Assembly (NCBI RefSeq): GCF_002007645.1
Contig: NZ_CP019791.1
Coordinates: forward strand, 3,898,593-3,962,592
Direction of reading: 5' to 3'
DNA: 64,000 bases
From: Anaerohalosphaera lusitana
Lineage (GTDB): Bacteria > Planctomycetota > Phycisphaerae > Sedimentisphaerales > Anaerohalosphaeraceae
Positions within the stretch are counted from its first letter, which is position 1. Each line of letters opens with the position of its first letter. The notes beneath the pieces were generated by a model, which was given only the letters and a program-made list of their open reading frames with translations, had not been told where the DNA came from and made no database searches. Below are positions 1-64,000 of this stretch, piece after piece. Made by a program: the position numbers and the translations under genes.

Positions 1-953
1 GCCCCAATAATGAATAGAATTAAGGTTTTTTTGACGCGCGTCTTCATGTAAAACATAATATTCCTCCGCTCCAATAGATTTTGGCATTATGGCATTCTTG
101 TTTATTACTTTTTTCTTGGTTTGTTATTAATGCGAACTCACATGGGTAGGGTGCTTTTTTAAAGGAGTTCGGCATTCGTATAGCTCAGTTAAGGTGGGGA
201 ATTGGCTAGTGCAGAAACATTGGGGATGTAAACAGGTGAAGAACGACTTCCTAATTTTGACCAGACCATTTTTTCTCCTCCCAGAGCAAAAAGGTGGGAT
301 CGCATTACAACGCGAAACACTGTATTTATCCCTACTCTATATGTCCAAGATTCAGGGGTCAACCATAAAATTGTGCCTTTTTAAAAGCCGTACTTCCCAC
401 CATACCTAGCTGGGTAGACACATGTTGTCTTCAACAGGACAGAATCTGAGCCTCTTTCCCTGTTAATAGCCCAGCCCCTTTTGCAAAAGAAGAGGCACAC
501 CTTCCTTATCACATCGTCACATTCCATATCCGAATTCAGCTTCCTACCCCCCTAGACTCACAGAATCCCCCTGGTTACCCTCTCACCTGCTCCCCTACCA
601 ATTAACCCTATCCATCGACTTTAGCCACCCGGCACCCGCCGGTGACGCTCTACCCACATCTCCAACAAACATTGCTCATCACCCTGCTCCGCCAAAGCAA
701 AACACCCCCTTTACGAAGCACCCTTTTTCACTGGGACTTCGACCCGCTCCCGCTTAAAATTCAGAATCTTTAACAGATGAGGGCTCACAATTCTCTATTA
801 CATCATTACATTCACTTACCCTTAGAACTCCTCAGATTGCTCCCGGTTGCCTTTTCTCCTCCTATCCTGCCACTCTGATACCTATTCCCTAAGAAGACCC
901 ATCCGGAGGCCGCCGGTGAGGTTCTATCCACATTTCCCAACAAGCACCCCTTA
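1..953. other. Gene-poor stretch
   Basis: No reading frame here has a convincing start, ribosome binding site or recognisable product. The stretch is pyrimidine-rich on the plus strand in its second half and contains one copy of an imperfect direct repeat (637-687). It lies downstream of the disrupted primase-like gene. It may be decayed element DNA. Confidence 0.5.
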
Positions 954-962
954 TCACCCTGC
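637..962. repeat. Imperfect direct repeat pair (637-687 and 911-962)
   Basis: Two stretches of about 51 bp share roughly 80 percent identity by eye, beginning with CGCCGGTGA and ending with CACCCTGC. The second copy runs just past the stop of the primase-like C-terminal fragment. The function is unknown; a duplicated non-coding element or decayed duplication would fit. Confidence 0.4.
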
Positions 963-1774
963 CCTTAGACCCCTATTTCCTCTGCATATGAGCTGCTCTT
1001 CCCTGAATTCTTGCCAGTGCTCTATTCGCTCCTTCCCCACGATTCTTTCAAACCGCTTATACCCAGGATGCTCAGGGAGCAGGACGTATCTTCGTGCCCT
1101 TCCTCCCTTTCCCCCGTTCTGAGATGCAATTATTACAGAATCATCCACACACTGTATCCACCCATGTTCTGCTAAGAGTTCCCTGAGGGCCTTGGCTTTT
1201 CTGGGATTACAGCCATTTTTGTTTAGACCCTTCTCCTGCATGCACCTGATAAAATTCTCCAACGAGGTCATTGGCACCGTCAATTCTCTTCCATAGTGCT
1301 GAGCCTTGTTTAAACTCCACCATTTCTTCTTGCCTAAGTAATCTGCGTTGGTCAGACACAGCTCTATCCATACCGCTGTTATCGCTACCTCTCTCAGATA
1401 TAGCTTCCTATCATAACTGCTCATTCTGTTGACATCATCCTGAGTTAGACCCAGTTTCTGCCCCATCTGCTCTATCTTCTGACCAAGGCTTCCATAAGAG
1501 TAACGCCTCATCTTCTCAATATTCGTTTCATAGACGTAATTGAGTCGCTTTATATCCTCCTCATCTTCAGCACCTGTTCCTACATCCCTTCTGTAATCGT
1601 GCCTGTATTCTTCGAATGTAGGTTCTCTTCCTTCCTTTAAAATATAATCCATATAACAGTAATAAAGATATCTTCGGCTCCTGACAAGAGCATCTGTTTC
1701 CATGGAAATATCGTCTACATTCTCAAATGTGCCGGTATATATACATAGTTCTTTATTACTCTCTCTCTCCTCAC
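954..1774 (-). pseudogene. C-terminal fragment of primase-like gene, severed by IS630
   Basis: The frame is open from the left end of the IS630 copy (1774) to a stop at 954. An internal ATG at 1703 would give 249 residues, but the frame has no stop upstream of that ATG as far as the IS. Deleting the IS plus one TA duplicate joins this frame to the N-terminal part (2953-4076) with no shift, giving 649 codons including the stop. It is therefore the severed C-terminus rather than a separate gene. It is rich in Arg, Tyr and Lys. A late segment (KARALREL-like helix followed by a GGKGGRARRY loop) could be a winged-helix DNA-binding domain, but no family was recognised with confidence. Confidence 0.7.
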
Positions 1775-1809
1775 TAGTGCCGTTTCAAAAATATAATTTT
1801 AACTTTTCC
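1775..1809 (+). repeat. IS630 left terminal inverted repeat
   Basis: It pairs with the reverse complement of 2918-2952 at 30 of 35 positions. The outermost 14 bases are identical. Confidence 0.85.
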
Positions 1810-1902
1810 ATGATTTAAGACTTGCGCCATGCATAATCTGGTATTATATAGAATGACACGAAGAAATAATTTCACGCTTACAAGCAGAGAAAGGGATTTC
1901 TT

Positions 1903-2397
1903 ATGTGTCTGTACGCCAGAGACCTCAGTACCAGTGAAGGCCAGCAAATTCAGCGGATACTCCGCAGCAGCAAAAGCCGAATCAAGATTCGTCGCGGCCA
2001 AGTCATTCTTGCCTCTAACCAGGGCTATAAAGTTCCTGCTATCGCCGAGCTGGTTCACTATTCGCCGCACCATGTCAGGGCCATCATCAAAGACTTTAAC
2101 CAACGCGGCCTTAAGGCGTTGGAGCCCAAGCCCCGGCCGGGAAGACCGCCGGAGTTTACCGAGGACGACAAGGCCATTATTGCCGAGACTGCAAAATGTC
2201 CGCCCGATCTTCTGGACTGCCCTTTTAAGCGGTGGTCCCTGGAAAAACTGCGTGAATATCTTGTCCAGGAAAAGATCGTTCCTACGATCAGCATTGAAAC
2301 ACTCAGGACCATCCTGCGTGAAAAGAAGGTCAAGCTCCGGCGGACAAAGACGTGGAAAGAGTGCAACGACCCCAATCTCAAGTCTAAAAAAAACTAA
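1903..2397 (+). CDS. IS630 transposase, N-terminal frame (OrfA)
   Basis: This 164-residue frame is the DNA-binding half of an IS630-type transposase. It has a helix-turn-helix region around residues 20-60 (repeated RGQVIL, GYKVPAIAEL, VRAIIKDF-type helices) and a basic GRPP segment near residue 88, followed by a second winged-helix-like part (TLRTILREK). It ends at TAA 2395-2397 directly after a run of eight A residues. The frame-minus-one reading continues without a stop into the catalytic half at 2409. Such splitting with a slippery A-run is common in this family. It should act on the TAGTGCC-type inverted repeats of its own element. Confidence 0.85.
   Translation: MCLYARDLSTSEGQQIQRILRSSKSRIKIRRGQVILASNQGYKVPAIAELVHYSPHHVRAIIKDFNQRGLKALEPKPRPGRPPEFTEDDKAIIAETAKCPPDLLDCPFKRWSLEKLREYLVQEKIVPTISIETLRTILREKKVKLRRTKTWKECNDPNLKSKKN
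2386..2394 (+). promoter_or_regulatory. Predicted -1 ribosomal frameshift site
   Basis: In the OrfA frame the codons are AAA AAA AAC followed by TAA, giving the canonical slippery heptamer A_AAA_AAC. A -1 slip bypasses the stop and reads K-L-I-R-R-Y-V into the catalytic frame, which is open from 2391. The site explains the split transposase without invoking a mutation. Confidence 0.75.
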
Positions 2398-2408
2398 TTC
2401 GCAGATAT

Positions 2409-2942
2409 GTGAACCAGCCGGCCTCAAACGGGCCGACCATATCATTCGACGAGTTCGGACCGCTGGAGATTCGTCCTCAGCCAGGCCGGAATTACTGTCA
2501 TACCGACCATCCCAAGAGGCTGCCTGCGACCTATACCCGCAAACACGGCGTTCAGCACTGGCTGGCGTTTTACGATGTCCATCAGAAAAAGCTCTGGGGA
2601 TATGTTCGGCCACGCAAGCGGCATCAGGAGTTCTTGGAAGTTTTGAAACTGACCAGGAAAAAGTATCCTGCGAACCAGCGGATCCATCTGATACTGGACA
2701 ATTTCTCGCCGCACCGCAAGGACAAGGTTCTGCGGTACTGTCGCGAGAACAATATTCATCTGATCTGGACGCCGACCAACGCATCATGGCTAAATCCTAT
2801 CGAATGTCAGTTTACCCATGTTAAGGAATTCGTCATACGCGGAACTAATTATCAAAACCACAATGAGCTTAAAATCGCTCTGAATAGATACGTAGCATAT
2901 CGCAATAAAAAAAATCAGCAAAAGTTAAACTTAGATAATTGA
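2409..2942 (+). CDS. IS630 transposase, catalytic frame (OrfB, DDE domain)
   Basis: This frame encodes the DDE catalytic half. The first acidic motif is ISFDEFGPLEIRP near its start, the second is LILDNFSPHRK, and the third is the WLNPIECQF segment supplying the final Glu. All three are intact. It has a possible GTG at 2409, but the frame is open upstream to the slippery site at 2386-2394, so the natural product is most likely the OrfA-OrfB fusion of about 345 residues made by -1 frameshifting. It ends at 2942, within the right inverted repeat. Confidence 0.85.
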   Translation: MNQPASNGPTISFDEFGPLEIRPQPGRNYCHTDHPKRLPATYTRKHGVQHWLAFYDVHQKKLWGYVRPRKRHQEFLEVLKLTRKKYPANQRIHLILDNFSPHRKDKVLRYCRENNIHLIWTPTNASWLNPIECQFTHVKEFVIRGTNYQNHNELKIALNRYVAYRNKKNQQKLNLDN

Positions 2943-2952
2943 AACGGCACTA
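2918..2952 (-). repeat. IS630 right terminal inverted repeat
   Basis: It is the partner of the left repeat at 1775-1809 and lies just inside the TA that marks the target duplication. It also supplies the premature stop codon (2931-2933 on the minus strand) that ends the N-terminal part of the interrupted gene. Confidence 0.85.
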
Positions 2953-4076
2953 GTACTAGTAGGAGGTCTCAGGTTTAAAGCCACTGTGTTTTTTTTCTGC
3001 GTAGAAAATAAAACAGAGTGTTCCACTAGAATAGGCTCAATTCCCTTCTCCACAATCTCAATGATCTTGCGTTGCTTTTCTGAGTAACAACCAGACAGAA
3101 GAAGCTGGTTAATCAGATATATCGTTACTGACAGGTGATGAATAATTGAGAAGACTGGAGAATCCCTGAATTCAACCAGATCCTCTATTGTGAAAAGATC
3201 TGGGAACTTATGCAGAACACCGTTTCTAACCATCTCAGTGATGACAAGTGATCCACCTTTATTGAAATAATATTTATACTCAGGGTAGGTGCCTTTGAAG
3301 GCGTCAAATTCTACCAGGTATTCAGTATCTAACCTTGTTTTTCCATTTCTATCGGTCCTGAGCTTCAAGACATGCGCAGGGCACAAGACATTGTTGCCGT
3401 AAATCTTGAATATGCGTCCCGTGTACTTAATGATTTCATTGGCATATGGTATCCAGGCCTGTCGGATTGATGCATGGTTACGCCAGTATTCATACAGAGG
3501 AAGCATATCAATCTTGGGATAGTAATGAAGAGATTTGCCTGAGGATCCCCTATCATAGAAGGCCTCAGGATAGAAAGACTCAAACAGGGCTAAGAATGGT
3601 TCAACGGCTTCAGGATCCCCAGTGTGGTTGTCGATATCTGCACCCAAAAGTCTTTCTGAGCAGAATGGATTCCCTGTCCAATACCATTTTCTCTGCTGGG
3701 TGATGTGCTCATAGACTTTTCCCCCGTGAAACCTTTCTTCGTCTATTTCTTTGTATTTTTGTTGGCGGTACTGGTTCCAGTAACGTTTCGAGAAGCGATT
3801 TGTTGCATAATCCTTGGGTTTCTTGTCCCAGTAAAAAAAGAGTTTATTGGCATCTTCTCTTCTCATGTGATGGCGAATTTCCTTGTTGCCGATGTCTAAT
3901 CCAAGGTCGTAACCGTCAAAATAGTTTGCAAGCTCCATACAGACCGCAGACAATTTAAAAGGCAGAGGCTTTTCGCCAGTGAATCTGCAATATTCATAGT
4001 TCCTATCGTCATTTTCAATTTTGCGGGGATGTGTGATCCGCCTGAAGAATCTATCCCTTTTCTTGTTTTTCGCCAT
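2931..4076 (-). CDS. Primase-like replication protein, N-terminal part, truncated by IS630
   Basis: This 381-residue frame has a good start (ATG 4076 after GGGAGCAAGAG) and its last few residues are encoded by IS sequence. Motifs seen are GADIDNH at residues 145-151, RGSSGKSLHYY at 176-186 and HVLKLR at 235-240. They match the D-x-D, s-x-H and late basic motifs of archaeo-eukaryotic-type primases, so a primase or replication-initiator role for the element is plausible. That family assignment is inference from short motifs. Without the IS the gene would run on to 954 and encode 648 residues. It is the last gene of the leftward methyltransferase operon. The catalytic core survives, so a shortened product could still be made. 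Confidence 0.65.
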   Translation of the reverse strand: MAKNKKRDRFFRRITHPRKIENDDRNYEYCRFTGEKPLPFKLSAVCMELANYFDGYDLGLDIGNKEIRHHMRREDANKLFFYWDKKPKDYATNRFSKRYWNQYRQQKYKEIDEERFHGGKVYEHITQQRKWYWTGNPFCSERLLGADIDNHTGDPEAVEPFLALFESFYPEAFYDRGSSGKSLHYYPKIDMLPLYEYWRNHASIRQAWIPYANEIIKYTGRIFKIYGNNVLCPAHVLKLRTDRNGKTRLDTEYLVEFDAFKGTYPEYKYYFNKGGSLVITEMVRNGVLHKFPDLFTIEDLVEFRDSPVFSIIHHLSVTIYLINQLLLSGCYSEKQRKIIEIVEKGIEPILVEHSVLFSTQKKNTVALNLRPPTSTSAVSII

Positions 4077-4118
4077 AACTCTTGCTCCCGATAAATTATT
4101 TTATCTCTATAAAGGGAG

Positions 4119-4146
4119 AGAGCCAGGCTTAGCGGGGCCTGGCTCT
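4119..4146. other. Perfect 10-bp stem hairpin in leader of primase-like gene
   Basis: AGAGCCAGGC at 4119-4128 pairs with GCCTGGCTCT at 4137-4146 around an 8-nt loop. It lies between the zinc-ribbon gene and the primase-like gene on the minus strand. No run of T follows on either strand, so it is more likely an RNA processing, attenuation or protein-binding structure than a simple terminator. Confidence 0.5.
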
Positions 4147-4269
4147 GGAGCAAGAGTTTTCTACGTCTCTTTGAACTTCTACTATCTTTTACATTTATGA
4201 TTGCTTCGTTTCTTGCTCTTTCTCCCGCTACATCATATGAATTCAACAACTTCTGCAGAAATCCTTCTT

Positions 4270-4605
4270 TTATTCTTTATTTTCTTCAAAAAACTCGTCT
4301 AGATATATCTGACATGACTCTTCACAGTATCTCTTTTCCATTGCACGTAATTCCTCAGGTGATACCTTAAGATACTCTACAAGCTCATCCTCTGAATGAA
4401 TGGGCCTGTCTCCAAATACAAGACTCCGTCTACAATCTCCACATTCGTAGCTGCCCAAATTAGCAAGTTGCACATCATGTTTTTCGACCGAATTGTGATA
4501 ATAAAATGATCCGTCGTCGTTCTGAGCAACGTCACACTCGCAACTTATCCAAGTATTGAGCTTTAGATCATTTGAGCCGCAGTAAACACATTTAAAGTCA
4601 TTCAT
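4270..4605 (-). CDS. Small zinc-ribbon protein of unknown function
   Basis: The protein is about 111 residues. Two CxxC pairs (CVYC near the N-terminus and CGDC mid-protein) are about 50 residues apart and suggest one zinc ribbon; a further CxC (CEC) lies between them. The C-terminal third is very acidic (ends in DEFFEENKE). I place the start at ATG 4605, because AAAGG seven bases upstream is a good ribosome binding site; a GTG 15 bases earlier is in frame but overlaps that site. It lies between the Dam-type methyltransferase and the primase-like gene, all leftward. No family was recognised. Confidence 0.6.
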   Translation of the reverse strand: MNDFKCVYCGSNDLKLNTWISCECDVAQNDDGSFYYHNSVEKHDVQLANLGSYECGDCRRSLVFGDRPIHSEDELVEYLKVSPEELRAMEKRYCEESCQIYLDEFFEENKE

Positions 4606-4669
4606 AATAATACCTTTCACACAATATAATTTATTCTAAAGTTCTTATACATAGTCGCTTTGCAACATC

Positions 4670-5197
4670 TCAGGAGACGTACCTAAACACAGGTCCTAAC
4701 CGTGAACTTGCTCCAAAAAGAGCTCTTTCACACCTTTCCCCGTATGCTACAAGCATAGATCCTGCTCCACTGCCATTATTTTTAACCTTTCCATCCTGAA
4801 CATAAGCACTCGCCTGGTCATGCCTGATGAACTTGACTCGACCCTTCAGGAATAGCAGTGCATTGGCCGGCCTGCAATAATCATAGAACCAAGACGTATC
4901 TATCCTTGCGAAGACAAGTGCAATCCCGTCGTTGTGCTCATACATCTTTTCCAGCCAGTTCGAAGTTTCTCGGCCGTAAGGAGGGTTGCACCAAACTGTT
5001 CCCTGCCACTGCGAATGTAGTCCATCATCCCTAATAGTCAGGTGCTTCTTTGCAGGAATCCAGGGGACAATATCTTTGCCTGGACTGGCTACATCCATGT
5101 CAAATTTAATTCCTAAACTGTCAAAGACATATGTAGGCGTGTACCATTCATTTGTCTTATTCTTCTTAAAATCATGCGAAAAACCACTACTTTTCAT
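4670..5197 (-). CDS. Phage-type Dam DNA N6-adenine methyltransferase
   Basis: The protein has the pattern of the small phage DNA N-6-adenine-methyltransferase family (Dam family, PF05869): an N-terminal NEWYTP motif, a central FDMDVASP segment, the catalytic WCNPPYGRE motif (NPPY) and a later LLFLKGRVKF stretch with the C-terminal RH-QA turn. Family members methylate adenine in DNA, probably to protect element DNA or mark replication. The start is set at ATG 5197, preceded by AAGGAG with six bases spacing; the upstream GTG at 5212 would overlap this site. It overlaps the end of the DUF3102 gene by 11 bases, which suggests translational coupling. Confidence 0.85.
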   Translation of the reverse strand: MKSSGFSHDFKKNKTNEWYTPTYVFDSLGIKFDMDVASPGKDIVPWIPAKKHLTIRDDGLHSQWQGTVWCNPPYGRETSNWLEKMYEHNDGIALVFARIDTSWFYDYCRPANALLFLKGRVKFIRHDQASAYVQDGKVKNNGSGAGSMLVAYGERCERALFGASSRLGPVFRYVS

Positions 5198-6047
5198 CGA
5201 ACTCTCCTTCACATTCTAAGGGGTCCTCTCGCCACAGTTCAGCAAAGTCAAACTTTCTTTCGAGTTCCGCCATTTCCTGTTCCTTGATCTTCTCTCTCAA
5301 TGCGACTGCATCATCACAAGATTCTCTCAGCAGTTTACAGTAGACTATATAGTCGAATTTCAGACCGCTCGCACTAACCGTCTCATAGCCAGTTCTCTCA
5401 TAGGTATACCTACGGACGGACTCAGCAGATTCTTTGATATAAAGATGAAACTCTGGGACATCTTTTTCTCTTAGAATGACAGCATCTCCAACAGCAAGGC
5501 TGTCATTGTTGATAATGTCGTTAGCTGTGTAGGAATGGAAGTTGGGTTTTGCAACACTCTTCCCTACAAGTTTAGGCCGCTTAATTTTTTCTTCTTTACC
5601 CTTGCAGCATTGATTTACATTTTGATCGTCAGGAATTTCATGGTCATCGTCAATGTCATTGTGATTGTCTTCACCTACAATTACTCTATAGCACTCTTGC
5701 AAATTCGCACACTGTGCGATTTTGATTTCATCCCTGTGCTCATAAATTCGCATGTAATTGCTAGCCGCCCGCTGTTTAAACTCCAAATTCGTTTCAATCC
5801 AAGTGCTCCAGTTACCGTGACCGACTTCCTTTTTCTGCTCAGTCAGCAGCCCTCCAATTTCAATTGCTTTCGAGACGGTAATACTCAGCATGTCACATAT
5901 AGACCGATGTAAAGCGTTAATTGTTTCGGCAACATCCACCTCGCTACTAAGCTCATTCGAATGGAATTGTTGTTCAAGATTGTCCCTCACATCAAGCGGG
6001 ACTTGTTTTAACATTTTATCACATTCACTTTTATTTATTGTAGTCAT
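5187..6047 (-). CDS. DUF3102 domain protein (stand-alone)
   Basis: The protein is about 286 residues. Residues roughly 55-115 match DUF3102: AIEIGGLLTEQKKEVGHGNW followed by W and the ASNYMRIYE motif. The same block recurs at the N-terminus of the fused methyltransferase at 6902-8176 (AIEIGQLL, HGEWGKWVESNL, ASNYMRLYE), so the two are paralogous. A middle Asp/Asn-rich linker leads into an unassigned C-terminal half. The start ATG 6047 follows AGAAGGG; a TTG at 6077 is less likely. The upstream 170 bp holds the repeated ACTTT-CGCTTT motif. The function of DUF3102 is unknown; here it clearly travels with DNA methyltransferases. Confidence 0.75.
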   Translation of the reverse strand: MTTINKSECDKMLKQVPLDVRDNLEQQFHSNELSSEVDVAETINALHRSICDMLSITVSKAIEIGGLLTEQKKEVGHGNWSTWIETNLEFKQRAASNYMRIYEHRDEIKIAQCANLQECYRVIVGEDNHNDIDDDHEIPDDQNVNQCCKGKEEKIKRPKLVGKSVAKPNFHSYTANDIINNDSLAVGDAVILREKDVPEFHLYIKESAESVRRYTYERTGYETVSASGLKFDYIVYCKLLRESCDDAVALREKIKEQEMAELERKFDFAELWREDPLECEGEFDEK

Positions 6048-6103
6048 CACAAACGCCCTTCTACTTCCAAATATCAATTACTATTTTCATATAAACGCTA
6101 AAT

Positions 6104-6137
6104 ACTTTCGCTTTTCAAACGCAAACTTTTTCGCTTT
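6104..6137. promoter_or_regulatory. Repeated ACTTT-CGCTTT motif, candidate operator
   Basis: Two copies, ACTTTCGCTTT at 6104-6114 and ACTTTTTCGCTTT at 6125-6137, lie upstream of the stand-alone DUF3102 gene. A third copy is embedded in the palindrome at 8347-8371 in the divergent promoter region. Shared spacing to promoters suggests one regulator, possibly the helix-turn-helix protein at 8416. Confidence 0.4.
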
Positions 6138-6251
6138 ACATTTTGTTGGCCCATGTTTTCGACTGGCGACAATTTCTACCTTCCAGAAAAGTGAAAAAGG
6201 AAAATGCTTTCCGATTTGGATGCAGTCTTCACAGCGGAGCACATCCCCTTT

Positions 6252-6866
6252 TCACCCTTCCGTTGAACACGATGACTGCTCATACAGGAAATAGTGAGGC
6301 TTCAGCGTCGGAACATTGAAAATCAAAATCTCCGTATGGAATTTCAATCCAAAACAGTCAATCGGAAGAGAAACAATTGAAGTGATATCCAATGTATCTC
6401 TCATCCATTCCCATCTTTTGCTTTCGGCTCTTACGTTCAGCCTCATTCCCATTGGAGCAAACATCGCAATTGGCACTTTGGGGCCAAACAAATCTACCAT
6501 TTTGCGGAGGAACACTTCCGAATAGAGCTTTTTTCCTTTTGCCCCGTTAAAAGGAGGATTGCAAAGAATCAGATCAGGAGACTCGTAACTCCATGCGTGG
6601 ATATTTTCAAATTTACCATGGATGAACGTATCACAATGATCACTGCCGACCCTGCTTATATCTACTCCAATGATTTTGCAGGTTCTACTTCTCCAAATGT
6701 TCGTCAAACTACCTTTACCAATCGCAGGGTCAAGCAGAACACAGGGATTTATATGGTGCTGCAACAAATTAAAAAGGTATACACTGACCCTCTCTGGCGT
6801 ATAGATCGTTGAGTCCTTAGTGTTCTTGTTATAGTTATTATTTTTTATTGTATAAGGGATAGCCAT
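6252..6866 (-). CDS. Class I SAM-dependent DNA adenine methyltransferase (NPPF)
   Basis: The protein is 204 residues. The SAM-binding motif I is LLDPAIGKGSL near residue 45, followed by an acidic IIGVDIS strand end; the catalytic motif IV is LILCNPPFNG near residue 103. This order (motif I before IV) and the NPPF tetrad mark an N6-adenine methyltransferase of the type I/N-6 DNA methylase fold. No target-recognition domain is visible, so it may need a partner or have relaxed specificity. Start ATG 6866 follows AAAGGA. It is the second gene of the leftward set, 35 bases after the DUF3102-methyltransferase fusion. Confidence 0.8.
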   Translation of the reverse strand: MAIPYTIKNNNYNKNTKDSTIYTPERVSVYLFNLLQHHINPCVLLDPAIGKGSLTNIWRSRTCKIIGVDISRVGSDHCDTFIHGKFENIHAWSYESPDLILCNPPFNGAKGKKLYSEVFLRKMVDLFGPKVPIAMFAPMGMRLNVRAESKRWEWMRDTLDITSIVSLPIDCFGLKFHTEILIFNVPTLKPHYFLYEQSSCSTEG

Positions 6867-6901
6867 TTTGAATTTTCCTTTCTTTGGACACTTGCAGGTG
6901 G

Positions 6902-8176
6902 TTATTTGAGATGCTTCCAGAGACTCTTATGGCCCTTGAGGATTGTTTTCATTCTGGCCTTGGAAACTGTATATTTCTCTGCATCCAACAGGGCCTTCGC
7001 ATAGACACAGTAATTCTTGTTGAGGTCCACGCCCGTGAACTTCCTTCCAAGGAGCTGGGCTGCTTTGCAGCCTACCCCGCTCCCGTTATAGGGCTCCAAT
7101 ATCCAGTCTGAGGGAAATGTCAGGAACTGAATAAGCGATTCGGCCAGCTTAGAACTGTAGCTACACGGATGGGGATTATTTTTGTATACAAGGGGAGCGA
7201 TATTCCAAATAGTCCAAGAGAGCTCCAGGAATGTTTCTTCGGTGATATCAGGCTTAATACCTTCGGGAGAGGAAAGAGTAAACTGTTCATTACTCCAAAT
7301 CATGATCTGTTCATGACCAACCCTCATTGAGGGCCTTTCGGGGCTGCAGAAACTCCCATACTTTTTATTGATGGGGTTTTTGGCCTTATCACCTTTGTCC
7401 CAGATAATGTGCCCAAAAAACCTGAGAGACGGAGCAACCTTTTCTACTCGCTTGCGGAGCTCATAAGGAAAATCATAGTTGTAGTCACCACTTATATCAC
7501 GGTGCTTGTTTTCGAGGAATGTGGGTACAATGTAGATTACTCTACCGCCTTGTCGCAACAAATCAGGGTAGTACTTGAAGGGTTCAGCAATTGCATTCAT
7601 ATATGTGTCGAATGCCTTTTCGTCGTCATATTCTGAAGAGTAGAACATGCCGACGTTGTAAGGGGGCGATCCCAGAACTGCACTGTACTTGGCCATCATT
7701 CCATGGTTCAGCATCTCCTGCATCACCTGACAGTTGTGACCAGCTATGACTTTGTTTTCATACTGACCTGCAGGAGGGTTATCGTAGTCCAGATCCATGT
7801 CAGCATAAGCCCTGCGGTATTCTTTAGTCGCTTGCCGCGTCTTCGTACGATTTTTGTTTGTCTCCTCTTTGAGGTAAGACAAAGCTTCAAATACCCCCTT
7901 GCACTTTTGCAACTCAGGCTTGTTCTGATTTTCATACAGACGCATGTAGTTGCTGGCGGTCCGACAAGTGAAGGCCAGATTAGATTCAACCCACTTGCCC
8001 CACTCGCCGTGTTCCAGCTCCAACTTCTTCTGAGTCAGGAGCTGGCCAATCTCAATTGCAGTCTCAACCGCTCTCCTGTAGGTGTTCTCGCATTCAGAAT
8101 GCAAGGTGTTAATGCGTGAGACAAGATTCCTTTCCACGTTTCTTTTCTTCCCTGTGTTTTTCTTTCTAGACTCCAT
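6902..8176 (-). CDS. DUF3102-DNA methyltransferase fusion
   Basis: The protein is 424 residues with two parts. Residues about 20-100 are a DUF3102 domain (AIEIGQLLTQKK, HGEWGKW, TASNYMRLYEN). Residues about 155-410 are a beta-class DNA methyltransferase: catalytic motif VLGSPPYNVGM comes first and the SAM motif WILEPYNGSGVG follows near the C-terminus, then FTGVDLNKNY. SPPY is typical of N4-cytosine enzymes but also occurs in N6-adenine ones, so the methylated base is uncertain. It is the first gene of the leftward operon, starting at ATG 8176 after GGGAG, and faces the helix-turn-helix gene across a 240-bp divergent promoter region. Confidence 0.85.
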   Translation of the reverse strand: MESRKKNTGKKRNVERNLVSRINTLHSECENTYRRAVETAIEIGQLLTQKKLELEHGEWGKWVESNLAFTCRTASNYMRLYENQNKPELQKCKGVFEALSYLKEETNKNRTKTRQATKEYRRAYADMDLDYDNPPAGQYENKVIAGHNCQVMQEMLNHGMMAKYSAVLGSPPYNVGMFYSSEYDDEKAFDTYMNAIAEPFKYYPDLLRQGGRVIYIVPTFLENKHRDISGDYNYDFPYELRKRVEKVAPSLRFFGHIIWDKGDKAKNPINKKYGSFCSPERPSMRVGHEQIMIWSNEQFTLSSPEGIKPDITEETFLELSWTIWNIAPLVYKNNPHPCSYSSKLAESLIQFLTFPSDWILEPYNGSGVGCKAAQLLGRKFTGVDLNKNYCVYAKALLDAEKYTVSKARMKTILKGHKSLWKHLK

Positions 8177-8346
8177 ATTTGGTCTCCCAAAATTCGCCCT
8201 CTTGGGCTAACTTCAGTATCCAGCAAACCTTGTTGCCAGTATCACCCTATGGAGCAAAAAACGGTCTACTCTGGATCATACCCAAAACTGCATTCCCACG
8301 CCGACACGCCTGATTTTGACCACAATTTTTCCGCAGATAGCAAATA

Positions 8347-8380
8347 AAACTTTTGCGAAAGCGAAAGTTTTCTCTATAAT
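8347..8380 (+). promoter_or_regulatory. Promoter with overlapping palindromic operator
   Basis: TTTGCG (8352-8357) and TATAAT (8375-8380) are spaced by 17 bases and drive the helix-turn-helix gene rightward. A near-palindrome, AAACTTTTGCG through GCGAAAGTTTT (8347-8371), covers the -35 box and spacer. Its reverse complement contains the ACTTTCGCTTT motif also found at 6104-6137. An autorepressor site controlling both divergent units is the simplest reading. Confidence 0.55.
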
Positions 8381-8415
8381 TGGGACTAGCACAGGAATGA
8401 ATAGGAGGGCGCAGA

Positions 8416-9297
8416 GTGGAATATGATTTGGAAACGCTGTTATATATATGGCAAAACAAGCCTAGACGGTATTTGATCAATTTGCGAGGTTGTTCAAGGG
8501 AAGAAAAGGAGTGGCTGAAGCGGGAAGTTATCAGGCTATCACGGGAGGGAAAGAGTGCAAAGGAAATCGCCGCAGTTTATCCAATGAACATCGTCACTAT
8601 TCAAGAGTGGATTCACAAAGCCCCCCCTTCACTCAAAATGTGGAAGAAACGTGGTAGAAAACCGCTTCGAGTTATAAATCCCACCAATCACAAGCGAATT
8701 CTGAAGGATGTTTTTCTTGAGATATACAACAAGCAAGAAGAAGACGTAATTTTCTGGAGTTATTCAGACATCCAGAGATTAGTCAATGAACACATCAGTG
8801 GGCATTTGGAGGAATATAAAAAGAAGAAGCGTATTTCTACTTTAGATCGCAAATTTAGATATATGCCCGTCGCAAAGGAGCTCAGTCGGTATCATGTGAA
8901 AAAAGTTGTCTCTGAACTACTTGAGCCCCCATCATTAGCTAAGATTCGCCATGTTTTTGCTCAAGAGTACAGAGAGCCCGGCGGGGAAAGAATAAGATAC
9001 GAGCCAAATAGCAGCATTAGGTGGTGTTACATTACCGGAACCTATTTTCGTTATTTCTATGAAAGACCAAATTCACGGCGTGGAAGCAATTTAAATTTTT
9101 GGACGATCTACTCTCCAAGAGGAGATATGAGACTTGCTTCCAAAAAACATAGTTGTGATCATATTTTGCAGGCACTTCTTTCGAGGGGGAAAAACTGGAT
9201 TGCTCTAATAAATGGCACTTATATTGGACCTGAGGTCATTGCGAAATACGCTAGAACTGGGAAGATTTATTTCTTAAAGCCCTACAGGCCCAAATAG
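8416..9297 (+). CDS. Helix-turn-helix protein of unknown family
   Basis: The protein is 293 residues, starting at GTG 8416 with AGGAGGG six bases upstream. Residues about 25-60 form a helix-turn-helix of the kind seen in transposase and recombinase N-termini (VIRLSREGKSAKEIAAVYPM, then TIQEWI), followed by an AT-hook-like RGRKP. The remaining 220 residues contain a basic central part and an aromatic C-terminal part with no recognised enzyme motif and no DDE triad. It is divergent from the methyltransferase operon and sits behind a palindromic promoter, so a regulator of that operon is a fair guess. Confidence 0.6.
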   Translation: MEYDLETLLYIWQNKPRRYLINLRGCSREEKEWLKREVIRLSREGKSAKEIAAVYPMNIVTIQEWIHKAPPSLKMWKKRGRKPLRVINPTNHKRILKDVFLEIYNKQEEDVIFWSYSDIQRLVNEHISGHLEEYKKKKRISTLDRKFRYMPVAKELSRYHVKKVVSELLEPPSLAKIRHVFAQEYREPGGERIRYEPNSSIRWCYITGTYFRYFYERPNSRRGSNLNFWTIYSPRGDMRLASKKHSCDHILQALLSRGKNWIALINGTYIGPEVIAKYARTGKIYFLKPYRPK

Positions 9298-9527
9298 GAA
9301 AAGTCTTTCCGATTTAAATATGCAAACCGAGACCAGCTCCCTTATTTTCCTCGCTTGGCAGGCACTGCAGGGCCCTCCATTGGGAAAGTACAGAAAGCTG
9401 ATTTTTTCATTGCTCCAGAACGGAAATTAAGGAAAACTCCCCTGTTCGGCAAGTTCATGAGTATGAGTTTGTAGGATTTTTTTAAAGCGGGCAAAACAAG
9501 GAATAAGGCTGCCCATACATGTTAAAT

Positions 9528-12500
9528 CTAGTTCACCAAACTGCGTGTCCACCGCATTAGACGAGCAGGCATTGGAGTTTTCAATTTCCAAACTACATTC
9601 ATCGGTCTTGAACCTGTATGACTCACATAGTCAGCCTGTCCGAGGAAATAATACGGCTCTGCAAAGCGGTTGCAATTTTGTCTGCTCTCTCTGACAAACA
9701 GCAATATCTTGTTGCCCGTACTCCGATGGTTGATGTATCGTTGGCCGGTCGGTGACTCTGAAGAAGTAGTGGACTGACTTTGCCAATGGAACAGATCGCT
9801 GCTAATCGCATAGTCCTCATACATGGTGGTCGGCGAGTAATGTTGTTCCGACTTGTTCAAGGTAATAAAGAAAACATCAGTTTTGATTTCGGGCAAGTAC
9901 AATACACCTTCTCTCATCGCTGACTGATGCTCTAAAGTCCAGTACCCCAGGCCTGCAAATATTTCATCACGTGTGTATCGAGCATGAACGTCAAGCGGAC
10001 ATTCAAAGCCAAAGCTCTGTGCGGATACCGAACTGCTGATATGCTCCCTGCGATAACTGAGCAGGTCAATGAGCTCTTTCCGCAACACAGAATTTTCACT
10101 GAGATTGTCCCAATTCTCAGCAAGCGTTGGTGCAATATCAGCTTTGCTCCACAACGTGAACATCAGCATTGCTAGCCGCTTCTGCTCAAGTCTGGTCAGA
10201 CTCGACAATTCAGATCGCTGTGATTGCAGGATGCTCAGCAAGAAATCTATCTGATTTACATCATCGATGTGTTGCAACCTACGCAATCCCTTGGTCAATC
10301 TCGCTTCATTCGGATTATAGAAGTCTTCCTTAACACCTGCATCCACACATAACCTGGCCCAGCTGGCACGCCGATAGATATCGTCCAATTGCATTCCATG
10401 GTATTCCAGAAAATTCGGCAAGTTTAGTTCTTTACCAGTATCGGAATCAAATGAAGCGATGTTTTGAATGATTCTCGGTTTGCTCTGTACAATTTCACTT
10501 TTCACATTTTCCAGCACGTACTGGTAAGCCTGTTTTTCAAACTGGATATTGCATCCTGCTGGAAGATGAGGGAAATCGTTTTCCAACTCATCCTTAACCT
10601 TCTTGTTTCCATCTGTCAGCAATGCTCGGTATCTGATATCAAAGCGGTATTTTTTATGAGCCTGCCCAACAAAGTCAAGCACAGTCAGACAGTCCTTGTC
10701 ATCCGCCAGCCTTAAGCCTCTTCCCAGTTGCTGCAAAAAGACTGTTAGCGATTCTGTTGGCCGCAAGAAAATAACTGTATCCACTTCAGGAATATCTACA
10801 CCTTCGTTATAAAGGTCTACCACAAAGATAAAGTTTATTTCTCGTTCGCACAAACGCTGCTGTACAGACAACCTGTGTTCTCTACTTGAATTTGCCGTCA
10901 GGAAATCTGCAGGGATATTTGACTGATTAAATTTACGAGCCATATACTCAGCATGAGCTTGAGAGACACAGAAACACAGTCCGCGAACCTTACTAATATC
11001 GAGTACAGTTTCAGCCAACTTTTCAATAACTAGATTTGCTCGTACATCGTTCCCAGTCAATATGCTTTCCAGGTCCGACTGAACATAGCCACCTCTGCTC
11101 CACCTCAGACTTGAGTAGTCAACTGAATCGCTGATGCCAAAGTACTGAAAAGGACAGAGCAGCTTTCTGTTTATTGCATCAGGCAGACGTATTTCAGCAG
11201 TGATATGGTTATCGAAATACGATCTAATATCTCTGCCATCCAAGCGTTCTGGTGTTGCAGTCAGACCGAGTAGCGACAAAGGATTGACATGACTAAGCAA
11301 ATCCTCGTAGCTCGGTGCCGCAGCACGATGGAACTCGTCAACTACGACATAATCATAGTGTTCAGAAGAAACCAATTCACTGAGTTTCTGAGAATTATAA
11401 GTTTGGATCGATACAAATAGCTGTTCAATCTGAGATGGACGATTTCCTGCAACCATCAAATCACCAAAGTTTTGATCTTTTAAAACAGCCCTGAAGCTGT
11501 AAAGCGATTGACGCAGGATTTCCTCTCTGTGAGCGACAAAAAGAAATTTTGGTGGTTGGAGATCGCCGCAATCTCGCATTTGTTGTCGCCATAATTTGAA
11601 ATCAAAAGCGGCAATCATGGTTTTGCCCGTACCGGTAGCCGCAACAACGAGGTGTTTTTTCCTTTGTTGCAACTGTCTTTCGGCGTTTATTTTATCCAAT
11701 ATCTCCTGCTGAAATGCATATGGCTTAAGGTCAAAACTGGGCAACACAAACTGTGCGTTATCACAAGCCCCTCTTTCCGCTATCAAAGCACTACGAAGTC
11801 GCTCTCGGTCACCCTCGGTATTGTAAGTCTGAAATTCGTCATCGTTCCAATATGACTCGAAGGTTGCAGACACTTTTTCCCACTGAAAAGGTTGCTCGTA
11901 TTGACTCAACTTGACCGTCCACTCCAATCCGTCAGTCAGTGCGGCCTGCGATATGTTTGCTGAACCTATGTATGCTGACGAAAAACCTGTTTCGCGGTGT
12001 ATCAGATAAGCCTTCGCATGCAAGCGAGTCCTATGCGTGTCATAACTTACCTTAATCTCGGTGTTGGGCAATTCTGTCAAAAACTCTATCGCCTTCAGGT
12101 CCGTTGCACCCATATAGCTGGTCGTGACAATCCTGAGACAGACACCTTCTTTAGCGGTGAAAAATCTCAATGCTGGCTCAAGTATACGTATTCCGCTCCA
12201 CTTTATAAATGAGCAGAGAATGTCTACTCGCTCAGCAGAAGCAATTTCTTTCTTGAGCTGCGAAACAAGAGATGGGTCCTGGCGAGTGCCCGTCAGCAAA
12301 GCTCCCAAGGCAAGCGGTGTGTCAGGCCTGGCAGGAGGTTCGACAACCAATGCAGCTTCCTCAAGAATAGCCAGTAACCTTTTAGATGCTTGCGACACTC
12401 TTAAATCATGAACACCCTCAACACCCGCCTGCTCAAGTGACGTGATTATTTCGTTACAGACGGCAATCTGCCGTTGAAGTCGGCTTTCCCTTCTTTCTCT

Positions 12501-12689
12501 ATCACTTGTCAGACCTGGTTCAGGACTTATCTGAGCCAACCCTTGCGATAGAATACGATAGATGTACTGGGCCAGATAATCGTGGCTGTCTGCTACTTCT
12601 ATGGATTCGAGAAGATGGCGTTCGGGGTAATTTCGTATTCGTCGTTCTAAAACTAAATTGACAATCTGCTCATAAATACCCGACTGCAT
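9528..12689 (-). CDS. PLD-domain/DEAD-box helicase fusion (DUF3427 type)
   Basis: The protein is 1053 residues in three parts. Residues about 140-290 are a phospholipase D-like nuclease domain (HAKAYLI at 224-230 and IGSANIS at 241-247). Residues about 320-700 are a superfamily 2 helicase: Walker A ATGTGKT 351-357, DEFH 451-454, TATP 477-480, and QQLGRGLRL as motif VI. The last 300 residues match the C-terminal region called DUF3427 in similar proteins. Such fusions resemble restriction or DNA-damage enzymes that translocate on and cut DNA. Start ATG 12689 follows AGGTG. It stands alone between the helix-turn-helix gene and the integrase and may be a defence or maintenance function of the element. 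Confidence 0.85.
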   Translation of the reverse strand: MQSGIYEQIVNLVLERRIRNYPERHLLESIEVADSHDYLAQYIYRILSQGLAQISPEPGLTSDRERRESRLQRQIAVCNEIITSLEQAGVEGVHDLRVSQASKRLLAILEEAALVVEPPARPDTPLALGALLTGTRQDPSLVSQLKKEIASAERVDILCSFIKWSGIRILEPALRFFTAKEGVCLRIVTTSYMGATDLKAIEFLTELPNTEIKVSYDTHRTRLHAKAYLIHRETGFSSAYIGSANISQAALTDGLEWTVKLSQYEQPFQWEKVSATFESYWNDDEFQTYNTEGDRERLRSALIAERGACDNAQFVLPSFDLKPYAFQQEILDKINAERQLQQRKKHLVVAATGTGKTMIAAFDFKLWRQQMRDCGDLQPPKFLFVAHREEILRQSLYSFRAVLKDQNFGDLMVAGNRPSQIEQLFVSIQTYNSQKLSELVSSEHYDYVVVDEFHRAAAPSYEDLLSHVNPLSLLGLTATPERLDGRDIRSYFDNHITAEIRLPDAINRKLLCPFQYFGISDSVDYSSLRWSRGGYVQSDLESILTGNDVRANLVIEKLAETVLDISKVRGLCFCVSQAHAEYMARKFNQSNIPADFLTANSSREHRLSVQQRLCEREINFIFVVDLYNEGVDIPEVDTVIFLRPTESLTVFLQQLGRGLRLADDKDCLTVLDFVGQAHKKYRFDIRYRALLTDGNKKVKDELENDFPHLPAGCNIQFEKQAYQYVLENVKSEIVQSKPRIIQNIASFDSDTGKELNLPNFLEYHGMQLDDIYRRASWARLCVDAGVKEDFYNPNEARLTKGLRRLQHIDDVNQIDFLLSILQSQRSELSSLTRLEQKRLAMLMFTLWSKADIAPTLAENWDNLSENSVLRKELIDLLSYRREHISSSVSAQSFGFECPLDVHARYTRDEIFAGLGYWTLEHQSAMREGVLYLPEIKTDVFFITLNKSEQHYSPTTMYEDYAISSDLFHWQSQSTTSSESPTGQRYINHRSTGNKILLFVRESRQNCNRFAEPYYFLGQADYVSHTGSRPMNVVWKLKTPMPARLMRWTRSLVN

Positions 12690-13041
12690 ATCACACCTGA
12701 AGAAGAAAGGTAAGTAACAAATTTATTCGGGAACAATACTATCCTTATTTGCCCATGCAATCAAATAAATTAATATCAAATATATGCTTTCTACAGCAGC
12801 ATAGTGCATCTTTGGGATCAGGGTATCATAACCCGGCGATTACAATTCGGAAAACCCTTTCCCTTTTGCTCTCACAGTTCTCCCTCCCCCCCCTTCCCTG
12901 AGGACTCTCCATATCCCCCATTTCCAAAAAGGAGTTTCTTGGAACAAAAGTGCAGGGGTGGGGGTTACAGAGAATCCCAACTTCTTGCCTACATCATCAC
13001 ACATGTCCCCCCTTCTTGAGCACTGTTTCTCCCACGCCCTT
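12690..13041. other. Intergenic stretch, no gene seen
   Basis: About 350 bp between the helicase and the integrase, both leftward. It includes a C-rich run near 12,885 and a G-rich run near 12,957. No promoter, terminator or coding frame was convincing. Confidence 0.5.
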
Positions 13042-14418
13042 CTAAGCGAAAAAGTATTTTTCTATTTCCTCACATGCCTTTTGGGTCAGGTTAGGTCGCC
13101 TTTTCAAGTAGTGGTCCGTCACGCCAGCTACCCTGTGGCCTAACAGGAATCGAACCTCGTCCAATGTGCAGTTGGCATCGACACCCGCAGTTTGACATGC
13201 ATCCCTTATATGCTCGAATTTCACAGCATGGTCTACCTCGGCCTTTTTTCGCAATTTACGCCAGATTGAACCTATGCCATGAGCACAATAGGGTTTTCCA
13301 AGAAAGGTAATGAAAAGAAATTCAGAGTCATGGGGGGCTTCGGCCTGTGCTCGCTCTATTGCCCGAACCGTGCGATCCCATAAGCATGCCACCCGTGGAA
13401 CGCCTGTTTTACCCCTGTCCATTACAAGGGTCTTCTTCTGCAAATTGATATACGCCTTCTTCAGGTCACAAACATCCTGTGGGTAAAGCGCAGCATTAGC
13501 TGCCAACAAAAGGATGGCTTTCTCTTTTGCGTTCGCCAAGGCGAATATCTTTTGAAAGTCTTCCCTGTGGATAGGTTTCGGATCAACACTTGCCCGCTCA
13601 GGATAGACGAACTTCTTGCAAAGCACCAAAACATCTTCAATGTCCTTAGTATATTCGACAGCATCAGATTTGAGAGCATACCTTAATATGGTTTTTATCT
13701 TGTCGAATCGATGCTTAATCCAAGTGGGGCTATATTCATGCTTGTTAAAAAGTTCATATAAAGCATCCTGATAGCGTTTGATGTCACTAAGGCAAACGTC
13801 ACGAACAGTCTTGCTCTTGGCAAGCTTGCAAAACTGCTCCCACCATCTCTTCGAATCATCGTATTCTTGCTGTCTCAGTGGCTTCTTGGTTCGCTTTAAG
13901 TAAATCTCGCCGATTTCGTGAAGAGTTAAAGGCTTTGGTAATGGAGTTAGCTTGTGCAGTTCTGCAAATTCAGGTATGCCTAGTTTTTCGGCGACAATAG
14001 AAGGAGGGTTATTTGAAATCAAACTCCTGGCTATATCCCAACCAATTTCCTCGTTGATTTTCAAGTCAACCGGCGGGTCTATATACTCTTCACAGTCAAT
14101 GGAGGCTCTCCATTCCCCCCATCCATCCTTGTTATTCAAGATTCGCTGATGGACTTGGTTCAGAACACTTTCCTTGTCATCATCCTGATCAAACACAATG
14201 GAGGTGGTTTTCTTCTCTCGCTCGTCTCTCCAACGCCTGAACCGTCGCAAGGCATTGATGTAGTCGTCTGGAGCACCAAAATGGAGTCGTGGAACGCCCT
14301 CAGTGCGATAATGGGTATTGTAAAACCCATTGTCATCACAACTAAGCCCAACAAGAGGTCGCCCCCGTTCATCGGAGACGTATTTCGGAGGCCTCCCTCG
14401 CTTTCGTTTTTTCCGCAT
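13042..14418 (-). CDS. Tyrosine recombinase/integrase, non-canonical active site
   Basis: About 458 residues, starting at ATG 14418 after AGGG. The N-terminus carries a KKRKRGRPPK basic segment. A central SAM-like core-binding region (residues about 165-270) precedes the catalytic domain. The last part keeps RGKTGVPR (active-site Lys region), FLLGHR (His) and VTDHYLKR (nucleophile Tyr). The expected box I Arg is replaced in AALYPQDVCDL, and the box II H-x-x-R appears as EHIRD, keeping Arg but not the His. Such variants are familiar in planctomycetes from memory, but activity is uncertain. Its start lies about 100 bp from the tRNA-Ser fragment, which suggests it integrated the left element there. 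Confidence 0.8.
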   Translation of the reverse strand: MRKKRKRGRPPKYVSDERGRPLVGLSCDDNGFYNTHYRTEGVPRLHFGAPDDYINALRRFRRWRDEREKKTTSIVFDQDDDKESVLNQVHQRILNNKDGWGEWRASIDCEEYIDPPVDLKINEEIGWDIARSLISNNPPSIVAEKLGIPEFAELHKLTPLPKPLTLHEIGEIYLKRTKKPLRQQEYDDSKRWWEQFCKLAKSKTVRDVCLSDIKRYQDALYELFNKHEYSPTWIKHRFDKIKTILRYALKSDAVEYTKDIEDVLVLCKKFVYPERASVDPKPIHREDFQKIFALANAKEKAILLLAANAALYPQDVCDLKKAYINLQKKTLVMDRGKTGVPRVACLWDRTVRAIERAQAEAPHDSEFLFITFLGKPYCAHGIGSIWRKLRKKAEVDHAVKFEHIRDACQTAGVDANCTLDEVRFLLGHRVAGVTDHYLKRRPNLTQKACEEIEKYFFA

Positions 14419-14497
14419 AAACACCCTCGTAAGCTAAAAAATGAACCAAGGGGAATATAGCAGAAATGAGGGAATAAGTCTATGAATAAGTTTATAA

Positions 14498-14513
14498 GCC
14501 CCCTTGCGGGGGC
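14498..14513. terminator. GC hairpin next to tRNA fragment
   Basis: GCCCCC and GGGGGC enclose a TTGC loop. On the minus strand it is followed by TTATAAACTTATT and could have terminated the tRNA-Ser transcript before the 24.8-kb element displaced it. Confidence 0.5.
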
Positions 14514-14522
14514 CATAAACCT

Positions 14523-14585
14523 AACGGAGGAGGAGGGATTCGAACCCCCGGAGGCTTGCGCCTCAGCGGTTTTCAAGACCGCCAC
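14523..14585. repeat. Attachment site copy (left), tRNA-Ser 3' fragment
   Basis: It is identical to 39358-39420 over 63 bp and contains the tRNA discriminator, acceptor 3' strand, T arm, variable arm and the whole anticodon stem-loop. It lacks the 5' part of the tRNA, so it is not a functional tRNA gene. Identity stops at 14586. Confidence 0.95.
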
Positions 14586-14586
14586 T

Positions 14587-14787
14587 GCAAACACGCAAGG
14601 TGTGGAAGACACAGGACTTACGGCAATAGATGGTGACCGCTTACAAACCAGCTTACAAATTCGTGCTGCGTGTGAGCTGCCGCTGGAGCTGGCTGAAGTG
14701 ATCAGGGCGTGGCCGGAGCTGCCGGAACACGTCAGACTTGCCGTGATGGCACTGGTCCGCTCGGCAGTCCCGGAGTCTTCAGGGTAA
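14587..14787 (+). other. Orphan integrase C-terminal tail (read through only in the excised circle)
   Basis: From the attachment site the frame used by the integrase is open for 66 codons to a stop at 14785-14787. It encodes an acidic-hydrophobic tail with segments AIDGDRLQTSL and LPLELAEVIRAWPELPEHVR followed by LAVMALV. In the chromosome this tail has no start of its own, apart from a poor upstream ATG at 14482 that lies outside the element. When the element circularises, codon 502 of the integrase joins this frame directly. I infer that it belongs to the integrase of the circular form. Confidence 0.6.
14638..14659 (+). promoter_or_regulatory. Candidate integrase arm-type sites (left arm)
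   Basis: A 22-bp sequence with two CTTACAAA copies separated by CCAG is identical to 39163-39184 at the other end of the element. It lies about 53 bp inside the left attachment site, a typical distance for arm binding sites of tyrosine integrases. Confidence 0.5.
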
Positions 14788-14927
14788 TACATATATATGC
14801 TCCCCTCCTGCCACAGCAAAGAATTTCCGGCAATCCGGCTACAAGCGGGTATTTGGATAGGAATATTCTTGCATCACCACCGCAAAGCAGCTATGCTGTG
14901 CCCAAATACTATTTGGAGGAATGATCC

Positions 14928-16181
14928 ATGAATGAAAAAGCATTCTTGATCACTGTAGGGTTTATTTGCCCAGCCTTTTTAGTCCTGTTAGGTATTGTTG
15001 TTATTGACATGGGAAGCCCTAAATCATCACCCGATGAGCCCGAAAAACCAACTTTCAGTGATATTTTAGATCGGCTAGACTCTCGTGAAAGTACTGCACA
15101 AGTCGCGGAAGAGAGCGAACAGGACGACGAAGCACTGGAAGATTTGGCGAGGAAAAATTTGTATTTTGAAGCACTAGCGTTGGAGGAGGCCGTGGGTCGC
15201 CTTCAAAACGCGGCCGAAAAGGGACTTAGTTCCGCTCAGCGTGAGTTGGCCCTTCTATATTATAGCAACCAGCTCTGGGCCAAATCACTCTACTGGGCAA
15301 GTAGGTTAGCCGACAAGGGGGAGCCGGGGATTTATGAATTGTATCACCGTTTCTTTTCAGATGGAAAAGAGGCAACGGAATGGCTCATAAAAGAAGCGGA
15401 AAAAGGAAACAAGAACGCTCAGTGTTGGCTGGGCAAACTTTATGATCTGGGCAAAGGTGTCTCACAAGACACAGACGAGGCGGTAGAATTATATCGTAAG
15501 GCTGGTGAGAAAGGTAGTGCCTGTGCTCAGTTCAGCCTGGGCGTAATGTACCACAGAAAGTTAAAAGATTACAGAACAGCTGCAAAATGGTATACAATGG
15601 CCGCCGAGCAGGGAAATACAAGTGCTCAGGTTAATCTAGGCTCGCTGTTTGAAAGTGGTAAGGGGGTAATTAAGAACAATAAAAAAGCACTTGAATTGTA
15701 TAGGATAGCAGCCGAGCAGGGAAATGAGGGAGCACAGTTTAATCTGGGACTGATGTATTTAGATGGTAAGGGCGTTACCCAAGACCATAAGGAGGCTGTG
15801 AAATGGTTCACTAAGGCCGCTGAACAGGGTGATGCAATTGCTCAGTGCTATTTAGGTTTTTTCTACCAGAAGGGTATTGGTCTCAACGAGAACCATAGAG
15901 CGGCAGTAAAATGGTTCAAAATGGCCGCTGAACAGGATAATGGAGAAGCTCAGTACAATTTGGGCTTAATATACTGTTTTGGTCGTGGCGTTTTGGAAGA
16001 CAAAGTGGAGGCCTATAAATGGCTGCGATTGGCCGGCATAAATGGTGAAAAGGTCGCAAAATTGAAAAATGCTCTTAGGCAGAATATGACGTCAAAGCAG
16101 ATTAGCCAAGCACGATATAAAGCGAGGCAGTGGATTGAGCGGAAGGAGAAGGAACAGCGTGAGGCGGCTGCTCAGGAGTAG
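14928..16181 (+). CDS. Membrane-anchored Sel1-like repeat protein
   Basis: The protein is 417 residues. An N-terminal hydrophobic stretch (residues about 5-27) anchors it, followed by an acidic linker. From residue about 130 to 395 there are at least six Sel1-type TPR repeats with the pattern A-A-x-x-G-x-x-x-A-Q-x-x-L-G-x-x-Y and K-G-V between helices. Sel1 repeats are protein-interaction scaffolds. Start ATG 14928 follows GGAGG. It is the first gene inside the left end of the element and is followed by two small membrane-protein genes in the same direction. No enzymatic domain is visible. Confidence 0.8.
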   Translation: MNEKAFLITVGFICPAFLVLLGIVVIDMGSPKSSPDEPEKPTFSDILDRLDSRESTAQVAEESEQDDEALEDLARKNLYFEALALEEAVGRLQNAAEKGLSSAQRELALLYYSNQLWAKSLYWASRLADKGEPGIYELYHRFFSDGKEATEWLIKEAEKGNKNAQCWLGKLYDLGKGVSQDTDEAVELYRKAGEKGSACAQFSLGVMYHRKLKDYRTAAKWYTMAAEQGNTSAQVNLGSLFESGKGVIKNNKKALELYRIAAEQGNEGAQFNLGLMYLDGKGVTQDHKEAVKWFTKAAEQGDAIAQCYLGFFYQKGIGLNENHRAAVKWFKMAAEQDNGEAQYNLGLIYCFGRGVLEDKVEAYKWLRLAGINGEKVAKLKNALRQNMTSKQISQARYKARQWIERKEKEQREAAAQE

Positions 16182-16216
16182 TTGTGAGATGTGGGGGCAG
16201 TTTTTCGGAGAGTATT

Positions 16217-16549
16217 ATGGAGAAGTACAAAACGCCGGAGATGTTCGCATGTCTGGGTGCTGCAGTGTTCTTGTTTATAGGTGTGGGCAGGATGCCTTAT
16301 GATTATTATACCTTCCTCAGGCTGGTTGTCTGCGGGTGTGCGGGTTTTCTGGCGTACAGGGGTTTTGCCATGAAGAAAGAACCGGCAGCCTGGGTCCTGA
16401 TCGCCATAGCTGTCGTGTTCAATCCTTTCGCACCGATCCACCTGTCCAAGGAGATCTGGCAGGTGGTCGACCTGATCACAGCGGTAGGATTCATTGCCTT
16501 CGTGCCGTACCTGGGCAAAGAGCCGGACCAGGAGAGCGAAGGCGAGTAG
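16217..16549 (+). CDS. Small integral membrane protein
   Basis: About 110 residues with four predicted hydrophobic helices (MFACLGAAVFLFIG, LVVCGCAGFLAYRGF, AWVLIAIAVVFNPF, VVDLITAVGFIAFV) and an acidic C-terminus. The layout resembles DUF6804-type small membrane proteins, a weak recollection. The start ATG 16217 follows CGGAGAG; the frame is open 33 bases earlier but without a binding site. It lies 35 bases after the Sel1 protein and 23 bases before another small membrane protein, probably co-transcribed. Confidence 0.65.
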   Translation: MEKYKTPEMFACLGAAVFLFIGVGRMPYDYYTFLRLVVCGCAGFLAYRGFAMKKEPAAWVLIAIAVVFNPFAPIHLSKEIWQVVDLITAVGFIAFVPYLGKEPDQESEGE

Positions 16550-16572
16550 GATTTTTATAGGAAGGGAGTACC

Positions 16573-16728
16573 ATGTTACAAGTGCTGGCGTTTTTTGTGG
16601 CTTTCGGGATTTGCCTGGCAAAAGGCATGGGAGTGCTTGCTGCCTTGGGAGTTGGCTTCCTGGCAGCCATAGTCTGGGGGATCGTGTTTGGCCTGATACT
16701 TGCCGCCCTGTCTGCCATGGACCGCTGA
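16573..16728 (+). CDS. 51-residue hydrophobic peptide
   Basis: ATG 16573 follows GAAGGGAG with a good spacing. The product is almost entirely hydrophobic, with Gly-rich helices (LQVLAFFVAFGICLA and VGFLAAIVWGIVFGLILAAL) and ends in DR. It is probably a two-helix membrane protein. It follows the four-helix membrane protein in the same direction. No known family was recognised; coding status rests on the start signal and composition. Confidence 0.5.
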   Translation: MLQVLAFFVAFGICLAKGMGVLAALGVGFLAAIVWGIVFGLILAALSAMDR

Positions 16729-16917
16729 ATGCCAGCAGGGCTGTCTGATTGTCTCTGGCGGCTACAGGGCCGGCACCAGACGGCACCTAAGTGCTGACCT
16801 GTTACTGGCTACCATCACTGATTAGGACGGTACAAAACAGACTAGCACGACCCAGAGCCACTGCTTGCAAAATCAAGTCGAAATTTTTAGGAATAAATAC
16901 TTGTGAGAGGTGTCAAG

Positions 16918-18741
16918 ATGAAGTCATCACAGTCAAATTTTCATGCAGCTAGAGCATGCATCATTGTCTGTTTGAGCCTGGCCAGCGTGGGGTGCGTACT
17001 CGCAACTGACAACAGTCCACAATGGGAGAAGCACACTCTCCAGGATGGTGGTTCCATAGAACTGCCGAAAACTTTCTCCACTGCAAGGGTTACATTCGAA
17101 GTAATGAAGACATATAAAGGAAAAGAACCGGCATATAGAGAGAGACTACTCAGTGCTAAGGGGGTCCATGACACCGTCGTGTGTTCGCTCAAGATATGGC
17201 GAGTTTGGGCTGAGGATGCGGATGGCAATGTAATCCAGAAGGAGACCCCCAACGCGTATCTGATGAAACTCTTTGATTCGTCGGTGAAAATCACTTCTTC
17301 AATGATGAAGACGCAAAGGCTCGAACCATCCTCTTTCCGAAAAGTTGGGGACAGGGTTTACTATAGCTGCTCCTATTTGGGCAATAATGGGGGATCGCGT
17401 TTCGATCAGTTCGCGTTTTATCGCAAAGGTTTTGTCTATTTTATCAATGCCGCGTACAGGAAAGTTGGAGAGGACTACTGGACGGATACCATTATAGAAA
17501 CTGTAGCCACCTTCGCTCCAGGTGACCTGTACAACAAGGATTCTGCTGTGAGTGAGGGCATTTACGAGACGGAGTCCAAATGGACAAAGTATGACCTTGA
17601 CGGAAATTCAAGGCTCTGGCTACCAAGTGACTGGCTGTGTATCTACCGAAATTCTAAACCAGAACTCAATGGATCGGCAGATGAGGGTTTCGTGGTTGGA
17701 TTTCAGACGTTGATGAATGCACGGCCACACCTCCATGAAGGGGACACTTCGACTCTCCATATATGCAGAATGTTTGCAAGAAACACAACCACTGGCAAAT
17801 TAGAAAACTTCGCCGAGGACGAGAAAAAGGAATTCGAGGCTATGATGGTGCAGGGTCTTTTAGAGGGCCTTAGTGACCATAACGTCAGCATTGCCAGTGG
17901 CCCAAAGCATATTACGGTGGCAGATTTAGAGATGGTCACACGTGAATATAAAATTGGGATGGGTTCGCAGGCGCGCACTACTCAGATATACATATTCGAA
18001 AAAGAGGATTGTCTGTATTTCATCATGCACGGCTTTTTAGAAAAGGATGCAAAGGCATGGCAGCGTGCAATGACTGAGGTCCTAGAAAAATGGGAATTTG
18101 GCGTTACCCGTGAAGACACCGATGAGGTTCAAATAGGCGAAGTTGATACGGATGATTCTGAAGATGATGTGTTCGTGTACAGGAATAATGAGTACCACTT
18201 CTCACTGATTCTGCCAAAATCCTGGACTAGGATATCGCAATCCGTCCTCGACGATTTTTCAGGGCTTGCTGGCGGGCTGAGTGGCACTCAGGTCAATTAC
18301 ATTGCGGGTTTTCAAAAAGGTGACCTTACGAAAGGGCATGTACCTCATTTCCTGGTTCAATATGTTGATACGAAGGGTGCTCCCGTTGACATGCTGGAAG
18401 AGTACTTCGAATCCGAAAAAACTACGGGTGAACTATCAGAAGCGGCCAATACAGTTGAGCAGAACTCAGGTGGACTTGTTTCCGACTGCGGGGTTACAAT
18501 CCTGGATGTTGACACTGAAAACCATGTTGTGACGAGTCGTTCAAAGACGAAGGTGGCCGGAGAAGGATATTACTACGGCTATTCTTTGGGATTTATTGGC
18601 AGAAGAAGTATGGTGAATATCCACTTCTACTCACGATCCAGAGATTTTACCGCGTCGGAACTCAAGGAAATCAAGAATATCACATCTACTTTCAGTTATG
18701 ACATGGGGTATGATGCCGACGGCCAGGAAAGCCTAAGATAG
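16918..18741 (+). CDS. Large exported protein of unknown function
   Basis: About 607 residues starting at ATG 16918; an in-frame GTG at 16903 is part of the likely binding region GAGAGGTG. A signal peptide with ACIIVCLSLASVGC ends in a Cys that could be a weak lipobox. The mature protein appears to contain three related segments, each starting with a Tyr-Asn or Leu-Asp-rich LP-x-x-W/F motif (ELPKTFS, LWLPSDWLC, LILPKSWTR) and ending with an aromatic strand. This suggests a repeated alpha-beta domain. It is likely periplasmic or outer-membrane attached. No enzymatic residues were recognised. Confidence 0.65.
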   Translation: MKSSQSNFHAARACIIVCLSLASVGCVLATDNSPQWEKHTLQDGGSIELPKTFSTARVTFEVMKTYKGKEPAYRERLLSAKGVHDTVVCSLKIWRVWAEDADGNVIQKETPNAYLMKLFDSSVKITSSMMKTQRLEPSSFRKVGDRVYYSCSYLGNNGGSRFDQFAFYRKGFVYFINAAYRKVGEDYWTDTIIETVATFAPGDLYNKDSAVSEGIYETESKWTKYDLDGNSRLWLPSDWLCIYRNSKPELNGSADEGFVVGFQTLMNARPHLHEGDTSTLHICRMFARNTTTGKLENFAEDEKKEFEAMMVQGLLEGLSDHNVSIASGPKHITVADLEMVTREYKIGMGSQARTTQIYIFEKEDCLYFIMHGFLEKDAKAWQRAMTEVLEKWEFGVTREDTDEVQIGEVDTDDSEDDVFVYRNNEYHFSLILPKSWTRISQSVLDDFSGLAGGLSGTQVNYIAGFQKGDLTKGHVPHFLVQYVDTKGAPVDMLEEYFESEKTTGELSEAANTVEQNSGGLVSDCGVTILDVDTENHVVTSRSKTKVAGEGYYYGYSLGFIGRRSMVNIHFYSRSRDFTASELKEIKNITSTFSYDMGYDADGQESLR

Positions 18742-18790
18742 TTTCAGGTTGGACTCTCCTGTTTGCCCCTTTGTTTGAAGAAGGCTTCTT

Positions 18791-19234
18791 TTATTCAGTC
18801 AGCTGCTCGTCGTCGCCTGTGATCGCCCTGCCGAACATGGACCAGCCTTTCAGGGCGTCCGTTTCGCCGGGGGACGGCAGGCCTTTGTGCAGCAGGAACG
18901 AGTTGACCAGCGTGGCCAGGATCTGGACGTCTTTAGCATCATCTGTCTCGGTGTACTGGTCCCGGCAGCGGTTGACCACGGCTTGGCTGACCGTATAGCT
19001 GCCATCTTCCTGCCTGGTCAGCTCGACCTTGTACATGCAAAAGCCCGTCCAGCTCCGATGAAAGCAAATCGTGTCGTCCTTCAGGTAGATGAACCACTTG
19101 TCCTCCTGCTGGCGGGGCATGTAGCCCTGCTTGAGCTTGTCGTGCTCCGCTGGTGTGAACCGCTGGGAGTACGGAATCACAGCATGCTCGTCCGGCATGG
19201 GCTCTGTCCGCCAGTCTGATCGTTTGGTCGGCAT
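18791..19234 (-). CDS. Conserved hypothetical cytoplasmic protein
   Basis: The protein is 147 residues with no membrane segment. A compact central region holds DKWFIYLKDDTICFHRSWTG followed by an FCMYKVEL strand and an acidic C-terminal helix. Small proteins of this layout recur on accessory regions, but I cannot name a function. It is convergent with the exported protein at 16918-18741 and lies 26 bases beyond the end of the PEP-CTERM gene, which reads the same way from further right. Confidence 0.55.
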   Translation of the reverse strand: MPTKRSDWRTEPMPDEHAVIPYSQRFTPAEHDKLKQGYMPRQQEDKWFIYLKDDTICFHRSWTGFCMYKVELTRQEDGSYTVSQAVVNRCRDQYTETDDAKDVQILATLVNSFLLHKGLPSPGETDALKGWSMFGRAITGDDEQLTE

Positions 19235-19259
19235 GGTATCTCTTGGACCATCAGGGCAG

Positions 19260-20183
19260 TTAGTTTATAGCTCGATTTCTCCGCATTAAGAGCAAGCCTG
19301 TAGTCAATAGAGCCAGCGTAGCTGGTTCGGGTATCGTGTAAATGAAGACTCCTTGGTCATATTGGTAGCCGTTGAGTTCACTATACCTACCTACAATTGT
19401 ATCTCCATGAATTGCGGAAAAAGATGTATTGTACGCACCGGGCTTGTCAACCGTAATCCAGGAGGTTCCGTCGTATATGAAACCATGACTGCCTGAATCA
19501 TCGGAAAAGGTGCCCACAATAAGTCCGTTGTCGACTGCAGCTCCATGTATCGAGCTTGCTCCCGGCTTTTCCAGGATTTCCAGGGTATCCCCTGTACGCA
19601 CATAATAATGGTTTGTCCCATTCTCATCTTTGTATCGCCCTACAATGGTGTCACCATCTAAGTCAAGTGCCTTAACCGTATATGGTGCTGCACCATCTAT
19701 CTCGAATTCTTCCCAGCTGAAGTTATCAAACATGTAGTCGTTGGTGACGGTACTGGTGTCACTGGCGAGCATCCGGTCACCGTCAATCGCCTTGAGTAAA
19801 GTGGTGGTCGTGTGCGGGTTGTTCAAGGTCGTGAAAGATTCGCCGTCGTACACAAAACCCTGATAATTGTAGGAAGAACCGCTGTCATTGTATGCACCTA
19901 CGATCAGATTATCGTAGACTCCATAAGGCTTGGTCGAGTATGCACCGGGCTTTGAGAGTTTTTTGAATTCGTTGCCATCATATACGAACCCCTGAGAGCC
20001 ATGGCCGTCCTTCGGTATGTATGTACCTACTATTGTGTCACCGTAAATGGCCGTTGGGTTGAACGTCCCGGCTGAATACAGTGGTTCGTCCCATTTCAAC
20101 TCGGTCCATACACCGCCGACTGCATTATCTGCAATCAAGACTGCAAACACACAAAATAATATTACCGCTGCCTTTGACTTCAT
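19260..20183 (-). CDS. PEP-CTERM secreted protein with GDTIVG repeats
   Basis: About 307 residues, start ATG 20183 after GGGAG; a longer frame to 20267 lacks a binding site. The signal peptide is followed by at least five repeats around the motifs GDTIVG-Y and GFVYDG-(S/N)-(F/W), which suggests a beta-propeller-like fold. The C-terminus has the sorting signal PEPATLALLTTG, a hydrophobic helix and RRNR, the PEP-CTERM layout that is processed by exosortase in families known to use it. No exosortase is visible here, so sorting would need a host enzyme. Confidence 0.8.
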   Translation of the reverse strand: MKSKAAVILFCVFAVLIADNAVGGVWTELKWDEPLYSAGTFNPTAIYGDTIVGTYIPKDGHGSQGFVYDGNEFKKLSKPGAYSTKPYGVYDNLIVGAYNDSGSSYNYQGFVYDGESFTTLNNPHTTTTLLKAIDGDRMLASDTSTVTNDYMFDNFSWEEFEIDGAAPYTVKALDLDGDTIVGRYKDENGTNHYYVRTGDTLEILEKPGASSIHGAAVDNGLIVGTFSDDSGSHGFIYDGTSWITVDKPGAYNTSFSAIHGDTIVGRYSELNGYQYDQGVFIYTIPEPATLALLTTGLLLMRRNRAIN

Positions 20184-20712
20184 GAAAAACTCTCCCTTCC
20201 AGAAATACCGGCTGACATTATAGATGCCTACTTGACAGACATGAACACTTAATGATTTCTTATACAATAAGTCCGCTACTGAATCAAGAAAAATCTACCC
20301 ACATATCAACTTAGCAGGTTTGTGGCGGATCAGCAAAGGTCATTCGGAGTGTTTGGCTTTTCAGGTCAAGTGTGTATTGCCAACTTGTCTGCCGGTCTGG
20401 CCGGAAGTTTCGGGTTGATCAGGAAGTTCAGGAGGTGGTGAGGCCTGCCTTGACTCTGTGATTGACCTACAACGCCCGGAACCGGAACAATGTATTTTAT
20501 TCTGGCTGGCCTTGACGTCGAACGTCTCCTATGTCCACCGGTCGTCCGGAGGGTTCGGTTCAAGTAGGCCTCGTAGAGCGGCCAGCAAACTTGCCTGGCC
20601 TCTAGAAACCTCTGCCACCATCCGGGGCTCCTTAAGGGGACTCGGTAGACCGGCAATAGCCTCTAGATGTACAAAAAAAATGCCGCATGCGCTAGAATAG
20701 CGATACAGCTTA

Positions 20713-20888
20713 GTTTTCCCCCTTGTCAGCCGGGTCGACTGGCACTAGACTGGCCCCTTGTCAGCCAGGCTAGCCAGGCAATAGTCTTCTGTAAGCCCTC
20801 TTGACTACCTATATATATATATGTTAGACTAGATAGCTTTAGGTCGACTGGCCTTCAAGTCTCTGCTAGCCAGGCAAGCCAGGTAAAA
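20713..20888. repeat. Clustered short repeats (GCCAGGC, GTCGACTGGC)
   Basis: CTTGTCAGCC occurs at about 20722 and 20757. GGTCGACTGGC occurs at about 20733 and 20842, and GCTAGCCAGGCAA at about 20769 and 20865. An AT run lies between them. The arrangement of short dispersed repeats flanking an AT-rich tract resembles an origin or protein-binding array. Confidence 0.45.
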
Positions 20889-20904
20889 GCCAGGAAGGCT
20901 GGAA

Positions 20905-20932
20905 GTGTGAATATGTGAGATTATATTCACAC
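20905..20932. other. Hairpin with perfect 10-bp stem
   Basis: GTGTGAATAT (20905-20914) pairs with ATATTCACAC (20923-20932). Flanking GGCT and AGCC could extend the stem. No T-run follows. Confidence 0.6.
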
Positions 20933-20951
20933 AGCCTATGGTTAACCAGGC

Positions 20952-21008
20952 AGACAGCCATGACTAGCTGGTAGGTGGATTTTATATCCACCAGTCTTGA
21001 GGCTGTCT
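20952..21008. other. Nested hairpin (cruciform-like)
   Basis: The outer stem is AGACAGCC (20952-20959) with GGCTGTCT (21001-21008). The inner stem is GGTGGAT (20974-20980) with ATCCACC (20986-20992), with GACT and AGTC arms between. It lies 20 bp after the hairpin at 20905. Confidence 0.6.
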
Positions 21009-21211
21009 AGGCAGTCATGTGTACCGGACGGCTTTGAGCGTCTTGTCTACCTGGCCCATTATAACAATATTGAAAATCCTGTCAACATAAGAAACACAGG
21101 AATTTTTTGCGTTTTCTAAGTCCTGTGGGTGTGGGGGTTTATGAAAGCCTGGGAAGTCTGGGGTGGCTTAAGGGACCGAAGACAACTAGATTCCAGAATA
21201 CCAATCGTAAG

Positions 21212-21290
21212 ACTCGAAGAGACTCTCGTAGGACTCGCAGGCCTCGTAGAACTCGAAGAGACTCTCGTAGGACTCGGCAGACCTCGTAAG
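21212..21290 (+). repeat. 39-bp tandem duplication
   Basis: Two adjacent copies start at 21212 and 21251; the first 26 bases are identical (ACTCGAAGAGACTCTCGTAG and on). Nothing suggests coding. Confidence 0.7.
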
Positions 21291-21398
21291 ACATCCCCAC
21301 TGACCCGCCCCTTTACCTAATGGCTTACCTGTCCTCAGTTTCCTCCATGTCTTCCCTGTCCTCTGTGTCCTCTGTGTCCTCTGTCAAGCAGACAAAAA

Positions 21399-21449
21399 GA
21401 CAGCCCGGAGGGCCTCTCGTAGGCCTTCCAGGCTGTGTCTATCTTTTTT
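21399..21449 (+). terminator. Rho-independent terminator
   Basis: GACAGCCCGGAGGGCCT pairs with AGGCCTTCCAGGCTGTGTC around a CTCGT loop with few mismatches, followed by six T (21443-21449). It would end a rightward transcript from the structured non-coding region, where no protein gene is present. Confidence 0.7.
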
Positions 21450-21911
21450 GGGGGGCTCTTGGGTCTGTCAAAATAGCCCAATTCGACCGCTGAGCCTCCG
21501 GAGAATTGATTTTCTAGGGGTAGACCCGACGATTACTCGGGCCGGGCGAAAATAACGGCTCTGAGCGAGGCTCAGTTGATCGGCTATCTGGAGGAAATCC
21601 AGCTATCTATTAGATATTCCCTCGCCCACCCTTCTCTTCTATGGGGTTTTACAGGCTGCCCGCCGTCTTCTGAGCCCGTGTGGCGAGCCACAGGACCTGA
21701 TGATCATCAGACTCCAATGCCGGAGCTGACAGCACGAACACATGGCACAGGTTTTCAGAGATCTGTCCCCCTCCCCCACACCTTAACATTTTCTTAATAA
21801 TTGACTTGGGGCGTATTGCATGCAGTCCAGAAGTCGGGTGTCGGCTGGCTATTCATTAGAAATACATGGCTACCTTGAATGAACAGGAAGTGCCGGGGCG
21901 GCATGTTCTGC

Positions 21912-22640
21912 TCAGTAGCTCCAGTCTTCGTGGGCTAGGGGTGACTGGTTGAGGCGGTCGCGGTGGAGTCGCCACTGCGGCATTAGCTTGTCCATCAAGT
22001 CTATGAACCGCTCATCGTGGTGCCGTTCGATCAGGTGGACCATTTCGTGCACCAGGATGTACTCCAGGCATATGGTTTCCTTCTTGGCCAGCTCCAGGTT
22101 GAGCCAGATCCGCCCGGCTTCTGCGTTGCAACTGCCCCAGCGGGTCTTCATCTTGCGGATACGCCAGTCACGGACAACCACGCCTACCTTGCCCTGCCAC
22201 TTTTCCAGCAGTGCCGGGACCTGTTCCTTGAGCCGGTCCCTGTACCAGGCGTTGAGTACTTCCTGCCGTCTTTCGCGGCTGGTACCGGGCCTGATCCTCA
22301 GCTCCATGGTCGTGTTGTTGGGGAGTGCCACCTCTGCCGGTCCATCATGCTCAACCACATCGAGCCGGTACCGTCTGCCCTGGAAGTAGTGGCTCTCACC
22401 TGTGACCATCTCCCGCTGTGACTGACGGACCTGATGGTGGAATGACTGCTGCTGCCGCTTGATCCAGCCAAGCCGGGAGACCACTGCCAGCCGGATGGCC
22501 TCACGGCTCAGATGTTCCGGGGCAGCCACGCGGATCCTGCCGTCGGGCGGATAGACACCGACATGCAGGTTTTTGATGTCCTTTCGGACCACCTGGACCG
22601 CCAGGCCGCGAATTTCGATGTCGTAGCGTTCAGTAGTCAC
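21912..22640 (-). CDS. YgjP-type M48 metallopeptidase domain protein
   Basis: The protein is 242 residues and matches the YgjP/DUF45 family (PF01863). The zinc-binding HEMVH is at residues 198-202, with a third ligand candidate at His207 or His208. A conserved TRWGSC segment lies at 166-171. Family members often sit next to type I restriction genes, and their exact function is not established. It is the last gene of the leftward hsd operon and its start overlaps the end of hsdR by 11 bases, suggesting coupled translation. Confidence 0.9.
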   Translation of the reverse strand: MTTERYDIEIRGLAVQVVRKDIKNLHVGVYPPDGRIRVAAPEHLSREAIRLAVVSRLGWIKRQQQSFHHQVRQSQREMVTGESHYFQGRRYRLDVVEHDGPAEVALPNNTTMELRIRPGTSRERRQEVLNAWYRDRLKEQVPALLEKWQGKVGVVVRDWRIRKMKTRWGSCNAEAGRIWLNLELAKKETICLEYILVHEMVHLIERHHDERFIDLMDKLMPQWRLHRDRLNQSPLAHEDWSY

Positions 22641-25600
22641 GCTGATTCTTTACCAGTTCAAAGACCTGATCCAGCAGTTCGCCGTCGCCATCATTATTGT
22701 CACTGATAACACCCTTGATAATGTTTCGTACCTGCTTTTTCTTCATTGCATTGGCTCGCCAGTTGTCCGGTCGGTTCGTTCTGACGGCCTGGTCGATCCT
22801 GAGTGCAAGCTCCTCATCGCCGTCCAGGTTGTCATAGAGTGCCCTGCAGCCAGGTGTTGTGATGCTGGCCGGGTAGCTAGCATGCGTCTGCGGGCTGACA
22901 ACCTTCTCAGCCAGCTCCCTGACCTTACGCAGGTACTTGCGGTAGTCCAGAGCCTGCTTTTTCCGCATAATGATCAGGTCGTCCAGCAGTTCCGACATTT
23001 TTTCATAGTACTTGGGGTTTACCGCCATCTCATCGATGATCAGTCGTCTGACGTTGTTCTCGATGGTCTCGGCCACCGCCTCCTGGTTGTTCCTGATGCC
23101 TTCGGGCAGCTTGTCTATCGCATCCATACCGGTATTGACGATCAGCTCCACCAGGCTCTTATCATCGAAGGCGGATATGCTCTCGCTGTCCTCGGCCCGG
23201 ATGTACTGATCCAGCAGGTGCCGCATGGCTGGCTCGTACATCTTCATGTCGATGTAGTCGCCGCTGTTTAGCTTGACCTCTTGGCGGACGCTTTCGTAGT
23301 GCTTGACCTCCTCGGCAATCTCGGCCGCCTCTTCTTCGCTGTAACCGGCCTGGGTCATCTCGTTGGCAAGGTTCGCATAGGCCCGCACAAAAGAGCTGGT
23401 CAGCTTATACAGAGTGATCCGCTTTGATTCGTTGTCATCGACAGACTCGCCGTCCGCGTTGTCTGCCGCAACAAAGAACCGCAGATATGCCTCGGTATCA
23501 TAAGGCGGTTCAACCGGTTCACACAGGGCCTTGATCGACTCTCGAACTTCCTCCAGACGCTGCTTGCCCTTTTCCAGCCTGTCGGTGAGCAGACCGTCCA
23601 CGTCCTCGCGGTCGTAGCCCTCGAACGCACCGCCGGTATAGTCATTGATCGATTTTTCCAGCGACCTGAACAGGTCCTTGTAGTCTATGATGTGCCCGTA
23701 CTCCTTGTCATCGCCGTCCAGCCTGTTGACCCGGCAGATCGCCTGGAAGAGGCCGTGATCCTGCATGTGCTTGTCGATGTACAGGTATGTCGCTGGCGGT
23801 GCGTCAAAGCCGGTCAGCAGCTTGTCCACCACGATCAGCAGCTTCATCTGACCTGGCTGCTCGATGAACCGCTTTTTGACCTCCTGCTCGAACAGCTCGG
23901 TCTTGTACATCGCGGCTTCTTCAGACTCATCAAAGTGATCCGCCAGCATCTTGCGGTAGATTTTGTATTGCAGCAGCTTCTGGGTAAGTCCTTCACCTGT
24001 CTCTTCTCCCTTGATGTCTGAGGGGTTTGGCTTGTACGAGGTTATAATCGCACAGTTGCCTTCCAGCCCGCCGTCACAGAACATCTGGTAGAACCGGCAG
24101 GCCGAGTAAATGCTGTCCGAGACCAGCATTGCATTGCCGCGACCGCTGAGAAGCCGGTCCTGCGTATCCATGTCAAGGAGAACATCGTTGACGATCTTCG
24201 AGAGCCTGTCACGCGAGCTGAGCACCTTCTGCATGGTGCCCCAGCGGCGTTTGAGCTGTGCCCTGGCGTAGTCGTTGAGGCCCCTGGTCTTGGCCTCGAA
24301 CCACTTATCCACCTTCTCCTGCGATGTCAGCCTCTGGTCGATATCGCGTGCCTCGTATTGCAGGTCCAGCACGACGTTGTCACGGACCGCCTCGTCATAC
24401 TTGTACGTGTGAATATACGGCCCAAAAATCTCCAGGCTGGTCTTTTTGTCCCTGCTCAGCAGCGGGGTGCCGGTAAAGCCGATAAACGTTGCGTCCGGCA
24501 GAAGCGTCTTCATCGCCTCGTGCAGCTTGCCGGACTGGGTGCGGTGGCACTCATCGACAAACACGAACAGCTCGCCCCTGGCCTTGAATCCTTTAGGCAG
24601 GCTCTTGCGGATGTCTTTGAGGTATTCCTTGATGTCCTTGTCGCTCAGGTCGTCCTGCCTGCCGAACTTATGTATCAGCGAACAAATCAGCCATTCGGTG
24701 TTGCTGTTGAGCACACTGACCATGTCCGCCCCGCTCTTTGTGCGATAAATATCTTCCTGGACACCTTTGAACACTTTTTCGATCTGCTCATCCAGCTCGG
24801 TGCGGTCCGTGATCACCAGGACCCGCGAACCGGTGACTTTTTCGCGGATCCACTTGGCCAGCCAGACCATTGTCAGACTCTTGCCGCTGCCCTGGGTGTG
24901 CCAGATTATCCCACCCTTGCGGTCCCGCACATACTCCTGTGCCGCCCGGACGCCGAAGTACTGGTTGTGCCGACAGACCTTCTTGACACCCGAATCGAAC
25001 ACCACGAAATCATGCATCAGCTCCAGCAGCCGCTGCTTACAGCAGAGCTGCGCCAGTTCCTTCAGCAGTGTGTTCTCGCCAGGCACCGGTTCTGCCCCAG
25101 CCTCCTTCCACTGCAAATAATATTTTTGTTTCGTCTCAGTCGTACCATAACGCAGACCCTCTGTCTCATTTCCCGCCATCACAAACTGCATGGCGGCGAA
25201 GAATGGCCTGATAAAATCTTTCTTCTGGTTGTCCAGATTCTGCCTGATGCCCTCACTGACCGCCACTGTCGACCGCTTGAGCTCCAGCACGCCCACCGCG
25301 ATGCCATTGATATACAGCACCACGTCCGGCCGCTTGTCGTGTGTGCCCCTGATCGTGACCTCCTCGGCGACGCCGAAGTGATTGGCCTCTATGTCCTGCC
25401 AGTCGATCAGGTTAACCGTCTTCGTCTGCTCGCCGATGTCGGTCCTGACCTTCACACCGTACCGCAGCAGGCTGTAAACTTCCATATTTGCATCGTAAAG
25501 CGTCCTGCTGCCGCCGACGGTCAGAGCCTTTTTAAGCTTTTCCAGCGTCCTTGAGACGGTTCTCTCGTCATGGCCCTGCTTTTTGAGCCAGGTCTTGAGC

Positions 25601-25728
25601 TTATCCTCCATGACGTTGCTGTTGTCCTCACGATCCTTGAGAAAGCCCAGATAGCTGTAGTCCAGCTTGTTGAGAAAATACTCGACCACCCGTCTTTGCG
25701 TCTGATATTCCCGCTCACCGACATTCAT
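22630..25728 (-). CDS. hsdR: Type I restriction enzyme R subunit (nuclease-translocase)
   Basis: The protein is 1032 residues, a usual length. The N-terminal PD-(D/E)XK nuclease has D135 (RPDVVLY) and ELK at 149-151. The helicase-translocase follows with Walker A TQGSGKS at 277-283, DECH at 392-395 and FTGTP soon after. The last 350 residues are helical and should contact the methyltransferase core. In type I systems it cuts unmodified DNA after ATP-driven translocation. It is fourth in the operon, 22 bases after the PD-(D/E)XK gene and overlapping the metallopeptidase gene. Confidence 0.95.
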   Translation of the reverse strand: MNVGEREYQTQRRVVEYFLNKLDYSYLGFLKDREDNSNVMEDKLKTWLKKQGHDERTVSRTLEKLKKALTVGGSRTLYDANMEVYSLLRYGVKVRTDIGEQTKTVNLIDWQDIEANHFGVAEEVTIRGTHDKRPDVVLYINGIAVGVLELKRSTVAVSEGIRQNLDNQKKDFIRPFFAAMQFVMAGNETEGLRYGTTETKQKYYLQWKEAGAEPVPGENTLLKELAQLCCKQRLLELMHDFVVFDSGVKKVCRHNQYFGVRAAQEYVRDRKGGIIWHTQGSGKSLTMVWLAKWIREKVTGSRVLVITDRTELDEQIEKVFKGVQEDIYRTKSGADMVSVLNSNTEWLICSLIHKFGRQDDLSDKDIKEYLKDIRKSLPKGFKARGELFVFVDECHRTQSGKLHEAMKTLLPDATFIGFTGTPLLSRDKKTSLEIFGPYIHTYKYDEAVRDNVVLDLQYEARDIDQRLTSQEKVDKWFEAKTRGLNDYARAQLKRRWGTMQKVLSSRDRLSKIVNDVLLDMDTQDRLLSGRGNAMLVSDSIYSACRFYQMFCDGGLEGNCAIITSYKPNPSDIKGEETGEGLTQKLLQYKIYRKMLADHFDESEEAAMYKTELFEQEVKKRFIEQPGQMKLLIVVDKLLTGFDAPPATYLYIDKHMQDHGLFQAICRVNRLDGDDKEYGHIIDYKDLFRSLEKSINDYTGGAFEGYDREDVDGLLTDRLEKGKQRLEEVRESIKALCEPVEPPYDTEAYLRFFVAADNADGESVDDNESKRITLYKLTSSFVRAYANLANEMTQAGYSEEEAAEIAEEVKHYESVRQEVKLNSGDYIDMKMYEPAMRHLLDQYIRAEDSESISAFDDKSLVELIVNTGMDAIDKLPEGIRNNQEAVAETIENNVRRLIIDEMAVNPKYYEKMSELLDDLIIMRKKQALDYRKYLRKVRELAEKVVSPQTHASYPASITTPGCRALYDNLDGDEELALRIDQAVRTNRPDNWRANAMKKKQVRNIIKGVISDNNDGDGELLDQVFELVKNQRDY

Positions 25729-25750
25729 TTGTGCATCTCCTCAAATATCC

Positions 25751-26782
25751 TCAATTCGCTCCGACCTCTTCGCCCGGCAGGGGCAGGTTGTACAGGTCGC
25801 AGTACCAGCGTGCCCAGTCTTGCAGGGTCGGGTCGGCTGTCTGCGTTGCTGCGGCGATTACGTCTGCTGATGTGAAGGTTCTAAATTTTTCGCTGTTGGC
25901 CGTCAGTTGGCAGTATGCGTCCATCGTTGCGTCGAGCATGCGGTTGCCGGGGTGTCTTACTACCGAGAAGAACGCCCTTTCGAATTCGCAGGCCGGGTCC
26001 GCCTCCGCCGCAAGGCCCATCAACTGATTACGCCAGAGCTGGTTCATACCTCCCTTGAACGGACAACCCGCCTGAGAGTCCGCACCGGCAAAAAAGTCCC
26101 GGTTTGCCTCGGTCAGCTTCCAGTAGTTGAACTGCCGTTTGCTGTGATAGTAACAGACGTTCTTGTCCGCCAGTATGTCCGATAAGCTGCCCGTGCAGTC
26201 GTGGCATGCCTGTCTGCCGCCGCTCTTCGCCCCGCCGCAGGTGGTGAACTCGGCCTCTGTGAGCTTGTGCTCGATCAGCCACAGGCACAGCCTGCCGTCA
26301 TGGTCATAGTACGCTATCGCCATGTCCGAATCGGTGCCTGATGAAGGCCGCTTGTCGCCCAGGTATTTGTTCCAGTATTCTATCTGCCAGCCGTTGTCGA
26401 GCTTGTCGGTCGCAAGCCTTGCAAAGTCCGGCTTGATCTTCGCCAGCACCTGATCCGCTGAGCCGCTGATCAGCACGGGCAGGAACAGGTTGACATTCGC
26501 CGCCTGCGAGCTGGCCATGTGGTTGAAATACTGGTGCTCCCTGAACGGGAAACGCCTGGCGTGGGTTTTGAGCCTGTCCAATACCGGCGGGTAGACCGTT
26601 GCGTATGTGCCGTGCAGGCTCCTGGGCAGGATCGCATCGTATTCACGCTTGCCGTACAAGCCGGGCTCCCTGGTGATGTGCTTCCACTTCCAGTCGATCA
26701 GGTGCATCTGCATCTGCATCTGGAAATCATTCAGCGAACCCGCAAGCCGGTACTGCCTGTGGTTCTTTTCAAAAATTTTCAT
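25751..26782 (-). CDS. PD-(D/E)XK nuclease-like protein with Cys cluster
   Basis: The protein is 343 residues. A nuclease signature is suggested by GTDSDMAI (D151 and D153) and LWLIEHK (E171, K173). Six Cys residues at 166, 182, 193, 196, 210 and 240 follow or flank it, including CHDC, and could hold zinc or an iron-sulfur cluster. It resembles proteins called PGN_0703-type putative restriction endonucleases from memory. Its start overlaps the end of hsdS by 4 bases and hsdR follows, so it is embedded in the hsd operon. It may be a second nuclease or an accessory restriction factor. Confidence 0.75.
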   Translation of the reverse strand: MKIFEKNHRQYRLAGSLNDFQMQMQMHLIDWKWKHITREPGLYGKREYDAILPRSLHGTYATVYPPVLDRLKTHARRFPFREHQYFNHMASSQAANVNLFLPVLISGSADQVLAKIKPDFARLATDKLDNGWQIEYWNKYLGDKRPSSGTDSDMAIAYYDHDGRLCLWLIEHKLTEAEFTTCGGAKSGGRQACHDCTGSLSDILADKNVCYYHSKRQFNYWKLTEANRDFFAGADSQAGCPFKGGMNQLWRNQLMGLAAEADPACEFERAFFSVVRHPGNRMLDATMDAYCQLTANSEKFRTFTSADVIAAATQTADPTLQDWARWYCDLYNLPLPGEEVGAN

Positions 26783-27927
26783 ACCAGTCTCGTCCTTCCC
26801 GTCAGAAGTTCTGCCATCATGCCCTGCTTGATCTGCCTGGTCTTGTCCCGCCGATCCTCCAACGCCTCGATCTCCGCGTCCATGTCCGACAGAACCTCGG
26901 CTATGGCCCGCTGTTCCGCAACGTCTTCAGGTCCTGCAAAGACAAAATTCAAAAAGGTCGGTAATCTGAGAGAATCGACCGTTGCCTTCACAGTGTTCTT
27001 GAGGGCATACCGGCCAAAACTGTTGACCATAGCAAAGTAAACAAACTTACCACACGTCGATGACGAAAAATCGGATATCTTGTAGACCCGTTGGTGAACG
27101 TCAAAGCGACCATTTATGTAATGAAAAATCCCTCCAATGCCTCCCTCCCCTGGCACCAGAATTGCTTCTCCTTCATAGGAGTATGAATTTATGTGTTCAA
27201 CCGTTGCAGAGCGAACATAAAAGGGGTACTTCCCATCCTCAATTTTATCCTGGTTATTTCGGCTGCCGGTTTTTATATGGGCCAACTCCCCCAACCGCTT
27301 TGTTTGCCATTTTCCTGAGAAGCCGGGCAGGCGGGTTTTGCCGGTGAGCAGTTCGGCCATGGCGGCCTGCTTGAGGGCCCGCTTTTTGGCGATGAGCCTG
27401 TCCAGCGACCCGATCAGCGAATCCACATCCGACAACGCCTCCGCTATCGCCCGCTGCTCGGGGACACACTCAGGCACTGCTATTTTCATCTCCGAGAGCG
27501 TACTCATCGTAATGTAGGGTGTATTTCCAGCCTTAACTTCGACTCGAATCCGGTCTTGGAGATTTCGGTCAATAAACCATTTGCAAAAATGGATGTTGAC
27601 GCGGAAACCATTTAGTACATAGGTCCGCTGGTATGCATTAAATTTGCCTGCATAGTAATGAATATAACCGACATTCGCTCCATTACCTGATATCAAGAGA
27701 GCTTCTGTATCAAATGCAAACTTGTCAATCCGGTAAGGCTCGCGTGCACATGTGAAGAAAGGGTAATCCCCATCTTCGGCCATCGCGTTGGCATCAAGAC
27801 GGCCCGTTGTGATTCGTTCACAAATCGAGCCAAGTTCGATAACCTCCCAATCCTCAGGTATGACGCCGATCTCGGTGCGTTTATAGCCTGGGGGGACCTT
27901 GTCCGGGGTTGTATTCTGTTTAACCAT
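26779..27927 (-). CDS. hsdS: Type I restriction specificity subunit S
   Basis: The protein is 382 residues with two target-recognition domains (residues about 15-150 and 210-345), each closed by a long helix containing EQRAIAEALSDVD or EQRAIAEVLSDMD. The duplication is the usual HsdS architecture that reads a bipartite site. The first domain begins with KRTEIGVIPEDWEV, typical for the family. It overlaps hsdM by 8 bases. The recognised sequence cannot be deduced. Confidence 0.95.
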   Translation of the reverse strand: MVKQNTTPDKVPPGYKRTEIGVIPEDWEVIELGSICERITTGRLDANAMAEDGDYPFFTCAREPYRIDKFAFDTEALLISGNGANVGYIHYYAGKFNAYQRTYVLNGFRVNIHFCKWFIDRNLQDRIRVEVKAGNTPYITMSTLSEMKIAVPECVPEQRAIAEALSDVDSLIGSLDRLIAKKRALKQAAMAELLTGKTRLPGFSGKWQTKRLGELAHIKTGSRNNQDKIEDGKYPFYVRSATVEHINSYSYEGEAILVPGEGGIGGIFHYINGRFDVHQRVYKISDFSSSTCGKFVYFAMVNSFGRYALKNTVKATVDSLRLPTFLNFVFAGPEDVAEQRAIAEVLSDMDAEIEALEDRRDKTRQIKQGMMAELLTGRTRLV

Positions 27928-30367
27928 TGACGCTGACCCCCATCTTATCTAGGTGGACGTCGACCTTTTTGGTGAGCGTGGCGACCTGGTTGAAAATATC
28001 GGGCAGAGGCTCGGCGTACCGCTGTTCGAGTTCCTTGACGCGGCCTGCGAGTGTCTGGGTGAGCCTGTCGAGCTCGGAATCGACCGCCCGGCGAATGGAG
28101 GCGAACCACTTGTCCTCGACGGCGAGCGTCTTTATCTCGTCCTCGGTGAGCTCGGGGTATTTTGCCAGCACCTTCTCATCTAGCTGTGCCCGTGTGTCCT
28201 TGACCGCCTTTGCGGCGGTGGAGTCGGCGTTCATCAGTTTTTTGCACTTATTGAGTGCCCTGCGTTCGTCGGCTGCTTCGGGATCTTCTTTTATTTCCTT
28301 GAGCCTGGCGGTGATGCCTCCCTTGGTGACCTTGCCCTTGTCGTTTGTCGCATCTTCCAGGGGGCCCTCTTCGACGGTGTTTTCCTCGATGAACTCCTCA
28401 AGCTGGCGGGAGGCGGTTTCGTGTTCGGCCTGCATGTCCTCAAGGATGCCCTTCTCGACGGTGAAGAACCGCTCTATCAGCAGGTCGGGCGGCAGCAGGT
28501 CCATCTTGTACTTCTTGCGTTTGACGGTGAGGTCGGGCGTTTCCTTGATCTTGCGTTTTTTGTCGTCGATGATCCCGCGAGGCTGGGCGGCGTCTTTCCA
28601 GCCGTCGGCTGCTATCAGGTAGATGTCGTCCTGCATGGTGTCAAACCAGTAATCCATCAGCCGCTGATACATGTCGTAGGGGTCTATGAGGGAAAGCTGC
28701 TTGAACCGCTCTAGCAGGTCCTCGCTGAGCGTGCTGATGACGTCCCTGGGCTTTGCTCCGGCGTCAAGGTCCATCAGCATGGGTCTGTGCTTGCGGTGCC
28801 ATTTGCGGAAGATGGAGCGGACCTTGTCGGCGTACTCGGTGAACTCGGGGTGTTCGAGGATGGCGGTCTTGACCTGGGCGGGTTCGAGACGCGGTTCGCT
28901 GTAGCCGGGCCTGCCGTTGCGTTTGAACAGTGCCTTGCGGACGGTGGGGAAGACGTCCCAGTATTCGGATAGCTCGTCGATGTCTCGGTTGGGGATGCCG
29001 CCGTTGAGGTGTGCGTCCAGGTCGTGCACGTCCTCGGGCTCGCTGGAGTCGATGTATCGCGGGATATTGAGGTTGTAGTCGTTGGCCTCGGATGCGATCT
29101 CGTCCAGCGGGACCATGCGGGAGTAACGGGGGATCTCTGCGGCCCTGTTAAAGACGTCGACGATGCGATGAATGTCCTGCTCGCGGAGGCGGTTCTTGTT
29201 GCCGTCCTTGATGAAACCTTTGGAGGCGTCGATCATAAATATGCTCTCGCGGAGCTGGCAGTCTTCCTTGTCGATCATGATGATGCAGGCGGGGATGCCC
29301 GTGCCGTAGAACAGGTTTGCGGGCAGACCGATGATGCCGCGTATCAGGCCGCGTTTGATGAGTTTGCGGCGGATGTCTGCCTCCTTGTTGCCGCGGAACA
29401 GCACGCCGTGAGGCAGAATGATGGCACCTTTGCCCTTGCTCCTGAGGGAGGTAATCAGGTGCAGCAGGAAGGCATAGTCGCCGTTCTTGGCGGGCGGGAT
29501 GCCGTATTCGAACCGGCCGAACTGATCGTTTGCGGGATCGAAACCGCTGGTCCAGGACTTGGCGGAAAACGGAGGATTGGCGACGGCGAAGTCGAACTTT
29601 TTCAGGCCGCCGTCACCGTCCTTGAAGTGCGGGCTTGCAAGGGTATTGCCCCGCCACAGATCAGCCATGGGATGGTTGTGCAAAAACATGTTCATGCGTG
29701 CCAATGCCCAGGTTGCGTTGTCCATTTCCTGGCCGTAGATGGATATTCCCTTCGGTGCGTGGTCGGCCGCCTTGATCAGCAGTGAGCCGGAACCGCAGGT
29801 CGGGTCATAAACGGTATGCTTTTGCATTGTTTGTGGTCCTATACCGATGATGCTGGCCATGATGCGGGAGACCTCTGCGGGAGTGTAGAACTGGCCCTTG
29901 CTCTTGCCGGATTCGGTGGCGAAATTCCGCATGAGGTATTCATAGGCATCGCCGAGCAGGTCGTCGCCCTCGGCACGGTTTGAGCGGAAGTCCAGGCCGT
30001 CGAAGATAGCCACCAGCCGTGAGAGGCGGTCCTGCATTTCCTTGCCGCCGCCCAGTTTGGATTCATCGTTGAAGTCCGCCTGGTCGATCACGCCCTTGAG
30101 CTCGTTGGCCTCTGCGAGCCTGCCGATGATCTTGTTGATCTTGTCGCCGATCTCCTTGTCTCCCTTGAGTGCGACCATGTCGTCGAAACTGCCGCCCTGG
30201 GGCACCTCGATCAGGGCGTCCGGGTCGTTTGCATACTTGTCAGAGACGTACTTCATGAACAGAAGCGTGAGGATGTAGTCCTTGTATTGCGATGCGTCCA
30301 TGCCGCCGCGAAGCTCGTCGCAGCTTGACCAGAGGGAGCTGTAGAGTTGTGACTTTTTCAGGGCCAT
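27920..30367 (-). CDS. hsdM: Type I modification methyltransferase subunit M, long form
   Basis: The protein is 815 residues, much longer than the common 500-residue HsdM. The N-terminal helical domain is followed by the SAM motif DPTCGSG at 188-194 and catalytic NPPF at 264-267, so it makes N6-methyladenine. From about residue 500 there is a charged, partly coiled-coil extension ending near residue 815. Start ATG 30367 follows GGAAAG. It is the first gene of the five-gene operon hsdM-hsdS-nuclease-hsdR-metallopeptidase, which reads left. Confidence 0.95.
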   Translation of the reverse strand: MALKKSQLYSSLWSSCDELRGGMDASQYKDYILTLLFMKYVSDKYANDPDALIEVPQGGSFDDMVALKGDKEIGDKINKIIGRLAEANELKGVIDQADFNDESKLGGGKEMQDRLSRLVAIFDGLDFRSNRAEGDDLLGDAYEYLMRNFATESGKSKGQFYTPAEVSRIMASIIGIGPQTMQKHTVYDPTCGSGSLLIKAADHAPKGISIYGQEMDNATWALARMNMFLHNHPMADLWRGNTLASPHFKDGDGGLKKFDFAVANPPFSAKSWTSGFDPANDQFGRFEYGIPPAKNGDYAFLLHLITSLRSKGKGAIILPHGVLFRGNKEADIRRKLIKRGLIRGIIGLPANLFYGTGIPACIIMIDKEDCQLRESIFMIDASKGFIKDGNKNRLREQDIHRIVDVFNRAAEIPRYSRMVPLDEIASEANDYNLNIPRYIDSSEPEDVHDLDAHLNGGIPNRDIDELSEYWDVFPTVRKALFKRNGRPGYSEPRLEPAQVKTAILEHPEFTEYADKVRSIFRKWHRKHRPMLMDLDAGAKPRDVISTLSEDLLERFKQLSLIDPYDMYQRLMDYWFDTMQDDIYLIAADGWKDAAQPRGIIDDKKRKIKETPDLTVKRKKYKMDLLPPDLLIERFFTVEKGILEDMQAEHETASRQLEEFIEENTVEEGPLEDATNDKGKVTKGGITARLKEIKEDPEAADERRALNKCKKLMNADSTAAKAVKDTRAQLDEKVLAKYPELTEDEIKTLAVEDKWFASIRRAVDSELDRLTQTLAGRVKELEQRYAEPLPDIFNQVATLTKKVDVHLDKMGVSVNG

Positions 30368-30673
30368 ACCGATCTTTCCTGACCTGAGGGTTTATGTGAC
30401 GGGTTCCTTGCACGATCGTGGGCGGATATCGGGGGTGCACAGCCGCAAAACGGGCTGATTTTGACGCTGAAAACGGCAGGCCACGCTCCGAGTATCTCCA
30501 CGGCAGGCAAGTTTAGCCGCCGGATTGCGGGCTGTCAAGGGATATCAGATAGGCATAAACTGGAAATTGACTATTTTTGCAGGTGTGTATTCCGGTTTGA
30601 CAATGATGAAGATTTCGGCTATTATCCCCCTGAATTTCCCGCGAGGTTGCTGAGCAGCAGCCCGCACTGGGAA

Positions 30674-31129
30674 ATGATCCTTCTTTCGGAGCACAGCAAG
30701 ATGCCGATTAGCGAACTGAGATTGATCAAGAACTGCGCTGAATACATTCCGATTAGCGATATTTCCCGCATACCAGGCCGCACACGCGGAATATACGTTC
30801 TTTACAACCACGACCCAAAGAGCAAGATGTATGATGTTGTGTATATCGGCATGGCTGGGGGAGAGAAAAAAGCCAGCATTCGCGGCAGACTGAGGCGACA
30901 TAGAAGCAAAAAGAGTGACGAGTGGACCCACTGCTCGGTTTTCGAAGTGTGGGACAATATACGGGAGGAAGAGGTCAGGGAGCTGGAGGGAATCCTCAGG
31001 CACATCTTCCGCAAGGATCAGCAAGCCAATAAGCTTAATCAGCAAAAGGCGTTTATGAAGCTCAAGCATGTCACGGCACATACAAAACAGTCTGACTGGC
31101 TGCTGAGCGAGTCGAATGGAGATGACTGA
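30674..31129 (+). CDS. GIY-YIG nuclease domain protein
   Basis: The frame is open from 30461, but no good start with binding site is visible; ATG 30674 (about 151 residues) is the best guess. The domain is visible as RGIYVLYN, then VVYIGMA, with the conserved Arg in RGRLRRHR and Glu in VRELEGILR. A Lys-rich C-terminal part follows. GIY-YIG enzymes cut DNA in repair, homing or restriction. It starts a short rightward set divergent from hsdM and its stop overlaps the next start by one base. Confidence 0.75.
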   Translation: MILLSEHSKMPISELRLIKNCAEYIPISDISRIPGRTRGIYVLYNHDPKSKMYDVVYIGMAGGEKKASIRGRLRRHRSKKSDEWTHCSVFEVWDNIREEEVRELEGILRHIFRKDQQANKLNQQKAFMKLKHVTAHTKQSDWLLSESNGDD

Positions 31130-31485
31130 TGTGGTTATGTACCAGGTACGACTTTTTCAGCGTGGTCAGGGGTGACGACCGGATCAGTCCCGGCAAGGTC
31201 ATGGTGCGGGCCAGAAAGGCCGGGCATCTGCGAAACCTGCAGGGCCGGTTTGCCGAACTTCGGGATGTCCCACTGAAGACCTCAAGCACAACGGACTACC
31301 CGTGCAGGCTTGTTGTAAACCGGGAAGTCTGGGCCAGGATAGGTGCTGAGCTGGCTGCCGATATAGACTACACCAACTTCAAAAATGCCGCAGGTGGCGA
31401 GCTGGCAGACGACAGTGATTACTCGGAGTTCCTGCACGAGGTATGGTGGAAAGGCATGCAGTTGCTGCAGAGATCAGAGGAATAG
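31129..31485 (+). CDS. Conserved hypothetical protein, 118 residues
   Basis: It starts on the ATG that overlaps the stop of the GIY-YIG gene, which indicates coupling. The pattern WLCTRYDFFSVV, then VMVRARKAGHL, ADIDYTNFK and YSEFLHEVW is that of a widespread small family of unknown function found in many bacteria on accessory DNA. It has no membrane segment and no catalytic motif. Confidence 0.65.
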   Translation: MWLCTRYDFFSVVRGDDRISPGKVMVRARKAGHLRNLQGRFAELRDVPLKTSSTTDYPCRLVVNREVWARIGAELAADIDYTNFKNAAGGELADDSDYSEFLHEVWWKGMQLLQRSEE

Positions 31486-31518
31486 ACGGGCTAAATACCT
31501 AAACGGAAAGGAATACAG

Positions 31519-31845
31519 ATGCGTAAAGTATCGAACAAATGGGCAAAGAGGCTTTCGTGGTATTGCCTGATACCACCTGCCATGTATGTGCTAGTCAGGC
31601 TGATTAACGAAGAAGCGAGAATATATGCACAGGACCTCGCCAGTACGCTGGCTGGGGCTGCGTTTTTGATTGGAATCGTTTGGGGAGTCTACGGAATTGC
31701 TTGTCTGCTCAGTCCGAGCTGGGTGAAATGCGAAAATTGTGCATTTGCGGAGCTAGCAGAGGACACAGACAAAATGTACTGCAGGGCCAAGGACTTCCAA
31801 TACGCCATAGATTACTCCTGTCCCAAAGGCCGGATAAAGGAGTGA
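31519..31845 (+). CDS. Small membrane protein with Cys-rich tail
   Basis: The protein is 108 residues. Two hydrophobic helices (about residues 13-27 and 42-65) are followed by a tail with four Cys (CENC, then MYCRAK and YSCPKG), which may bind metal. The start ATG 31519 follows GGAAAGG. It is the last of the three rightward genes beside hsdM. Function unknown. Confidence 0.6.
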   Translation: MRKVSNKWAKRLSWYCLIPPAMYVLVRLINEEARIYAQDLASTLAGAAFLIGIVWGVYGIACLLSPSWVKCENCAFAELAEDTDKMYCRAKDFQYAIDYSCPKGRIKE

Positions 31846-31975
31846 AGCCCGCGTATGAGGCTTTAAGATAATAAGCCTGCCTTGAACGCCCCTGTCAAGA
31901 TATCGTGCCTGCTGGCCGGTTAAACTGGTCCTGAGAGGCAGTTTATGGAATGATATGATATGTATATAATTGCTC

Positions 31976-32005
31976 GGGGAAGGCGCTGTAAATCGCACCT
32001 TCCCC
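31976..32005. terminator. Bidirectional terminator-like hairpin
   Basis: GGGGAAGG pairs with CCTTCCCC around a short loop. It separates two convergent units ending at 31845 and 32013. Only a weak T-run follows on the plus strand. Confidence 0.5.
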
Positions 32006-32012
32006 TTGTGGA

Positions 32013-32459
32013 CTAGCAGTCCAGGTCGGCTATCATTTCTTCGATGTCGTACAGGCGGTAGTACCGGCCGTTCACTTCGTAGAGCTGGCCGTCCGATTCC
32101 TCGGCAGCCAGGTAGTCATTACACCCGCACCGGAACGCCACGGGGTCGAGCTCGCGGATGATATCCGAGGGATAGAAGACTATGCCGTCGAACTTCACCT
32201 CACCGTAGATCTCGTCCAGCAGCTCCGAGTAGGCCTCTTCCTCGTCGATGGGCTCACAATGATCCTCGATAAGCTGCTCTATCACCCACTCGGTGCCGTA
32301 CTCGACGCCGACGCCATCCAGGTGCCGCATCAGGTCGTCACTGCCGCAGCGTGGGCAATTCTCGCCCTCAACCTTGATGTAGCAGCCGTAGCAGAACGGC
32401 TCGGTCACATGGTAGGCCAGGTCTTCCAGTCGTGCGTGTAGAATTTGCAGATCAGTCAT
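32013..32459 (-). CDS. Zinc-ribbon protein common on plasmids and integrative elements
   Basis: The protein is 148 residues. CYGC and CPRC, 13 residues apart, form a zinc ribbon near the N-terminus, followed by an acidic helical part and FRCGCNDYL. The C-terminus YYRLYDIEEMIADL is strand-helix. Proteins of this layout are common on mobilizable plasmids and integrative elements, with no known function. Start ATG 32459 follows GGAGT. It is separated from the next leftward gene pair by a terminator. Confidence 0.65.
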   Translation of the reverse strand: MTDLQILHARLEDLAYHVTEPFCYGCYIKVEGENCPRCGSDDLMRHLDGVGVEYGTEWVIEQLIEDHCEPIDEEEAYSELLDEIYGEVKFDGIVFYPSDIIRELDPVAFRCGCNDYLAAEESDGQLYEVNGRYYRLYDIEEMIADLDC

Positions 32460-32495
32460 TTTTCGCTACTCCTTTCAATGTGTAGATAAAACAAA

Positions 32496-32524
32496 AGGGA
32501 CCCGGCTACGCTGCCGAGGTCCCT
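32496..32524 (-). terminator. Rho-independent terminator after DUF2958 gene
   Basis: AGGGACC and GGTCCCT flank a CGGC/GCCG inner stem. On the minus strand the stem is followed by TTTTGTTTT. It ends the leftward DUF2958 unit. Confidence 0.7.
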
Positions 32525-32548
32525 CTTTGCTTGTGCAAACGTGTGTGA

Positions 32549-32866
32549 TTACCGCCGAAGCTCTTTGAGCGGTATGGGTGTGAAGTACAGGTCCCGCTCG
32601 ATGGGCAATGCCATCATGCCGGTCAGGCCGTCCTTGGCGTGCTGGAGGTCGGACAGCCTGAAGTAGCCGTACTCAAAATCAAAGCCGTCGACAGCACCAA
32701 AGAACAGCCAGTCGCCGTCAGGCTGCCTCTCGCCCTCCGCGACATACCAGGTCCACCGGCCGACAGGGTCGAAGAACTTGACCACTGCGACGGTCTCGGT
32801 GCCGGTTTGCTCGAAGTGGTAAAGAGGCGGGATCTTCGCGGCGATTTCGTCAGTGAGAAGTCTCAT
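32549..32866 (-). CDS. DUF2958 family protein
   Basis: About 105 residues, start ATG 32866 (a longer frame to 32965 is out of register with the upstream gene). It matches DUF2958 by IPPLYHFEQTG, VVKFFDPVGRWTWYVAEGE and YFRLSDLQ, and the final LPIERDLYF. This family is typical of plasmids and integrative elements, often near anti-restriction genes. The function is unknown. The start overlaps the stop of the upstream gene (ATGA), so the pair is translationally coupled. Confidence 0.85.
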   Translation of the reverse strand: MRLLTDEIAAKIPPLYHFEQTGTETVAVVKFFDPVGRWTWYVAEGERQPDGDWLFFGAVDGFDFEYGYFRLSDLQHAKDGLTGMMALPIERDLYFTPIPLKELRR

Positions 32867-33144
32867 GCTGCACCCCCTTTCCGGCTGACTATCCTGGTGT
32901 GGTACTTCTGCCAGGGATCGGACTCGCGGGCCGACTTGGTAGGATGGCCGCAGTTGTGAGCCCACCTGCCCCGCCGTTTGGACCAGCGGAAGCCTATGTC
33001 CTTGAGTGCCCGCCGGGTTGCCTGGTCGGGCCGCTTGTCAAAGCGTACCCAGACCCACTTGCCGACCAGCTCGGCCTCGAAGCCATGCTGACGGCAGAAG
33101 TCGATGACTTCCAGTACGCCCGGTGTCTTTTCCTGTGTTTTCAT
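32863..33144 (-). CDS. Small conserved mobile-element protein
   Basis: About 93 residues. The start ATG 33144 follows AAAGGACG; the longer frame to 33315 has no such signal. The protein shows VLEVIDFCRQHGFEAEL, WVWVRFDKRP and ALKDIGFRWSKRRGRW, ending in a basic tail. Small proteins like this accompany DUF2958 on plasmids. Function unknown; the fold is probably alpha-beta and could bind nucleic acid. Confidence 0.65.
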   Translation of the reverse strand: MKTQEKTPGVLEVIDFCRQHGFEAELVGKWVWVRFDKRPDQATRRALKDIGFRWSKRRGRWAHNCGHPTKSARESDPWQKYHTRIVSRKGGAA

Positions 33145-33923
33145 GATACGTCCTTTCGATTGAAGTGATATGAATATGAACATGCACAAGGCCCACCGCG
33201 GACCCTGTGTCTGCAATGCGATGGGAAAGTGATGCCTGCGGGGAATGCCGGTCTTGCCTTCGAGTGCTGGGACCTGCTGAGCAGGTCTGCCCGACGACGG
33301 CCGAAGAGAAATCAAGCGAACTTCGAATTGAGCGCAGCATTGGTCGATAGTCGAACGCAGTGAGCGTCAAGGGCGGATGCCCGGATCGACCCGAAGTCTT
33401 GAGGACGTCTATGGGCACAGGCGTGATGAATCGACGGAGGTCAGGGATGCCGGAGTCGAGAACGCGAGGGGCGGTTTTCGAAGTGCAAGCCGGTCTTTCC
33501 CGCTGCCCTGGATTGACCGAGCAGTGCTGTGCCACAGGTGTTCGGGGTGGGGGGGGGGTGTGTCTCGAAAGGACGGGGGGAGGGTCTGCTGAGAAGAATC
33601 GACGTGTGCAAAATTTGCCAGGTTTGACAAGCATAAGCGTCGTGATTGATCTCACATGTCCATATATTAGGTAAAAAAAGACATGTAGGACGGCGTACAG
33701 AGGCGATAGAGACGTTGCAAAACTGGGTGGCTCCGATTGTCCGGACAGCCGGAGAAAAGGCCTGTATGCGGGCAGGAACACTGCTGTGCGGGATGTCAGG
33801 GGGAGGGATGACCGGCCGCCTTTTTGCACCAGAAATATTGGGCTAAATAGGCCAGACTGGCCCTTTGACTTTCCAAATGGCACTGCTATAATCAGGCAAA
33901 CAATACCACTACTTGAGGTTTCC
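33145..33923. other. 780-bp intergenic region
   Basis: It separates two divergent units. Seen here are a run of nine or more G near 33,548, a perfect 7-bp inverted repeat ACATGTC/GACATGT at 33654-33660 and 33680-33686, and a possible -35 TTGACA near 33,624. No coding frame was convincing. Confidence 0.5.
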
Positions 33924-34652
33924 ATGTCTGACCAAAATGATTTAAATAAGCTTGTTGATGACAAATTGAAGCAGGCAATTGATGCAAGGAAGGAACTTAT
34001 TGCTCTGGACGATGACTGCGACCTGGCTGACAAGCTTGACTGCCTTAAACTGTTCGTGAAGGCTGCGTTTGACTATGCGGACTTTAGCTGGAAGAAAGGA
34101 TCCGAGTACTATAATCAAGACATGGCCTTTGGATTATGTAAGACAGCCTACACATTTGCAACAAGCTACATGCAAACTTGCGAAAATATAACACTAAGTC
34201 TGACGTGCCCCCAAAAACCTGAAGAGGGAGAGTTAGCTGCCTTGATCAACTTGCAGAACAGGCTGGATGAAATCATAGAGAAAGTCGGAGAGAGCAGGGA
34301 TTCTGAAGACTCACAACCAACACCTGATAAAAGACAAATCAGGGCAATGATACGCAAGTGGAATCCCGATATTCTTGCAAAAAATGCCGAGGCAGCTGAA
34401 ATGGTCATCTGGCATGGAGCTATGTTTGAACGCTACTACAAGTTCATTAGAGAGCATGATTCCAAGGATCTACCAAAGAGAGGTAGAGATGACTTGGACC
34501 CCTTGATAAAGGACATACTAGAAATTCGCGATAACCTTACAGCAGACGCTGTCTGCGGTGCTGTAAATCTGATTCAATCTGGTAAATTCAACCCGACTAC
34601 GAAAGCTACGGTGTTCAAGACTCAGGCTTGGAAGGCAAGGCACAGAAGGTAA
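33924..34652 (+). CDS. Hypothetical protein, helical
   Basis: About 242 residues, start ATG 33924 after GAGG; the frame is open upstream to 33786 without a binding site. The protein is mostly helical and charged, with KLVDDKLKQAIDARKEL near the N-terminus and a C-terminal LTADAVCGAVNLI helix. Codon use and Lys content differ from the chromosomal genes. It stands between the plasmid-type genes and the replication module. No family was recognised. Confidence 0.55.
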   Translation: MSDQNDLNKLVDDKLKQAIDARKELIALDDDCDLADKLDCLKLFVKAAFDYADFSWKKGSEYYNQDMAFGLCKTAYTFATSYMQTCENITLSLTCPQKPEEGELAALINLQNRLDEIIEKVGESRDSEDSQPTPDKRQIRAMIRKWNPDILAKNAEAAEMVIWHGAMFERYYKFIREHDSKDLPKRGRDDLDPLIKDILEIRDNLTADAVCGAVNLIQSGKFNPTTKATVFKTQAWKARHRR

Positions 34653-34883
34653 TGAGCAAGAAATGCCACGATTTTTCCTGATGCTGCCGAGGATCACCAC
34701 CAAAAATGAAGCGACCAGGGTAATTCTGTAGGACATCAACTCCACTAGAGAATCCAACCAACTCCAGGCAAGCTGAAGGTCGCCTATCACGCCTCCCTGA
34801 ATAGAATCAATGATTAACCGGCAAATCATGCTTCCAAATAACTCAATCAGCACCTTCCCAACTCCACTTCTAACTCCACTCAC
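34518..34883 (-). CDS. Possible small membrane protein (weak)
   Basis: The frame starts at GTG 34883 and includes one hydrophobic helix (RITLVASFLVVILGSI) and an amphipathic N-terminus. Its last 135 bases overlap the end of the opposite gene at 33924-34652. There is no clear binding site. It may not be a real gene. Confidence 0.25.
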   Translation of the reverse strand: MSGVRSGVGKVLIELFGSMICRLIIDSIQGGVIGDLQLAWSWLDSLVELMSYRITLVASFLVVILGSIRKNRGISCSLPSVPCLPSLSLEHRSFRSRVEFTRLNQIYSTADSVCCKVIANF

Positions 34884-35123
34884 ATCTTACATAAGCCCTT
34901 TATTTACAGCTGTTTATGATTGACAGGCAGGGATTTTACGGTATGATTACTGCCATGATTTCGCGTGTATAGATTGTTCCGAACTGTACTTTTGGCAATG
35001 CTTGTTGTGATGCCAGAAGTCGGGCAAATAGTTAAGCTGAAAGGAGTGATAGACCATGTGACAAAGTGATAACACGGGCAGACATTAAAAAAAGAATTGA
35101 ATGTATTTTTTTGGAGATTTTTT
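34884..35123. other. Intergenic region upstream of AlpA-like gene
   Basis: This 240-bp stretch precedes the replication/integration module. No strong promoter pair or terminator was identified. Confidence 0.4.
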
Positions 35124-35348
35124 ATGAATTTACAAAAACTGATAAATGCTAAACAGCTAGGCGAATTGCTGAGCCTGTCCAGAAGGCAGGTATTCAGGCT
35201 CAACTCGTCCGGCAAGATTCCGGCACCCCTGAGAATTGGGGGGAGTGTCCGCTGGAACAGCGAAGAGGTGCACGCATGGATTGACAATGGAGCACCCGCA
35301 AGACAGCAGTGGGAAGCCATGAGAACGGCAGGAGGAGCAGTAGTATGA
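35124..35348 (+). CDS. AlpA/excisionase-like helix-turn-helix protein
   Basis: About 74 residues, start ATG 35124 with GGAG upstream; an earlier ATG at 35097 is less well placed. The protein has the MerR-like winged helix-turn-helix of the AlpA/Xis class: LINAKQLGELLSLSRRQVFR, then GKIPAPLRIGGSVRW and EEVHAWID. Such small proteins act as excisionases or as activators of the integrase gene. It opens the rightward module that ends in the integrase. Confidence 0.85.
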   Translation: MNLQKLINAKQLGELLSLSRRQVFRLNSSGKIPAPLRIGGSVRWNSEEVHAWIDNGAPARQQWEAMRTAGGAVV

Positions 35349-35466
35349 GTATGAAAAAAGAAAGGCCGCAGCGCCAACTGCGACCCAATTATGAATCTTT
35401 GCAAAAGGATGTTAACAGAACAACTGTACATTGTCAACTAGGTTCAAAACGGGGAGGTGTGCAGCG

Positions 35467-35976
35467 ATGACGGATATGTATATCAAGATTTTCCCGGAAG
35501 TCATGGAGCTGCCCGAGCTAAGTCATTCGGCAAAGCTGGTGTACTGTGCTGTACTAAGTTTTCGCGGCAGGGCTCTGAAAATGAGCAATGCTTGCATTGC
35601 GCAGCTAACAGGCAGGAGTGTAAGGACAGTGAAACAGACATTGACTACCCTGAGGTCACTTGGACTTATCTACCTCGAAAACGAGCAAAGCCGGTACAGA
35701 CGAATCTATCCAACAACTGAAATTGAAGAATCTACTGGGGAAAAACTACGCCCCTACTGGGGCAATTTAGCGCCCCTACTGGGGAAGCTAGTTACCCACA
35801 GAAGGAAAGAAGGTAATAGAAGTAATGCAGGAAGTGCTGGTTATGAGTCTTCCTGTGAAGTACCTGTGGGTGATGATTCAGAATTGCTGGGCATACCGGA
35901 ACTCTACCCCACGCAGGGAGAGCTTGAAGAGCTGGGATTGCATGAAGGCAAGGAGGTCATAGATGAGCAAGGATGA
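35467..35976 (+). CDS. Winged-helix replication-associated protein
   Basis: About 169 residues, start ATG 35467 after GGGGAGGTG. The first 85 residues form a winged helix (LSHSAKLVYCAVLSF, CIAQLTGRSVRTVKQTLTTL, GLIYLEN) like the N-terminal domain of plasmid and phage replication initiators. The C-terminal half is low in structure. Its stop region overlaps the start of the primase-helicase gene by 14 bases. It could recognise the origin of the element and load the next protein. Confidence 0.7.
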   Translation: MTDMYIKIFPEVMELPELSHSAKLVYCAVLSFRGRALKMSNACIAQLTGRSVRTVKQTLTTLRSLGLIYLENEQSRYRRIYPTTEIEESTGEKLRPYWGNLAPLLGKLVTHRRKEGNRSNAGSAGYESSCEVPVGDDSELLGIPELYPTQGELEELGLHEGKEVIDEQG

Positions 35977-37777
35977 ACTTCGAATGGACAGGGAAGTCCT
36001 GGTGAGAGAACTAGAGGAAGCGGGGGCAGAGTTTCAGGGCAGCAGTGATCAATGCCGCTGCCCCTTCCATGACGACCAAAATGGATCGGCCGGTGTCTAC
36101 CAGGAGAACGGTGTCTGGCGGTTCAAGTGTCACGCCTGCTATGCCAGCGGCGACGTCTTTGACGTTATTGCCAGACGGGACGGCCGGGAACTCCGGGATG
36201 TCCTGGCCGAGCATTGTGGCAGGCCGGTTAAGCCCGCCATAGAGCCGGGAAGGCCGGGAAGGCATAAACACACCACCCCACAGGTAAAGACAAGCACAGC
36301 GGCGGCTGACGGCCGTCAAAGGCCAGCTGGTAAGTTGTTTAAGACACTTGCCGAGCTGGAGGCTGGACTGCCAGGGGAAATCACCGGAAAACATGAATAC
36401 AAGAGTGCTTCCGACGATCCGGTTCATCTGGTATATCGCATCGAAACCAGTGATGGCAAGGATTACCGGCAGGCATGTCCTTGTCCAGGCGGCTACCGGC
36501 TGGCTGCACCAGACAAACCATGGACACCCTATAATCTTCCGGCCGTCGTGGAAGCCGATGAAATTGTCATGGTAGAGGGCGAGAAGGCTGCAGATGCTTT
36601 GATTAAGCATGGCATAACTGCCACGACGACCGCTGGCGGTGCTGGAAAGTCAGACCAGACGGATCTGACGCCCCTGCAAGGCAAGATGGTTACAATATGG
36701 CCGGACAATGATCCGGCGGGTATCAGGCATGCCGAGCAATTGCAGGCTGTACTACTAGAATTGAAATGCAAAGTACTCCGGCTCGACCCGGACAAGCTGG
36801 ACCTTCCCAGTAAGGGCGATGCGGTCGACTACATCGAGAGACTGCAGGATGATCAGGACATAGCTGCAGAAATAGACAAGGTGCTGGAGACGGCGGAACC
36901 AGTCCGGCCGTCTGGAAGTCTACGTCAGCATCTTCAGCAGATAAGGTCTGGTGAGCTGCAGGCAGTTCCGACGCCTTTTGAGGTCCTGGATAAAATAGCC
37001 CAACCGTTGCTGCCCGGCAAGGTGTGCCTTCTTTGCGGCAAGCCGGGGAGCGGCAAGAGTTTTTTCACCATGCAGTGCATGCTGCATTGGGCTGAAAACG
37101 ATATTCCGTTTGCCGGGCTGATGCTTGAGGAGAGCAGAGATTACCACCTCAAACGAGCACTGGCTCTTCTTGCAGACGAGCCTAAAATCCTAGATCACAA
37201 CATCCTTAGCCAGGGAGAACTTGACATCGACAGCCTCTATGACAGTCATGCCGACCGCCTGGACCGGCTGGCCTCTTATATTGACACCATGTCCACTGAA
37301 GTGCCGGACTACAATAAAGTCCTGAACTGGGCACGGGAACAGGCGGCCAATGGAAAGAAGGTGCTGGCCATCGATCCGATAACAGCCGTGAACAAGACTG
37401 AAGATGTCTGGACTGCTGACCAGAAGTTCATTGGTGAGCTACTGCGTATCCTGGATGAACATGGGGCTGCCGCATTGATCGTCACGCATCCCAAAAAGGG
37501 GAAAACGGTTCAAAGCCTGGACGATCTTGCAGGCGGAGCAGCATGGCAGAGATTCAGCCAGACTGTTTTATGGCTTCAACTTTATGACGAAGGGAAAAGG
37601 TTCCTGATCGGGCCAGATAAGACGCTACAAAATATAAACGCCCGTCTTCTCGTGGCGAAGGCCAGGGACGGCAAGTCTGGACTCAGTACTGCGTACAGAT
37701 TTGGAGAAGGATCTGTGAAGTTCAGCGAAATCGCTGTGATCACGGGCAAAGCAAAAGATAAAGGGAATGCGGCGTAG
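35963..37777 (+). CDS. Primase-helicase: CHC2 zinc finger, TOPRIM and RecA-like ATPase
   Basis: The protein is 604 residues, start ATG 35963 after AAGGAGG. Residues about 30-80 form a CHC2-type zinc finger (CRCPFHDDQNG, then FKCHACYASGDV). A TOPRIM domain follows around residues 195-255 (DEIVMVEGEKAADAL with the Glu, and TIWPDNDPAG as D-x-D). The C-terminal RecA-like ATPase begins at about 350 (LLCGKPGSGKSFF Walker A, and VLAIDPITAV Walker B). The combination is used by plasmids and phage satellites to prime and unwind their own DNA, so the element probably replicates when excised. Confidence 0.85.
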   Translation: MSKDELRMDREVLVRELEEAGAEFQGSSDQCRCPFHDDQNGSAGVYQENGVWRFKCHACYASGDVFDVIARRDGRELRDVLAEHCGRPVKPAIEPGRPGRHKHTTPQVKTSTAAADGRQRPAGKLFKTLAELEAGLPGEITGKHEYKSASDDPVHLVYRIETSDGKDYRQACPCPGGYRLAAPDKPWTPYNLPAVVEADEIVMVEGEKAADALIKHGITATTTAGGAGKSDQTDLTPLQGKMVTIWPDNDPAGIRHAEQLQAVLLELKCKVLRLDPDKLDLPSKGDAVDYIERLQDDQDIAAEIDKVLETAEPVRPSGSLRQHLQQIRSGELQAVPTPFEVLDKIAQPLLPGKVCLLCGKPGSGKSFFTMQCMLHWAENDIPFAGLMLEESRDYHLKRALALLADEPKILDHNILSQGELDIDSLYDSHADRLDRLASYIDTMSTEVPDYNKVLNWAREQAANGKKVLAIDPITAVNKTEDVWTADQKFIGELLRILDEHGAAALIVTHPKKGKTVQSLDDLAGGAAWQRFSQTVLWLQLYDEGKRFLIGPDKTLQNINARLLVAKARDGKSGLSTAYRFGEGSVKFSEIAVITGKAKDKGNAA

Positions 37778-37783
37778 TTCGTC

Positions 37784-37812
37784 TTGGACACGTCGCAGAT
37801 TAAAGGTATAAT
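37784..37812 (+). promoter_or_regulatory. Promoter of integrase gene
   Basis: TTGGAC (37784-37789) and TATAAT (37807-37812) are separated by exactly 17 bases. It lies 7 bp after the stop of the primase-helicase gene and about 100 bp before the integrase start. Confidence 0.75.
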
Positions 37813-37813
37813 G

Positions 37814-37882
37814 ACCCGTGGTAGCAATCGCAGGGGCGGGCGGTGTGATCGGCACCGCCCTGCCGCCTGTCCACTGCTACGG
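37814..37882 (+). promoter_or_regulatory. Structured leader of integrase mRNA
   Basis: The transcript would begin with a long-range stem (CCCGTGGTAGCA near 37815 with TGCTACGGG near 37875) enclosing an inner stem GGGCGGTG/CACCGCCC. It ends before the binding site GAGGA at 37900. A leader that controls integrase expression is plausible. Confidence 0.5.
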
Positions 37883-37915
37883 GTGGAGAAAACTTAACAC
37901 GAGGAAACTATACAG

Positions 37916-39460
37916 ATGGCAAGTATATTCAAACAAAAGTACACGAGTAAAGACAAGGACGGCAAGTCCGTCACCAAACAGAGCAAGAACTGGTATATCG
38001 ACTACAAGGGTCCTGACGGCGTCCGCAAGCGGGTGAAGGGCTTTAAGGACAAGGCAGCTACCAGGCAGCTTGAGGCCAAGCTGGAGAAGGAGGCAGAGCT
38101 GGCGCAGGCGGGCATTGTTGACCGGTTCAAGGAGCACCGTGATAGGCCCCTGGCGGAGCATCTGGAGGATTTCAAGTCACATCTTGAGGCCAAGGGCAAT
38201 ACGCAAAAGCATGCACAGCTTGTATACGGCAGAGCCAGCAAGGCGGTCGAGGGGTGCAAGTTCGTCGTGTGGGACGATATAAGCGCCAGCCGGGTGCAAA
38301 CCTACCTTTCCGAGCTGCGACAGGACAGAATGGTCGAGAAAACCCGCAAAACCCGAACCAAGGGAAAGACAAAGACTGAGACCAAGCTGCAACGCGGCAT
38401 TAGTCCCCAGACGTTCAACTTCTATATGCAGGCCATTCAGCAGTTCTGCCGCTGGATGGTTCAGGATCAGCGTGCACAAGCGTCCCCGATCGAGCACTTA
38501 TCGAAGATCAGCACCAAGACCGATCGCAGGCACGATCGACGGGCACTTGAACCGGATGAAATACGAACCCTGCTGCAGACTACTACGGCAAGTGACGACC
38601 GTTACAAAATGTCCGGACCCGATCGGGCTCTGCTGTATCGCCTGGCAATGGAAACCGGGCTGCGAGCATCAGAGATGAGAAGCCTGACTGTTTCGAGCTT
38701 CGATTTTAAGGCCAACACTGTCACCGTTGAAGCTGCCTACTGTAAGAACCGAGAAGAGGCCACCATTCCGCTGAAAAGTGATACGGCGGCCCTTCTGGAG
38801 GACCAATTCACTGGCAAGCTTCCTCAGGCAGTGGCTTTCAAGATGCCGAATGAGAATTACCTGGCCAAGATGCTCAGGGCCGACCTGGAGAATGCAGGCA
38901 TTAAGTACGTCGACGATTCGGGACGTTACGTGGACTTCCATGCCCTTAGGCACACTGCAGGCAGCCTGCTGGCGGCTAGCGGGGTTCACCCCAAAGTCGC
39001 CCAATCCATCATGCGGCACAGCGACATCAATCTGACAATGGGAAGATATAGCCACATATTCCGCGGCCAGGAAGCCGATGCGGTTAAAAGTCTGCCAGAC
39101 TTCTCGCTGGAAATGTCACAGGCACAAAGAGCGACCGGCACCGATGGTGAAATGGGCTCCGGCGCTTACAAACCAGCTTACAAAAAACTTACAAAAAACC
39201 CTTACTCTCGACGTCCTGCATCGTCATCCATTGTCACTGACAGAGACAAAACAAACCCTGACGCGTCCGAAACAAGCCCCTCTCGTAAGTCCAGCAGTTG
39301 GGCAGGTTTAGGCATGAAAAAAGCACCGATATCATTGTTTGACACCGGTGCTTGCCGAACGGAGGAGGAGGGATTCGAACCCCCGGAGGCTTGCGCCTCA
39401 GCGGTTTTCAAGACCGCCACCTTAAGCCACTCGGTCACTCCTCCAGTTAACTGTTTTTAG
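37916..39460 (+). CDS. Tyrosine integrase of the 24.8-kb element
   Basis: The protein is 514 residues as integrated. Core-binding domain about residues 78-190. The catalytic domain has R250 (METGLRASEM), a Lys near 277-287, H342 and R345 (FHALRHTAG), H368 (RHSD) and nucleophile Y378 (GRYSHIF), so all key residues are present. Residues 391-514 form a tail outside the fold. The last 34 codons run antisense through the attachment repeat and tRNA-Ser. In the excised circle the frame would change after codon 502 and gain a 66-residue tail encoded at 14587-14784. It has its own promoter and structured leader. Confidence 0.95.
   Translation: MASIFKQKYTSKDKDGKSVTKQSKNWYIDYKGPDGVRKRVKGFKDKAATRQLEAKLEKEAELAQAGIVDRFKEHRDRPLAEHLEDFKSHLEAKGNTQKHAQLVYGRASKAVEGCKFVVWDDISASRVQTYLSELRQDRMVEKTRKTRTKGKTKTETKLQRGISPQTFNFYMQAIQQFCRWMVQDQRAQASPIEHLSKISTKTDRRHDRRALEPDEIRTLLQTTTASDDRYKMSGPDRALLYRLAMETGLRASEMRSLTVSSFDFKANTVTVEAAYCKNREEATIPLKSDTAALLEDQFTGKLPQAVAFKMPNENYLAKMLRADLENAGIKYVDDSGRYVDFHALRHTAGSLLAASGVHPKVAQSIMRHSDINLTMGRYSHIFRGQEADAVKSLPDFSLEMSQAQRATGTDGEMGSGAYKPAYKKLTKNPYSRRPASSSIVTDRDKTNPDASETSPSRKSSSWAGLGMKKAPISLFDTGACRTEEEGFEPPEACASAVFKTATLSHSVTPPVNCF
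39163..39195 (+). promoter_or_regulatory. Candidate integrase arm-type sites (right arm)
   Basis: Three CTTACAAA copies lie here; the first 22 bp are identical to 14638-14659. They are inside the integrase coding sequence, where they encode AYKPAYKKLTK, about 165-195 bp from the right attachment site. Confidence 0.5.
39317..39353 (-). terminator. Terminator of tRNA-Ser inside the integrase gene
   Basis: AAGCACCG and CGGTGCTT form an 8-bp stem. On the minus strand the stem is followed by TTTTTT. It lies 7 bp downstream of the tRNA 3' end and is supplied by the element, within the coding sequence of the integrase on the other strand. Confidence 0.75.
39358..39420. repeat. Attachment site copy (right), within tRNA-Ser
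   Basis: It is identical over 63 bp to 14523-14585. It covers the tRNA from the anticodon stem to the discriminator plus two bases. The dyad of the anticodon stem-loop is the likely crossover region, as for many tRNA-targeting tyrosine integrases. Confidence 0.95.
39360..39444 (-). tRNA. tRNA-Ser(UGA)
   Basis: The cloverleaf is complete: acceptor GGAGGAG/CTCCTCC, anticodon stem GCGGT/ACCGC with loop CTTGAAA (anticodon TGA at 39408-39410), a long variable arm (GAGGCGCAAGCCTC), and T loop TTCGAAT. The discriminator is G and no CCA is encoded. Its 3' part was restored by the integrated element. Confidence 0.95.
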
Positions 39461-39862
39461 GCAAAACCTACCCTGCCGGGCTGGAGTCCCGCTCAGGGAT
39501 GGACAATTTACACACCAAACGTGCTGATTGCAAGGGTTAAAACGGCACATATCGGCAAAAAACATGAGTCTAAGCGACCCAAGGCTCCAGAATGTCTCAC
39601 TTTGGGCTTAAAGTGATTTTTCTACCTCAAGAATTGTTTAAGCCACACATCATGATTATAGGACGAAGGTGAAAATCCATTAATCCACACATCAAAAGCG
39701 GTTCTAGTAAAGATGAGCGGGTCAGCATTGCATGAGGCGAGTTTACGCCTGAGTCAGCCTGAAGGACCGCAAAAATCACACAAAACTGCCTAAGTCAGGC
39801 ATTGAGAGTTCCGAAAAGGAGGTGAGGCAATGATTTTTGTTTGTTTTAGGAAGTGAACGCCA
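39461..39862. other. Intergenic region between tRNA-Ser and histidine kinase
   Basis: About 400 bp containing the promoter regions of two divergent units (tRNA-Ser leftward, kinase rightward). A small hairpin AGGCG/CGCCT lies near 39,735. No gene or recognised riboswitch was seen. Confidence 0.4.
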
Positions 39863-42361
39863 ATGGCAGGGAACAAAAAAGGCGACAATATGAGCAGGTT
39901 AACAAGGTTTTTCGTTGGCCAAAATGGTCTATCTGCGGATGAAGCGGACACCTCCTGCTCACATTTTAAAGAGGAGAATATGAGAATACCATCAGTTTTG
40001 ATCGAAGATAGTCTCGAAAAAGTAGCCGCTGTAATGCGAGAGCATAACAGCACTTCGGTATGTGTGCAGTACGATGGAGGGACCAAAGAAGTATCGGCTG
40101 CAGAACTGTTTTCGCGGATAGCGCTTTGCCCGGAAATATCGAAAATGCTGACAGTCGGCGAGCTGCTGGCCGACCGGTGTTACGATTCTGACCAGGACGG
40201 CGGTAAACGCATAAAAACGATAGGCGAGTTGCTGGAGAAGAAGTACAAGAACCTTGAAGCGATATTCGACAGCGTCCCAACCGCCCTGCTTCTTGTAACG
40301 GAGGATTACAAGGTAGTTCGGGCCAACGAATCCACCCGCAATCTTACGGGCATGAGCTATGATGAGTTGATCGGAAAGCACATCTGCAAAAGCTTCGGAT
40401 GCAACGGATGCATTAGAGAGAACGGCTCCGATCTTTGTGATTTCATTCGCCCATTAGAAATGAGCAAACGGGTAGGTAAGGCCGTCCATGGTGCGGAGAT
40501 CGCAATAGACCTGGAAGATCAGACGGAACCGACAACAGTCTGGTTCTCATTAAGCGTCAGTCCCACAAAAATCGGCAACGAGAAATTTCTGGTCGTCATG
40601 CTGGACGACATCACCAGACGCAAAAGAACAGAAGAAGACCTCCGCCGGGCTCAGGAACAAACCGAGCGGGCAAAAGGCGAAATTGAAAGGATCAATAAGC
40701 AACTGGAGATCTCCGCCGAGCAGTCAAAAGCCGTCGCAAACCAGGCAGTCCTGGCAGAGAAAACCAAGAGCAAATTCGTTGCCGCGGTCAGTCATGACAT
40801 AAGAACGCCCATGAACGCGATTCTCGGCTTCGCTGACCTGCTCAAGGAGACAAAGCTAAACAAAGAACAGTCGAAGTATGTCTCAACAATAGCGGACAAC
40901 ACACGAAACCTGCTCACCTTGCTCAATGACATACTCGATCTTTCAAAACTTCAGTCAGGCCGACTGGAGCTTGAGATGAACGACTTTTCACTGTCGGCTC
41001 TGCTCGAGAATATCGAGTCACTACTCGGTTGCGAAGCCAGAAGTAAAGGGCTCGACTTCACGATAGAGCGAAACAGCGAAGTGCCGGACTTTGTCAGAAC
41101 TGATGAAAACCGTCTGCGTCAATGCCTGATGAATATCATCGGCAATGCTGTAAAGTTCACTGAAAGCGGTCACGTACACATCACAACCAACTCACACAAT
41201 AGAGAAGGTAAGCTTTTCGTGCGGTTTGATGTGGAAGACACAGGTCCAGGGGTTCCCAAAGAACAGCGAACCTCTATATTCGAATCTTTCTCTCAGAGCG
41301 ATCTGGGCAAAAGCAGCAAATACAACGGCACCGGACTGGGACTTGCAATAACCAAGAGCATAGCAGAACTGCTTGACGGCAGAGTCTGGGTGGAAAGCGA
41401 AGTGGGCAAGGGAAGCACTTTCTCGCTCGAGATCGCATTGGAAAAGGCACACAAGCCTGTCGAAAATGCATCCGGCACTGAAACAGCAGAACAGGGCCTG
41501 ACGGATGAAAAGGTCATTTACGGAAACGTGCTCGTGGTCGAGGACGCGCCGCCGAATCAGATGCTCATGAAGCTGGTGCTGGAAAAGATGGGTCTCAAGG
41601 TGGACATCGTAGAAAACGGTCAGAAGGGAGTAGATGCTGCCTGCAAGAAAGAATATGACATCATCTTCATGGACATCCAGATGCCCGTTCTCAATGGCTT
41701 CGAAGCAACGAAAGTCATACGCGAAAAAGGCATCACAACTCCTATTGTAGCTTTGACGGCCAATGCAATGAAAGGGGACGAAGATAAATGCATGAGGGCT
41801 GGATGCGATGCGTATCTTTCAAAACCGATCGACAGAACAAAACTTCGCGAGATCATCAATAAGCTTACTTCGTGCAAGCAGTCAACTTCAACAAGAATAA
41901 AGGGCAGGATCGACAAGCTCAAGGAACAGGTTCATGAGCTGACCCAAATCTGCAAAGGTGGCAAGGAAGAAGCTGACTGCACTGATTACACAAACGATGT
42001 AGAGCTTGACTGGGAGGCAGCTTTGAAATACTGCGGAGACGAGAGTGTAATAAAACGGATCGCTAATTCTATATGCGAAGACGGGCCCAAAACACTCAAG
42101 TCACTCAGGAATGCTATCGACGTCGGACGCAGCAAGGATGTATTGCTTTTCGCACATAAACTTCGCGGCAACGCCCTCACAATCGGAGCCAAAGAGCTGC
42201 CGGCCATCTGCGACAAAATTGAACAGATGGGCAGAGACGAGGATCTTTCCGGCATCGAGGAACTATACGAACAAGCGAACCAGGAATTCAACCGACTGGT
42301 TAGTTTTCTGAAGAATCCCAAATGGATGGAAATATCAAAACGAAACAGCCGTGAGCGCTAA
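39863..42361 (+). CDS. Hybrid histidine kinase (PAS-HisKA-HATPase-REC-Hpt)
   Basis: The protein is 832 residues and soluble. A PAS domain lies at about residues 125-245; it contains a Cys cluster (CKSFGCNGC, C191) that could bind a metal or cofactor. A coiled coil leads to HisKA with His311 (VSHDIRTPMN), then HATPase (NIIGNAVKF, VEDTGPGVP, GTGLGLAI). A receiver domain has D604 (FMDIQMPV), and a C-terminal Hpt domain has H765 (FAHKLRG). It is a complete phosphorelay in one chain. It is followed by a receiver-kinase and an FHA-GAF gene, so the three may form one signalling unit. Confidence 0.9.
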   Translation: MAGNKKGDNMSRLTRFFVGQNGLSADEADTSCSHFKEENMRIPSVLIEDSLEKVAAVMREHNSTSVCVQYDGGTKEVSAAELFSRIALCPEISKMLTVGELLADRCYDSDQDGGKRIKTIGELLEKKYKNLEAIFDSVPTALLLVTEDYKVVRANESTRNLTGMSYDELIGKHICKSFGCNGCIRENGSDLCDFIRPLEMSKRVGKAVHGAEIAIDLEDQTEPTTVWFSLSVSPTKIGNEKFLVVMLDDITRRKRTEEDLRRAQEQTERAKGEIERINKQLEISAEQSKAVANQAVLAEKTKSKFVAAVSHDIRTPMNAILGFADLLKETKLNKEQSKYVSTIADNTRNLLTLLNDILDLSKLQSGRLELEMNDFSLSALLENIESLLGCEARSKGLDFTIERNSEVPDFVRTDENRLRQCLMNIIGNAVKFTESGHVHITTNSHNREGKLFVRFDVEDTGPGVPKEQRTSIFESFSQSDLGKSSKYNGTGLGLAITKSIAELLDGRVWVESEVGKGSTFSLEIALEKAHKPVENASGTETAEQGLTDEKVIYGNVLVVEDAPPNQMLMKLVLEKMGLKVDIVENGQKGVDAACKKEYDIIFMDIQMPVLNGFEATKVIREKGITTPIVALTANAMKGDEDKCMRAGCDAYLSKPIDRTKLREIINKLTSCKQSTSTRIKGRIDKLKEQVHELTQICKGGKEEADCTDYTNDVELDWEAALKYCGDESVIKRIANSICEDGPKTLKSLRNAIDVGRSKDVLLFAHKLRGNALTIGAKELPAICDKIEQMGRDEDLSGIEELYEQANQEFNRLVSFLKNPKWMEISKRNSRER

Positions 42362-42413
42362 CACTAAGGCTGTGGCTCATTAAGGGTAGGCTATTAGACT
42401 GAGGCAGATTATT

Positions 42414-44024
42414 ATGCTTTCGAATAAAATTAAAGTACTTTTGGTAGATGATGATCCGGTAGCGCGTCGGAGTGTCGAACTGCGTTTGGCTAGATATAAA
42501 AAGCGTACAAGCTTTGATATAGTCAATGCCGATAGTATGAAAACTTGTATCGAACACCTGAAACAAAATAGTTTTGACATAATTCTGCTTGACCTCGGCC
42601 TGCCCGACAGCGGTGGTCTGGAGACGATCTCAAGGGTCAGATCGGTTTGCGCAACCACACCTACTATAGTCCTGACCAATAACCTTGACGCCGAGCTCGA
42701 TATTCAAGCGATAAAAGAAGGAGCTTCGGATTACCTCAGGAAGGACCAGATTGAAGGAGATACGCTTTTCAGGACGATCAGATACGCACTTGAAAGACAC
42801 GAAATACGCCAGCAGTTGCGAGATGAACGCGACAGAACGCTGAGCTATCTCGACCAGGCAGGCGCGATCTTCCTGGCGATGGACACCGAGGGAAAGATAA
42901 CATTGATCAATAAGGTAGGCGCTGAGCTGCTGGGTACCGAACAGAGTGAGATAATAGGAACTAACTGGTTCGAAAGGTTCATACCACGTAATGAGCAGCC
43001 GGAAAAACAGCGGATATTCGATGAGATGCTGCAGGGAAACATCGGTAATTTCGAACAGTTCGAATGCCCTGTCGTCACCGTAGACAACGAGAAAAAGACG
43101 ATCGCCTGGTCACACTCACTTCTAAAAGACGAAGCAGGAGAAATCAACGGCGTACTTAGCGTTGGCACGGACATCACGCTCGTCAGGGAAACGGAAAGAC
43201 AGATACAGGAACACAACCGACTGAAAAGTGAATTCGTAGTTACGATCACGCATGAGCTGAGAACACCGCTGACGATCTTCCGAAATGTCATTTCAAATGC
43301 TCTCGCTGGTGTGTGCGGCAAGATAAGCAAGAAACTGCGCAGGGACCTGGAAGCTGCTAATGAGGCCGTCGACAGACTTGCGAATATAATCAGCGACTTT
43401 CTGGATATGTCCCGCATCGAGGCAGGAAAAATGAAACTCGAGCTGGATGCGGTCCCTGTTAAGTCGCTCATAAACGAAAGCATGCGTACACTTGAGGTTG
43501 TCCTAGGCGAGAACAACATGTCGCAAGACATCATATTGCCCGACGAGGATATATACGTTCTGGCCGATGCCGGAAAAGTCAAGCAGGTGATCACCAATCT
43601 CGTTGACAACGCCGCTAAATTTGTCCCTGATTGCGGGGGCAAAGTAACCCTGCGTGTTGTAGATCAGAACGAACATGTAAAGATCTGCGTGGAGGACAAC
43701 GGACCGGGGATCGAACAAAAGGATACTGAGAAGGTATTCGATAAATTCGTCCAGGTGGAAAAACACGTTGGAGAGGGAACCCATGGAACGGGACTTGGAC
43801 TTGCGATATGCAAAGAACTCGTCGAAATGCACGGCGGCAGAATATGGGTTGAGAACACTGAGTCAGGGGGAGCATGCTTCAGTTTCGTGCTTCCCAAGTA
43901 CGAAAAAGAAAAACAGGAATCGGAAGTTGCCGAACAGATCGATTTCATCCGAAGCCAGATAGATCAGATCGCCGACCTGTGTTTCGGCACAACCAAAAAC
44001 ATGAACAAACGTTCACACCATTGA
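42414..44024 (+). CDS. Receiver-PAS-histidine kinase
   Basis: The protein is 536 residues, start ATG 42414. An N-terminal receiver domain has DDDP at 12-15 and D60 (LLDLGLPD), followed by a PAS domain (residues about 140-255, FLAMDTEGKITLINKVG) and a HisKA with H280 (ITHELRTPL). The HATPase has NLVDNAAKF, VEDNGPG and GTGLGLAI. It can be phosphorylated by another kinase and itself signals further, so it may act downstream of the hybrid kinase 52 bases upstream. No DNA-binding output domain is present. Confidence 0.9.
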   Translation: MLSNKIKVLLVDDDPVARRSVELRLARYKKRTSFDIVNADSMKTCIEHLKQNSFDIILLDLGLPDSGGLETISRVRSVCATTPTIVLTNNLDAELDIQAIKEGASDYLRKDQIEGDTLFRTIRYALERHEIRQQLRDERDRTLSYLDQAGAIFLAMDTEGKITLINKVGAELLGTEQSEIIGTNWFERFIPRNEQPEKQRIFDEMLQGNIGNFEQFECPVVTVDNEKKTIAWSHSLLKDEAGEINGVLSVGTDITLVRETERQIQEHNRLKSEFVVTITHELRTPLTIFRNVISNALAGVCGKISKKLRRDLEAANEAVDRLANIISDFLDMSRIEAGKMKLELDAVPVKSLINESMRTLEVVLGENNMSQDIILPDEDIYVLADAGKVKQVITNLVDNAAKFVPDCGGKVTLRVVDQNEHVKICVEDNGPGIEQKDTEKVFDKFVQVEKHVGEGTHGTGLGLAICKELVEMHGGRIWVENTESGGACFSFVLPKYEKEKQESEVAEQIDFIRSQIDQIADLCFGTTKNMNKRSHH

Positions 44025-44143
44025 AGCGGGACATAAAGGGTAACAATAGATAATGGCTTTCGCCGCTTTCTTTGCGGTTGACATCGACGTCCGCACCAGA
44101 TAGAATGCTTTAAGGGGCAACTGATCATTTGGAGGATTTACAG

Positions 44144-45037
44144 ATGAGGTTGCGTATCACGCAGGACGGACGAAAGCTCAATGAGCTTATCTTCGATTCG
44201 GGGCCGATCTACATCGGCAGGCATGTCGGCAGCCAGATATTTCTTCCGGAACGAGGGGTTTCGCGCAAACATGCCGTCATCTACGAAGAAGACAACGGCG
44301 ACTGGTTCGTAGAGGACCTGGATTCATCTAACAAGACATTCGTGAACGATAACGCTGTTCACAAGAGCCCGTTGAACACCGGCGATACTATCGGGATCTG
44401 CGGGTTCAAGATAAACGTAAAACTGATGGAGCTGGAAAAGGAACCCGCAAAGACACCGCTTCAGTTGGACGATACCATCGCACATAAACCGGCAAGTCCC
44501 AGCTCCGAGGAAATACATGCCGAGATACGTAACCTGCATTCCAAGTCAGCTCCGATGCTGAAGATACCCCCTAAAAGATTAACGGAGCTTTGCAAGGCGA
44601 TCAAATGTTTTGAAAGATGTGACAGCATCAAAAATCTGCACAGCGAAGCGATGAGCATACTGCTCAGCCAACTGGCGGGACGTGAGGCATGGGTCGGACT
44701 CTCCGATTGTCACGGAGACCGATTCGAGATCGAGGGCGGCAGAAAAGTGAGCAGCCAGCGCATAGGCCGCGATGACCTTGCTGCTTTGGAGTACCTTGAA
44801 GAGACTCTGGAAAAACATCACAGCATACTAATCCCCCAGTTACCCCGCGCCGCAGGCGGCCGTGTCGTAAGGTCGGTTCTGATCGCACCGGTACTCGTGG
44901 AGAGGAAATGTTACGGAGCACTTTATGTCAACAACTCGCCGATGCACGAGCACTACGAATCCGAGGACCTGGACTATCTGACCCTGCTGTCTGTTCATAT
45001 TGCCGTGGCTGTTGAGCGTATATGCGAATTTCTTTAG
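44144..45037 (+). CDS. FHA-GAF domain protein
   Basis: About 297 residues, start ATG 44144 with GGAGG eight bases upstream (a TTG five codons earlier overlaps it). Residues about 15-95 are an FHA domain (IYIGRHVGSQ, RGVSRKHAVI, DLDSSNKTFVN), which binds phosphothreonine. Residues about 150-295 form a GAF domain ending in LTLLSVHIAVAVER. FHA-GAF proteins often serve Ser/Thr kinase or phosphatase pathways, or adenylate cyclase signalling. It follows the two histidine kinases by 120 bases. Confidence 0.85.
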   Translation: MRLRITQDGRKLNELIFDSGPIYIGRHVGSQIFLPERGVSRKHAVIYEEDNGDWFVEDLDSSNKTFVNDNAVHKSPLNTGDTIGICGFKINVKLMELEKEPAKTPLQLDDTIAHKPASPSSEEIHAEIRNLHSKSAPMLKIPPKRLTELCKAIKCFERCDSIKNLHSEAMSILLSQLAGREAWVGLSDCHGDRFEIEGGRKVSSQRIGRDDLAALEYLEETLEKHHSILIPQLPRAAGGRVVRSVLIAPVLVERKCYGALYVNNSPMHEHYESEDLDYLTLLSVHIAVAVERICEFL

Positions 45038-45046
45038 TCAGCCTGC

Positions 45047-45601
45047 TCACTCACGCGAGTAAGTCCCCATAAGCTGCCCCTGAGCTATGATGTGACCGCC
45101 CATTGCTTTTAGGAGCTCATCCTTAGCAGCACCCGGCGACATATCAAGCTTCTTGTCAAGCGCATATATCTTAAAGAAATACCGATGCGTACCGCTGGGC
45201 GGAGCGGGCCCGCCGTATCCAACACTGCCAAAGTCCGTCATGCCCTGCATTGTACCGTCGGGCATCTTTTCATCTTTGGCCATACCCTCGTCCAAACCTG
45301 AAGATTCAGGCGAGATATTGTAAACCACCCAGTGAACCCAGGTCTTTGCAGGCGCGTCCGGGTCGTCAGCAATGATCGCCAGGCTCTTTGCCTCTTCAGG
45401 CAAGCCCTTCCAGTTCAACGGAGGGGAAATATTCACACCGTCATCCGTATATCTAGCAGGTATGGACTGGCCTTCTTCAAAGGCCGGACTTGTGATCTCA
45501 ATAGTCATCTCTGATTCTTCCCCCTTTCCGGCTGCGTCCCGGTCTCGGGCGCAACCCGCAATGCACAATGTTCCAACCAGCAAAAGTAATGTTTTTGTCA
45601 T
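45047..45601 (-). CDS. YbhB/YbcL family PEBP-like lipoprotein
   Basis: The protein is 184 residues. The signal peptide ends in the lipobox CIAGC, so it is a lipoprotein. The mature part matches the phosphatidylethanolamine-binding-protein family: ITSPAFEEGQSIPARYT, ISPPLNWKGLPE, DPDAPAKTWVHWVVYNI, YGGPAPPSGTHRYFFKIYAL. Bacterial members have no firm substrate. It is convergent with the FHA-GAF gene. Confidence 0.9.
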   Translation of the reverse strand: MTKTLLLLVGTLCIAGCARDRDAAGKGEESEMTIEITSPAFEEGQSIPARYTDDGVNISPPLNWKGLPEEAKSLAIIADDPDAPAKTWVHWVVYNISPESSGLDEGMAKDEKMPDGTMQGMTDFGSVGYGGPAPPSGTHRYFFKIYALDKKLDMSPGAAKDELLKAMGGHIIAQGQLMGTYSRE

Positions 45602-45842
45602 AGCTGAGCCTCCTCATCTAAACCATTATATATGGTAAACCTAACCGCGCATCAGTCAACCTTACATACCAGCGGGAAAATGAGATCATCGGAATCATAT
45701 CTGCCCCCCGTTGAAGCTATAGCAGAACACCAAACAACTTCGATGGCCCAGTTAGTCCTTATTGTACTTGAAAATCAGCATTTTTTTCGGAAAAAGGTGT
45801 TGCAACGAATAGAAATGTCCATATACTATCCCCACGTCTCTC

Positions 45843-45914
45843 GCGGGTGTAGCTCAGCGGTAGAGCGTCACGTTGCCAACGTGAATGTCGTGAGTTCGAA
45901 TCTCATCACCCGCT
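45843..45914 (+). tRNA. tRNA-Gly(GCC)
   Basis: Acceptor GCGGGTG/CACCCGC, D arm AGCTCAGCGGTAGAGC, anticodon stem CACGT/ACGTG with loop TGCCA (GCC), T arm with GTTCGAATC. The discriminator is T and no CCA is encoded. Confidence 0.95.
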
Positions 45915-45918
45915 TTTT

Positions 45919-45949
45919 GAGGACAGCTTTCCGGGTTGTCCTCTTTTTT
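45919..45949 (+). terminator. Terminator after tRNA-Gly
   Basis: GAGGACA pairs with TGTCCTC around an 11-nt loop, followed by six T. Confidence 0.8.
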
Positions 45950-46024
45950 CTCAAAAAATTAAGGGATTAACAGGTCGGCCACAACGACACTTCGGCCAAA
46001 GCCGTAATGTTTTGATTATGTTGC

Positions 46025-46052
46025 TTGTTTTTCCGGACACATGTTTTAAAAT
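46025..46052 (+). promoter_or_regulatory. Putative promoter for small RNA
   Basis: TTGTTT (46025-46030) and TAAAAT (46047-46052) are 16 bases apart. It lies between two terminators. Confidence 0.4.
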
Positions 46053-46057
46053 AGCTC

Positions 46058-46178
46058 TAGCGAGATATCGGCTAAATTTAGTCTGGCGTAGGTCGCTCGA
46101 GTGTAGGAGCCCAAATGATAAAGGGGCTGGGAAAATATATGATGGCCTACGGGAAAGAGTTTCCCAATGGCCTTTTTT
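46058..46178 (+). ncRNA. Candidate small RNA of about 120 nt upstream of tig
   Basis: A putative promoter at 46025-46052 and a clear terminator at 46144-46178 (GGCC-TAC-GGGAAA, GAG loop, TTTCCC-AAT-GGCC, then TTTTTT) define a transcript with no open frame. Internal pairing AGCCC/GGGCT near 46108-46129 is possible. It does not show signatures of SRP RNA or tmRNA. It could alternatively be the leader and attenuator of the trigger factor gene, which starts 41 bases on. Confidence 0.45.
46144..46178 (+). terminator. Rho-independent terminator upstream of tig
   Basis: A two-part stem (GGCC with GGCC, GGGAAA with TTTCCC) with a 3-nt loop, followed by six T at 46173-46178. Confidence 0.75.
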
Positions 46179-46218
46179 GTTGTTTTGAGATGACATCAGT
46201 AATATAGGAGCTGCTCAG

Positions 46219-47646
46219 ATGGCTGAAGAAAAAGAAGGCACACAGGTAGAAAACGTTGTAAAGGTAGAGGACGCGGGCCCCTGCAAGAAGAGGATCGCAG
46301 TCGAGATACCCGAAGAAAAAATACAGAACGCATTGGAAGAACAGTACAGTGACCTTCGCAAAGAAGCTGTCATCCCCGGTTTCCGCAAGGGAAGAGCCCC
46401 GCGAAGGCTGATCGAGAAGCGTTTCGGCAGCGATGTGAGCCAGCAGGTCAAGGTCCAACTGCTCGCAGAAGCCAGCGAAGAAGCTATCAAGGATCAGGAC
46501 CTGAACATTCTGGGCGATCCGGACATCGATCCGGACGACATCGAGCTGCCGGACGCAGGTCCGATGAATTTCGATTTCGAGGTCGAAGTCAGACCCGAAT
46601 TCGACTTGCCCGAGCTTGAAGGCATCGAAGTCGAAAAGCAGAAGGTCGAAGTCACCGAAGAATCAGTCGATGAAGAGCTCATGGAAATGAGAAAGCGGGC
46701 AGGCGTCTGGGAGCCCAAGGAAGACGGCGTCGTTGAGGACGGCAACCAGGTCATCGCGGACGTGGTGCTCAGCGTCGAAGGCGAAGAAGAGCCCGAGAGA
46801 AAGGACAATGTCGAGATCTACGCCCGTGAAAAGGCTATGGTCGCAGGCGTTTCCGTCGAAAAGCTCAACGAACTGCTGGCAGGCGCAAAAGAAGGCGACG
46901 TCAAGAAAACCACAGTTGAAGTTCCGAAAACATACTTCTCCGAGCGTTTCCGCGGCAAGAAGGTCGATCTCGAGATCACCGTCAAGGACGTCAAAAAGCA
47001 GGTCCCCGCAGAAATCGATGACGAATTTCTCGGTCGTTTCGGCGTCGAGGACGAAGAAGAGCTCAAGGAACGCATCATGGAAGCCCGCGAACAGCAGGCA
47101 GAACAGCAACAGAGACAGCAGATGGGCGACCAGATCTACCAGTACCTGCTCAAGAACACCGATTTCGAAATGCCCGAAAGCATCGTTGCCGACCAGGCGA
47201 CCAGAATACTCCAGAGGCAGTACAGCAACATGCTGATGCAGGGTACTCCCAAGGAGCAGATGGAGCAGCAGATGCAGGAATTGAGAGCCAGTAGCGAAGA
47301 GCAGGCCAAAGAACAGATGAAACTGTTCTTTATAATGGACAAGATCGCCGATAAGCTGGACGTTGATGTAAGCGGTGAAGAGCTCAACGGCCACATCGCA
47401 CAGGCGGCCATGTACCGCGGACGCAGGCCCGAAAAGATGCGTGAAGAAATGCTGCGAGACGGCTCACTGGCCCAGTTCAGCCTGCAGGTACGCGAATCGA
47501 AGTGCATCGAGCAGCTTCTGGAAAAGGCCGAGATAAAGGAAGTGGAAGGCGAAAAGAAGGCTGAAACGAAGAAAACAGCCAAGAAAAAGACAGCCAAAAA
47601 GAAAAAAGCTGCACCTAAGAAGTCCGAAAATAAGGACGAAGAGTAG
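46219..47646 (+). CDS. tig: Trigger factor (ribosome-associated chaperone and prolyl isomerase)
   Basis: The protein is 475 residues. The N-terminal ribosome-binding domain has the signature IPGFRKGRAPRRLIEKRFG near residues 52-70. The middle PPIase region is divergent, and the C-terminal helical chaperone domain is Gln/Met-rich (REQQAEQQQRQQMG). A Lys/Ala-rich tail (KKTAKKKTAKKKKAAPKKS) of about 30 residues is extra compared with the enterobacterial protein. The start ATG 46219 follows AGGAGC. It is followed by two clpP genes, a common tig-clpP order. Confidence 0.95.
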   Translation: MAEEKEGTQVENVVKVEDAGPCKKRIAVEIPEEKIQNALEEQYSDLRKEAVIPGFRKGRAPRRLIEKRFGSDVSQQVKVQLLAEASEEAIKDQDLNILGDPDIDPDDIELPDAGPMNFDFEVEVRPEFDLPELEGIEVEKQKVEVTEESVDEELMEMRKRAGVWEPKEDGVVEDGNQVIADVVLSVEGEEEPERKDNVEIYAREKAMVAGVSVEKLNELLAGAKEGDVKKTTVEVPKTYFSERFRGKKVDLEITVKDVKKQVPAEIDDEFLGRFGVEDEEELKERIMEAREQQAEQQQRQQMGDQIYQYLLKNTDFEMPESIVADQATRILQRQYSNMLMQGTPKEQMEQQMQELRASSEEQAKEQMKLFFIMDKIADKLDVDVSGEELNGHIAQAAMYRGRRPEKMREEMLRDGSLAQFSLQVRESKCIEQLLEKAEIKEVEGEKKAETKKTAKKKTAKKKKAAPKKSENKDEE

Positions 47647-47740
47647 AAGCTTTAAGTATCGCTTCTAAATAGCCAACGGTAAAATTCCGATACAGTAAGT
47701 ATCAGAAATCAAGAACGGCTGAATTAAAAAGGAATAAGCT

Positions 47741-48382
47741 ATGCATTTGAGCTATCCACAACATCAGGTGCCCAAGAACATTGAACAGCACATGCAGGTT
47801 TCTTCGGGTTATCAGCGCACACGCGAGATGACCCTTAGCGATATGCTGCTTGAAAATCGCGTTGTCTTCATGGTCGGCGAGATCAACTACCCGCTGGCCA
47901 CCGACGTGATCATGAAGCTTCTGTACCTGGACAACACCAAGCCGGGCTCGGAAATAAGCCTCTACATCAACAGTCACGGCGGAGCGGTTGACGACACGAT
48001 GGCGATCTACGACACGATGCGTTTCATCAAATCGCCCATATCCACGTTCTGCATCGGACGGGCCCAGTCGGGCGCAGCGGTTATCCTGGCTGCCGGAGCC
48101 GAAGGCCAGAGACACGCCCTGCCGCATGCCAAGATCATGCTTCACCAGCCATGGGGCGGCGTGACCGGCCAGGCAGCGGATATCAAGATCCAGGCCGAGG
48201 AGATCCTCAAGGCCAAGGCTGAGATCAACAAGATCCTCGCCAGACACACCGGCCTAAACGCCGATCAGATCCAGGAAGAGACCGAGCGTGACAAGTACCT
48301 CAGCGCTGACGAGGCCAAGGAGTACGGCCTTATCGATGAAGTATTGCACGAACCTGAAGAAGAAAAAAAAGAAAAGAAATAG
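47741..48382 (+). CDS. clpP: ClpP-family protease subunit (copy 1)
   Basis: The protein is 213 residues. The catalytic triad is visible: S110 in [10 protein letters not shown]135 in MLHQPWGG and D184 in TERDKYL. The residue after the nucleophile is Gly where most ClpP have Met, and the N-terminus is longer than usual with a basic-acidic end EEEKKEKK. ClpP forms double heptamers fed by Clp ATPases. Start ATG 47741 follows AAGGA. It lies between tig and a second clpP, so mixed rings are possible. Confidence 0.9.
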
Positions 48383-48444
48383 ACATTTCAGCGGGTCCAG
48401 CACTGTCGGACCCGTTAAACTCAGGTATAGGGAGCATTTGCGAC

Positions 48445-49044
48445 ATGGAAATGAACCAGTTAGTACCGATAGTCATCGAAAAGACCGGCCGCGGCGAACG
48501 ATCATACGACATCTACTCGCGCCTGCTCAAGGACAGGATCGTCTTCCTGGGCGGGCCTGTAGACGACAACGCAGCTAATCTGATCGTAGCACAACTGCTG
48601 TTCCTCAGTAACGAAGACAGCAAATCAGACATCCATTTTTACATAAATTCGCCCGGCGGAGCTATTACTGCGGGCCTGGCGATCTACGACACGATGAAGT
48701 TTCTCCGTTGCGACGTCGCCACCTACTGCGTCGGCCAGGCGGCCAGCATGGGTGCGGTCCTGTTTGCAGGCGGCACAAGCGGCAAGCGATATATGCTCAA
48801 AAACGGCAGGGTCATGCTCCACCAGCCCCTGCTCTCTGGCATTATGCAGGGTCCGGCGACTGATCTTGAGATCGAAGCGAAAGAGATCATCCGACTGCGC
48901 GAACGGCTGTATCAGATCCTCGCCGAACATACCGGCCGGGACGCTGAGAAAATCGAACGCGATTGCGACCGAAATCTGTGGCTCGAAGCGGACGAGGCCA
49001 TCGAATACGGCCTGGCGGATTCAGTCCTCGAAAAGACCAAATAG
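48445..49044 (+). CDS. clpP: ClpP protease subunit (copy 2)
   Basis: The protein is 199 residues, close to standard ClpP in length. S101 lies in GQAASMG and H126 in MLHQPLL. Aligning the IERD-x-x-R-x motif, IERDCDRN has Asn177 where the E. coli enzyme has its catalytic Asp (IERDTERD). So the triad may be Ser-His-Asn or rely on D175. Start ATG 48445 follows GGGAG. It is 62 bases after copy 1 in the same direction; no clpX follows. Confidence 0.95.
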
Positions 49045-49073
49045 AATGATCTGCTGTGATTGAAAGGCTCGCC

Positions 49074-49676
49074 ATGAGGCAGCTAACGACAGTTTTGATT
49101 ATTGTTTCAGCGGTTGTTATGACCGGGTGCGGAAACGGCGCCCGGTCTTCTCTTTATGACAAGGTCGACCAACTGCAGAGCCAGAACCAGGAGCTGACAA
49201 AGCAGGTTCAGCACCTCGAACAACAGAACGAAAAGCTCAGCGAAAGAGTCGATACACTGCTGGCAGTAGGCCCCGAGGCGAGAGCATCCGCCCTGCCGGC
49301 ACTGGATCGGATCGAACTGAGCAGTAGAAGCGGCATTTATGACAAAGACAACGACGACAAAGCAGAGAGCCTGGTCGTCTATATCCAGCCGCACGATGAA
49401 GCGGGTGATCCGTTCAAGGCCCCCGGCAGCGTTGAAGTGCAGCTCTGGGATCTGCAGGCAGATGCGTCTGATGCGATGGTCGGCAGGTGGCAGATAAAGC
49501 CCGATCAACTCAAGGAAATGTGGGCGGGCACCTTCATGACGAACTATTACCGCTTGAAGTTTGATCTGGGTTTCCAACCTGCCGACGACAAAGAATATAC
49601 CGCCAAAGTGACGTTCAAGGACTATTTAAGCGGCACTGTCTTCCGTGAACAGGCGGTCGTACAAGTCGAAGAGTAA
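49074..49676 (+). CDS. Lipoprotein with coiled coil
   Basis: About 200 residues, start ATG 49074 after GAAAGG. The signal ends in the lipobox VMTGC. A short coiled coil (YDKVDQLQSQNQELTKQVQH) is followed by a beta-rich domain (LDRIELSSRSGIYDKDND, VYIQPHDEAGDPFKAPGSVE). It is likely anchored in the outer or cytoplasmic membrane. This type of lipoprotein is frequent in planctomycetes. Function unknown. Confidence 0.75.
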   Translation: MRQLTTVLIIVSAVVMTGCGNGARSSLYDKVDQLQSQNQELTKQVQHLEQQNEKLSERVDTLLAVGPEARASALPALDRIELSSRSGIYDKDNDDKAESLVVYIQPHDEAGDPFKAPGSVEVQLWDLQADASDAMVGRWQIKPDQLKEMWAGTFMTNYYRLKFDLGFQPADDKEYTAKVTFKDYLSGTVFREQAVVQVEE

Positions 49677-49759
49677 CACAAAAAATTGCAGGACAGGTCA
49701 ATTTCTTAGCGCCCGCAAATCCCGCTTGCAAAAACAGGCAGGTTCCTTATCATATCGCC

Positions 49760-50719
49760 ATGCAGAATTTCAAAAACAAGATACTGTGCGGCGACTGTAT
49801 AGAAATGCTCAACGGAGTGGATGAGCCTGTTGCGGACCTGATATTCGCCGACCCCCCTTTCAATATCGGGTATGAGTATGATAAGTACAAGGATACGCTG
49901 AAAAGCGAGAAATACATCACCTGGACGCGTGACTGGATGGGCGCCTGCGTCAATGCTCTTAAGCCGCACGGCTCGTTTTACATCGCAATAGGCGATGATT
50001 ATGCCCACCACATCAGGCTGATCGGCGAACAACTTGGCCTCACGCTCCGCAACTGGATCATCTGGCATTACACTTTCGGCCAGCAGACAAAGACCATGTT
50101 CGCCCGATCACACACACACATATTTTACTTTGTAAAGGACAAGGCAGATCACGTCTTCAATGATCACGCTGTACGCGTACCTTCCGACAGACAGCTCGTA
50201 TACGCCGACAAGCGGGCAAATCCGCGCGGCAAGATGCCCGACGATGTCTGGAACACGTTCAGCCGGGTCTGCGGAACGTTCAAGGAACGTGAAGGATGGC
50301 ACCCCTGCCAGATGCCCGAACTGCTGCTGGGACGGATAGTGTCAGTCAGCTCCAATCGCGGAGATCTGGTGCTGGATCCCTTTAACGGGTCCGGGACCAC
50401 GGTAGCTGCAGCATATCAACTGGAAAGAGACTATTGCGGCATTGACATTTCAAGCAATTATGTCGAAAATAGCAGGAAGCGACTGGAAAAACTCGCCCAG
50501 GAACGCCAAAACCTCCAAAAGGACGGTGAGATCCTTGATATGCGCCAAAGGATCGAACTTAAAAGGTTCTATTTCGAAGTCAGGAAAGATGTCAGCGAAA
50601 TACTGCGACGGAAGAGTCTCCTCGAGATATTCACAAAGCTGTACAATATCCGTTTGAACGAAGAACGTAAATTTGATCCTCAAGAGGTCGCAACTGCATT
50701 GCAGGGAATTTTAGATTGA
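49760..50719 (+). CDS. Solitary beta-class DNA methyltransferase
   Basis: The protein is 319 residues. Catalytic motif IV FADPPFNIGYEYDKY comes first near residue 30, and the SAM motif VLDPFNGSGTT near residue 210 follows with YCGIDISSNYV. The order and the DPPFNIG motif fit the beta class of adenine-N6 methyltransferases, which includes CcrM-like enzymes. No restriction enzyme lies next to it. A C-terminal extension of about 80 residues (ELKRFYFEVRKDVSEIL) may contact DNA. The stop overlaps the start of lnt by 4 bases. Confidence 0.85.
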   Translation: MQNFKNKILCGDCIEMLNGVDEPVADLIFADPPFNIGYEYDKYKDTLKSEKYITWTRDWMGACVNALKPHGSFYIAIGDDYAHHIRLIGEQLGLTLRNWIIWHYTFGQQTKTMFARSHTHIFYFVKDKADHVFNDHAVRVPSDRQLVYADKRANPRGKMPDDVWNTFSRVCGTFKEREGWHPCQMPELLLGRIVSVSSNRGDLVLDPFNGSGTTVAAAYQLERDYCGIDISSNYVENSRKRLEKLAQERQNLQKDGEILDMRQRIELKRFYFEVRKDVSEILRRKSLLEIFTKLYNIRLNEERKFDPQEVATALQGILD

Positions 50720-52398
50720 CTGATCATAAGCATCAGGAAACATTACGGACACTCGTCTTCTTTTCGTTGAGTGCGGGACTTTTGACCCTTATTCAGGCCC
50801 CTTTCGACGCACATTTTCTCGCCTGGATCGCACTGGTTCCGTTCGCAATGGTGTGCGCCCCGGAAGTAAGGACCTGGCGGCTGGTTTGGACCTCTTATAT
50901 AGTCAGTCTCGTTTACTGGATCGGCAATCTGTACTGGATCGGCTACGTAACAGTCCCCGGATATGTGCTTTTCAGTATCATTCTGGCCCTGTACTGGCCC
51001 GTTCTCGCCCTGAGTGTTCGATATATCCAACGCAAAGGTCTGCCCCTATTTGCCTGCCTGCCTATTCTGTTTGTTGGCGCCGAAGCTTGGCAGGGATTAT
51101 TATTTACGGGCTTCAGTTGGCGTCTGCTCGGTCACAGCCAGTACCAGAATCTCACTGTCATTCAGATAGCGGACATATTCGGCGCACTGGGAGTATCTTT
51201 CCTGGTAGGCATGGTCAACGGACTCATCACGGACCTGGGAATATCGCTTACTCAGGGCAAGGTCATGCGTTTTTCCAATCTTTTCAAAGTTGCTATGGTA
51301 GGTGCAGCCGTTTTCTGCACGGTCGACTACGGCCGAATGCGGCTGGATGAGACACCGCTTCACCTCACCGAAGGACCGGCCGTGGGATCGGTTCAGCCCA
51401 ATATCCCCTCTCACATCAAAGAGGAGGTCGAATCGGGCGAAAAAATTATGGACGAGCTGTTGATCAGCAGCGAGAAATGCTACCAGGCCGGTGCGGAAAT
51501 GGTCGCCTGGCCCGAAACAATAGTGCTCGCGACAATGAACAAGGATTTTCTGCGTCATCTCAAGCCCGGCAGCAGGGCTCTGAAATTTAATGACAGAATA
51601 AGCGAATTCGTCTCAGGCAAGGGATATCTGCTCATGGGCGCCCACAGTGCCGAGGTTGGCATTCGTGATGGAAAATACGACGTGACGGACAGGTGGAACA
51701 GTGCACTGCTCTACAAACCCAACGGCAAGCAAGCTGCACAGCGGTATGACAAGATCCATCTTGTACCATTCGGCGAGTTTATCCCTTTCAGGGGCACCTT
51801 CATCGCTGATTTCATCACCTGGCTTTCTCCTTATGACTATGACTACAGTCTGGAACACGGTGACGAGTATACTGTTTTCGAGATGGACAGCAGCAAGGGC
51901 AAATTCAATTTCGGTGCCATGATCTGCTATGAGGACACAGACCCTCGTATAATACGCCGAATAGTGGGCACACAGGGCGTAAAACGTGCTGACTGGCTGG
52001 TAAACTTGAGCAATGACGGCTGGTACGTCAGATTTGACAACGGCAAGATCATCCCAAGCGTTGAATTACCTCAAAGAACGGCCATCACCGTTTTCAGATG
52101 CGTTGAAAACCGCATTCCCGTTATCCGCAGCGTTAATACGGGCATAAGCTGCCTTATAGACAGCACCGGAAAGATCCGCGACGGCTACGTAGAAGGCAAC
52201 CTGCCGGTTGAGGCGATGGAAAGACAAGGAGTGGGCGGCTATTTCGTCGATAACATACCAGTTGACTCAAGGATAACTTTTTTCAGCAAATATGGGCAAA
52301 AACTCGATATAGTATGTGGAGCAGCGTTCGCTCTGACTGCCTTGATCGTTCTGGTCGCTGATTTCAAACGATATCGTCACGAGAAACGCACAGCATAA
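50716..52398 (+). CDS. lnt: Apolipoprotein N-acyltransferase
   Basis: The protein is 560 residues, probably starting at TTG 50716 in the TTGA overlap with the methyltransferase stop. About seven hydrophobic helices (residues about 10-220) precede a C-N hydrolase domain. Catalytic residues are recognisable: Glu in AWPETIV, Lys in YDKIHLVPFGEF and Cys in MICYEDTDP. The enzyme attaches the third acyl chain to lipoproteins in the cytoplasmic membrane, which fits the several lipoproteins in this window. Confidence 0.95.
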   Translation: MTDHKHQETLRTLVFFSLSAGLLTLIQAPFDAHFLAWIALVPFAMVCAPEVRTWRLVWTSYIVSLVYWIGNLYWIGYVTVPGYVLFSIILALYWPVLALSVRYIQRKGLPLFACLPILFVGAEAWQGLLFTGFSWRLLGHSQYQNLTVIQIADIFGALGVSFLVGMVNGLITDLGISLTQGKVMRFSNLFKVAMVGAAVFCTVDYGRMRLDETPLHLTEGPAVGSVQPNIPSHIKEEVESGEKIMDELLISSEKCYQAGAEMVAWPETIVLATMNKDFLRHLKPGSRALKFNDRISEFVSGKGYLLMGAHSAEVGIRDGKYDVTDRWNSALLYKPNGKQAAQRYDKIHLVPFGEFIPFRGTFIADFITWLSPYDYDYSLEHGDEYTVFEMDSSKGKFNFGAMICYEDTDPRIIRRIVGTQGVKRADWLVNLSNDGWYVRFDNGKIIPSVELPQRTAITVFRCVENRIPVIRSVNTGISCLIDSTGKIRDGYVEGNLPVEAMERQGVGGYFVDNIPVDSRITFFSKYGQKLDIVCGAAFALTALIVLVADFKRYRHEKRTA

Positions 52399-52424
52399 CT
52401 GATATTTTGTTGAAAAGGGTTAGC

Positions 52425-53420
52425 ATGAGAAAACTCACATACTTAACGGCTGTTTCGATGATGGTTTTTCTGCTTGGATGCGAAGCCGAACAAGTCTCGA
52501 CTCAAAATGGCAATGCACTCAGAGAACCGGTCAACATCCGGGAACTCGAACCAACCGCGATCCGGGTCGTAGAAACCAGCCTCAGTGACGAAAACCCCCG
52601 CATCAGAAGTCATGCCATCGAAACGGTTGTCAAATGCAATCGGCGTGAAATGATGCCCATGATAATCGACCGGCTCGAAGATGAATCTTTTCCCGTTAGA
52701 TTCGCAGCAGCAATGGGGCTTGGTGATGCAAACTACTCGGCGGCAAAAGAGAGCATCCGCCCCCTCTTGAAGGACCAAAACCCGCATGTCAGGCTCTCAG
52801 CCGCATACGCTTTGAGCCGGATGGGTGAGCCTAACCACGAAAAGCTTCTGGTCAAGACACTCAAGAGCCCAGACAAGTCTCTCAAAGCCAACGCTGTTTT
52901 GCTGCTTGGCAAGACCGAAAAACGGGAATATATAAACGATCTGTACGCAGTTGCTCAGGAACCCGAAACATCTGAGCAGGTGATCATGCAGGCACTCGAA
53001 GCCATAGCGATGATCGGTGATAAGGACGTTTACCGCCAGCTTTGGCCCTTACTGATAAGCAAATATGCTGACGACCGCCAGATCGGTATTCGGGCAATGG
53101 GTGCCCTCGGCACTTCGGATGCCGAAGATGCGATCATTACAATGCTCGAAGACGAAGTAACCGAGGTCAGATTATGCGCCGCCGAGCAGCTTGGCAGAAT
53201 GGGCAACAGGGTCGGCAGACCCGAGGTCCTGGACTATCTCAAGGACCGCCAAACAGATGCTTACACGATTAGCAAACGGCGGGCAGACTTTACAGCGGCC
53301 CTGGCGATAGGCAGGATCGGCGGAAGTGAGCTTACCAGATTCCTGCCCGGATTGCTGGAAAGCGACTGGCAGCACATACGGCTAAATGCTGCCGGCTCCG
53401 TGCTGCTGCTGGTAAGATAG
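52425..53420 (+). CDS. HEAT-repeat lipoprotein
   Basis: About 331 residues, start ATG 52425 after AAAAGGG. The lipobox VFLLGC marks a lipoprotein. The mature part consists of about eight HEAT repeats of roughly 31 residues, each with the pattern V(R)xxAAxxLGxxG (for example VRFAAAMGLGD, VRLSAAYALSRMG, VRLCAAEQLGRMG). Such scaffolds bind partner proteins. It lies downstream of lnt in the same direction. Confidence 0.85.
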   Translation: MRKLTYLTAVSMMVFLLGCEAEQVSTQNGNALREPVNIRELEPTAIRVVETSLSDENPRIRSHAIETVVKCNRREMMPMIIDRLEDESFPVRFAAAMGLGDANYSAAKESIRPLLKDQNPHVRLSAAYALSRMGEPNHEKLLVKTLKSPDKSLKANAVLLLGKTEKREYINDLYAVAQEPETSEQVIMQALEAIAMIGDKDVYRQLWPLLISKYADDRQIGIRAMGALGTSDAEDAIITMLEDEVTEVRLCAAEQLGRMGNRVGRPEVLDYLKDRQTDAYTISKRRADFTAALAIGRIGGSELTRFLPGLLESDWQHIRLNAAGSVLLLVR

Positions 53421-53517
53421 CAAAGCGGTCCGCGAACCTCGGAATAATCGCGGTTCAAACGAACAATTTGGCCGTAAATCCATAATTTACAATATATTAT
53501 GCTCGTATAAAAATATC

Positions 53518-53546
53518 TTGACCTTGACTGGGCTGTGACGTACAAT
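53518..53546 (+). promoter_or_regulatory. Promoter of the mre operon
   Basis: TTGACC (53518-53523) and TACAAT (53541-53546) with 17 bases between. It lies about 100 bp before the first gene of the operon. Confidence 0.7.
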
Positions 53547-53643
53547 TCTGGTTAAATTTTTAAATGGCGCAGTCGCCTTGCGCTTTGCATTGAGCGGTTG
53601 TCGAGGTCAGAATTGCAATTTTTAGAAAGTGAAGGAGTTTAGT

Positions 53644-54492
53644 TTGAGTACTCTTACTAAGGTTTTGATAGTGCTGCTGTCCTTTGGTGTCATTTTCCTT
53701 TGTGCCACGACAGTAAGCTATGTCTCGTCAACAAGTACCGCGCAAAGTGATCTTGAGGACCTGCGTACCGAATACAAGGCCCTTGAAGGTGACAGACTGG
53801 CCGCAGAAACGGAACTGAACCAGGTTCAGGCACAGGCAAAGAAGCTGGAAGAGGAACTCCAGGCAGAGATCACCGAGCTTCGCAAAGAAAACAACATGCT
53901 GGCAGTCGACAAGCGTACCGCCGAAACCGCAAGCATGGAATATCAGAGCAAGTATACTAATCTGGCTTCCTCGCTGGAAAGCCTGGAAAATACCATCGGC
54001 AATCTTCAAACTCTGCTGGCTTCCACTCAGGACCAGCTCGAAGATACGAGGGCTCAGAGCATCAGGGACCGCAAATACCTCAATGAGACGACAGAAGAGC
54101 TGATGGCAAAGACAGTCAGGCTCGAATCACTGCAGGCCCGTCTCAAGCAGGTTCTGGAGCAAAAACAGACCCTCGAAGAACAACTGGCGGGCGAAGAGGT
54201 CACTGTTGCAACGGTGACGCCTACTCCAGGTGAAATCGCAAAGCCCGCCGGACAGGTAACGACAACACAGCCTATTCGCGGCCTGGTCACTGAAGTACGC
54301 GAGAATCTCGTCGGTATCTCCGTTGGAGCGGCGGACGGCGTAAAAGAAGGCCAGACATTCCATGTGATTCGCGGAGAGGAATTTATCTGCAATATCGAAG
54401 TCACAAATGTCGATACTAGCAAAGCGGCGGGTGTACTTGAGCTGGTTGAGCAGAGACCCCGAGTTGGTGATAATGTTACTACAGAGCTTTAA
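53644..54492 (+). CDS. Membrane-anchored coiled-coil protein at head of mre operon
   Basis: About 282 residues. The start is best placed at TTG 53644, six bases after AAGGAG, since the earlier in-frame GTG at 53629 overlaps that binding site. One N-terminal membrane helix (LIVLLSFGVIFLCATTV) is followed by a long coiled coil (about residues 35-190) and a C-terminal beta domain (RGLVTEVRENLVGISVGAA, then GVKEGQTFHVIRG) that resembles the C-terminal barrel of MreC-like proteins. It may be a cell-envelope scaffold for the elongation complex. No named family. Confidence 0.75.
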   Translation: MSTLTKVLIVLLSFGVIFLCATTVSYVSSTSTAQSDLEDLRTEYKALEGDRLAAETELNQVQAQAKKLEEELQAEITELRKENNMLAVDKRTAETASMEYQSKYTNLASSLESLENTIGNLQTLLASTQDQLEDTRAQSIRDRKYLNETTEELMAKTVRLESLQARLKQVLEQKQTLEEQLAGEEVTVATVTPTPGEIAKPAGQVTTTQPIRGLVTEVRENLVGISVGAADGVKEGQTFHVIRGEEFICNIEVTNVDTSKAAGVLELVEQRPRVGDNVTTEL

Positions 54493-54497
54493 TTCCT

Positions 54498-54632
54498 ATG
54501 GCAGCTAACAATAAAAGAGTCTCGGCAAGCGACATATATACAGCGATACTGGGTTTGGCTACGGCTGCGGTAATCGCAACGGCAACCTATGTAGCGATCA
54601 TGAATTACATGAATTACGATCAAGTCTTGTAA
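54498..54632 (+). CDS. 44-residue single-helix membrane protein
   Basis: ATG 54498 lies 5 bases after the previous stop. The peptide has a polar N-terminus, one helix (AILGLATAAVIATATYVAIM) and a tail MNYMNYDQVL. It sits between the coiled-coil protein and mreB. Its position in the operon suggests a small partner of the cell-shape machinery. No known family. Confidence 0.6.
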   Translation: MAANNKRVSASDIYTAILGLATAAVIATATYVAIMNYMNYDQVL

Positions 54633-54734
54633 GTCGGAACGAACCTTGCAAGCTCCAGTAGTAGGCCAGGCAGGCCAGGGTTGACCGATCGGAGGCGGGC
54701 TTCACGGCGAATGAGCTAATTGAAGGGAATCACT

Positions 54735-55790
<1,056 letters not shown>

Positions 55791-55857
55791 TCGGGGCAGG
55801 GGTGCCGATCGACCGCGACACAGTTTTTCAAGTTCCAATGGGGTATAAAGCTTCCTT

Positions 55858-56712
55858 ATGGCAAGTCGGTACAGGAATATTTCCAGAGATTCGATCTTCA
55901 CGAGCCTTTTGATCCTCGGGATTATCGTTCTTCTGATACCGCACAGCCATACCAAAGTAATCAACGAGGTATTCGAAAGCACTTTCCGCGAAATATTGAG
56001 CATGGGGCCTCGCGAGAATCCATGGCTGGGGAAGTTTGAACAAACAAAGGGCAGTTCCGTCAGTAAAGAAAAATATGCCCGGCTGCAAAGTGAATATCAA
56101 CGAGTCCGAAAAGAGCATGCAAATACGCTGGCCCAGCTAAGAGAAAGCCACCGCAGATTTGAACAGCTTTCCGGCATGCAGAGCAAACTGCCCGACGTAG
56201 GAAGCGGGCTGTCACTCTCTCAGATAGTCAACAGTCGCCTCAACGGCAACAGGCGTGAACTGATCATCAACCGCGGACGCGATACAGGTCTGCGCCCCGG
56301 CCAGTACGTCATAGGCAACGATGCGATGATAGGAATACTCGCCGAAGTTGCCGAAAGCACCTCCCGCGTCAGGCTCGTAACCGACAGTCAGCAGAACACG
56401 GAAGTGCTCATCCGCAGCGAAGGGTCTGATAAGAACATCAGGGCACAGCTCTTCGGAGACGGAGCCGGCAAGTGCAAGATCAAGCTGCTGCCCAGGGAGC
56501 ATAAAGTCAGAGAAAATGATCTGGTGTACGCCGCGAACGATCGCGAATTCCTCGAGACACCGGTAGTAATAGGCTACATCGAAAAAGTAACCCCCGACGA
56601 GCAAAAGCCGCTCTTGTGGGACATTACCGTTGAACCCTTTTTCGATGTCGATGATCTCGACGAGGTCGCGGTAATTGTAATGCAGCCCGACATCCTAGGA
56701 CAGATGGAGTAA
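55858..56712 (+). CDS. mreC: Rod-shape protein MreC
   Basis: The protein is 284 residues: one N-terminal membrane helix (SLLILGIIVLLIP), a coiled coil (residues about 60-110) and the beta-barrel periplasmic domain (NSRLNGNRRELIINRGRDTG, ELLIRSEGSD-like strands and VIGYIEKV). It links MreB and the periplasmic wall enzymes. It follows mreB and precedes mreD. Confidence 0.9.
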   Translation: MASRYRNISRDSIFTSLLILGIIVLLIPHSHTKVINEVFESTFREILSMGPRENPWLGKFEQTKGSSVSKEKYARLQSEYQRVRKEHANTLAQLRESHRRFEQLSGMQSKLPDVGSGLSLSQIVNSRLNGNRRELIINRGRDTGLRPGQYVIGNDAMIGILAEVAESTSRVRLVTDSQQNTEVLIRSEGSDKNIRAQLFGDGAGKCKIKLLPREHKVRENDLVYAANDREFLETPVVIGYIEKVTPDEQKPLLWDITVEPFFDVDDLDEVAVIVMQPDILGQME

Positions 56713-56754
56713 CAGTTAAATAAGCAAAAATCGTTCAACTTCGATTATTCGCAA

Positions 56755-57264
56755 ATGAAGTGGATAGTATTTATAATCCTGCTGATCACATTCGCACTGC
56801 TGGACGCCGGCAATGCGCTGAACTACATTGCGCTCGGCGGAACCAATATCCGTCCCGCCATGCTGCTGATCTTGATGCTGTTTTTCGCGATCAACTGCGA
56901 AAGGCACACCGCGATACTTGTTTCTTTCGCGGCCGGATTCATGGCCGACGCCGCAGGTTTGACCGTGGGCCCGCACATCGTAGCGTTCGGCATCATCGGA
57001 TACGTCGCCTCAACTCTTCAGCGAGACATGGTCATGCAAAGCTATGTGCGGCAGTGCTTTACGATACTCATAATTGGTGCGTTTGCGTTGGCCGGGGTAC
57101 GCGGGCTGATGATGCTCAAACCGGACCTGCAAACAGCATCAAACTTGACGGCCCTGATCGGCACGATCATATACTCAGCAATTGCCGGCCCCCTTGTCTG
57201 GACCGTACTCACATGGCTTTCGCCCCTGGTGGGTATCGACCGACTGCGATCGAACAGGATATAG
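56755..57264 (+). CDS. mreD: Rod-shape protein MreD
   Basis: The protein is 169 residues and contains five to six hydrophobic helices from WIVFIILLITFALLDAG to the C-terminal PLVWTVLTWLSPLVG, the profile of MreD. Gene order supports the call. It is separated by 9 bases from the following mrdA. Confidence 0.85.
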   Translation: MKWIVFIILLITFALLDAGNALNYIALGGTNIRPAMLLILMLFFAINCERHTAILVSFAAGFMADAAGLTVGPHIVAFGIIGYVASTLQRDMVMQSYVRQCFTILIIGAFALAGVRGLMMLKPDLQTASNLTALIGTIIYSAIAGPLVWTVLTWLSPLVGIDRLRSNRI

Positions 57265-57273
57265 CGTTTCGAT

Positions 57274-59442
57274 ATGTATAAACGAAGACTTCACATTTTC
57301 ATCGTACTCTCGATACTGGTCACCAGCGCAGGCGTTGCCAGGCTGGCATTTCTGCAGATAGCCGCCAAGCGTCAGGCCCGTGAAGAGATAAGGCTTTCAC
57401 GAATTCTCGCGCCGATCCAACTGCCCACAGTTCGAGGCAGCATACTCGATCGCAACGGACGCATCCTTGCGGTCGACCGCCCCGCTTTCCACGTCCAGGT
57501 CAACTACCAGCTTACCCGACTGCTGGACGAAAGATTCTGGCAGGCCAATATTCTCAAAGATATCGCTGGGGGCGACAAGACGATCGAACAGGCAGAGACC
57601 GACCTGCGTGAATACTATGCAGAGGACATCTCCAGGCTCATGCAGATCATGGAACGGTGCGCTCAGATGGCGGACACCCCGATCAGCGACATCGAACAGC
57701 GGATACGCGACATCAACGACGAAGTGTGGGCCCTGCGAGAATTCTTCGCATGGCGGCGCAAGTTTCCTGAATCCGAGCTCAAAGACAAATATGCCGCAAA
57801 AGGCAGGTACGTCCCAAGATGGGCGGCACTCGAGGATTTCCGCGAAAAGGTCCCGGACCGCGGCGAGAGGCTCAAGCTCGCTCTAAAGGAAGATTTGCTC
57901 GAAATGCACAAGGATTATGCACTGGTCGACCTCGCCAGCGAAGAGGACCTGCTCGATGCCCAGCTTGAGTTCGCGGACATAGAGGAAGTCAGCATCGACC
58001 CCGAGACGAACAGGGAGTATCCCTATGGCAAAACTGCGTCGCAGATAATTGGCTGGGTCGCCCCGCCGCAGGAGAATGACAAGGAACTGTTCGAAGAGGA
58101 CAAATATTCGCGATACCTGCCCGACGACACTGCCGGCCGCGGCAACGGCGTCGAAAAAGTATGTGAGGTGATCCTCCGCGGCAGACGCGGCGAAAAACAG
58201 TACGACATGGACGGCAGGTTGATCGGCGAGAAGGAAACCATCTTCGGCAAGGATGTGCAGCTTTCACTTGACATCGAGCTGCAGCAGGAGGTCGAGGGTT
58301 TACTTAAGAGCAACAGCCTTGATCCGAATGTAACGACAGGAATGGGCGCGGTCGTGCTGGACGTCGCGACGGGCGATGTGCTGGTGATGGCGTCAGTGCC
58401 GGGATATGACCCCGCGAATGTGCGGGCCGAATACGGCAAGCTCCTACAGGCACCCGGAAAACCGATGCTCAACAAATGTTTGCAGGAGCATTACCCGCCC
58501 GGCTCGACAATGAAACCGTTCATTCTGCTGGCCGGACTGCAGCACGGACTCGTCATGCCGGATGAACCGATAAGCTGCCCGCCCAGACCCGCACCCAAGG
58601 GCTGGCCCAACTGCCTCATTCTCCGTAAATATGGTTTGTGCCATGACACTCGCTGGACCAACAACGCACGCAACGCCATCAAGGGAAGCTGCAACGTTTA
58701 TTTCTCAAAACTGGCGGATCGTTTTGAAGCTGACGATCTGCAGGAATGGCTGTACAGTTTCGGCTTCGGACGCAAGCTGCTGGACGGCCCTGAATTCGGT
58801 GAAAGGCTTGACGAACTCCGCAGGCAGAAAGGTACGAACCGCAATCTGAGACAGACCGCCGGCTCGATATCTTCTGCAATGGGACCTTTCCCAGGTGACG
58901 ATCTCGAGGACCTGCCCCCAATCCGCAATTATGAAAAACGCATGTTCGGCATCGGTCAGGGCTCGGTCCGTGCGACGGTGCTTCAGGTCGCCAACGGCAT
59001 GGCCATGATCGCAAGGCACGGCATATTCAAAAAACCCCGACTGTTCCTCAGCGAATCCGACCCGATGAACTCCTACCAACGTGACCTCGGTATCGAGCCG
59101 GCCAAAATCGACGCAGTGCGCGAGGGAATGTACGCGGTCGTCAACGAAACCGGCGGTACCGCCAGAAAGGCTTTCGTCGACAGTTCACTGCTCGAAAACC
59201 AGAGCCTGAAAATCTTCGGCAAGACCGGCTCGACGGAAAAACCCTACAATGCATGGTTCGCAGGCTTTGCAGAGGATGATTACGGGCGTGCCATCTCGTT
59301 TGCGATAATCGTCGAAGGCGGTACTAGCGGTGCGGGCGACGCGGCACCGATCGGCGAACAGATCATACAGCTATGCAACAGCCTCGGCTACATAGGCGAA
59401 AAAAAGGCTAGTCCTCTTGATCATCTTCTGGCGGGACCCTGA
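57274..59442 (+). CDS. mrdA: Penicillin-binding protein 2 (elongation transpeptidase)
   Basis: The protein is 722 residues, about 90 longer than E. coli PBP2, largely from an extended pedestal region. A membrane helix near the N-terminus leads to RGSILDRNGRILAVD. The transpeptidase motifs are S411-T-M-K414 (PGSTMKPF), S472-C-N474 and K650-T-G652 (GKTGSTEK). Its job is crosslinking lateral wall peptidoglycan with MreBCD. The last 35 bases overlap the end of ftsI on the other strand. Confidence 0.95.
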   Translation: MYKRRLHIFIVLSILVTSAGVARLAFLQIAAKRQAREEIRLSRILAPIQLPTVRGSILDRNGRILAVDRPAFHVQVNYQLTRLLDERFWQANILKDIAGGDKTIEQAETDLREYYAEDISRLMQIMERCAQMADTPISDIEQRIRDINDEVWALREFFAWRRKFPESELKDKYAAKGRYVPRWAALEDFREKVPDRGERLKLALKEDLLEMHKDYALVDLASEEDLLDAQLEFADIEEVSIDPETNREYPYGKTASQIIGWVAPPQENDKELFEEDKYSRYLPDDTAGRGNGVEKVCEVILRGRRGEKQYDMDGRLIGEKETIFGKDVQLSLDIELQQEVEGLLKSNSLDPNVTTGMGAVVLDVATGDVLVMASVPGYDPANVRAEYGKLLQAPGKPMLNKCLQEHYPPGSTMKPFILLAGLQHGLVMPDEPISCPPRPAPKGWPNCLILRKYGLCHDTRWTNNARNAIKGSCNVYFSKLADRFEADDLQEWLYSFGFGRKLLDGPEFGERLDELRRQKGTNRNLRQTAGSISSAMGPFPGDDLEDLPPIRNYEKRMFGIGQGSVRATVLQVANGMAMIARHGIFKKPRLFLSESDPMNSYQRDLGIEPAKIDAVREGMYAVVNETGGTARKAFVDSSLLENQSLKIFGKTGSTEKPYNAWFAGFAEDDYGRAISFAIIVEGGTSGAGDAAPIGEQIIQLCNSLGYIGEKKASPLDHLLAGP

Positions 59443-61126
59443 GGTACGGCAGTGTCTTTTCGAGTATCTCTTTGACCACCGGCGCCGCCACACGTCCGCC
59501 GCTGTAACCCTTCCGCAGCGACTTGTCTGGCTTGCGCACTGAAACGAGAATTACCACGCGTGGATCATCTGCCGGCGCTCCCCCTGCAAAAGACGCTACG
59601 TAGTTCGTTTCATCATATCCGCCGCTGGCGATATTCGCGGTACCTGTCTTGCCGAAGACCTGCCATTTCTCAAGATCGGTCGCCGTTCCCGTGCCGTCTT
59701 CAACGACCTCTACCAGCGCTTCCGTGCGGACCCAGTCGGCAACCTCGGGTTTGAGTATATAGCCTGCCAGCGGTTTATCGTTCGACAGTTCCGTCACTTT
59801 GCCGTCCTGATCCACGACCGCACGAACAAGGTGAGGCCTGACCGCCCTGCCGCCGTTAGCGAGTATGCAGTAGGCCCGCGCGATCTGAATGGCCGTCACT
59901 GTAACTTCATGGCCGAACGGCACACGCGTAATACTGTAGCCGTCCCATTTCTTCAACGGTCGAACGACTCCGCTTTCCTCACCCGGCAAGTCGATACCTG
60001 TCTTCTGCCCGAAGCCGAACAGCTTCACACCGTCATGCAGCTTCTTCTTGCCCATTTTCTGACCGATCTTCGCCATGCCGATATTACTTGACTGAGCAAG
60101 TATCTCTTTGACGGTCAGGTTCCCGAAACGGTGATTGCCCCACTCTCCGATCCTGCCGAACCCCTTGCCGGAATAATTCCCCCGTTCACAGAATATCTGC
60201 TCGTGATAACCGATAACGCCCTCATCCAGAGCCAGCGCCGCGACGATCGGCTTGAAGATACTGCCCGGCTCGTAAGGGTCTGTAAGTGCGCGGTTTCTGC
60301 GCCAGTCGGTCTCGGATGAATTGATATCAGACGGATCAAAGTCCGGCACCGACACCATCGCAAGGATACCGCCCGTCTTAGGGTCCATCACAACGGCCAC
60401 AGCGGATTCGGCATTGTACTCTTTATATTGTTTATAGATTGCTTCACGAGTGAACTGCTGGATCGTCGCATCCAGAGTGAGGACCAGCCCCAGCCCATCC
60501 TGCACAAGTGATTTGGGCTGCTTTTTACCGATCGGCTTGCGGAACGCATCCACCACGAACACGTCCTTTCCCTCTTTGCCCGCCAGCACATCATTGTATT
60601 TCAGCTCCAACCCCGCCTGTCCCTTCTGGTCCCAGCCTGTAAAACCTGCCACATGACCAAAAAGACGGCCCATGGGATAGTATCTCTGCCAGTCGGTCTT
60701 GACGCCAACCCCCTCCAGCCCCGTCTGCGTCGCGGATATGCGTTCATCGGGGGAAATATCTTCCTTTATCTTGACATAGCCCGGATTTGCGCTTTCGTCG
60801 ATAATGCGCGATATTTCATGACCCGGCATTTGAAGTATTTCCTGAAGCTCGACCGCAGCCTGGTTGCGTCTATCATCCGAGTCAAGCTTTCTGGGCTCAA
60901 CGAACAGCGTGTCGATTCTGTTGCTTGCTGCGACTATCCGCCCCCTACGGTCCACTATGATCCCCCGTTGCGGCGTTTCAGTGATCACAGCATGCTGCTG
61001 ACGCTGTGAATTTTCGCGGTAGGTCGGGGCCTTGATCTTCTGGAGGTAGTAAAGACGTGAGACAAGCAGACCGAAAATGCAGATCAACAAGACGAATATT
61101 GAACTAGCGATGTGCCTTGTTTTCAT
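59408..61126 (-). CDS. ftsI: Penicillin-binding protein 3 / FtsI division transpeptidase
   Basis: The protein is 572 residues: an N-terminal membrane helix (IFVLLICIFGLLVSRLYYLQ), a pedestal domain with RGIIVDRRGRIVA, and the transpeptidase domain. Motifs are S289-I-F-K292 (PGSIFKPI), S346-S-N348 (QSSNIG) and KTGTAN at 493-498. It crosslinks septal peptidoglycan. It is the last gene of the leftward dcw cluster, 6 bases after the ftsL-like gene. Conservation of FtsI is notable because many planctomycetes lack classical division genes. Confidence 0.95.
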   Translation of the reverse strand: MKTRHIASSIFVLLICIFGLLVSRLYYLQKIKAPTYRENSQRQQHAVITETPQRGIIVDRRGRIVAASNRIDTLFVEPRKLDSDDRRNQAAVELQEILQMPGHEISRIIDESANPGYVKIKEDISPDERISATQTGLEGVGVKTDWQRYYPMGRLFGHVAGFTGWDQKGQAGLELKYNDVLAGKEGKDVFVVDAFRKPIGKKQPKSLVQDGLGLVLTLDATIQQFTREAIYKQYKEYNAESAVAVVMDPKTGGILAMVSVPDFDPSDINSSETDWRRNRALTDPYEPGSIFKPIVAALALDEGVIGYHEQIFCERGNYSGKGFGRIGEWGNHRFGNLTVKEILAQSSNIGMAKIGQKMGKKKLHDGVKLFGFGQKTGIDLPGEESGVVRPLKKWDGYSITRVPFGHEVTVTAIQIARAYCILANGGRAVRPHLVRAVVDQDGKVTELSNDKPLAGYILKPEVADWVRTEALVEVVEDGTGTATDLEKWQVFGKTGTANIASGGYDETNYVASFAGGAPADDPRVVILVSVRKPDKSLRKGYSGGRVAAPVVKEILEKTLPYLRVPPEDDQED

Positions 61127-61132
61127 TTGGTA

Positions 61133-61369
61133 TTACTGTGCCTGATCATCTTCTAACTGCTTTTCGATACGGTCGGATATCGTGGTCGGACTGATGATGC
61201 TCTCAAGTTCAAGCTGTTTCTGCCACAACTGCTGTTTGAGCCTTTGCTGACGCACATACTCCTGACGGTGCAGATAGAAAGTTCTGCTGGAAGCGGAGCG
61301 CAGCCAAGCAGTCACTATCAGCACCAGAGTTGCAAAAAATACGATGAGTACAAGTCTTGGACGGGACAT
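61133..61369 (-). CDS. FtsL-like division protein
   Basis: The protein is 78 residues: a short basic N-terminus, one membrane helix (LVLIVFFATLVLIVTAWL) and a coiled coil (RLKQQLWQKQLELES). The size, topology and position directly before ftsI are those of FtsL, but sequence similarity is too low for a firm name. FtsL stabilises the divisome with FtsB and FtsQ. Confidence 0.65.
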   Translation of the reverse strand: MSRPRLVLIVFFATLVLIVTAWLRSASSRTFYLHRQEYVRQQRLKQQLWQKQLELESIISPTTISDRIEKQLEDDQAQ

Positions 61370-61383
61370 GCTCGCTCAATATC

Positions 61384-62226
61384 TTATTTCGGCGGCAGAG
61401 TCAGGCGCATGCCTTCCTCAATGTCGCCCGGATCAGAAAGCTTGTCCTTGTTCAGCTCTACGATCTGGCGATACTTGTGGCCACTGCCGAGATACTTGGC
61501 TGCAATATTCCAGAGGGTGTCTTTCGGCTGTACAACATATACGCGGTTCTGCCTGGGGGGTTCGGGGCGGCTTTCGTTCCGCCCAGCCTTTTTCCAGGCA
61601 TCCGGAATGCTCGCGATCTTCTCAAAAAGACCCATTTTCTGTGCATCTTTGACGTTTTTGGGAGCTCTCTGGGTCACCGAAAGCGCCGGGATCAGCAACT
61701 TCTGGCCTGATTTGATCTTGTCCGGTGAAGGCAGTGTCTGCTTGTTGGCCTCGTATATCCGCTTGACGTTCTCGTGCTTATTGCCCTTTTCGGGTCCGTA
61801 AAACTTCTTTGCTATCTCAGCGAGGTTATCACCAGGCCGAACCACATAGTAACCCCCTGCACTTGAACCGGTCTGAGAGGTAGTCGTCGGAGTACCCGTC
61901 GGGATGCGCCGTGATATCGAACCGCCAGGATTGCTCGCCGAAGGAGGATTGTCGCTGAATCTGGGATCGATCTCACTTGCCTCGGCTATGCTGACCTGCC
62001 GCGGAGCGAGCTCCTCGGTGGGGTCCGGCCCTAGTACCTGCTGACCTGCCTGCCTCGCCTGCTCACCGATCACCAGTGTGGTCGTGTGCGAATTGCTTAT
62101 AGCGGTGCTGACCGGTTGCTCCGCCTCGTTGGATCCTAGAAGATCTGGAAGTCCGTTGATCAGGAAAGCGATAATGACTACAAACACAAGCCCCAGCAGT
62201 AAGCCCACCTTTGCATCTGATGTCAT
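61384..62226 (-). CDS. LysM-domain membrane protein in dcw cluster
   Basis: The protein is 280 residues. An N-terminal membrane helix (VGLLLGLVFVVIIAFLINGL) is followed by a Ser/Thr/Pro linker and two LysM domains: residues about 126-180 (YYVVRPGDNLAEIAKKFYG) and 225-280 (VYVVQPKDTLWNIAAKYLG). LysM binds peptidoglycan, so it should tie a membrane anchor to the wall at the septum. Its place between rsmH and the ftsL-like gene is unusual compared with classical dcw clusters. Start ATG 62226 follows AAAGGAG. Confidence 0.85.
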   Translation of the reverse strand: MTSDAKVGLLLGLVFVVIIAFLINGLPDLLGSNEAEQPVSTAISNSHTTTLVIGEQARQAGQQVLGPDPTEELAPRQVSIAEASEIDPRFSDNPPSASNPGGSISRRIPTGTPTTTSQTGSSAGGYYVVRPGDNLAEIAKKFYGPEKGNKHENVKRIYEANKQTLPSPDKIKSGQKLLIPALSVTQRAPKNVKDAQKMGLFEKIASIPDAWKKAGRNESRPEPPRQNRVYVVQPKDTLWNIAAKYLGSGHKYRQIVELNKDKLSDPGDIEEGMRLTLPPK

Positions 62227-62245
62227 ATTGGAACTCCTTTCCCGA

Positions 62246-63157
62246 TTATAATCTCTCAGCTATCCTTAGCTTCGCACTTCGCGACCTGGGATTGTCTCGT
62301 ATCTCGGCCCTGTCTGCTGTCAGCGGTTTTTTGTTTACTATCCTGTATACGCCCTGGTCCGCTTTGGCCTTGAAGTCGTTTTTGACGATCCGATCTTCAA
62401 GGCTGTGGAAACTTATTATGGCGATTTTTCCATGTTTTTTCAATACTTTTGGTGCGTTATTAAGCAGTTTTTCCAGGTTTCCGAGCTCGTCATTAACTGC
62501 TATCCGCAAGGCCTGGAACGTCCTGGTCGCAGGATGTATCTTAAACCTCCTGCCTCTCGGCGGCTGATTCAATGCCTTACAGATAATCGCCGCCAACTGT
62601 CCTGTCGTACTGATGGGCCCTGCCTTGCGTCGTTCCACGATAAAACGTGCTATCCGCCGCGATGCCCTCTCTTCGCCGTACCTGTAAATTATATCGGCAA
62701 GATCCTTCTCATCTGTCCTGTTTACAATATCAGCAGCGGTTGTGGGCAGCCGATCGTCCAGCCGCATATCCAGTCGGGCGTTCTCCTGAAAGCTCATGCC
62801 CCTGTCCGGATCCATCAACTGGGCGGAGCAGAAACCAAGGTCGGCCAGGATGAAATCAGCCCCCTCGACGCCCTGCTCGGCGAGAATTTCTTCGATCTGC
62901 GCGAAATTCTCACGTATCAGTACGACCCTGCACTCAAGGTCACTCAGTTCCAACTGGGCCCTGGTGAGGCTTTTTTCATCCACATCCAGTCCAATAATTG
63001 TCCCTCCAGGGCTCATTTTACTACCGAACAGCGAACTGTGACCTCCATGTCCCAATGTCGCATCGACCATTACCCCGTCCGTGGGGACTGTGATCTGTTC
63101 GGCCAGAATACCTGCCAGCACCGGAATGTGCTCTGTTGATCTTTCCTTGTCGCTCAC
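62246..63157 (-). CDS. rsmH: 16S rRNA m4C1402 methyltransferase
   Basis: The protein is 303 residues and matches RsmH (MraW): HIPVLAGILAEQI at the N-terminus, the SAM motif DATLGHGGHS, ADFILADLGFCSAQLMDPDRGMSF, and ending SRSAKLRIAERL. It methylates C1402 of 16S rRNA. Start GTG 63157 follows AAGGA. It is the third gene after mraZ. Confidence 0.95.
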   Translation of the reverse strand: MSDKERSTEHIPVLAGILAEQITVPTDGVMVDATLGHGGHSSLFGSKMSPGGTIIGLDVDEKSLTRAQLELSDLECRVVLIRENFAQIEEILAEQGVEGADFILADLGFCSAQLMDPDRGMSFQENARLDMRLDDRLPTTAADIVNRTDEKDLADIIYRYGEERASRRIARFIVERRKAGPISTTGQLAAIICKALNQPPRGRRFKIHPATRTFQALRIAVNDELGNLEKLLNNAPKVLKKHGKIAIISFHSLEDRIVKNDFKAKADQGVYRIVNKKPLTADRAEIRDNPRSRSAKLRIAERL

Positions 63158-63183
63158 ACCGGTCCTTAAAACTTAAAACTGGT

Positions 63184-63387
63184 TCAGCTCAGTGCGACCG
63201 CGTTTTCAGCCAGTCTTTGCACGTCAGACGAAAATTCGACATCCGCGAACAGATTGCAGCGTTTCTTGAGCCGCTCGAGTCTTTCGGCAAGGACCGACAC
63301 AGAAGCCTGGACAGCCTCGTCGTTGTTTCGTGCGTTAGAAATCGCGTCCCTTACAATTTCCAGTTCATTGCTCTTCGCTGCAATCAT
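63184..63387 (-). CDS. 67-residue helical protein in dcw cluster
   Basis: The start ATG 63387 follows GGGAGAAAG; a longer frame to 63516 would overlap mraZ. The protein is two helices (ELEIVRDAISNARNNDEAVQ, then VSVLAERLERLKKRC), with a polar tail. It lies between mraZ and rsmH, where most bacteria have nothing. No family was recognised; it may be a planctomycete-specific partner of the cluster. Confidence 0.6.
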   Translation of the reverse strand: MIAAKSNELEIVRDAISNARNNDEAVQASVSVLAERLERLKKRCNLFADVEFSSDVQRLAENAVALS

Positions 63388-63398
63388 AATCTTTCTCC

Positions 63399-63878
63399 CT
63401 AAAGATCCAGTTCGCGGCTCTCGTTCTGCAATACAGATTTGCGTGCCTGCATCATCTGCTGCTGGTACTGGGCGAGATTGTCCGCAAGATACTGCTCCCA
63501 ATCTTCGGTGTTCCATACCTCGATGTGGTCCCTCGCGCCAACCAGCGTAATGCTGTCGCTCAGCCGAGCCCTTCTTCTTATTTTGTCTCCGAGAAGCAAT
63601 CGTCCCTGCCGATCCAACTCTACCTTGCTGGCCAGGGCGAAGCTTAGCCTTTCAAATGCTACCGCTTCGTCCGGGGCAGCCGTCCCTGGCGCACCGGCAA
63701 GGGCGATCTTCTTAAAACACTTTTCCGGATAGAGGCAAAGAATCCCATTCGCCCCCAGAACCAGATAAAAATCACTGCCGTATTCTTCGGAATCGATCTG
63801 GCTGCGCAACTTGTTCGTGACAAAAAGCCTTCCTTTGCCGTCGACCGTGTGCTCGTATTCGCCTGTTAACATTAGCAT
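63399..63878 (-). CDS. mraZ: Transcriptional regulator MraZ
   Basis: About 159 residues, start ATG 63878 after GGTGGG (a longer frame to 63941 runs into the promoter). It contains the SpoVT/AbrB-like double fold: LTGEYEHTVDGKGRLFVTNK and a second KVELDRQGRLLLGDKI. MraZ represses its own operon, binding TGGG-type repeats. It is the first gene of the dcw cluster here. Confidence 0.95.
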   Translation of the reverse strand: MLMLTGEYEHTVDGKGRLFVTNKLRSQIDSEEYGSDFYLVLGANGILCLYPEKCFKKIALAGAPGTAAPDEAVAFERLSFALASKVELDRQGRLLLGDKIRRRARLSDSITLVGARDHIEVWNTEDWEQYLADNLAQYQQQMMQARKSVLQNESRELDL

Positions 63879-63913
63879 GGTTTTTGTCCCACCAGCGTTA
63901 TTCCTTATGGGAT

Positions 63914-63941
63914 ACTTTACCACTTTGCCCCACACAGTCAA
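63914..63941 (-). promoter_or_regulatory. mraZ promoter with candidate MraZ boxes
   Basis: On the minus strand TTGACT (63936-63941) and TAAAGT (63914-63919) are 16 bases apart. GTGG repeats at 63930-63933 and 63920-63923, 10 bp apart, lie in the spacer. The 10-bp spacing fits known MraZ boxes, which are spaced TGGG repeats. Confidence 0.55.
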
Positions 63942-64000
63942 TCACTAAAACCACTTTTTTGCAAAATAGTCGACGATTCAGAGACCTGAAAAAGTGCTAT

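Follow-up and report, generated by a model that had tools for sequence, protein, structure and literature searches.

A tyrosine integrase gene (int) in the 64,000-nucleotide stretch of Anaerohalosphaera lusitana DNA analysed here (the window) almost certainly contains the attachment site of its own mobile element, attP, and integration almost certainly severs the C-terminal tail of the encoded protein. We give a probability of about 0.6 to this anatomy together with a directional role of the two resulting forms of the integrase (Int). The anatomy is shown by the reading frame across the attachment repeats, by the agreement of frames in related elements, by natural circular forms in which the gene is uncut, and by the conservation of the tail.

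The integrase frame and the attachment repeats

The following features of the window define the cut gene and its target.

14523..14585, no strand: left att repeat, the displaced 3' part of tRNA-Ser (exact 63-bp repeat)
14586..14787, + strand: severed integrase C-terminal tail, 66 residues and stop, at the opposite element end (in-frame join to codon 502, conservation, predicted hairpin)
14586..39357, no strand: integrated element body (att repeats; domain content)
37916..39460, + strand: tyrosine integrase gene, integrated (trimmed) form, 514 aa (ORF listing, PF00589, catalytic residues)
39358..39420, no strand: right att repeat, within the int ORF and the intact tRNA-Ser gene (exact 63-bp repeat)
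39359..39445, - strand: tRNA-Ser(TGA), the target gene, intact and antisense to int (ARAGORN)

The att direct repeats at 14523-14585 and 39358-39420 are identical over 63 bp. The left repeat holds only the 3' part of tRNA-Ser, and the right repeat overlaps the complete tRNA-Ser(TGA) gene. The chromosomal int ORF encodes 514 aa and ends in LSHSVTPPVNCF. The last 12 residues of this trimmed Int are host-encoded, and its N-terminal and catalytic domains are complete. Residues 211-381 match Phage_integrase (PF00589, E=1.5e-23), and the catalytic residues R250, K277, H342, R345, H368 and Y378 are invariant among relatives. With this domain match and the R, K, HxxR, H, Y set both present, the protein can be placed among the tyrosine recombinases of the phage integrase type.

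An earlier note, made from the letters of the window, had claimed that the int frame passes through the 63-bp repeat, and this was reproduced exactly, with 514 aa in the integrated form and 568 aa when the element ends are joined. The joined product consists of 502 residues and 66 new ones, which include AWPELPEHVR and run to a natural stop at 14785-14787, again as had been described for the sequence after codon 502. The note's further statement that the tail frame has no start inside the element also holds. An upstream ATG at 14482 belongs to the host DNA beyond the element, and the integrated-state tail could therefore be produced only within a host-started 101-aa ORF. For the window tail, the circle is the only state that links it to a start codon belonging to the element. 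Between residue 396 and the tail stop, the int frame has no stop codon, against 5 and 8 in the other forward frames, and when the region was resampled with a Markov model the int frame stayed open in 0.5% of trials. By themselves these counts make the open frame suggestive and are no proof.

Relatives, natural circles and selection on the tail

Related integrases are found across the same order, the best of them 46-59% identical, and in most of the closely read relatives the int ORF continues without a stop into the gene of a tRNA (Ser, Lys, Arg, Thr, Cys, His or Asp). At E<=1, a loose threshold, a 67-residue tail query matches 101 of 148 relatives, mostly in short frames; the best match outside the window reaches 2e-8. 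Where int and tail are on one contig they mostly share a strand too, and the tail precedes int, as expected from the cut-gene model; the tails in integrated elements are orphan ORFs. For the frame test, the repeated core was located for each int/tail pair and the frames were then compared, frame having played no part in the choice of pairs. The int frame is in register with the conserved tail in 28/28 pairs with both ends and an alignable repeat. These pairs represent 22 combinations of tRNA, orientation and phase, using all three core reading phases and including tRNA-Ser(TGA) in two phases as well as elements with int along the tRNA's own direction. The chance of 22 agreements is about 3e-11 if the combinations are assumed to be independent with a probability of one third each. 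Another element of this kind in the source genome, about 44 kb long with a 60-bp tRNA-Tyr repeat, is also in frame.

Some loci are less regular. At G134 the frames agree, but only a decayed piece of int is left, and the joined ORF ends where the two sides meet. Outside the 28 pairs, a distant int at L222 (6047-7642; G207:C104) adjoins the tail across a tRNA-like core out of frame, a mismatch which could be explained by a tandem-element hybrid site, a sequencing error or decay. L153 has a weak tail match and no alignable repeat, and the core matches in L175, L184 and L186 are short (13-18 bp).

Of 98 loci retrieved from contigs of viruses and genomes, L115 and L130 are the only ones in which int and tail form a single ORF. 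One parent contig is an IMG/VR virus of 43,208 bp; the other, of 15,590 bp, was binned with a Paceibacterota genome and is probably a misbinned element. Both contigs end in identical 127-bp sequences, the usual sign of a closed circle, and we therefore take both as circles; the 15-kb circle carries apparent restriction-modification genes. In each, the ORF crosses a core that is similar, in antisense, to the 3' half of tRNA-Arg, and neither locus has a complete tRNA according to ARAGORN. The final 121 residues of the virus integrase are also encoded, at 100% identity, on a contig from another sample (L211). Judged by their sequences, L115 and L130 are attP forms occurring in nature. The earlier note had expected an unbroken frame at such junctions and the presence of the tail on homologous integrases. 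The frame is indeed open in both circles, and the tail forms the C-terminal end of homologues that are uncut and persists in cut ones as a conserved orphan ORF at the opposite element end.

The L130 circle also helps to interpret short repeats on both sides of the core.

14638..14659, + strand: probable arm-type sites CTTACAAA, two copies (14640, 14652), within the tail ORF (repeat positions)
39163..39195, + strand: probable arm-type sites CTTACAAA, three copies (39165, 39177, 39188), within the int ORF (repeat positions; L130 geometry)

In L130, repeats of CTTACA(A/C)A lie at -198, -186 and -175 and at +102 and +114 from the core start, and the window copies correspond to them. The 22 bp at 14638-14659 repeat 39163-39184 exactly but are translated in another frame (AYKPAYK vs RLQTSLQ), which argues that the DNA sequence itself is kept, as binding sites would predict. 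The repeats flanking the core in both arms are thus probable arm-type binding sites.

The tail itself shows a pattern of protein-level constraint. When 28 tails are compared over 30 codons, 375 of 378 pairs have a lower pN than pS (means 0.40 vs 0.72), and the closest tail pairs have a pS of about 0.5-0.8 with a pN of 0.14-0.19. Codon-position entropies are 1.18, 0.80 and 1.61, third positions being the most variable. This pattern indicates purifying selection on the tail as a protein, and it implies that the tail is translated and useful in some state. The in-frame pairs, the uncut circles and this selection together back the earlier note's view of the left-end frame as a severed C-terminus.

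Two other explanations of the frame can be judged from these results. Read-through from a neighbouring int across an att site is easy in a single short case, and an ordinary integrase frame might simply run into the tRNA, with the left-end ORF as noise. Such a chance open frame is ruled out by the selection on the tail, the circles, the frame test and the Markov resampling, and we give it practically no credence. The tail might also be a separate small gene carried by the element, such as one for an excisionase, with expression independent of int. The left end of integrated copies does hold an orphan frame that is open, for which the host sometimes supplies a start; yet the window frame starts in host DNA, and in the circles the tail forms one ORF with int. 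We rejected this explanation on the single ORFs of L115 and L130, and it too seems exceedingly improbable.

Predicted structure and distribution of the tail

The whole-integrase and tail alignments were folded separately. The AlphaFold2 model of the L130 Int has a confident strand-rich N-terminal domain and catalytic part, followed by a linker of about 120 residues (409-531) with pLDDT below 50, predicted to be disordered, and by predicted helices at 536-547 and 550-567; its pTM is 0.52 and the placement of the domains is unreliable. The tail-only model of 62 residues gives the same hairpin, with helices at 29-40 and 43-61 and pLDDT mostly 88-97. According to these models, the disordered linker between the catalytic domain and the hairpin is the part encoded by attP.

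Searches of Pfam, NCBIfam, PHROGs, PDB sequences and the Foldseek PDB set gave no known fold or family for the tail. Plasmid and phage collections gave distant integrases only, none covering 80% of the query. Within Planctomycetota the tail profile matches 76 of 294 sampled genomes, many at 1e-8 or better, and in the control-genome phylum it matches 2 of 148, weakly (about 0.004). The tail is also present in one MAG labelled Zipacnadia, possibly by misbinning, and relatives are nearly all in genomes named as Planctomycetota. Among the longer ORFs with a tail match, those that were opened are mostly host ORFs running into attL or unrelated proteins, and none contains an integrase domain.

One might suppose that the tail is a degradation or inhibitory tag which keeps Int scarce in the circle and is removed by integration, comparable to integration-dependent immunity in mycobacteriophages. 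An ssrA-like tag is unsupported, because 0/28 tails end in ssrA-like AA or in two hydrophobic residues, and the conserved part is an internal structured hairpin rather than the extreme end. Degron models are not favoured, and we regard a tag of either sort as quite improbable.

A possible switch and its relation to known systems

By its anatomy, attP is built into int, in the stretch coding for the long, predicted disordered linker between the catalytic domain and the C-terminal hairpin. The circle carries one ORF for a full-length Int of 568 aa. Recombination at the tRNA-Ser gene cuts int in the core, leaving an Int of 514 aa with a short host-coded end and the hairpin as an orphan ORF at the opposite element end. 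From this we infer that Int works at full length in the circle and in its trimmed form once the element is integrated. The hairpin would most likely promote integration, and its loss would alter the integrated Int, making it weaker or dependent on an excisionase. Integration would in this way change its own enzyme and favour staying in. Excision might be carried out by trimmed Int with an AlpA-like factor or by full-length Int acting in trans; the former is plausible given the surviving catalytic domain and the element's AlpA-like protein. A difference in activity or stability between the two forms, by which the cut would act as a switch, is plausible. Whether this amounts to the element's own directionality control, in which one gene gives an integration-proficient full-length Int and then a trimmed Int specialised for or restricted in excision, is a tentative suggestion which we hold with somewhat less than even confidence.

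Alternatively, even with a genuine frame crossing and a tail that works in the circle, the loss of the tail could be a tolerated side effect, the linker DNA being a convenient place for attP and the trimmed Int about as good. The complete catalytic domain of the trimmed Int would fit this, as would the AlpA-like candidate directionality factor, present as in ordinary systems, and the host-coded new Int ends, which range from 3 to 84 residues and are patternless. Nevertheless the tail and its frame have been kept through many changes of tRNA target and phase, which would be needless for a dispensable end, and we consider a mere side effect unlikely. The proposed switch would give the two Int forms different roles, and they offer a natural pair for testing the basis of integration directionality.

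A 2021 review describes self-disrupting recombinases as exclusively archaeal (PMC8371274). In the archaeal suicidal integrases of the SSV1/pTN3/pT26-2 type, which belong to PF16795 and archaeal hosts, the catalytic domain is parted from the N-terminal part and the fragments are reported to be inactive (PMC8371274). The window Int resembles them in that attP is inside int and integration into a tRNA gene splits int. It differs in being a PF00589 protein of a bacterial host, Phage_integr_3 (PF16795) being absent from its Pfam matches up to E=1, and in that integration leaves residues 1-502, and with them the whole catalytic domain, in one piece and removes only the C-terminal hairpin. In the mycobacteriophage BPs the cut gene gp33 encodes the repressor, which loses an ssrA-like degradation tag from its end (PMC4557955). 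There too attP lies within a coding gene and the integrated product is shorter at the C-terminus, but the crossed ORF in the window is an integrase rather than a repressor and its tail has no such tag. Ordinary tRNA-targeting tyrosine integrases with lambda-type att sites have int and attP as neighbours. The window element shares with them the catalytic fold, arm-type repeats on both sides of the core and a tRNA target restored by the element, whereas its attP, arms included, is int coding sequence. The window Int is thus a bacterial self-trimming integrase, a member of a large family common in one phylum, whose nearest kind is the archaeal suicidal integrases but which is differently built. 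We found no bacterial precedent in the open-licence literature, and an earlier report may exist elsewhere.

In this organisation the attP arms and core double as linker-coding sequence under a frame constraint. An orphan tail ORF at one end and int at the other give a simple signature for mapping mobile elements of Planctomycetota. Automated pipelines will probably misannotate the tRNA-extended C-termini of int as well as the orphan tails.

The element and its surroundings contain the following further features.

22630-25728, 26779-27927 and 27920-30367, within the element: type I restriction-modification genes for HsdR, HsdS and HsdM
35124..35348, + strand: AlpA/HTH_17-type small DNA-binding protein, candidate excisionase (PF12728 E=8.6e-7, PF05930 E=1.2e-5, both above cutoff)
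35963-37777, inside the element: primase-helicase
39321..39353, - strand: terminator-like hairpin for the tRNA-Ser transcript, just past the tRNA 3' end and inside the int ORF (consensus scan only, not above chance)

From the last of these, the element seems to bring a replacement tRNA-Ser terminator, in a hairpin scan that is not above chance. The complete HsdR/HsdS/HsdM set lies with a YgjP-like metallopeptidase at 21912-30367 (- strand), and the circular L130 element also has ORFs resembling type I restriction-modification genes. Just beyond the left att repeat, at 13042-14424 (- strand), is a second, unrelated-looking PF00589 integrase of 460 aa, so there may be tandem elements at the site. 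At 26 kb to the left of the window there is a relic of the right attP arm and the first part of the core (G000:C1:3872298-3872384, L005 about 1508-1580), near a transposase-like ORF pair (L009 931-2114), which suggests an earlier or decayed element copy. At two other loci, L219 (8640-8937) and L220 (6291-7017), ARAGORN reports a tRNA-Ala at both element ends, and the target there is apparently duplicated rather than displaced.
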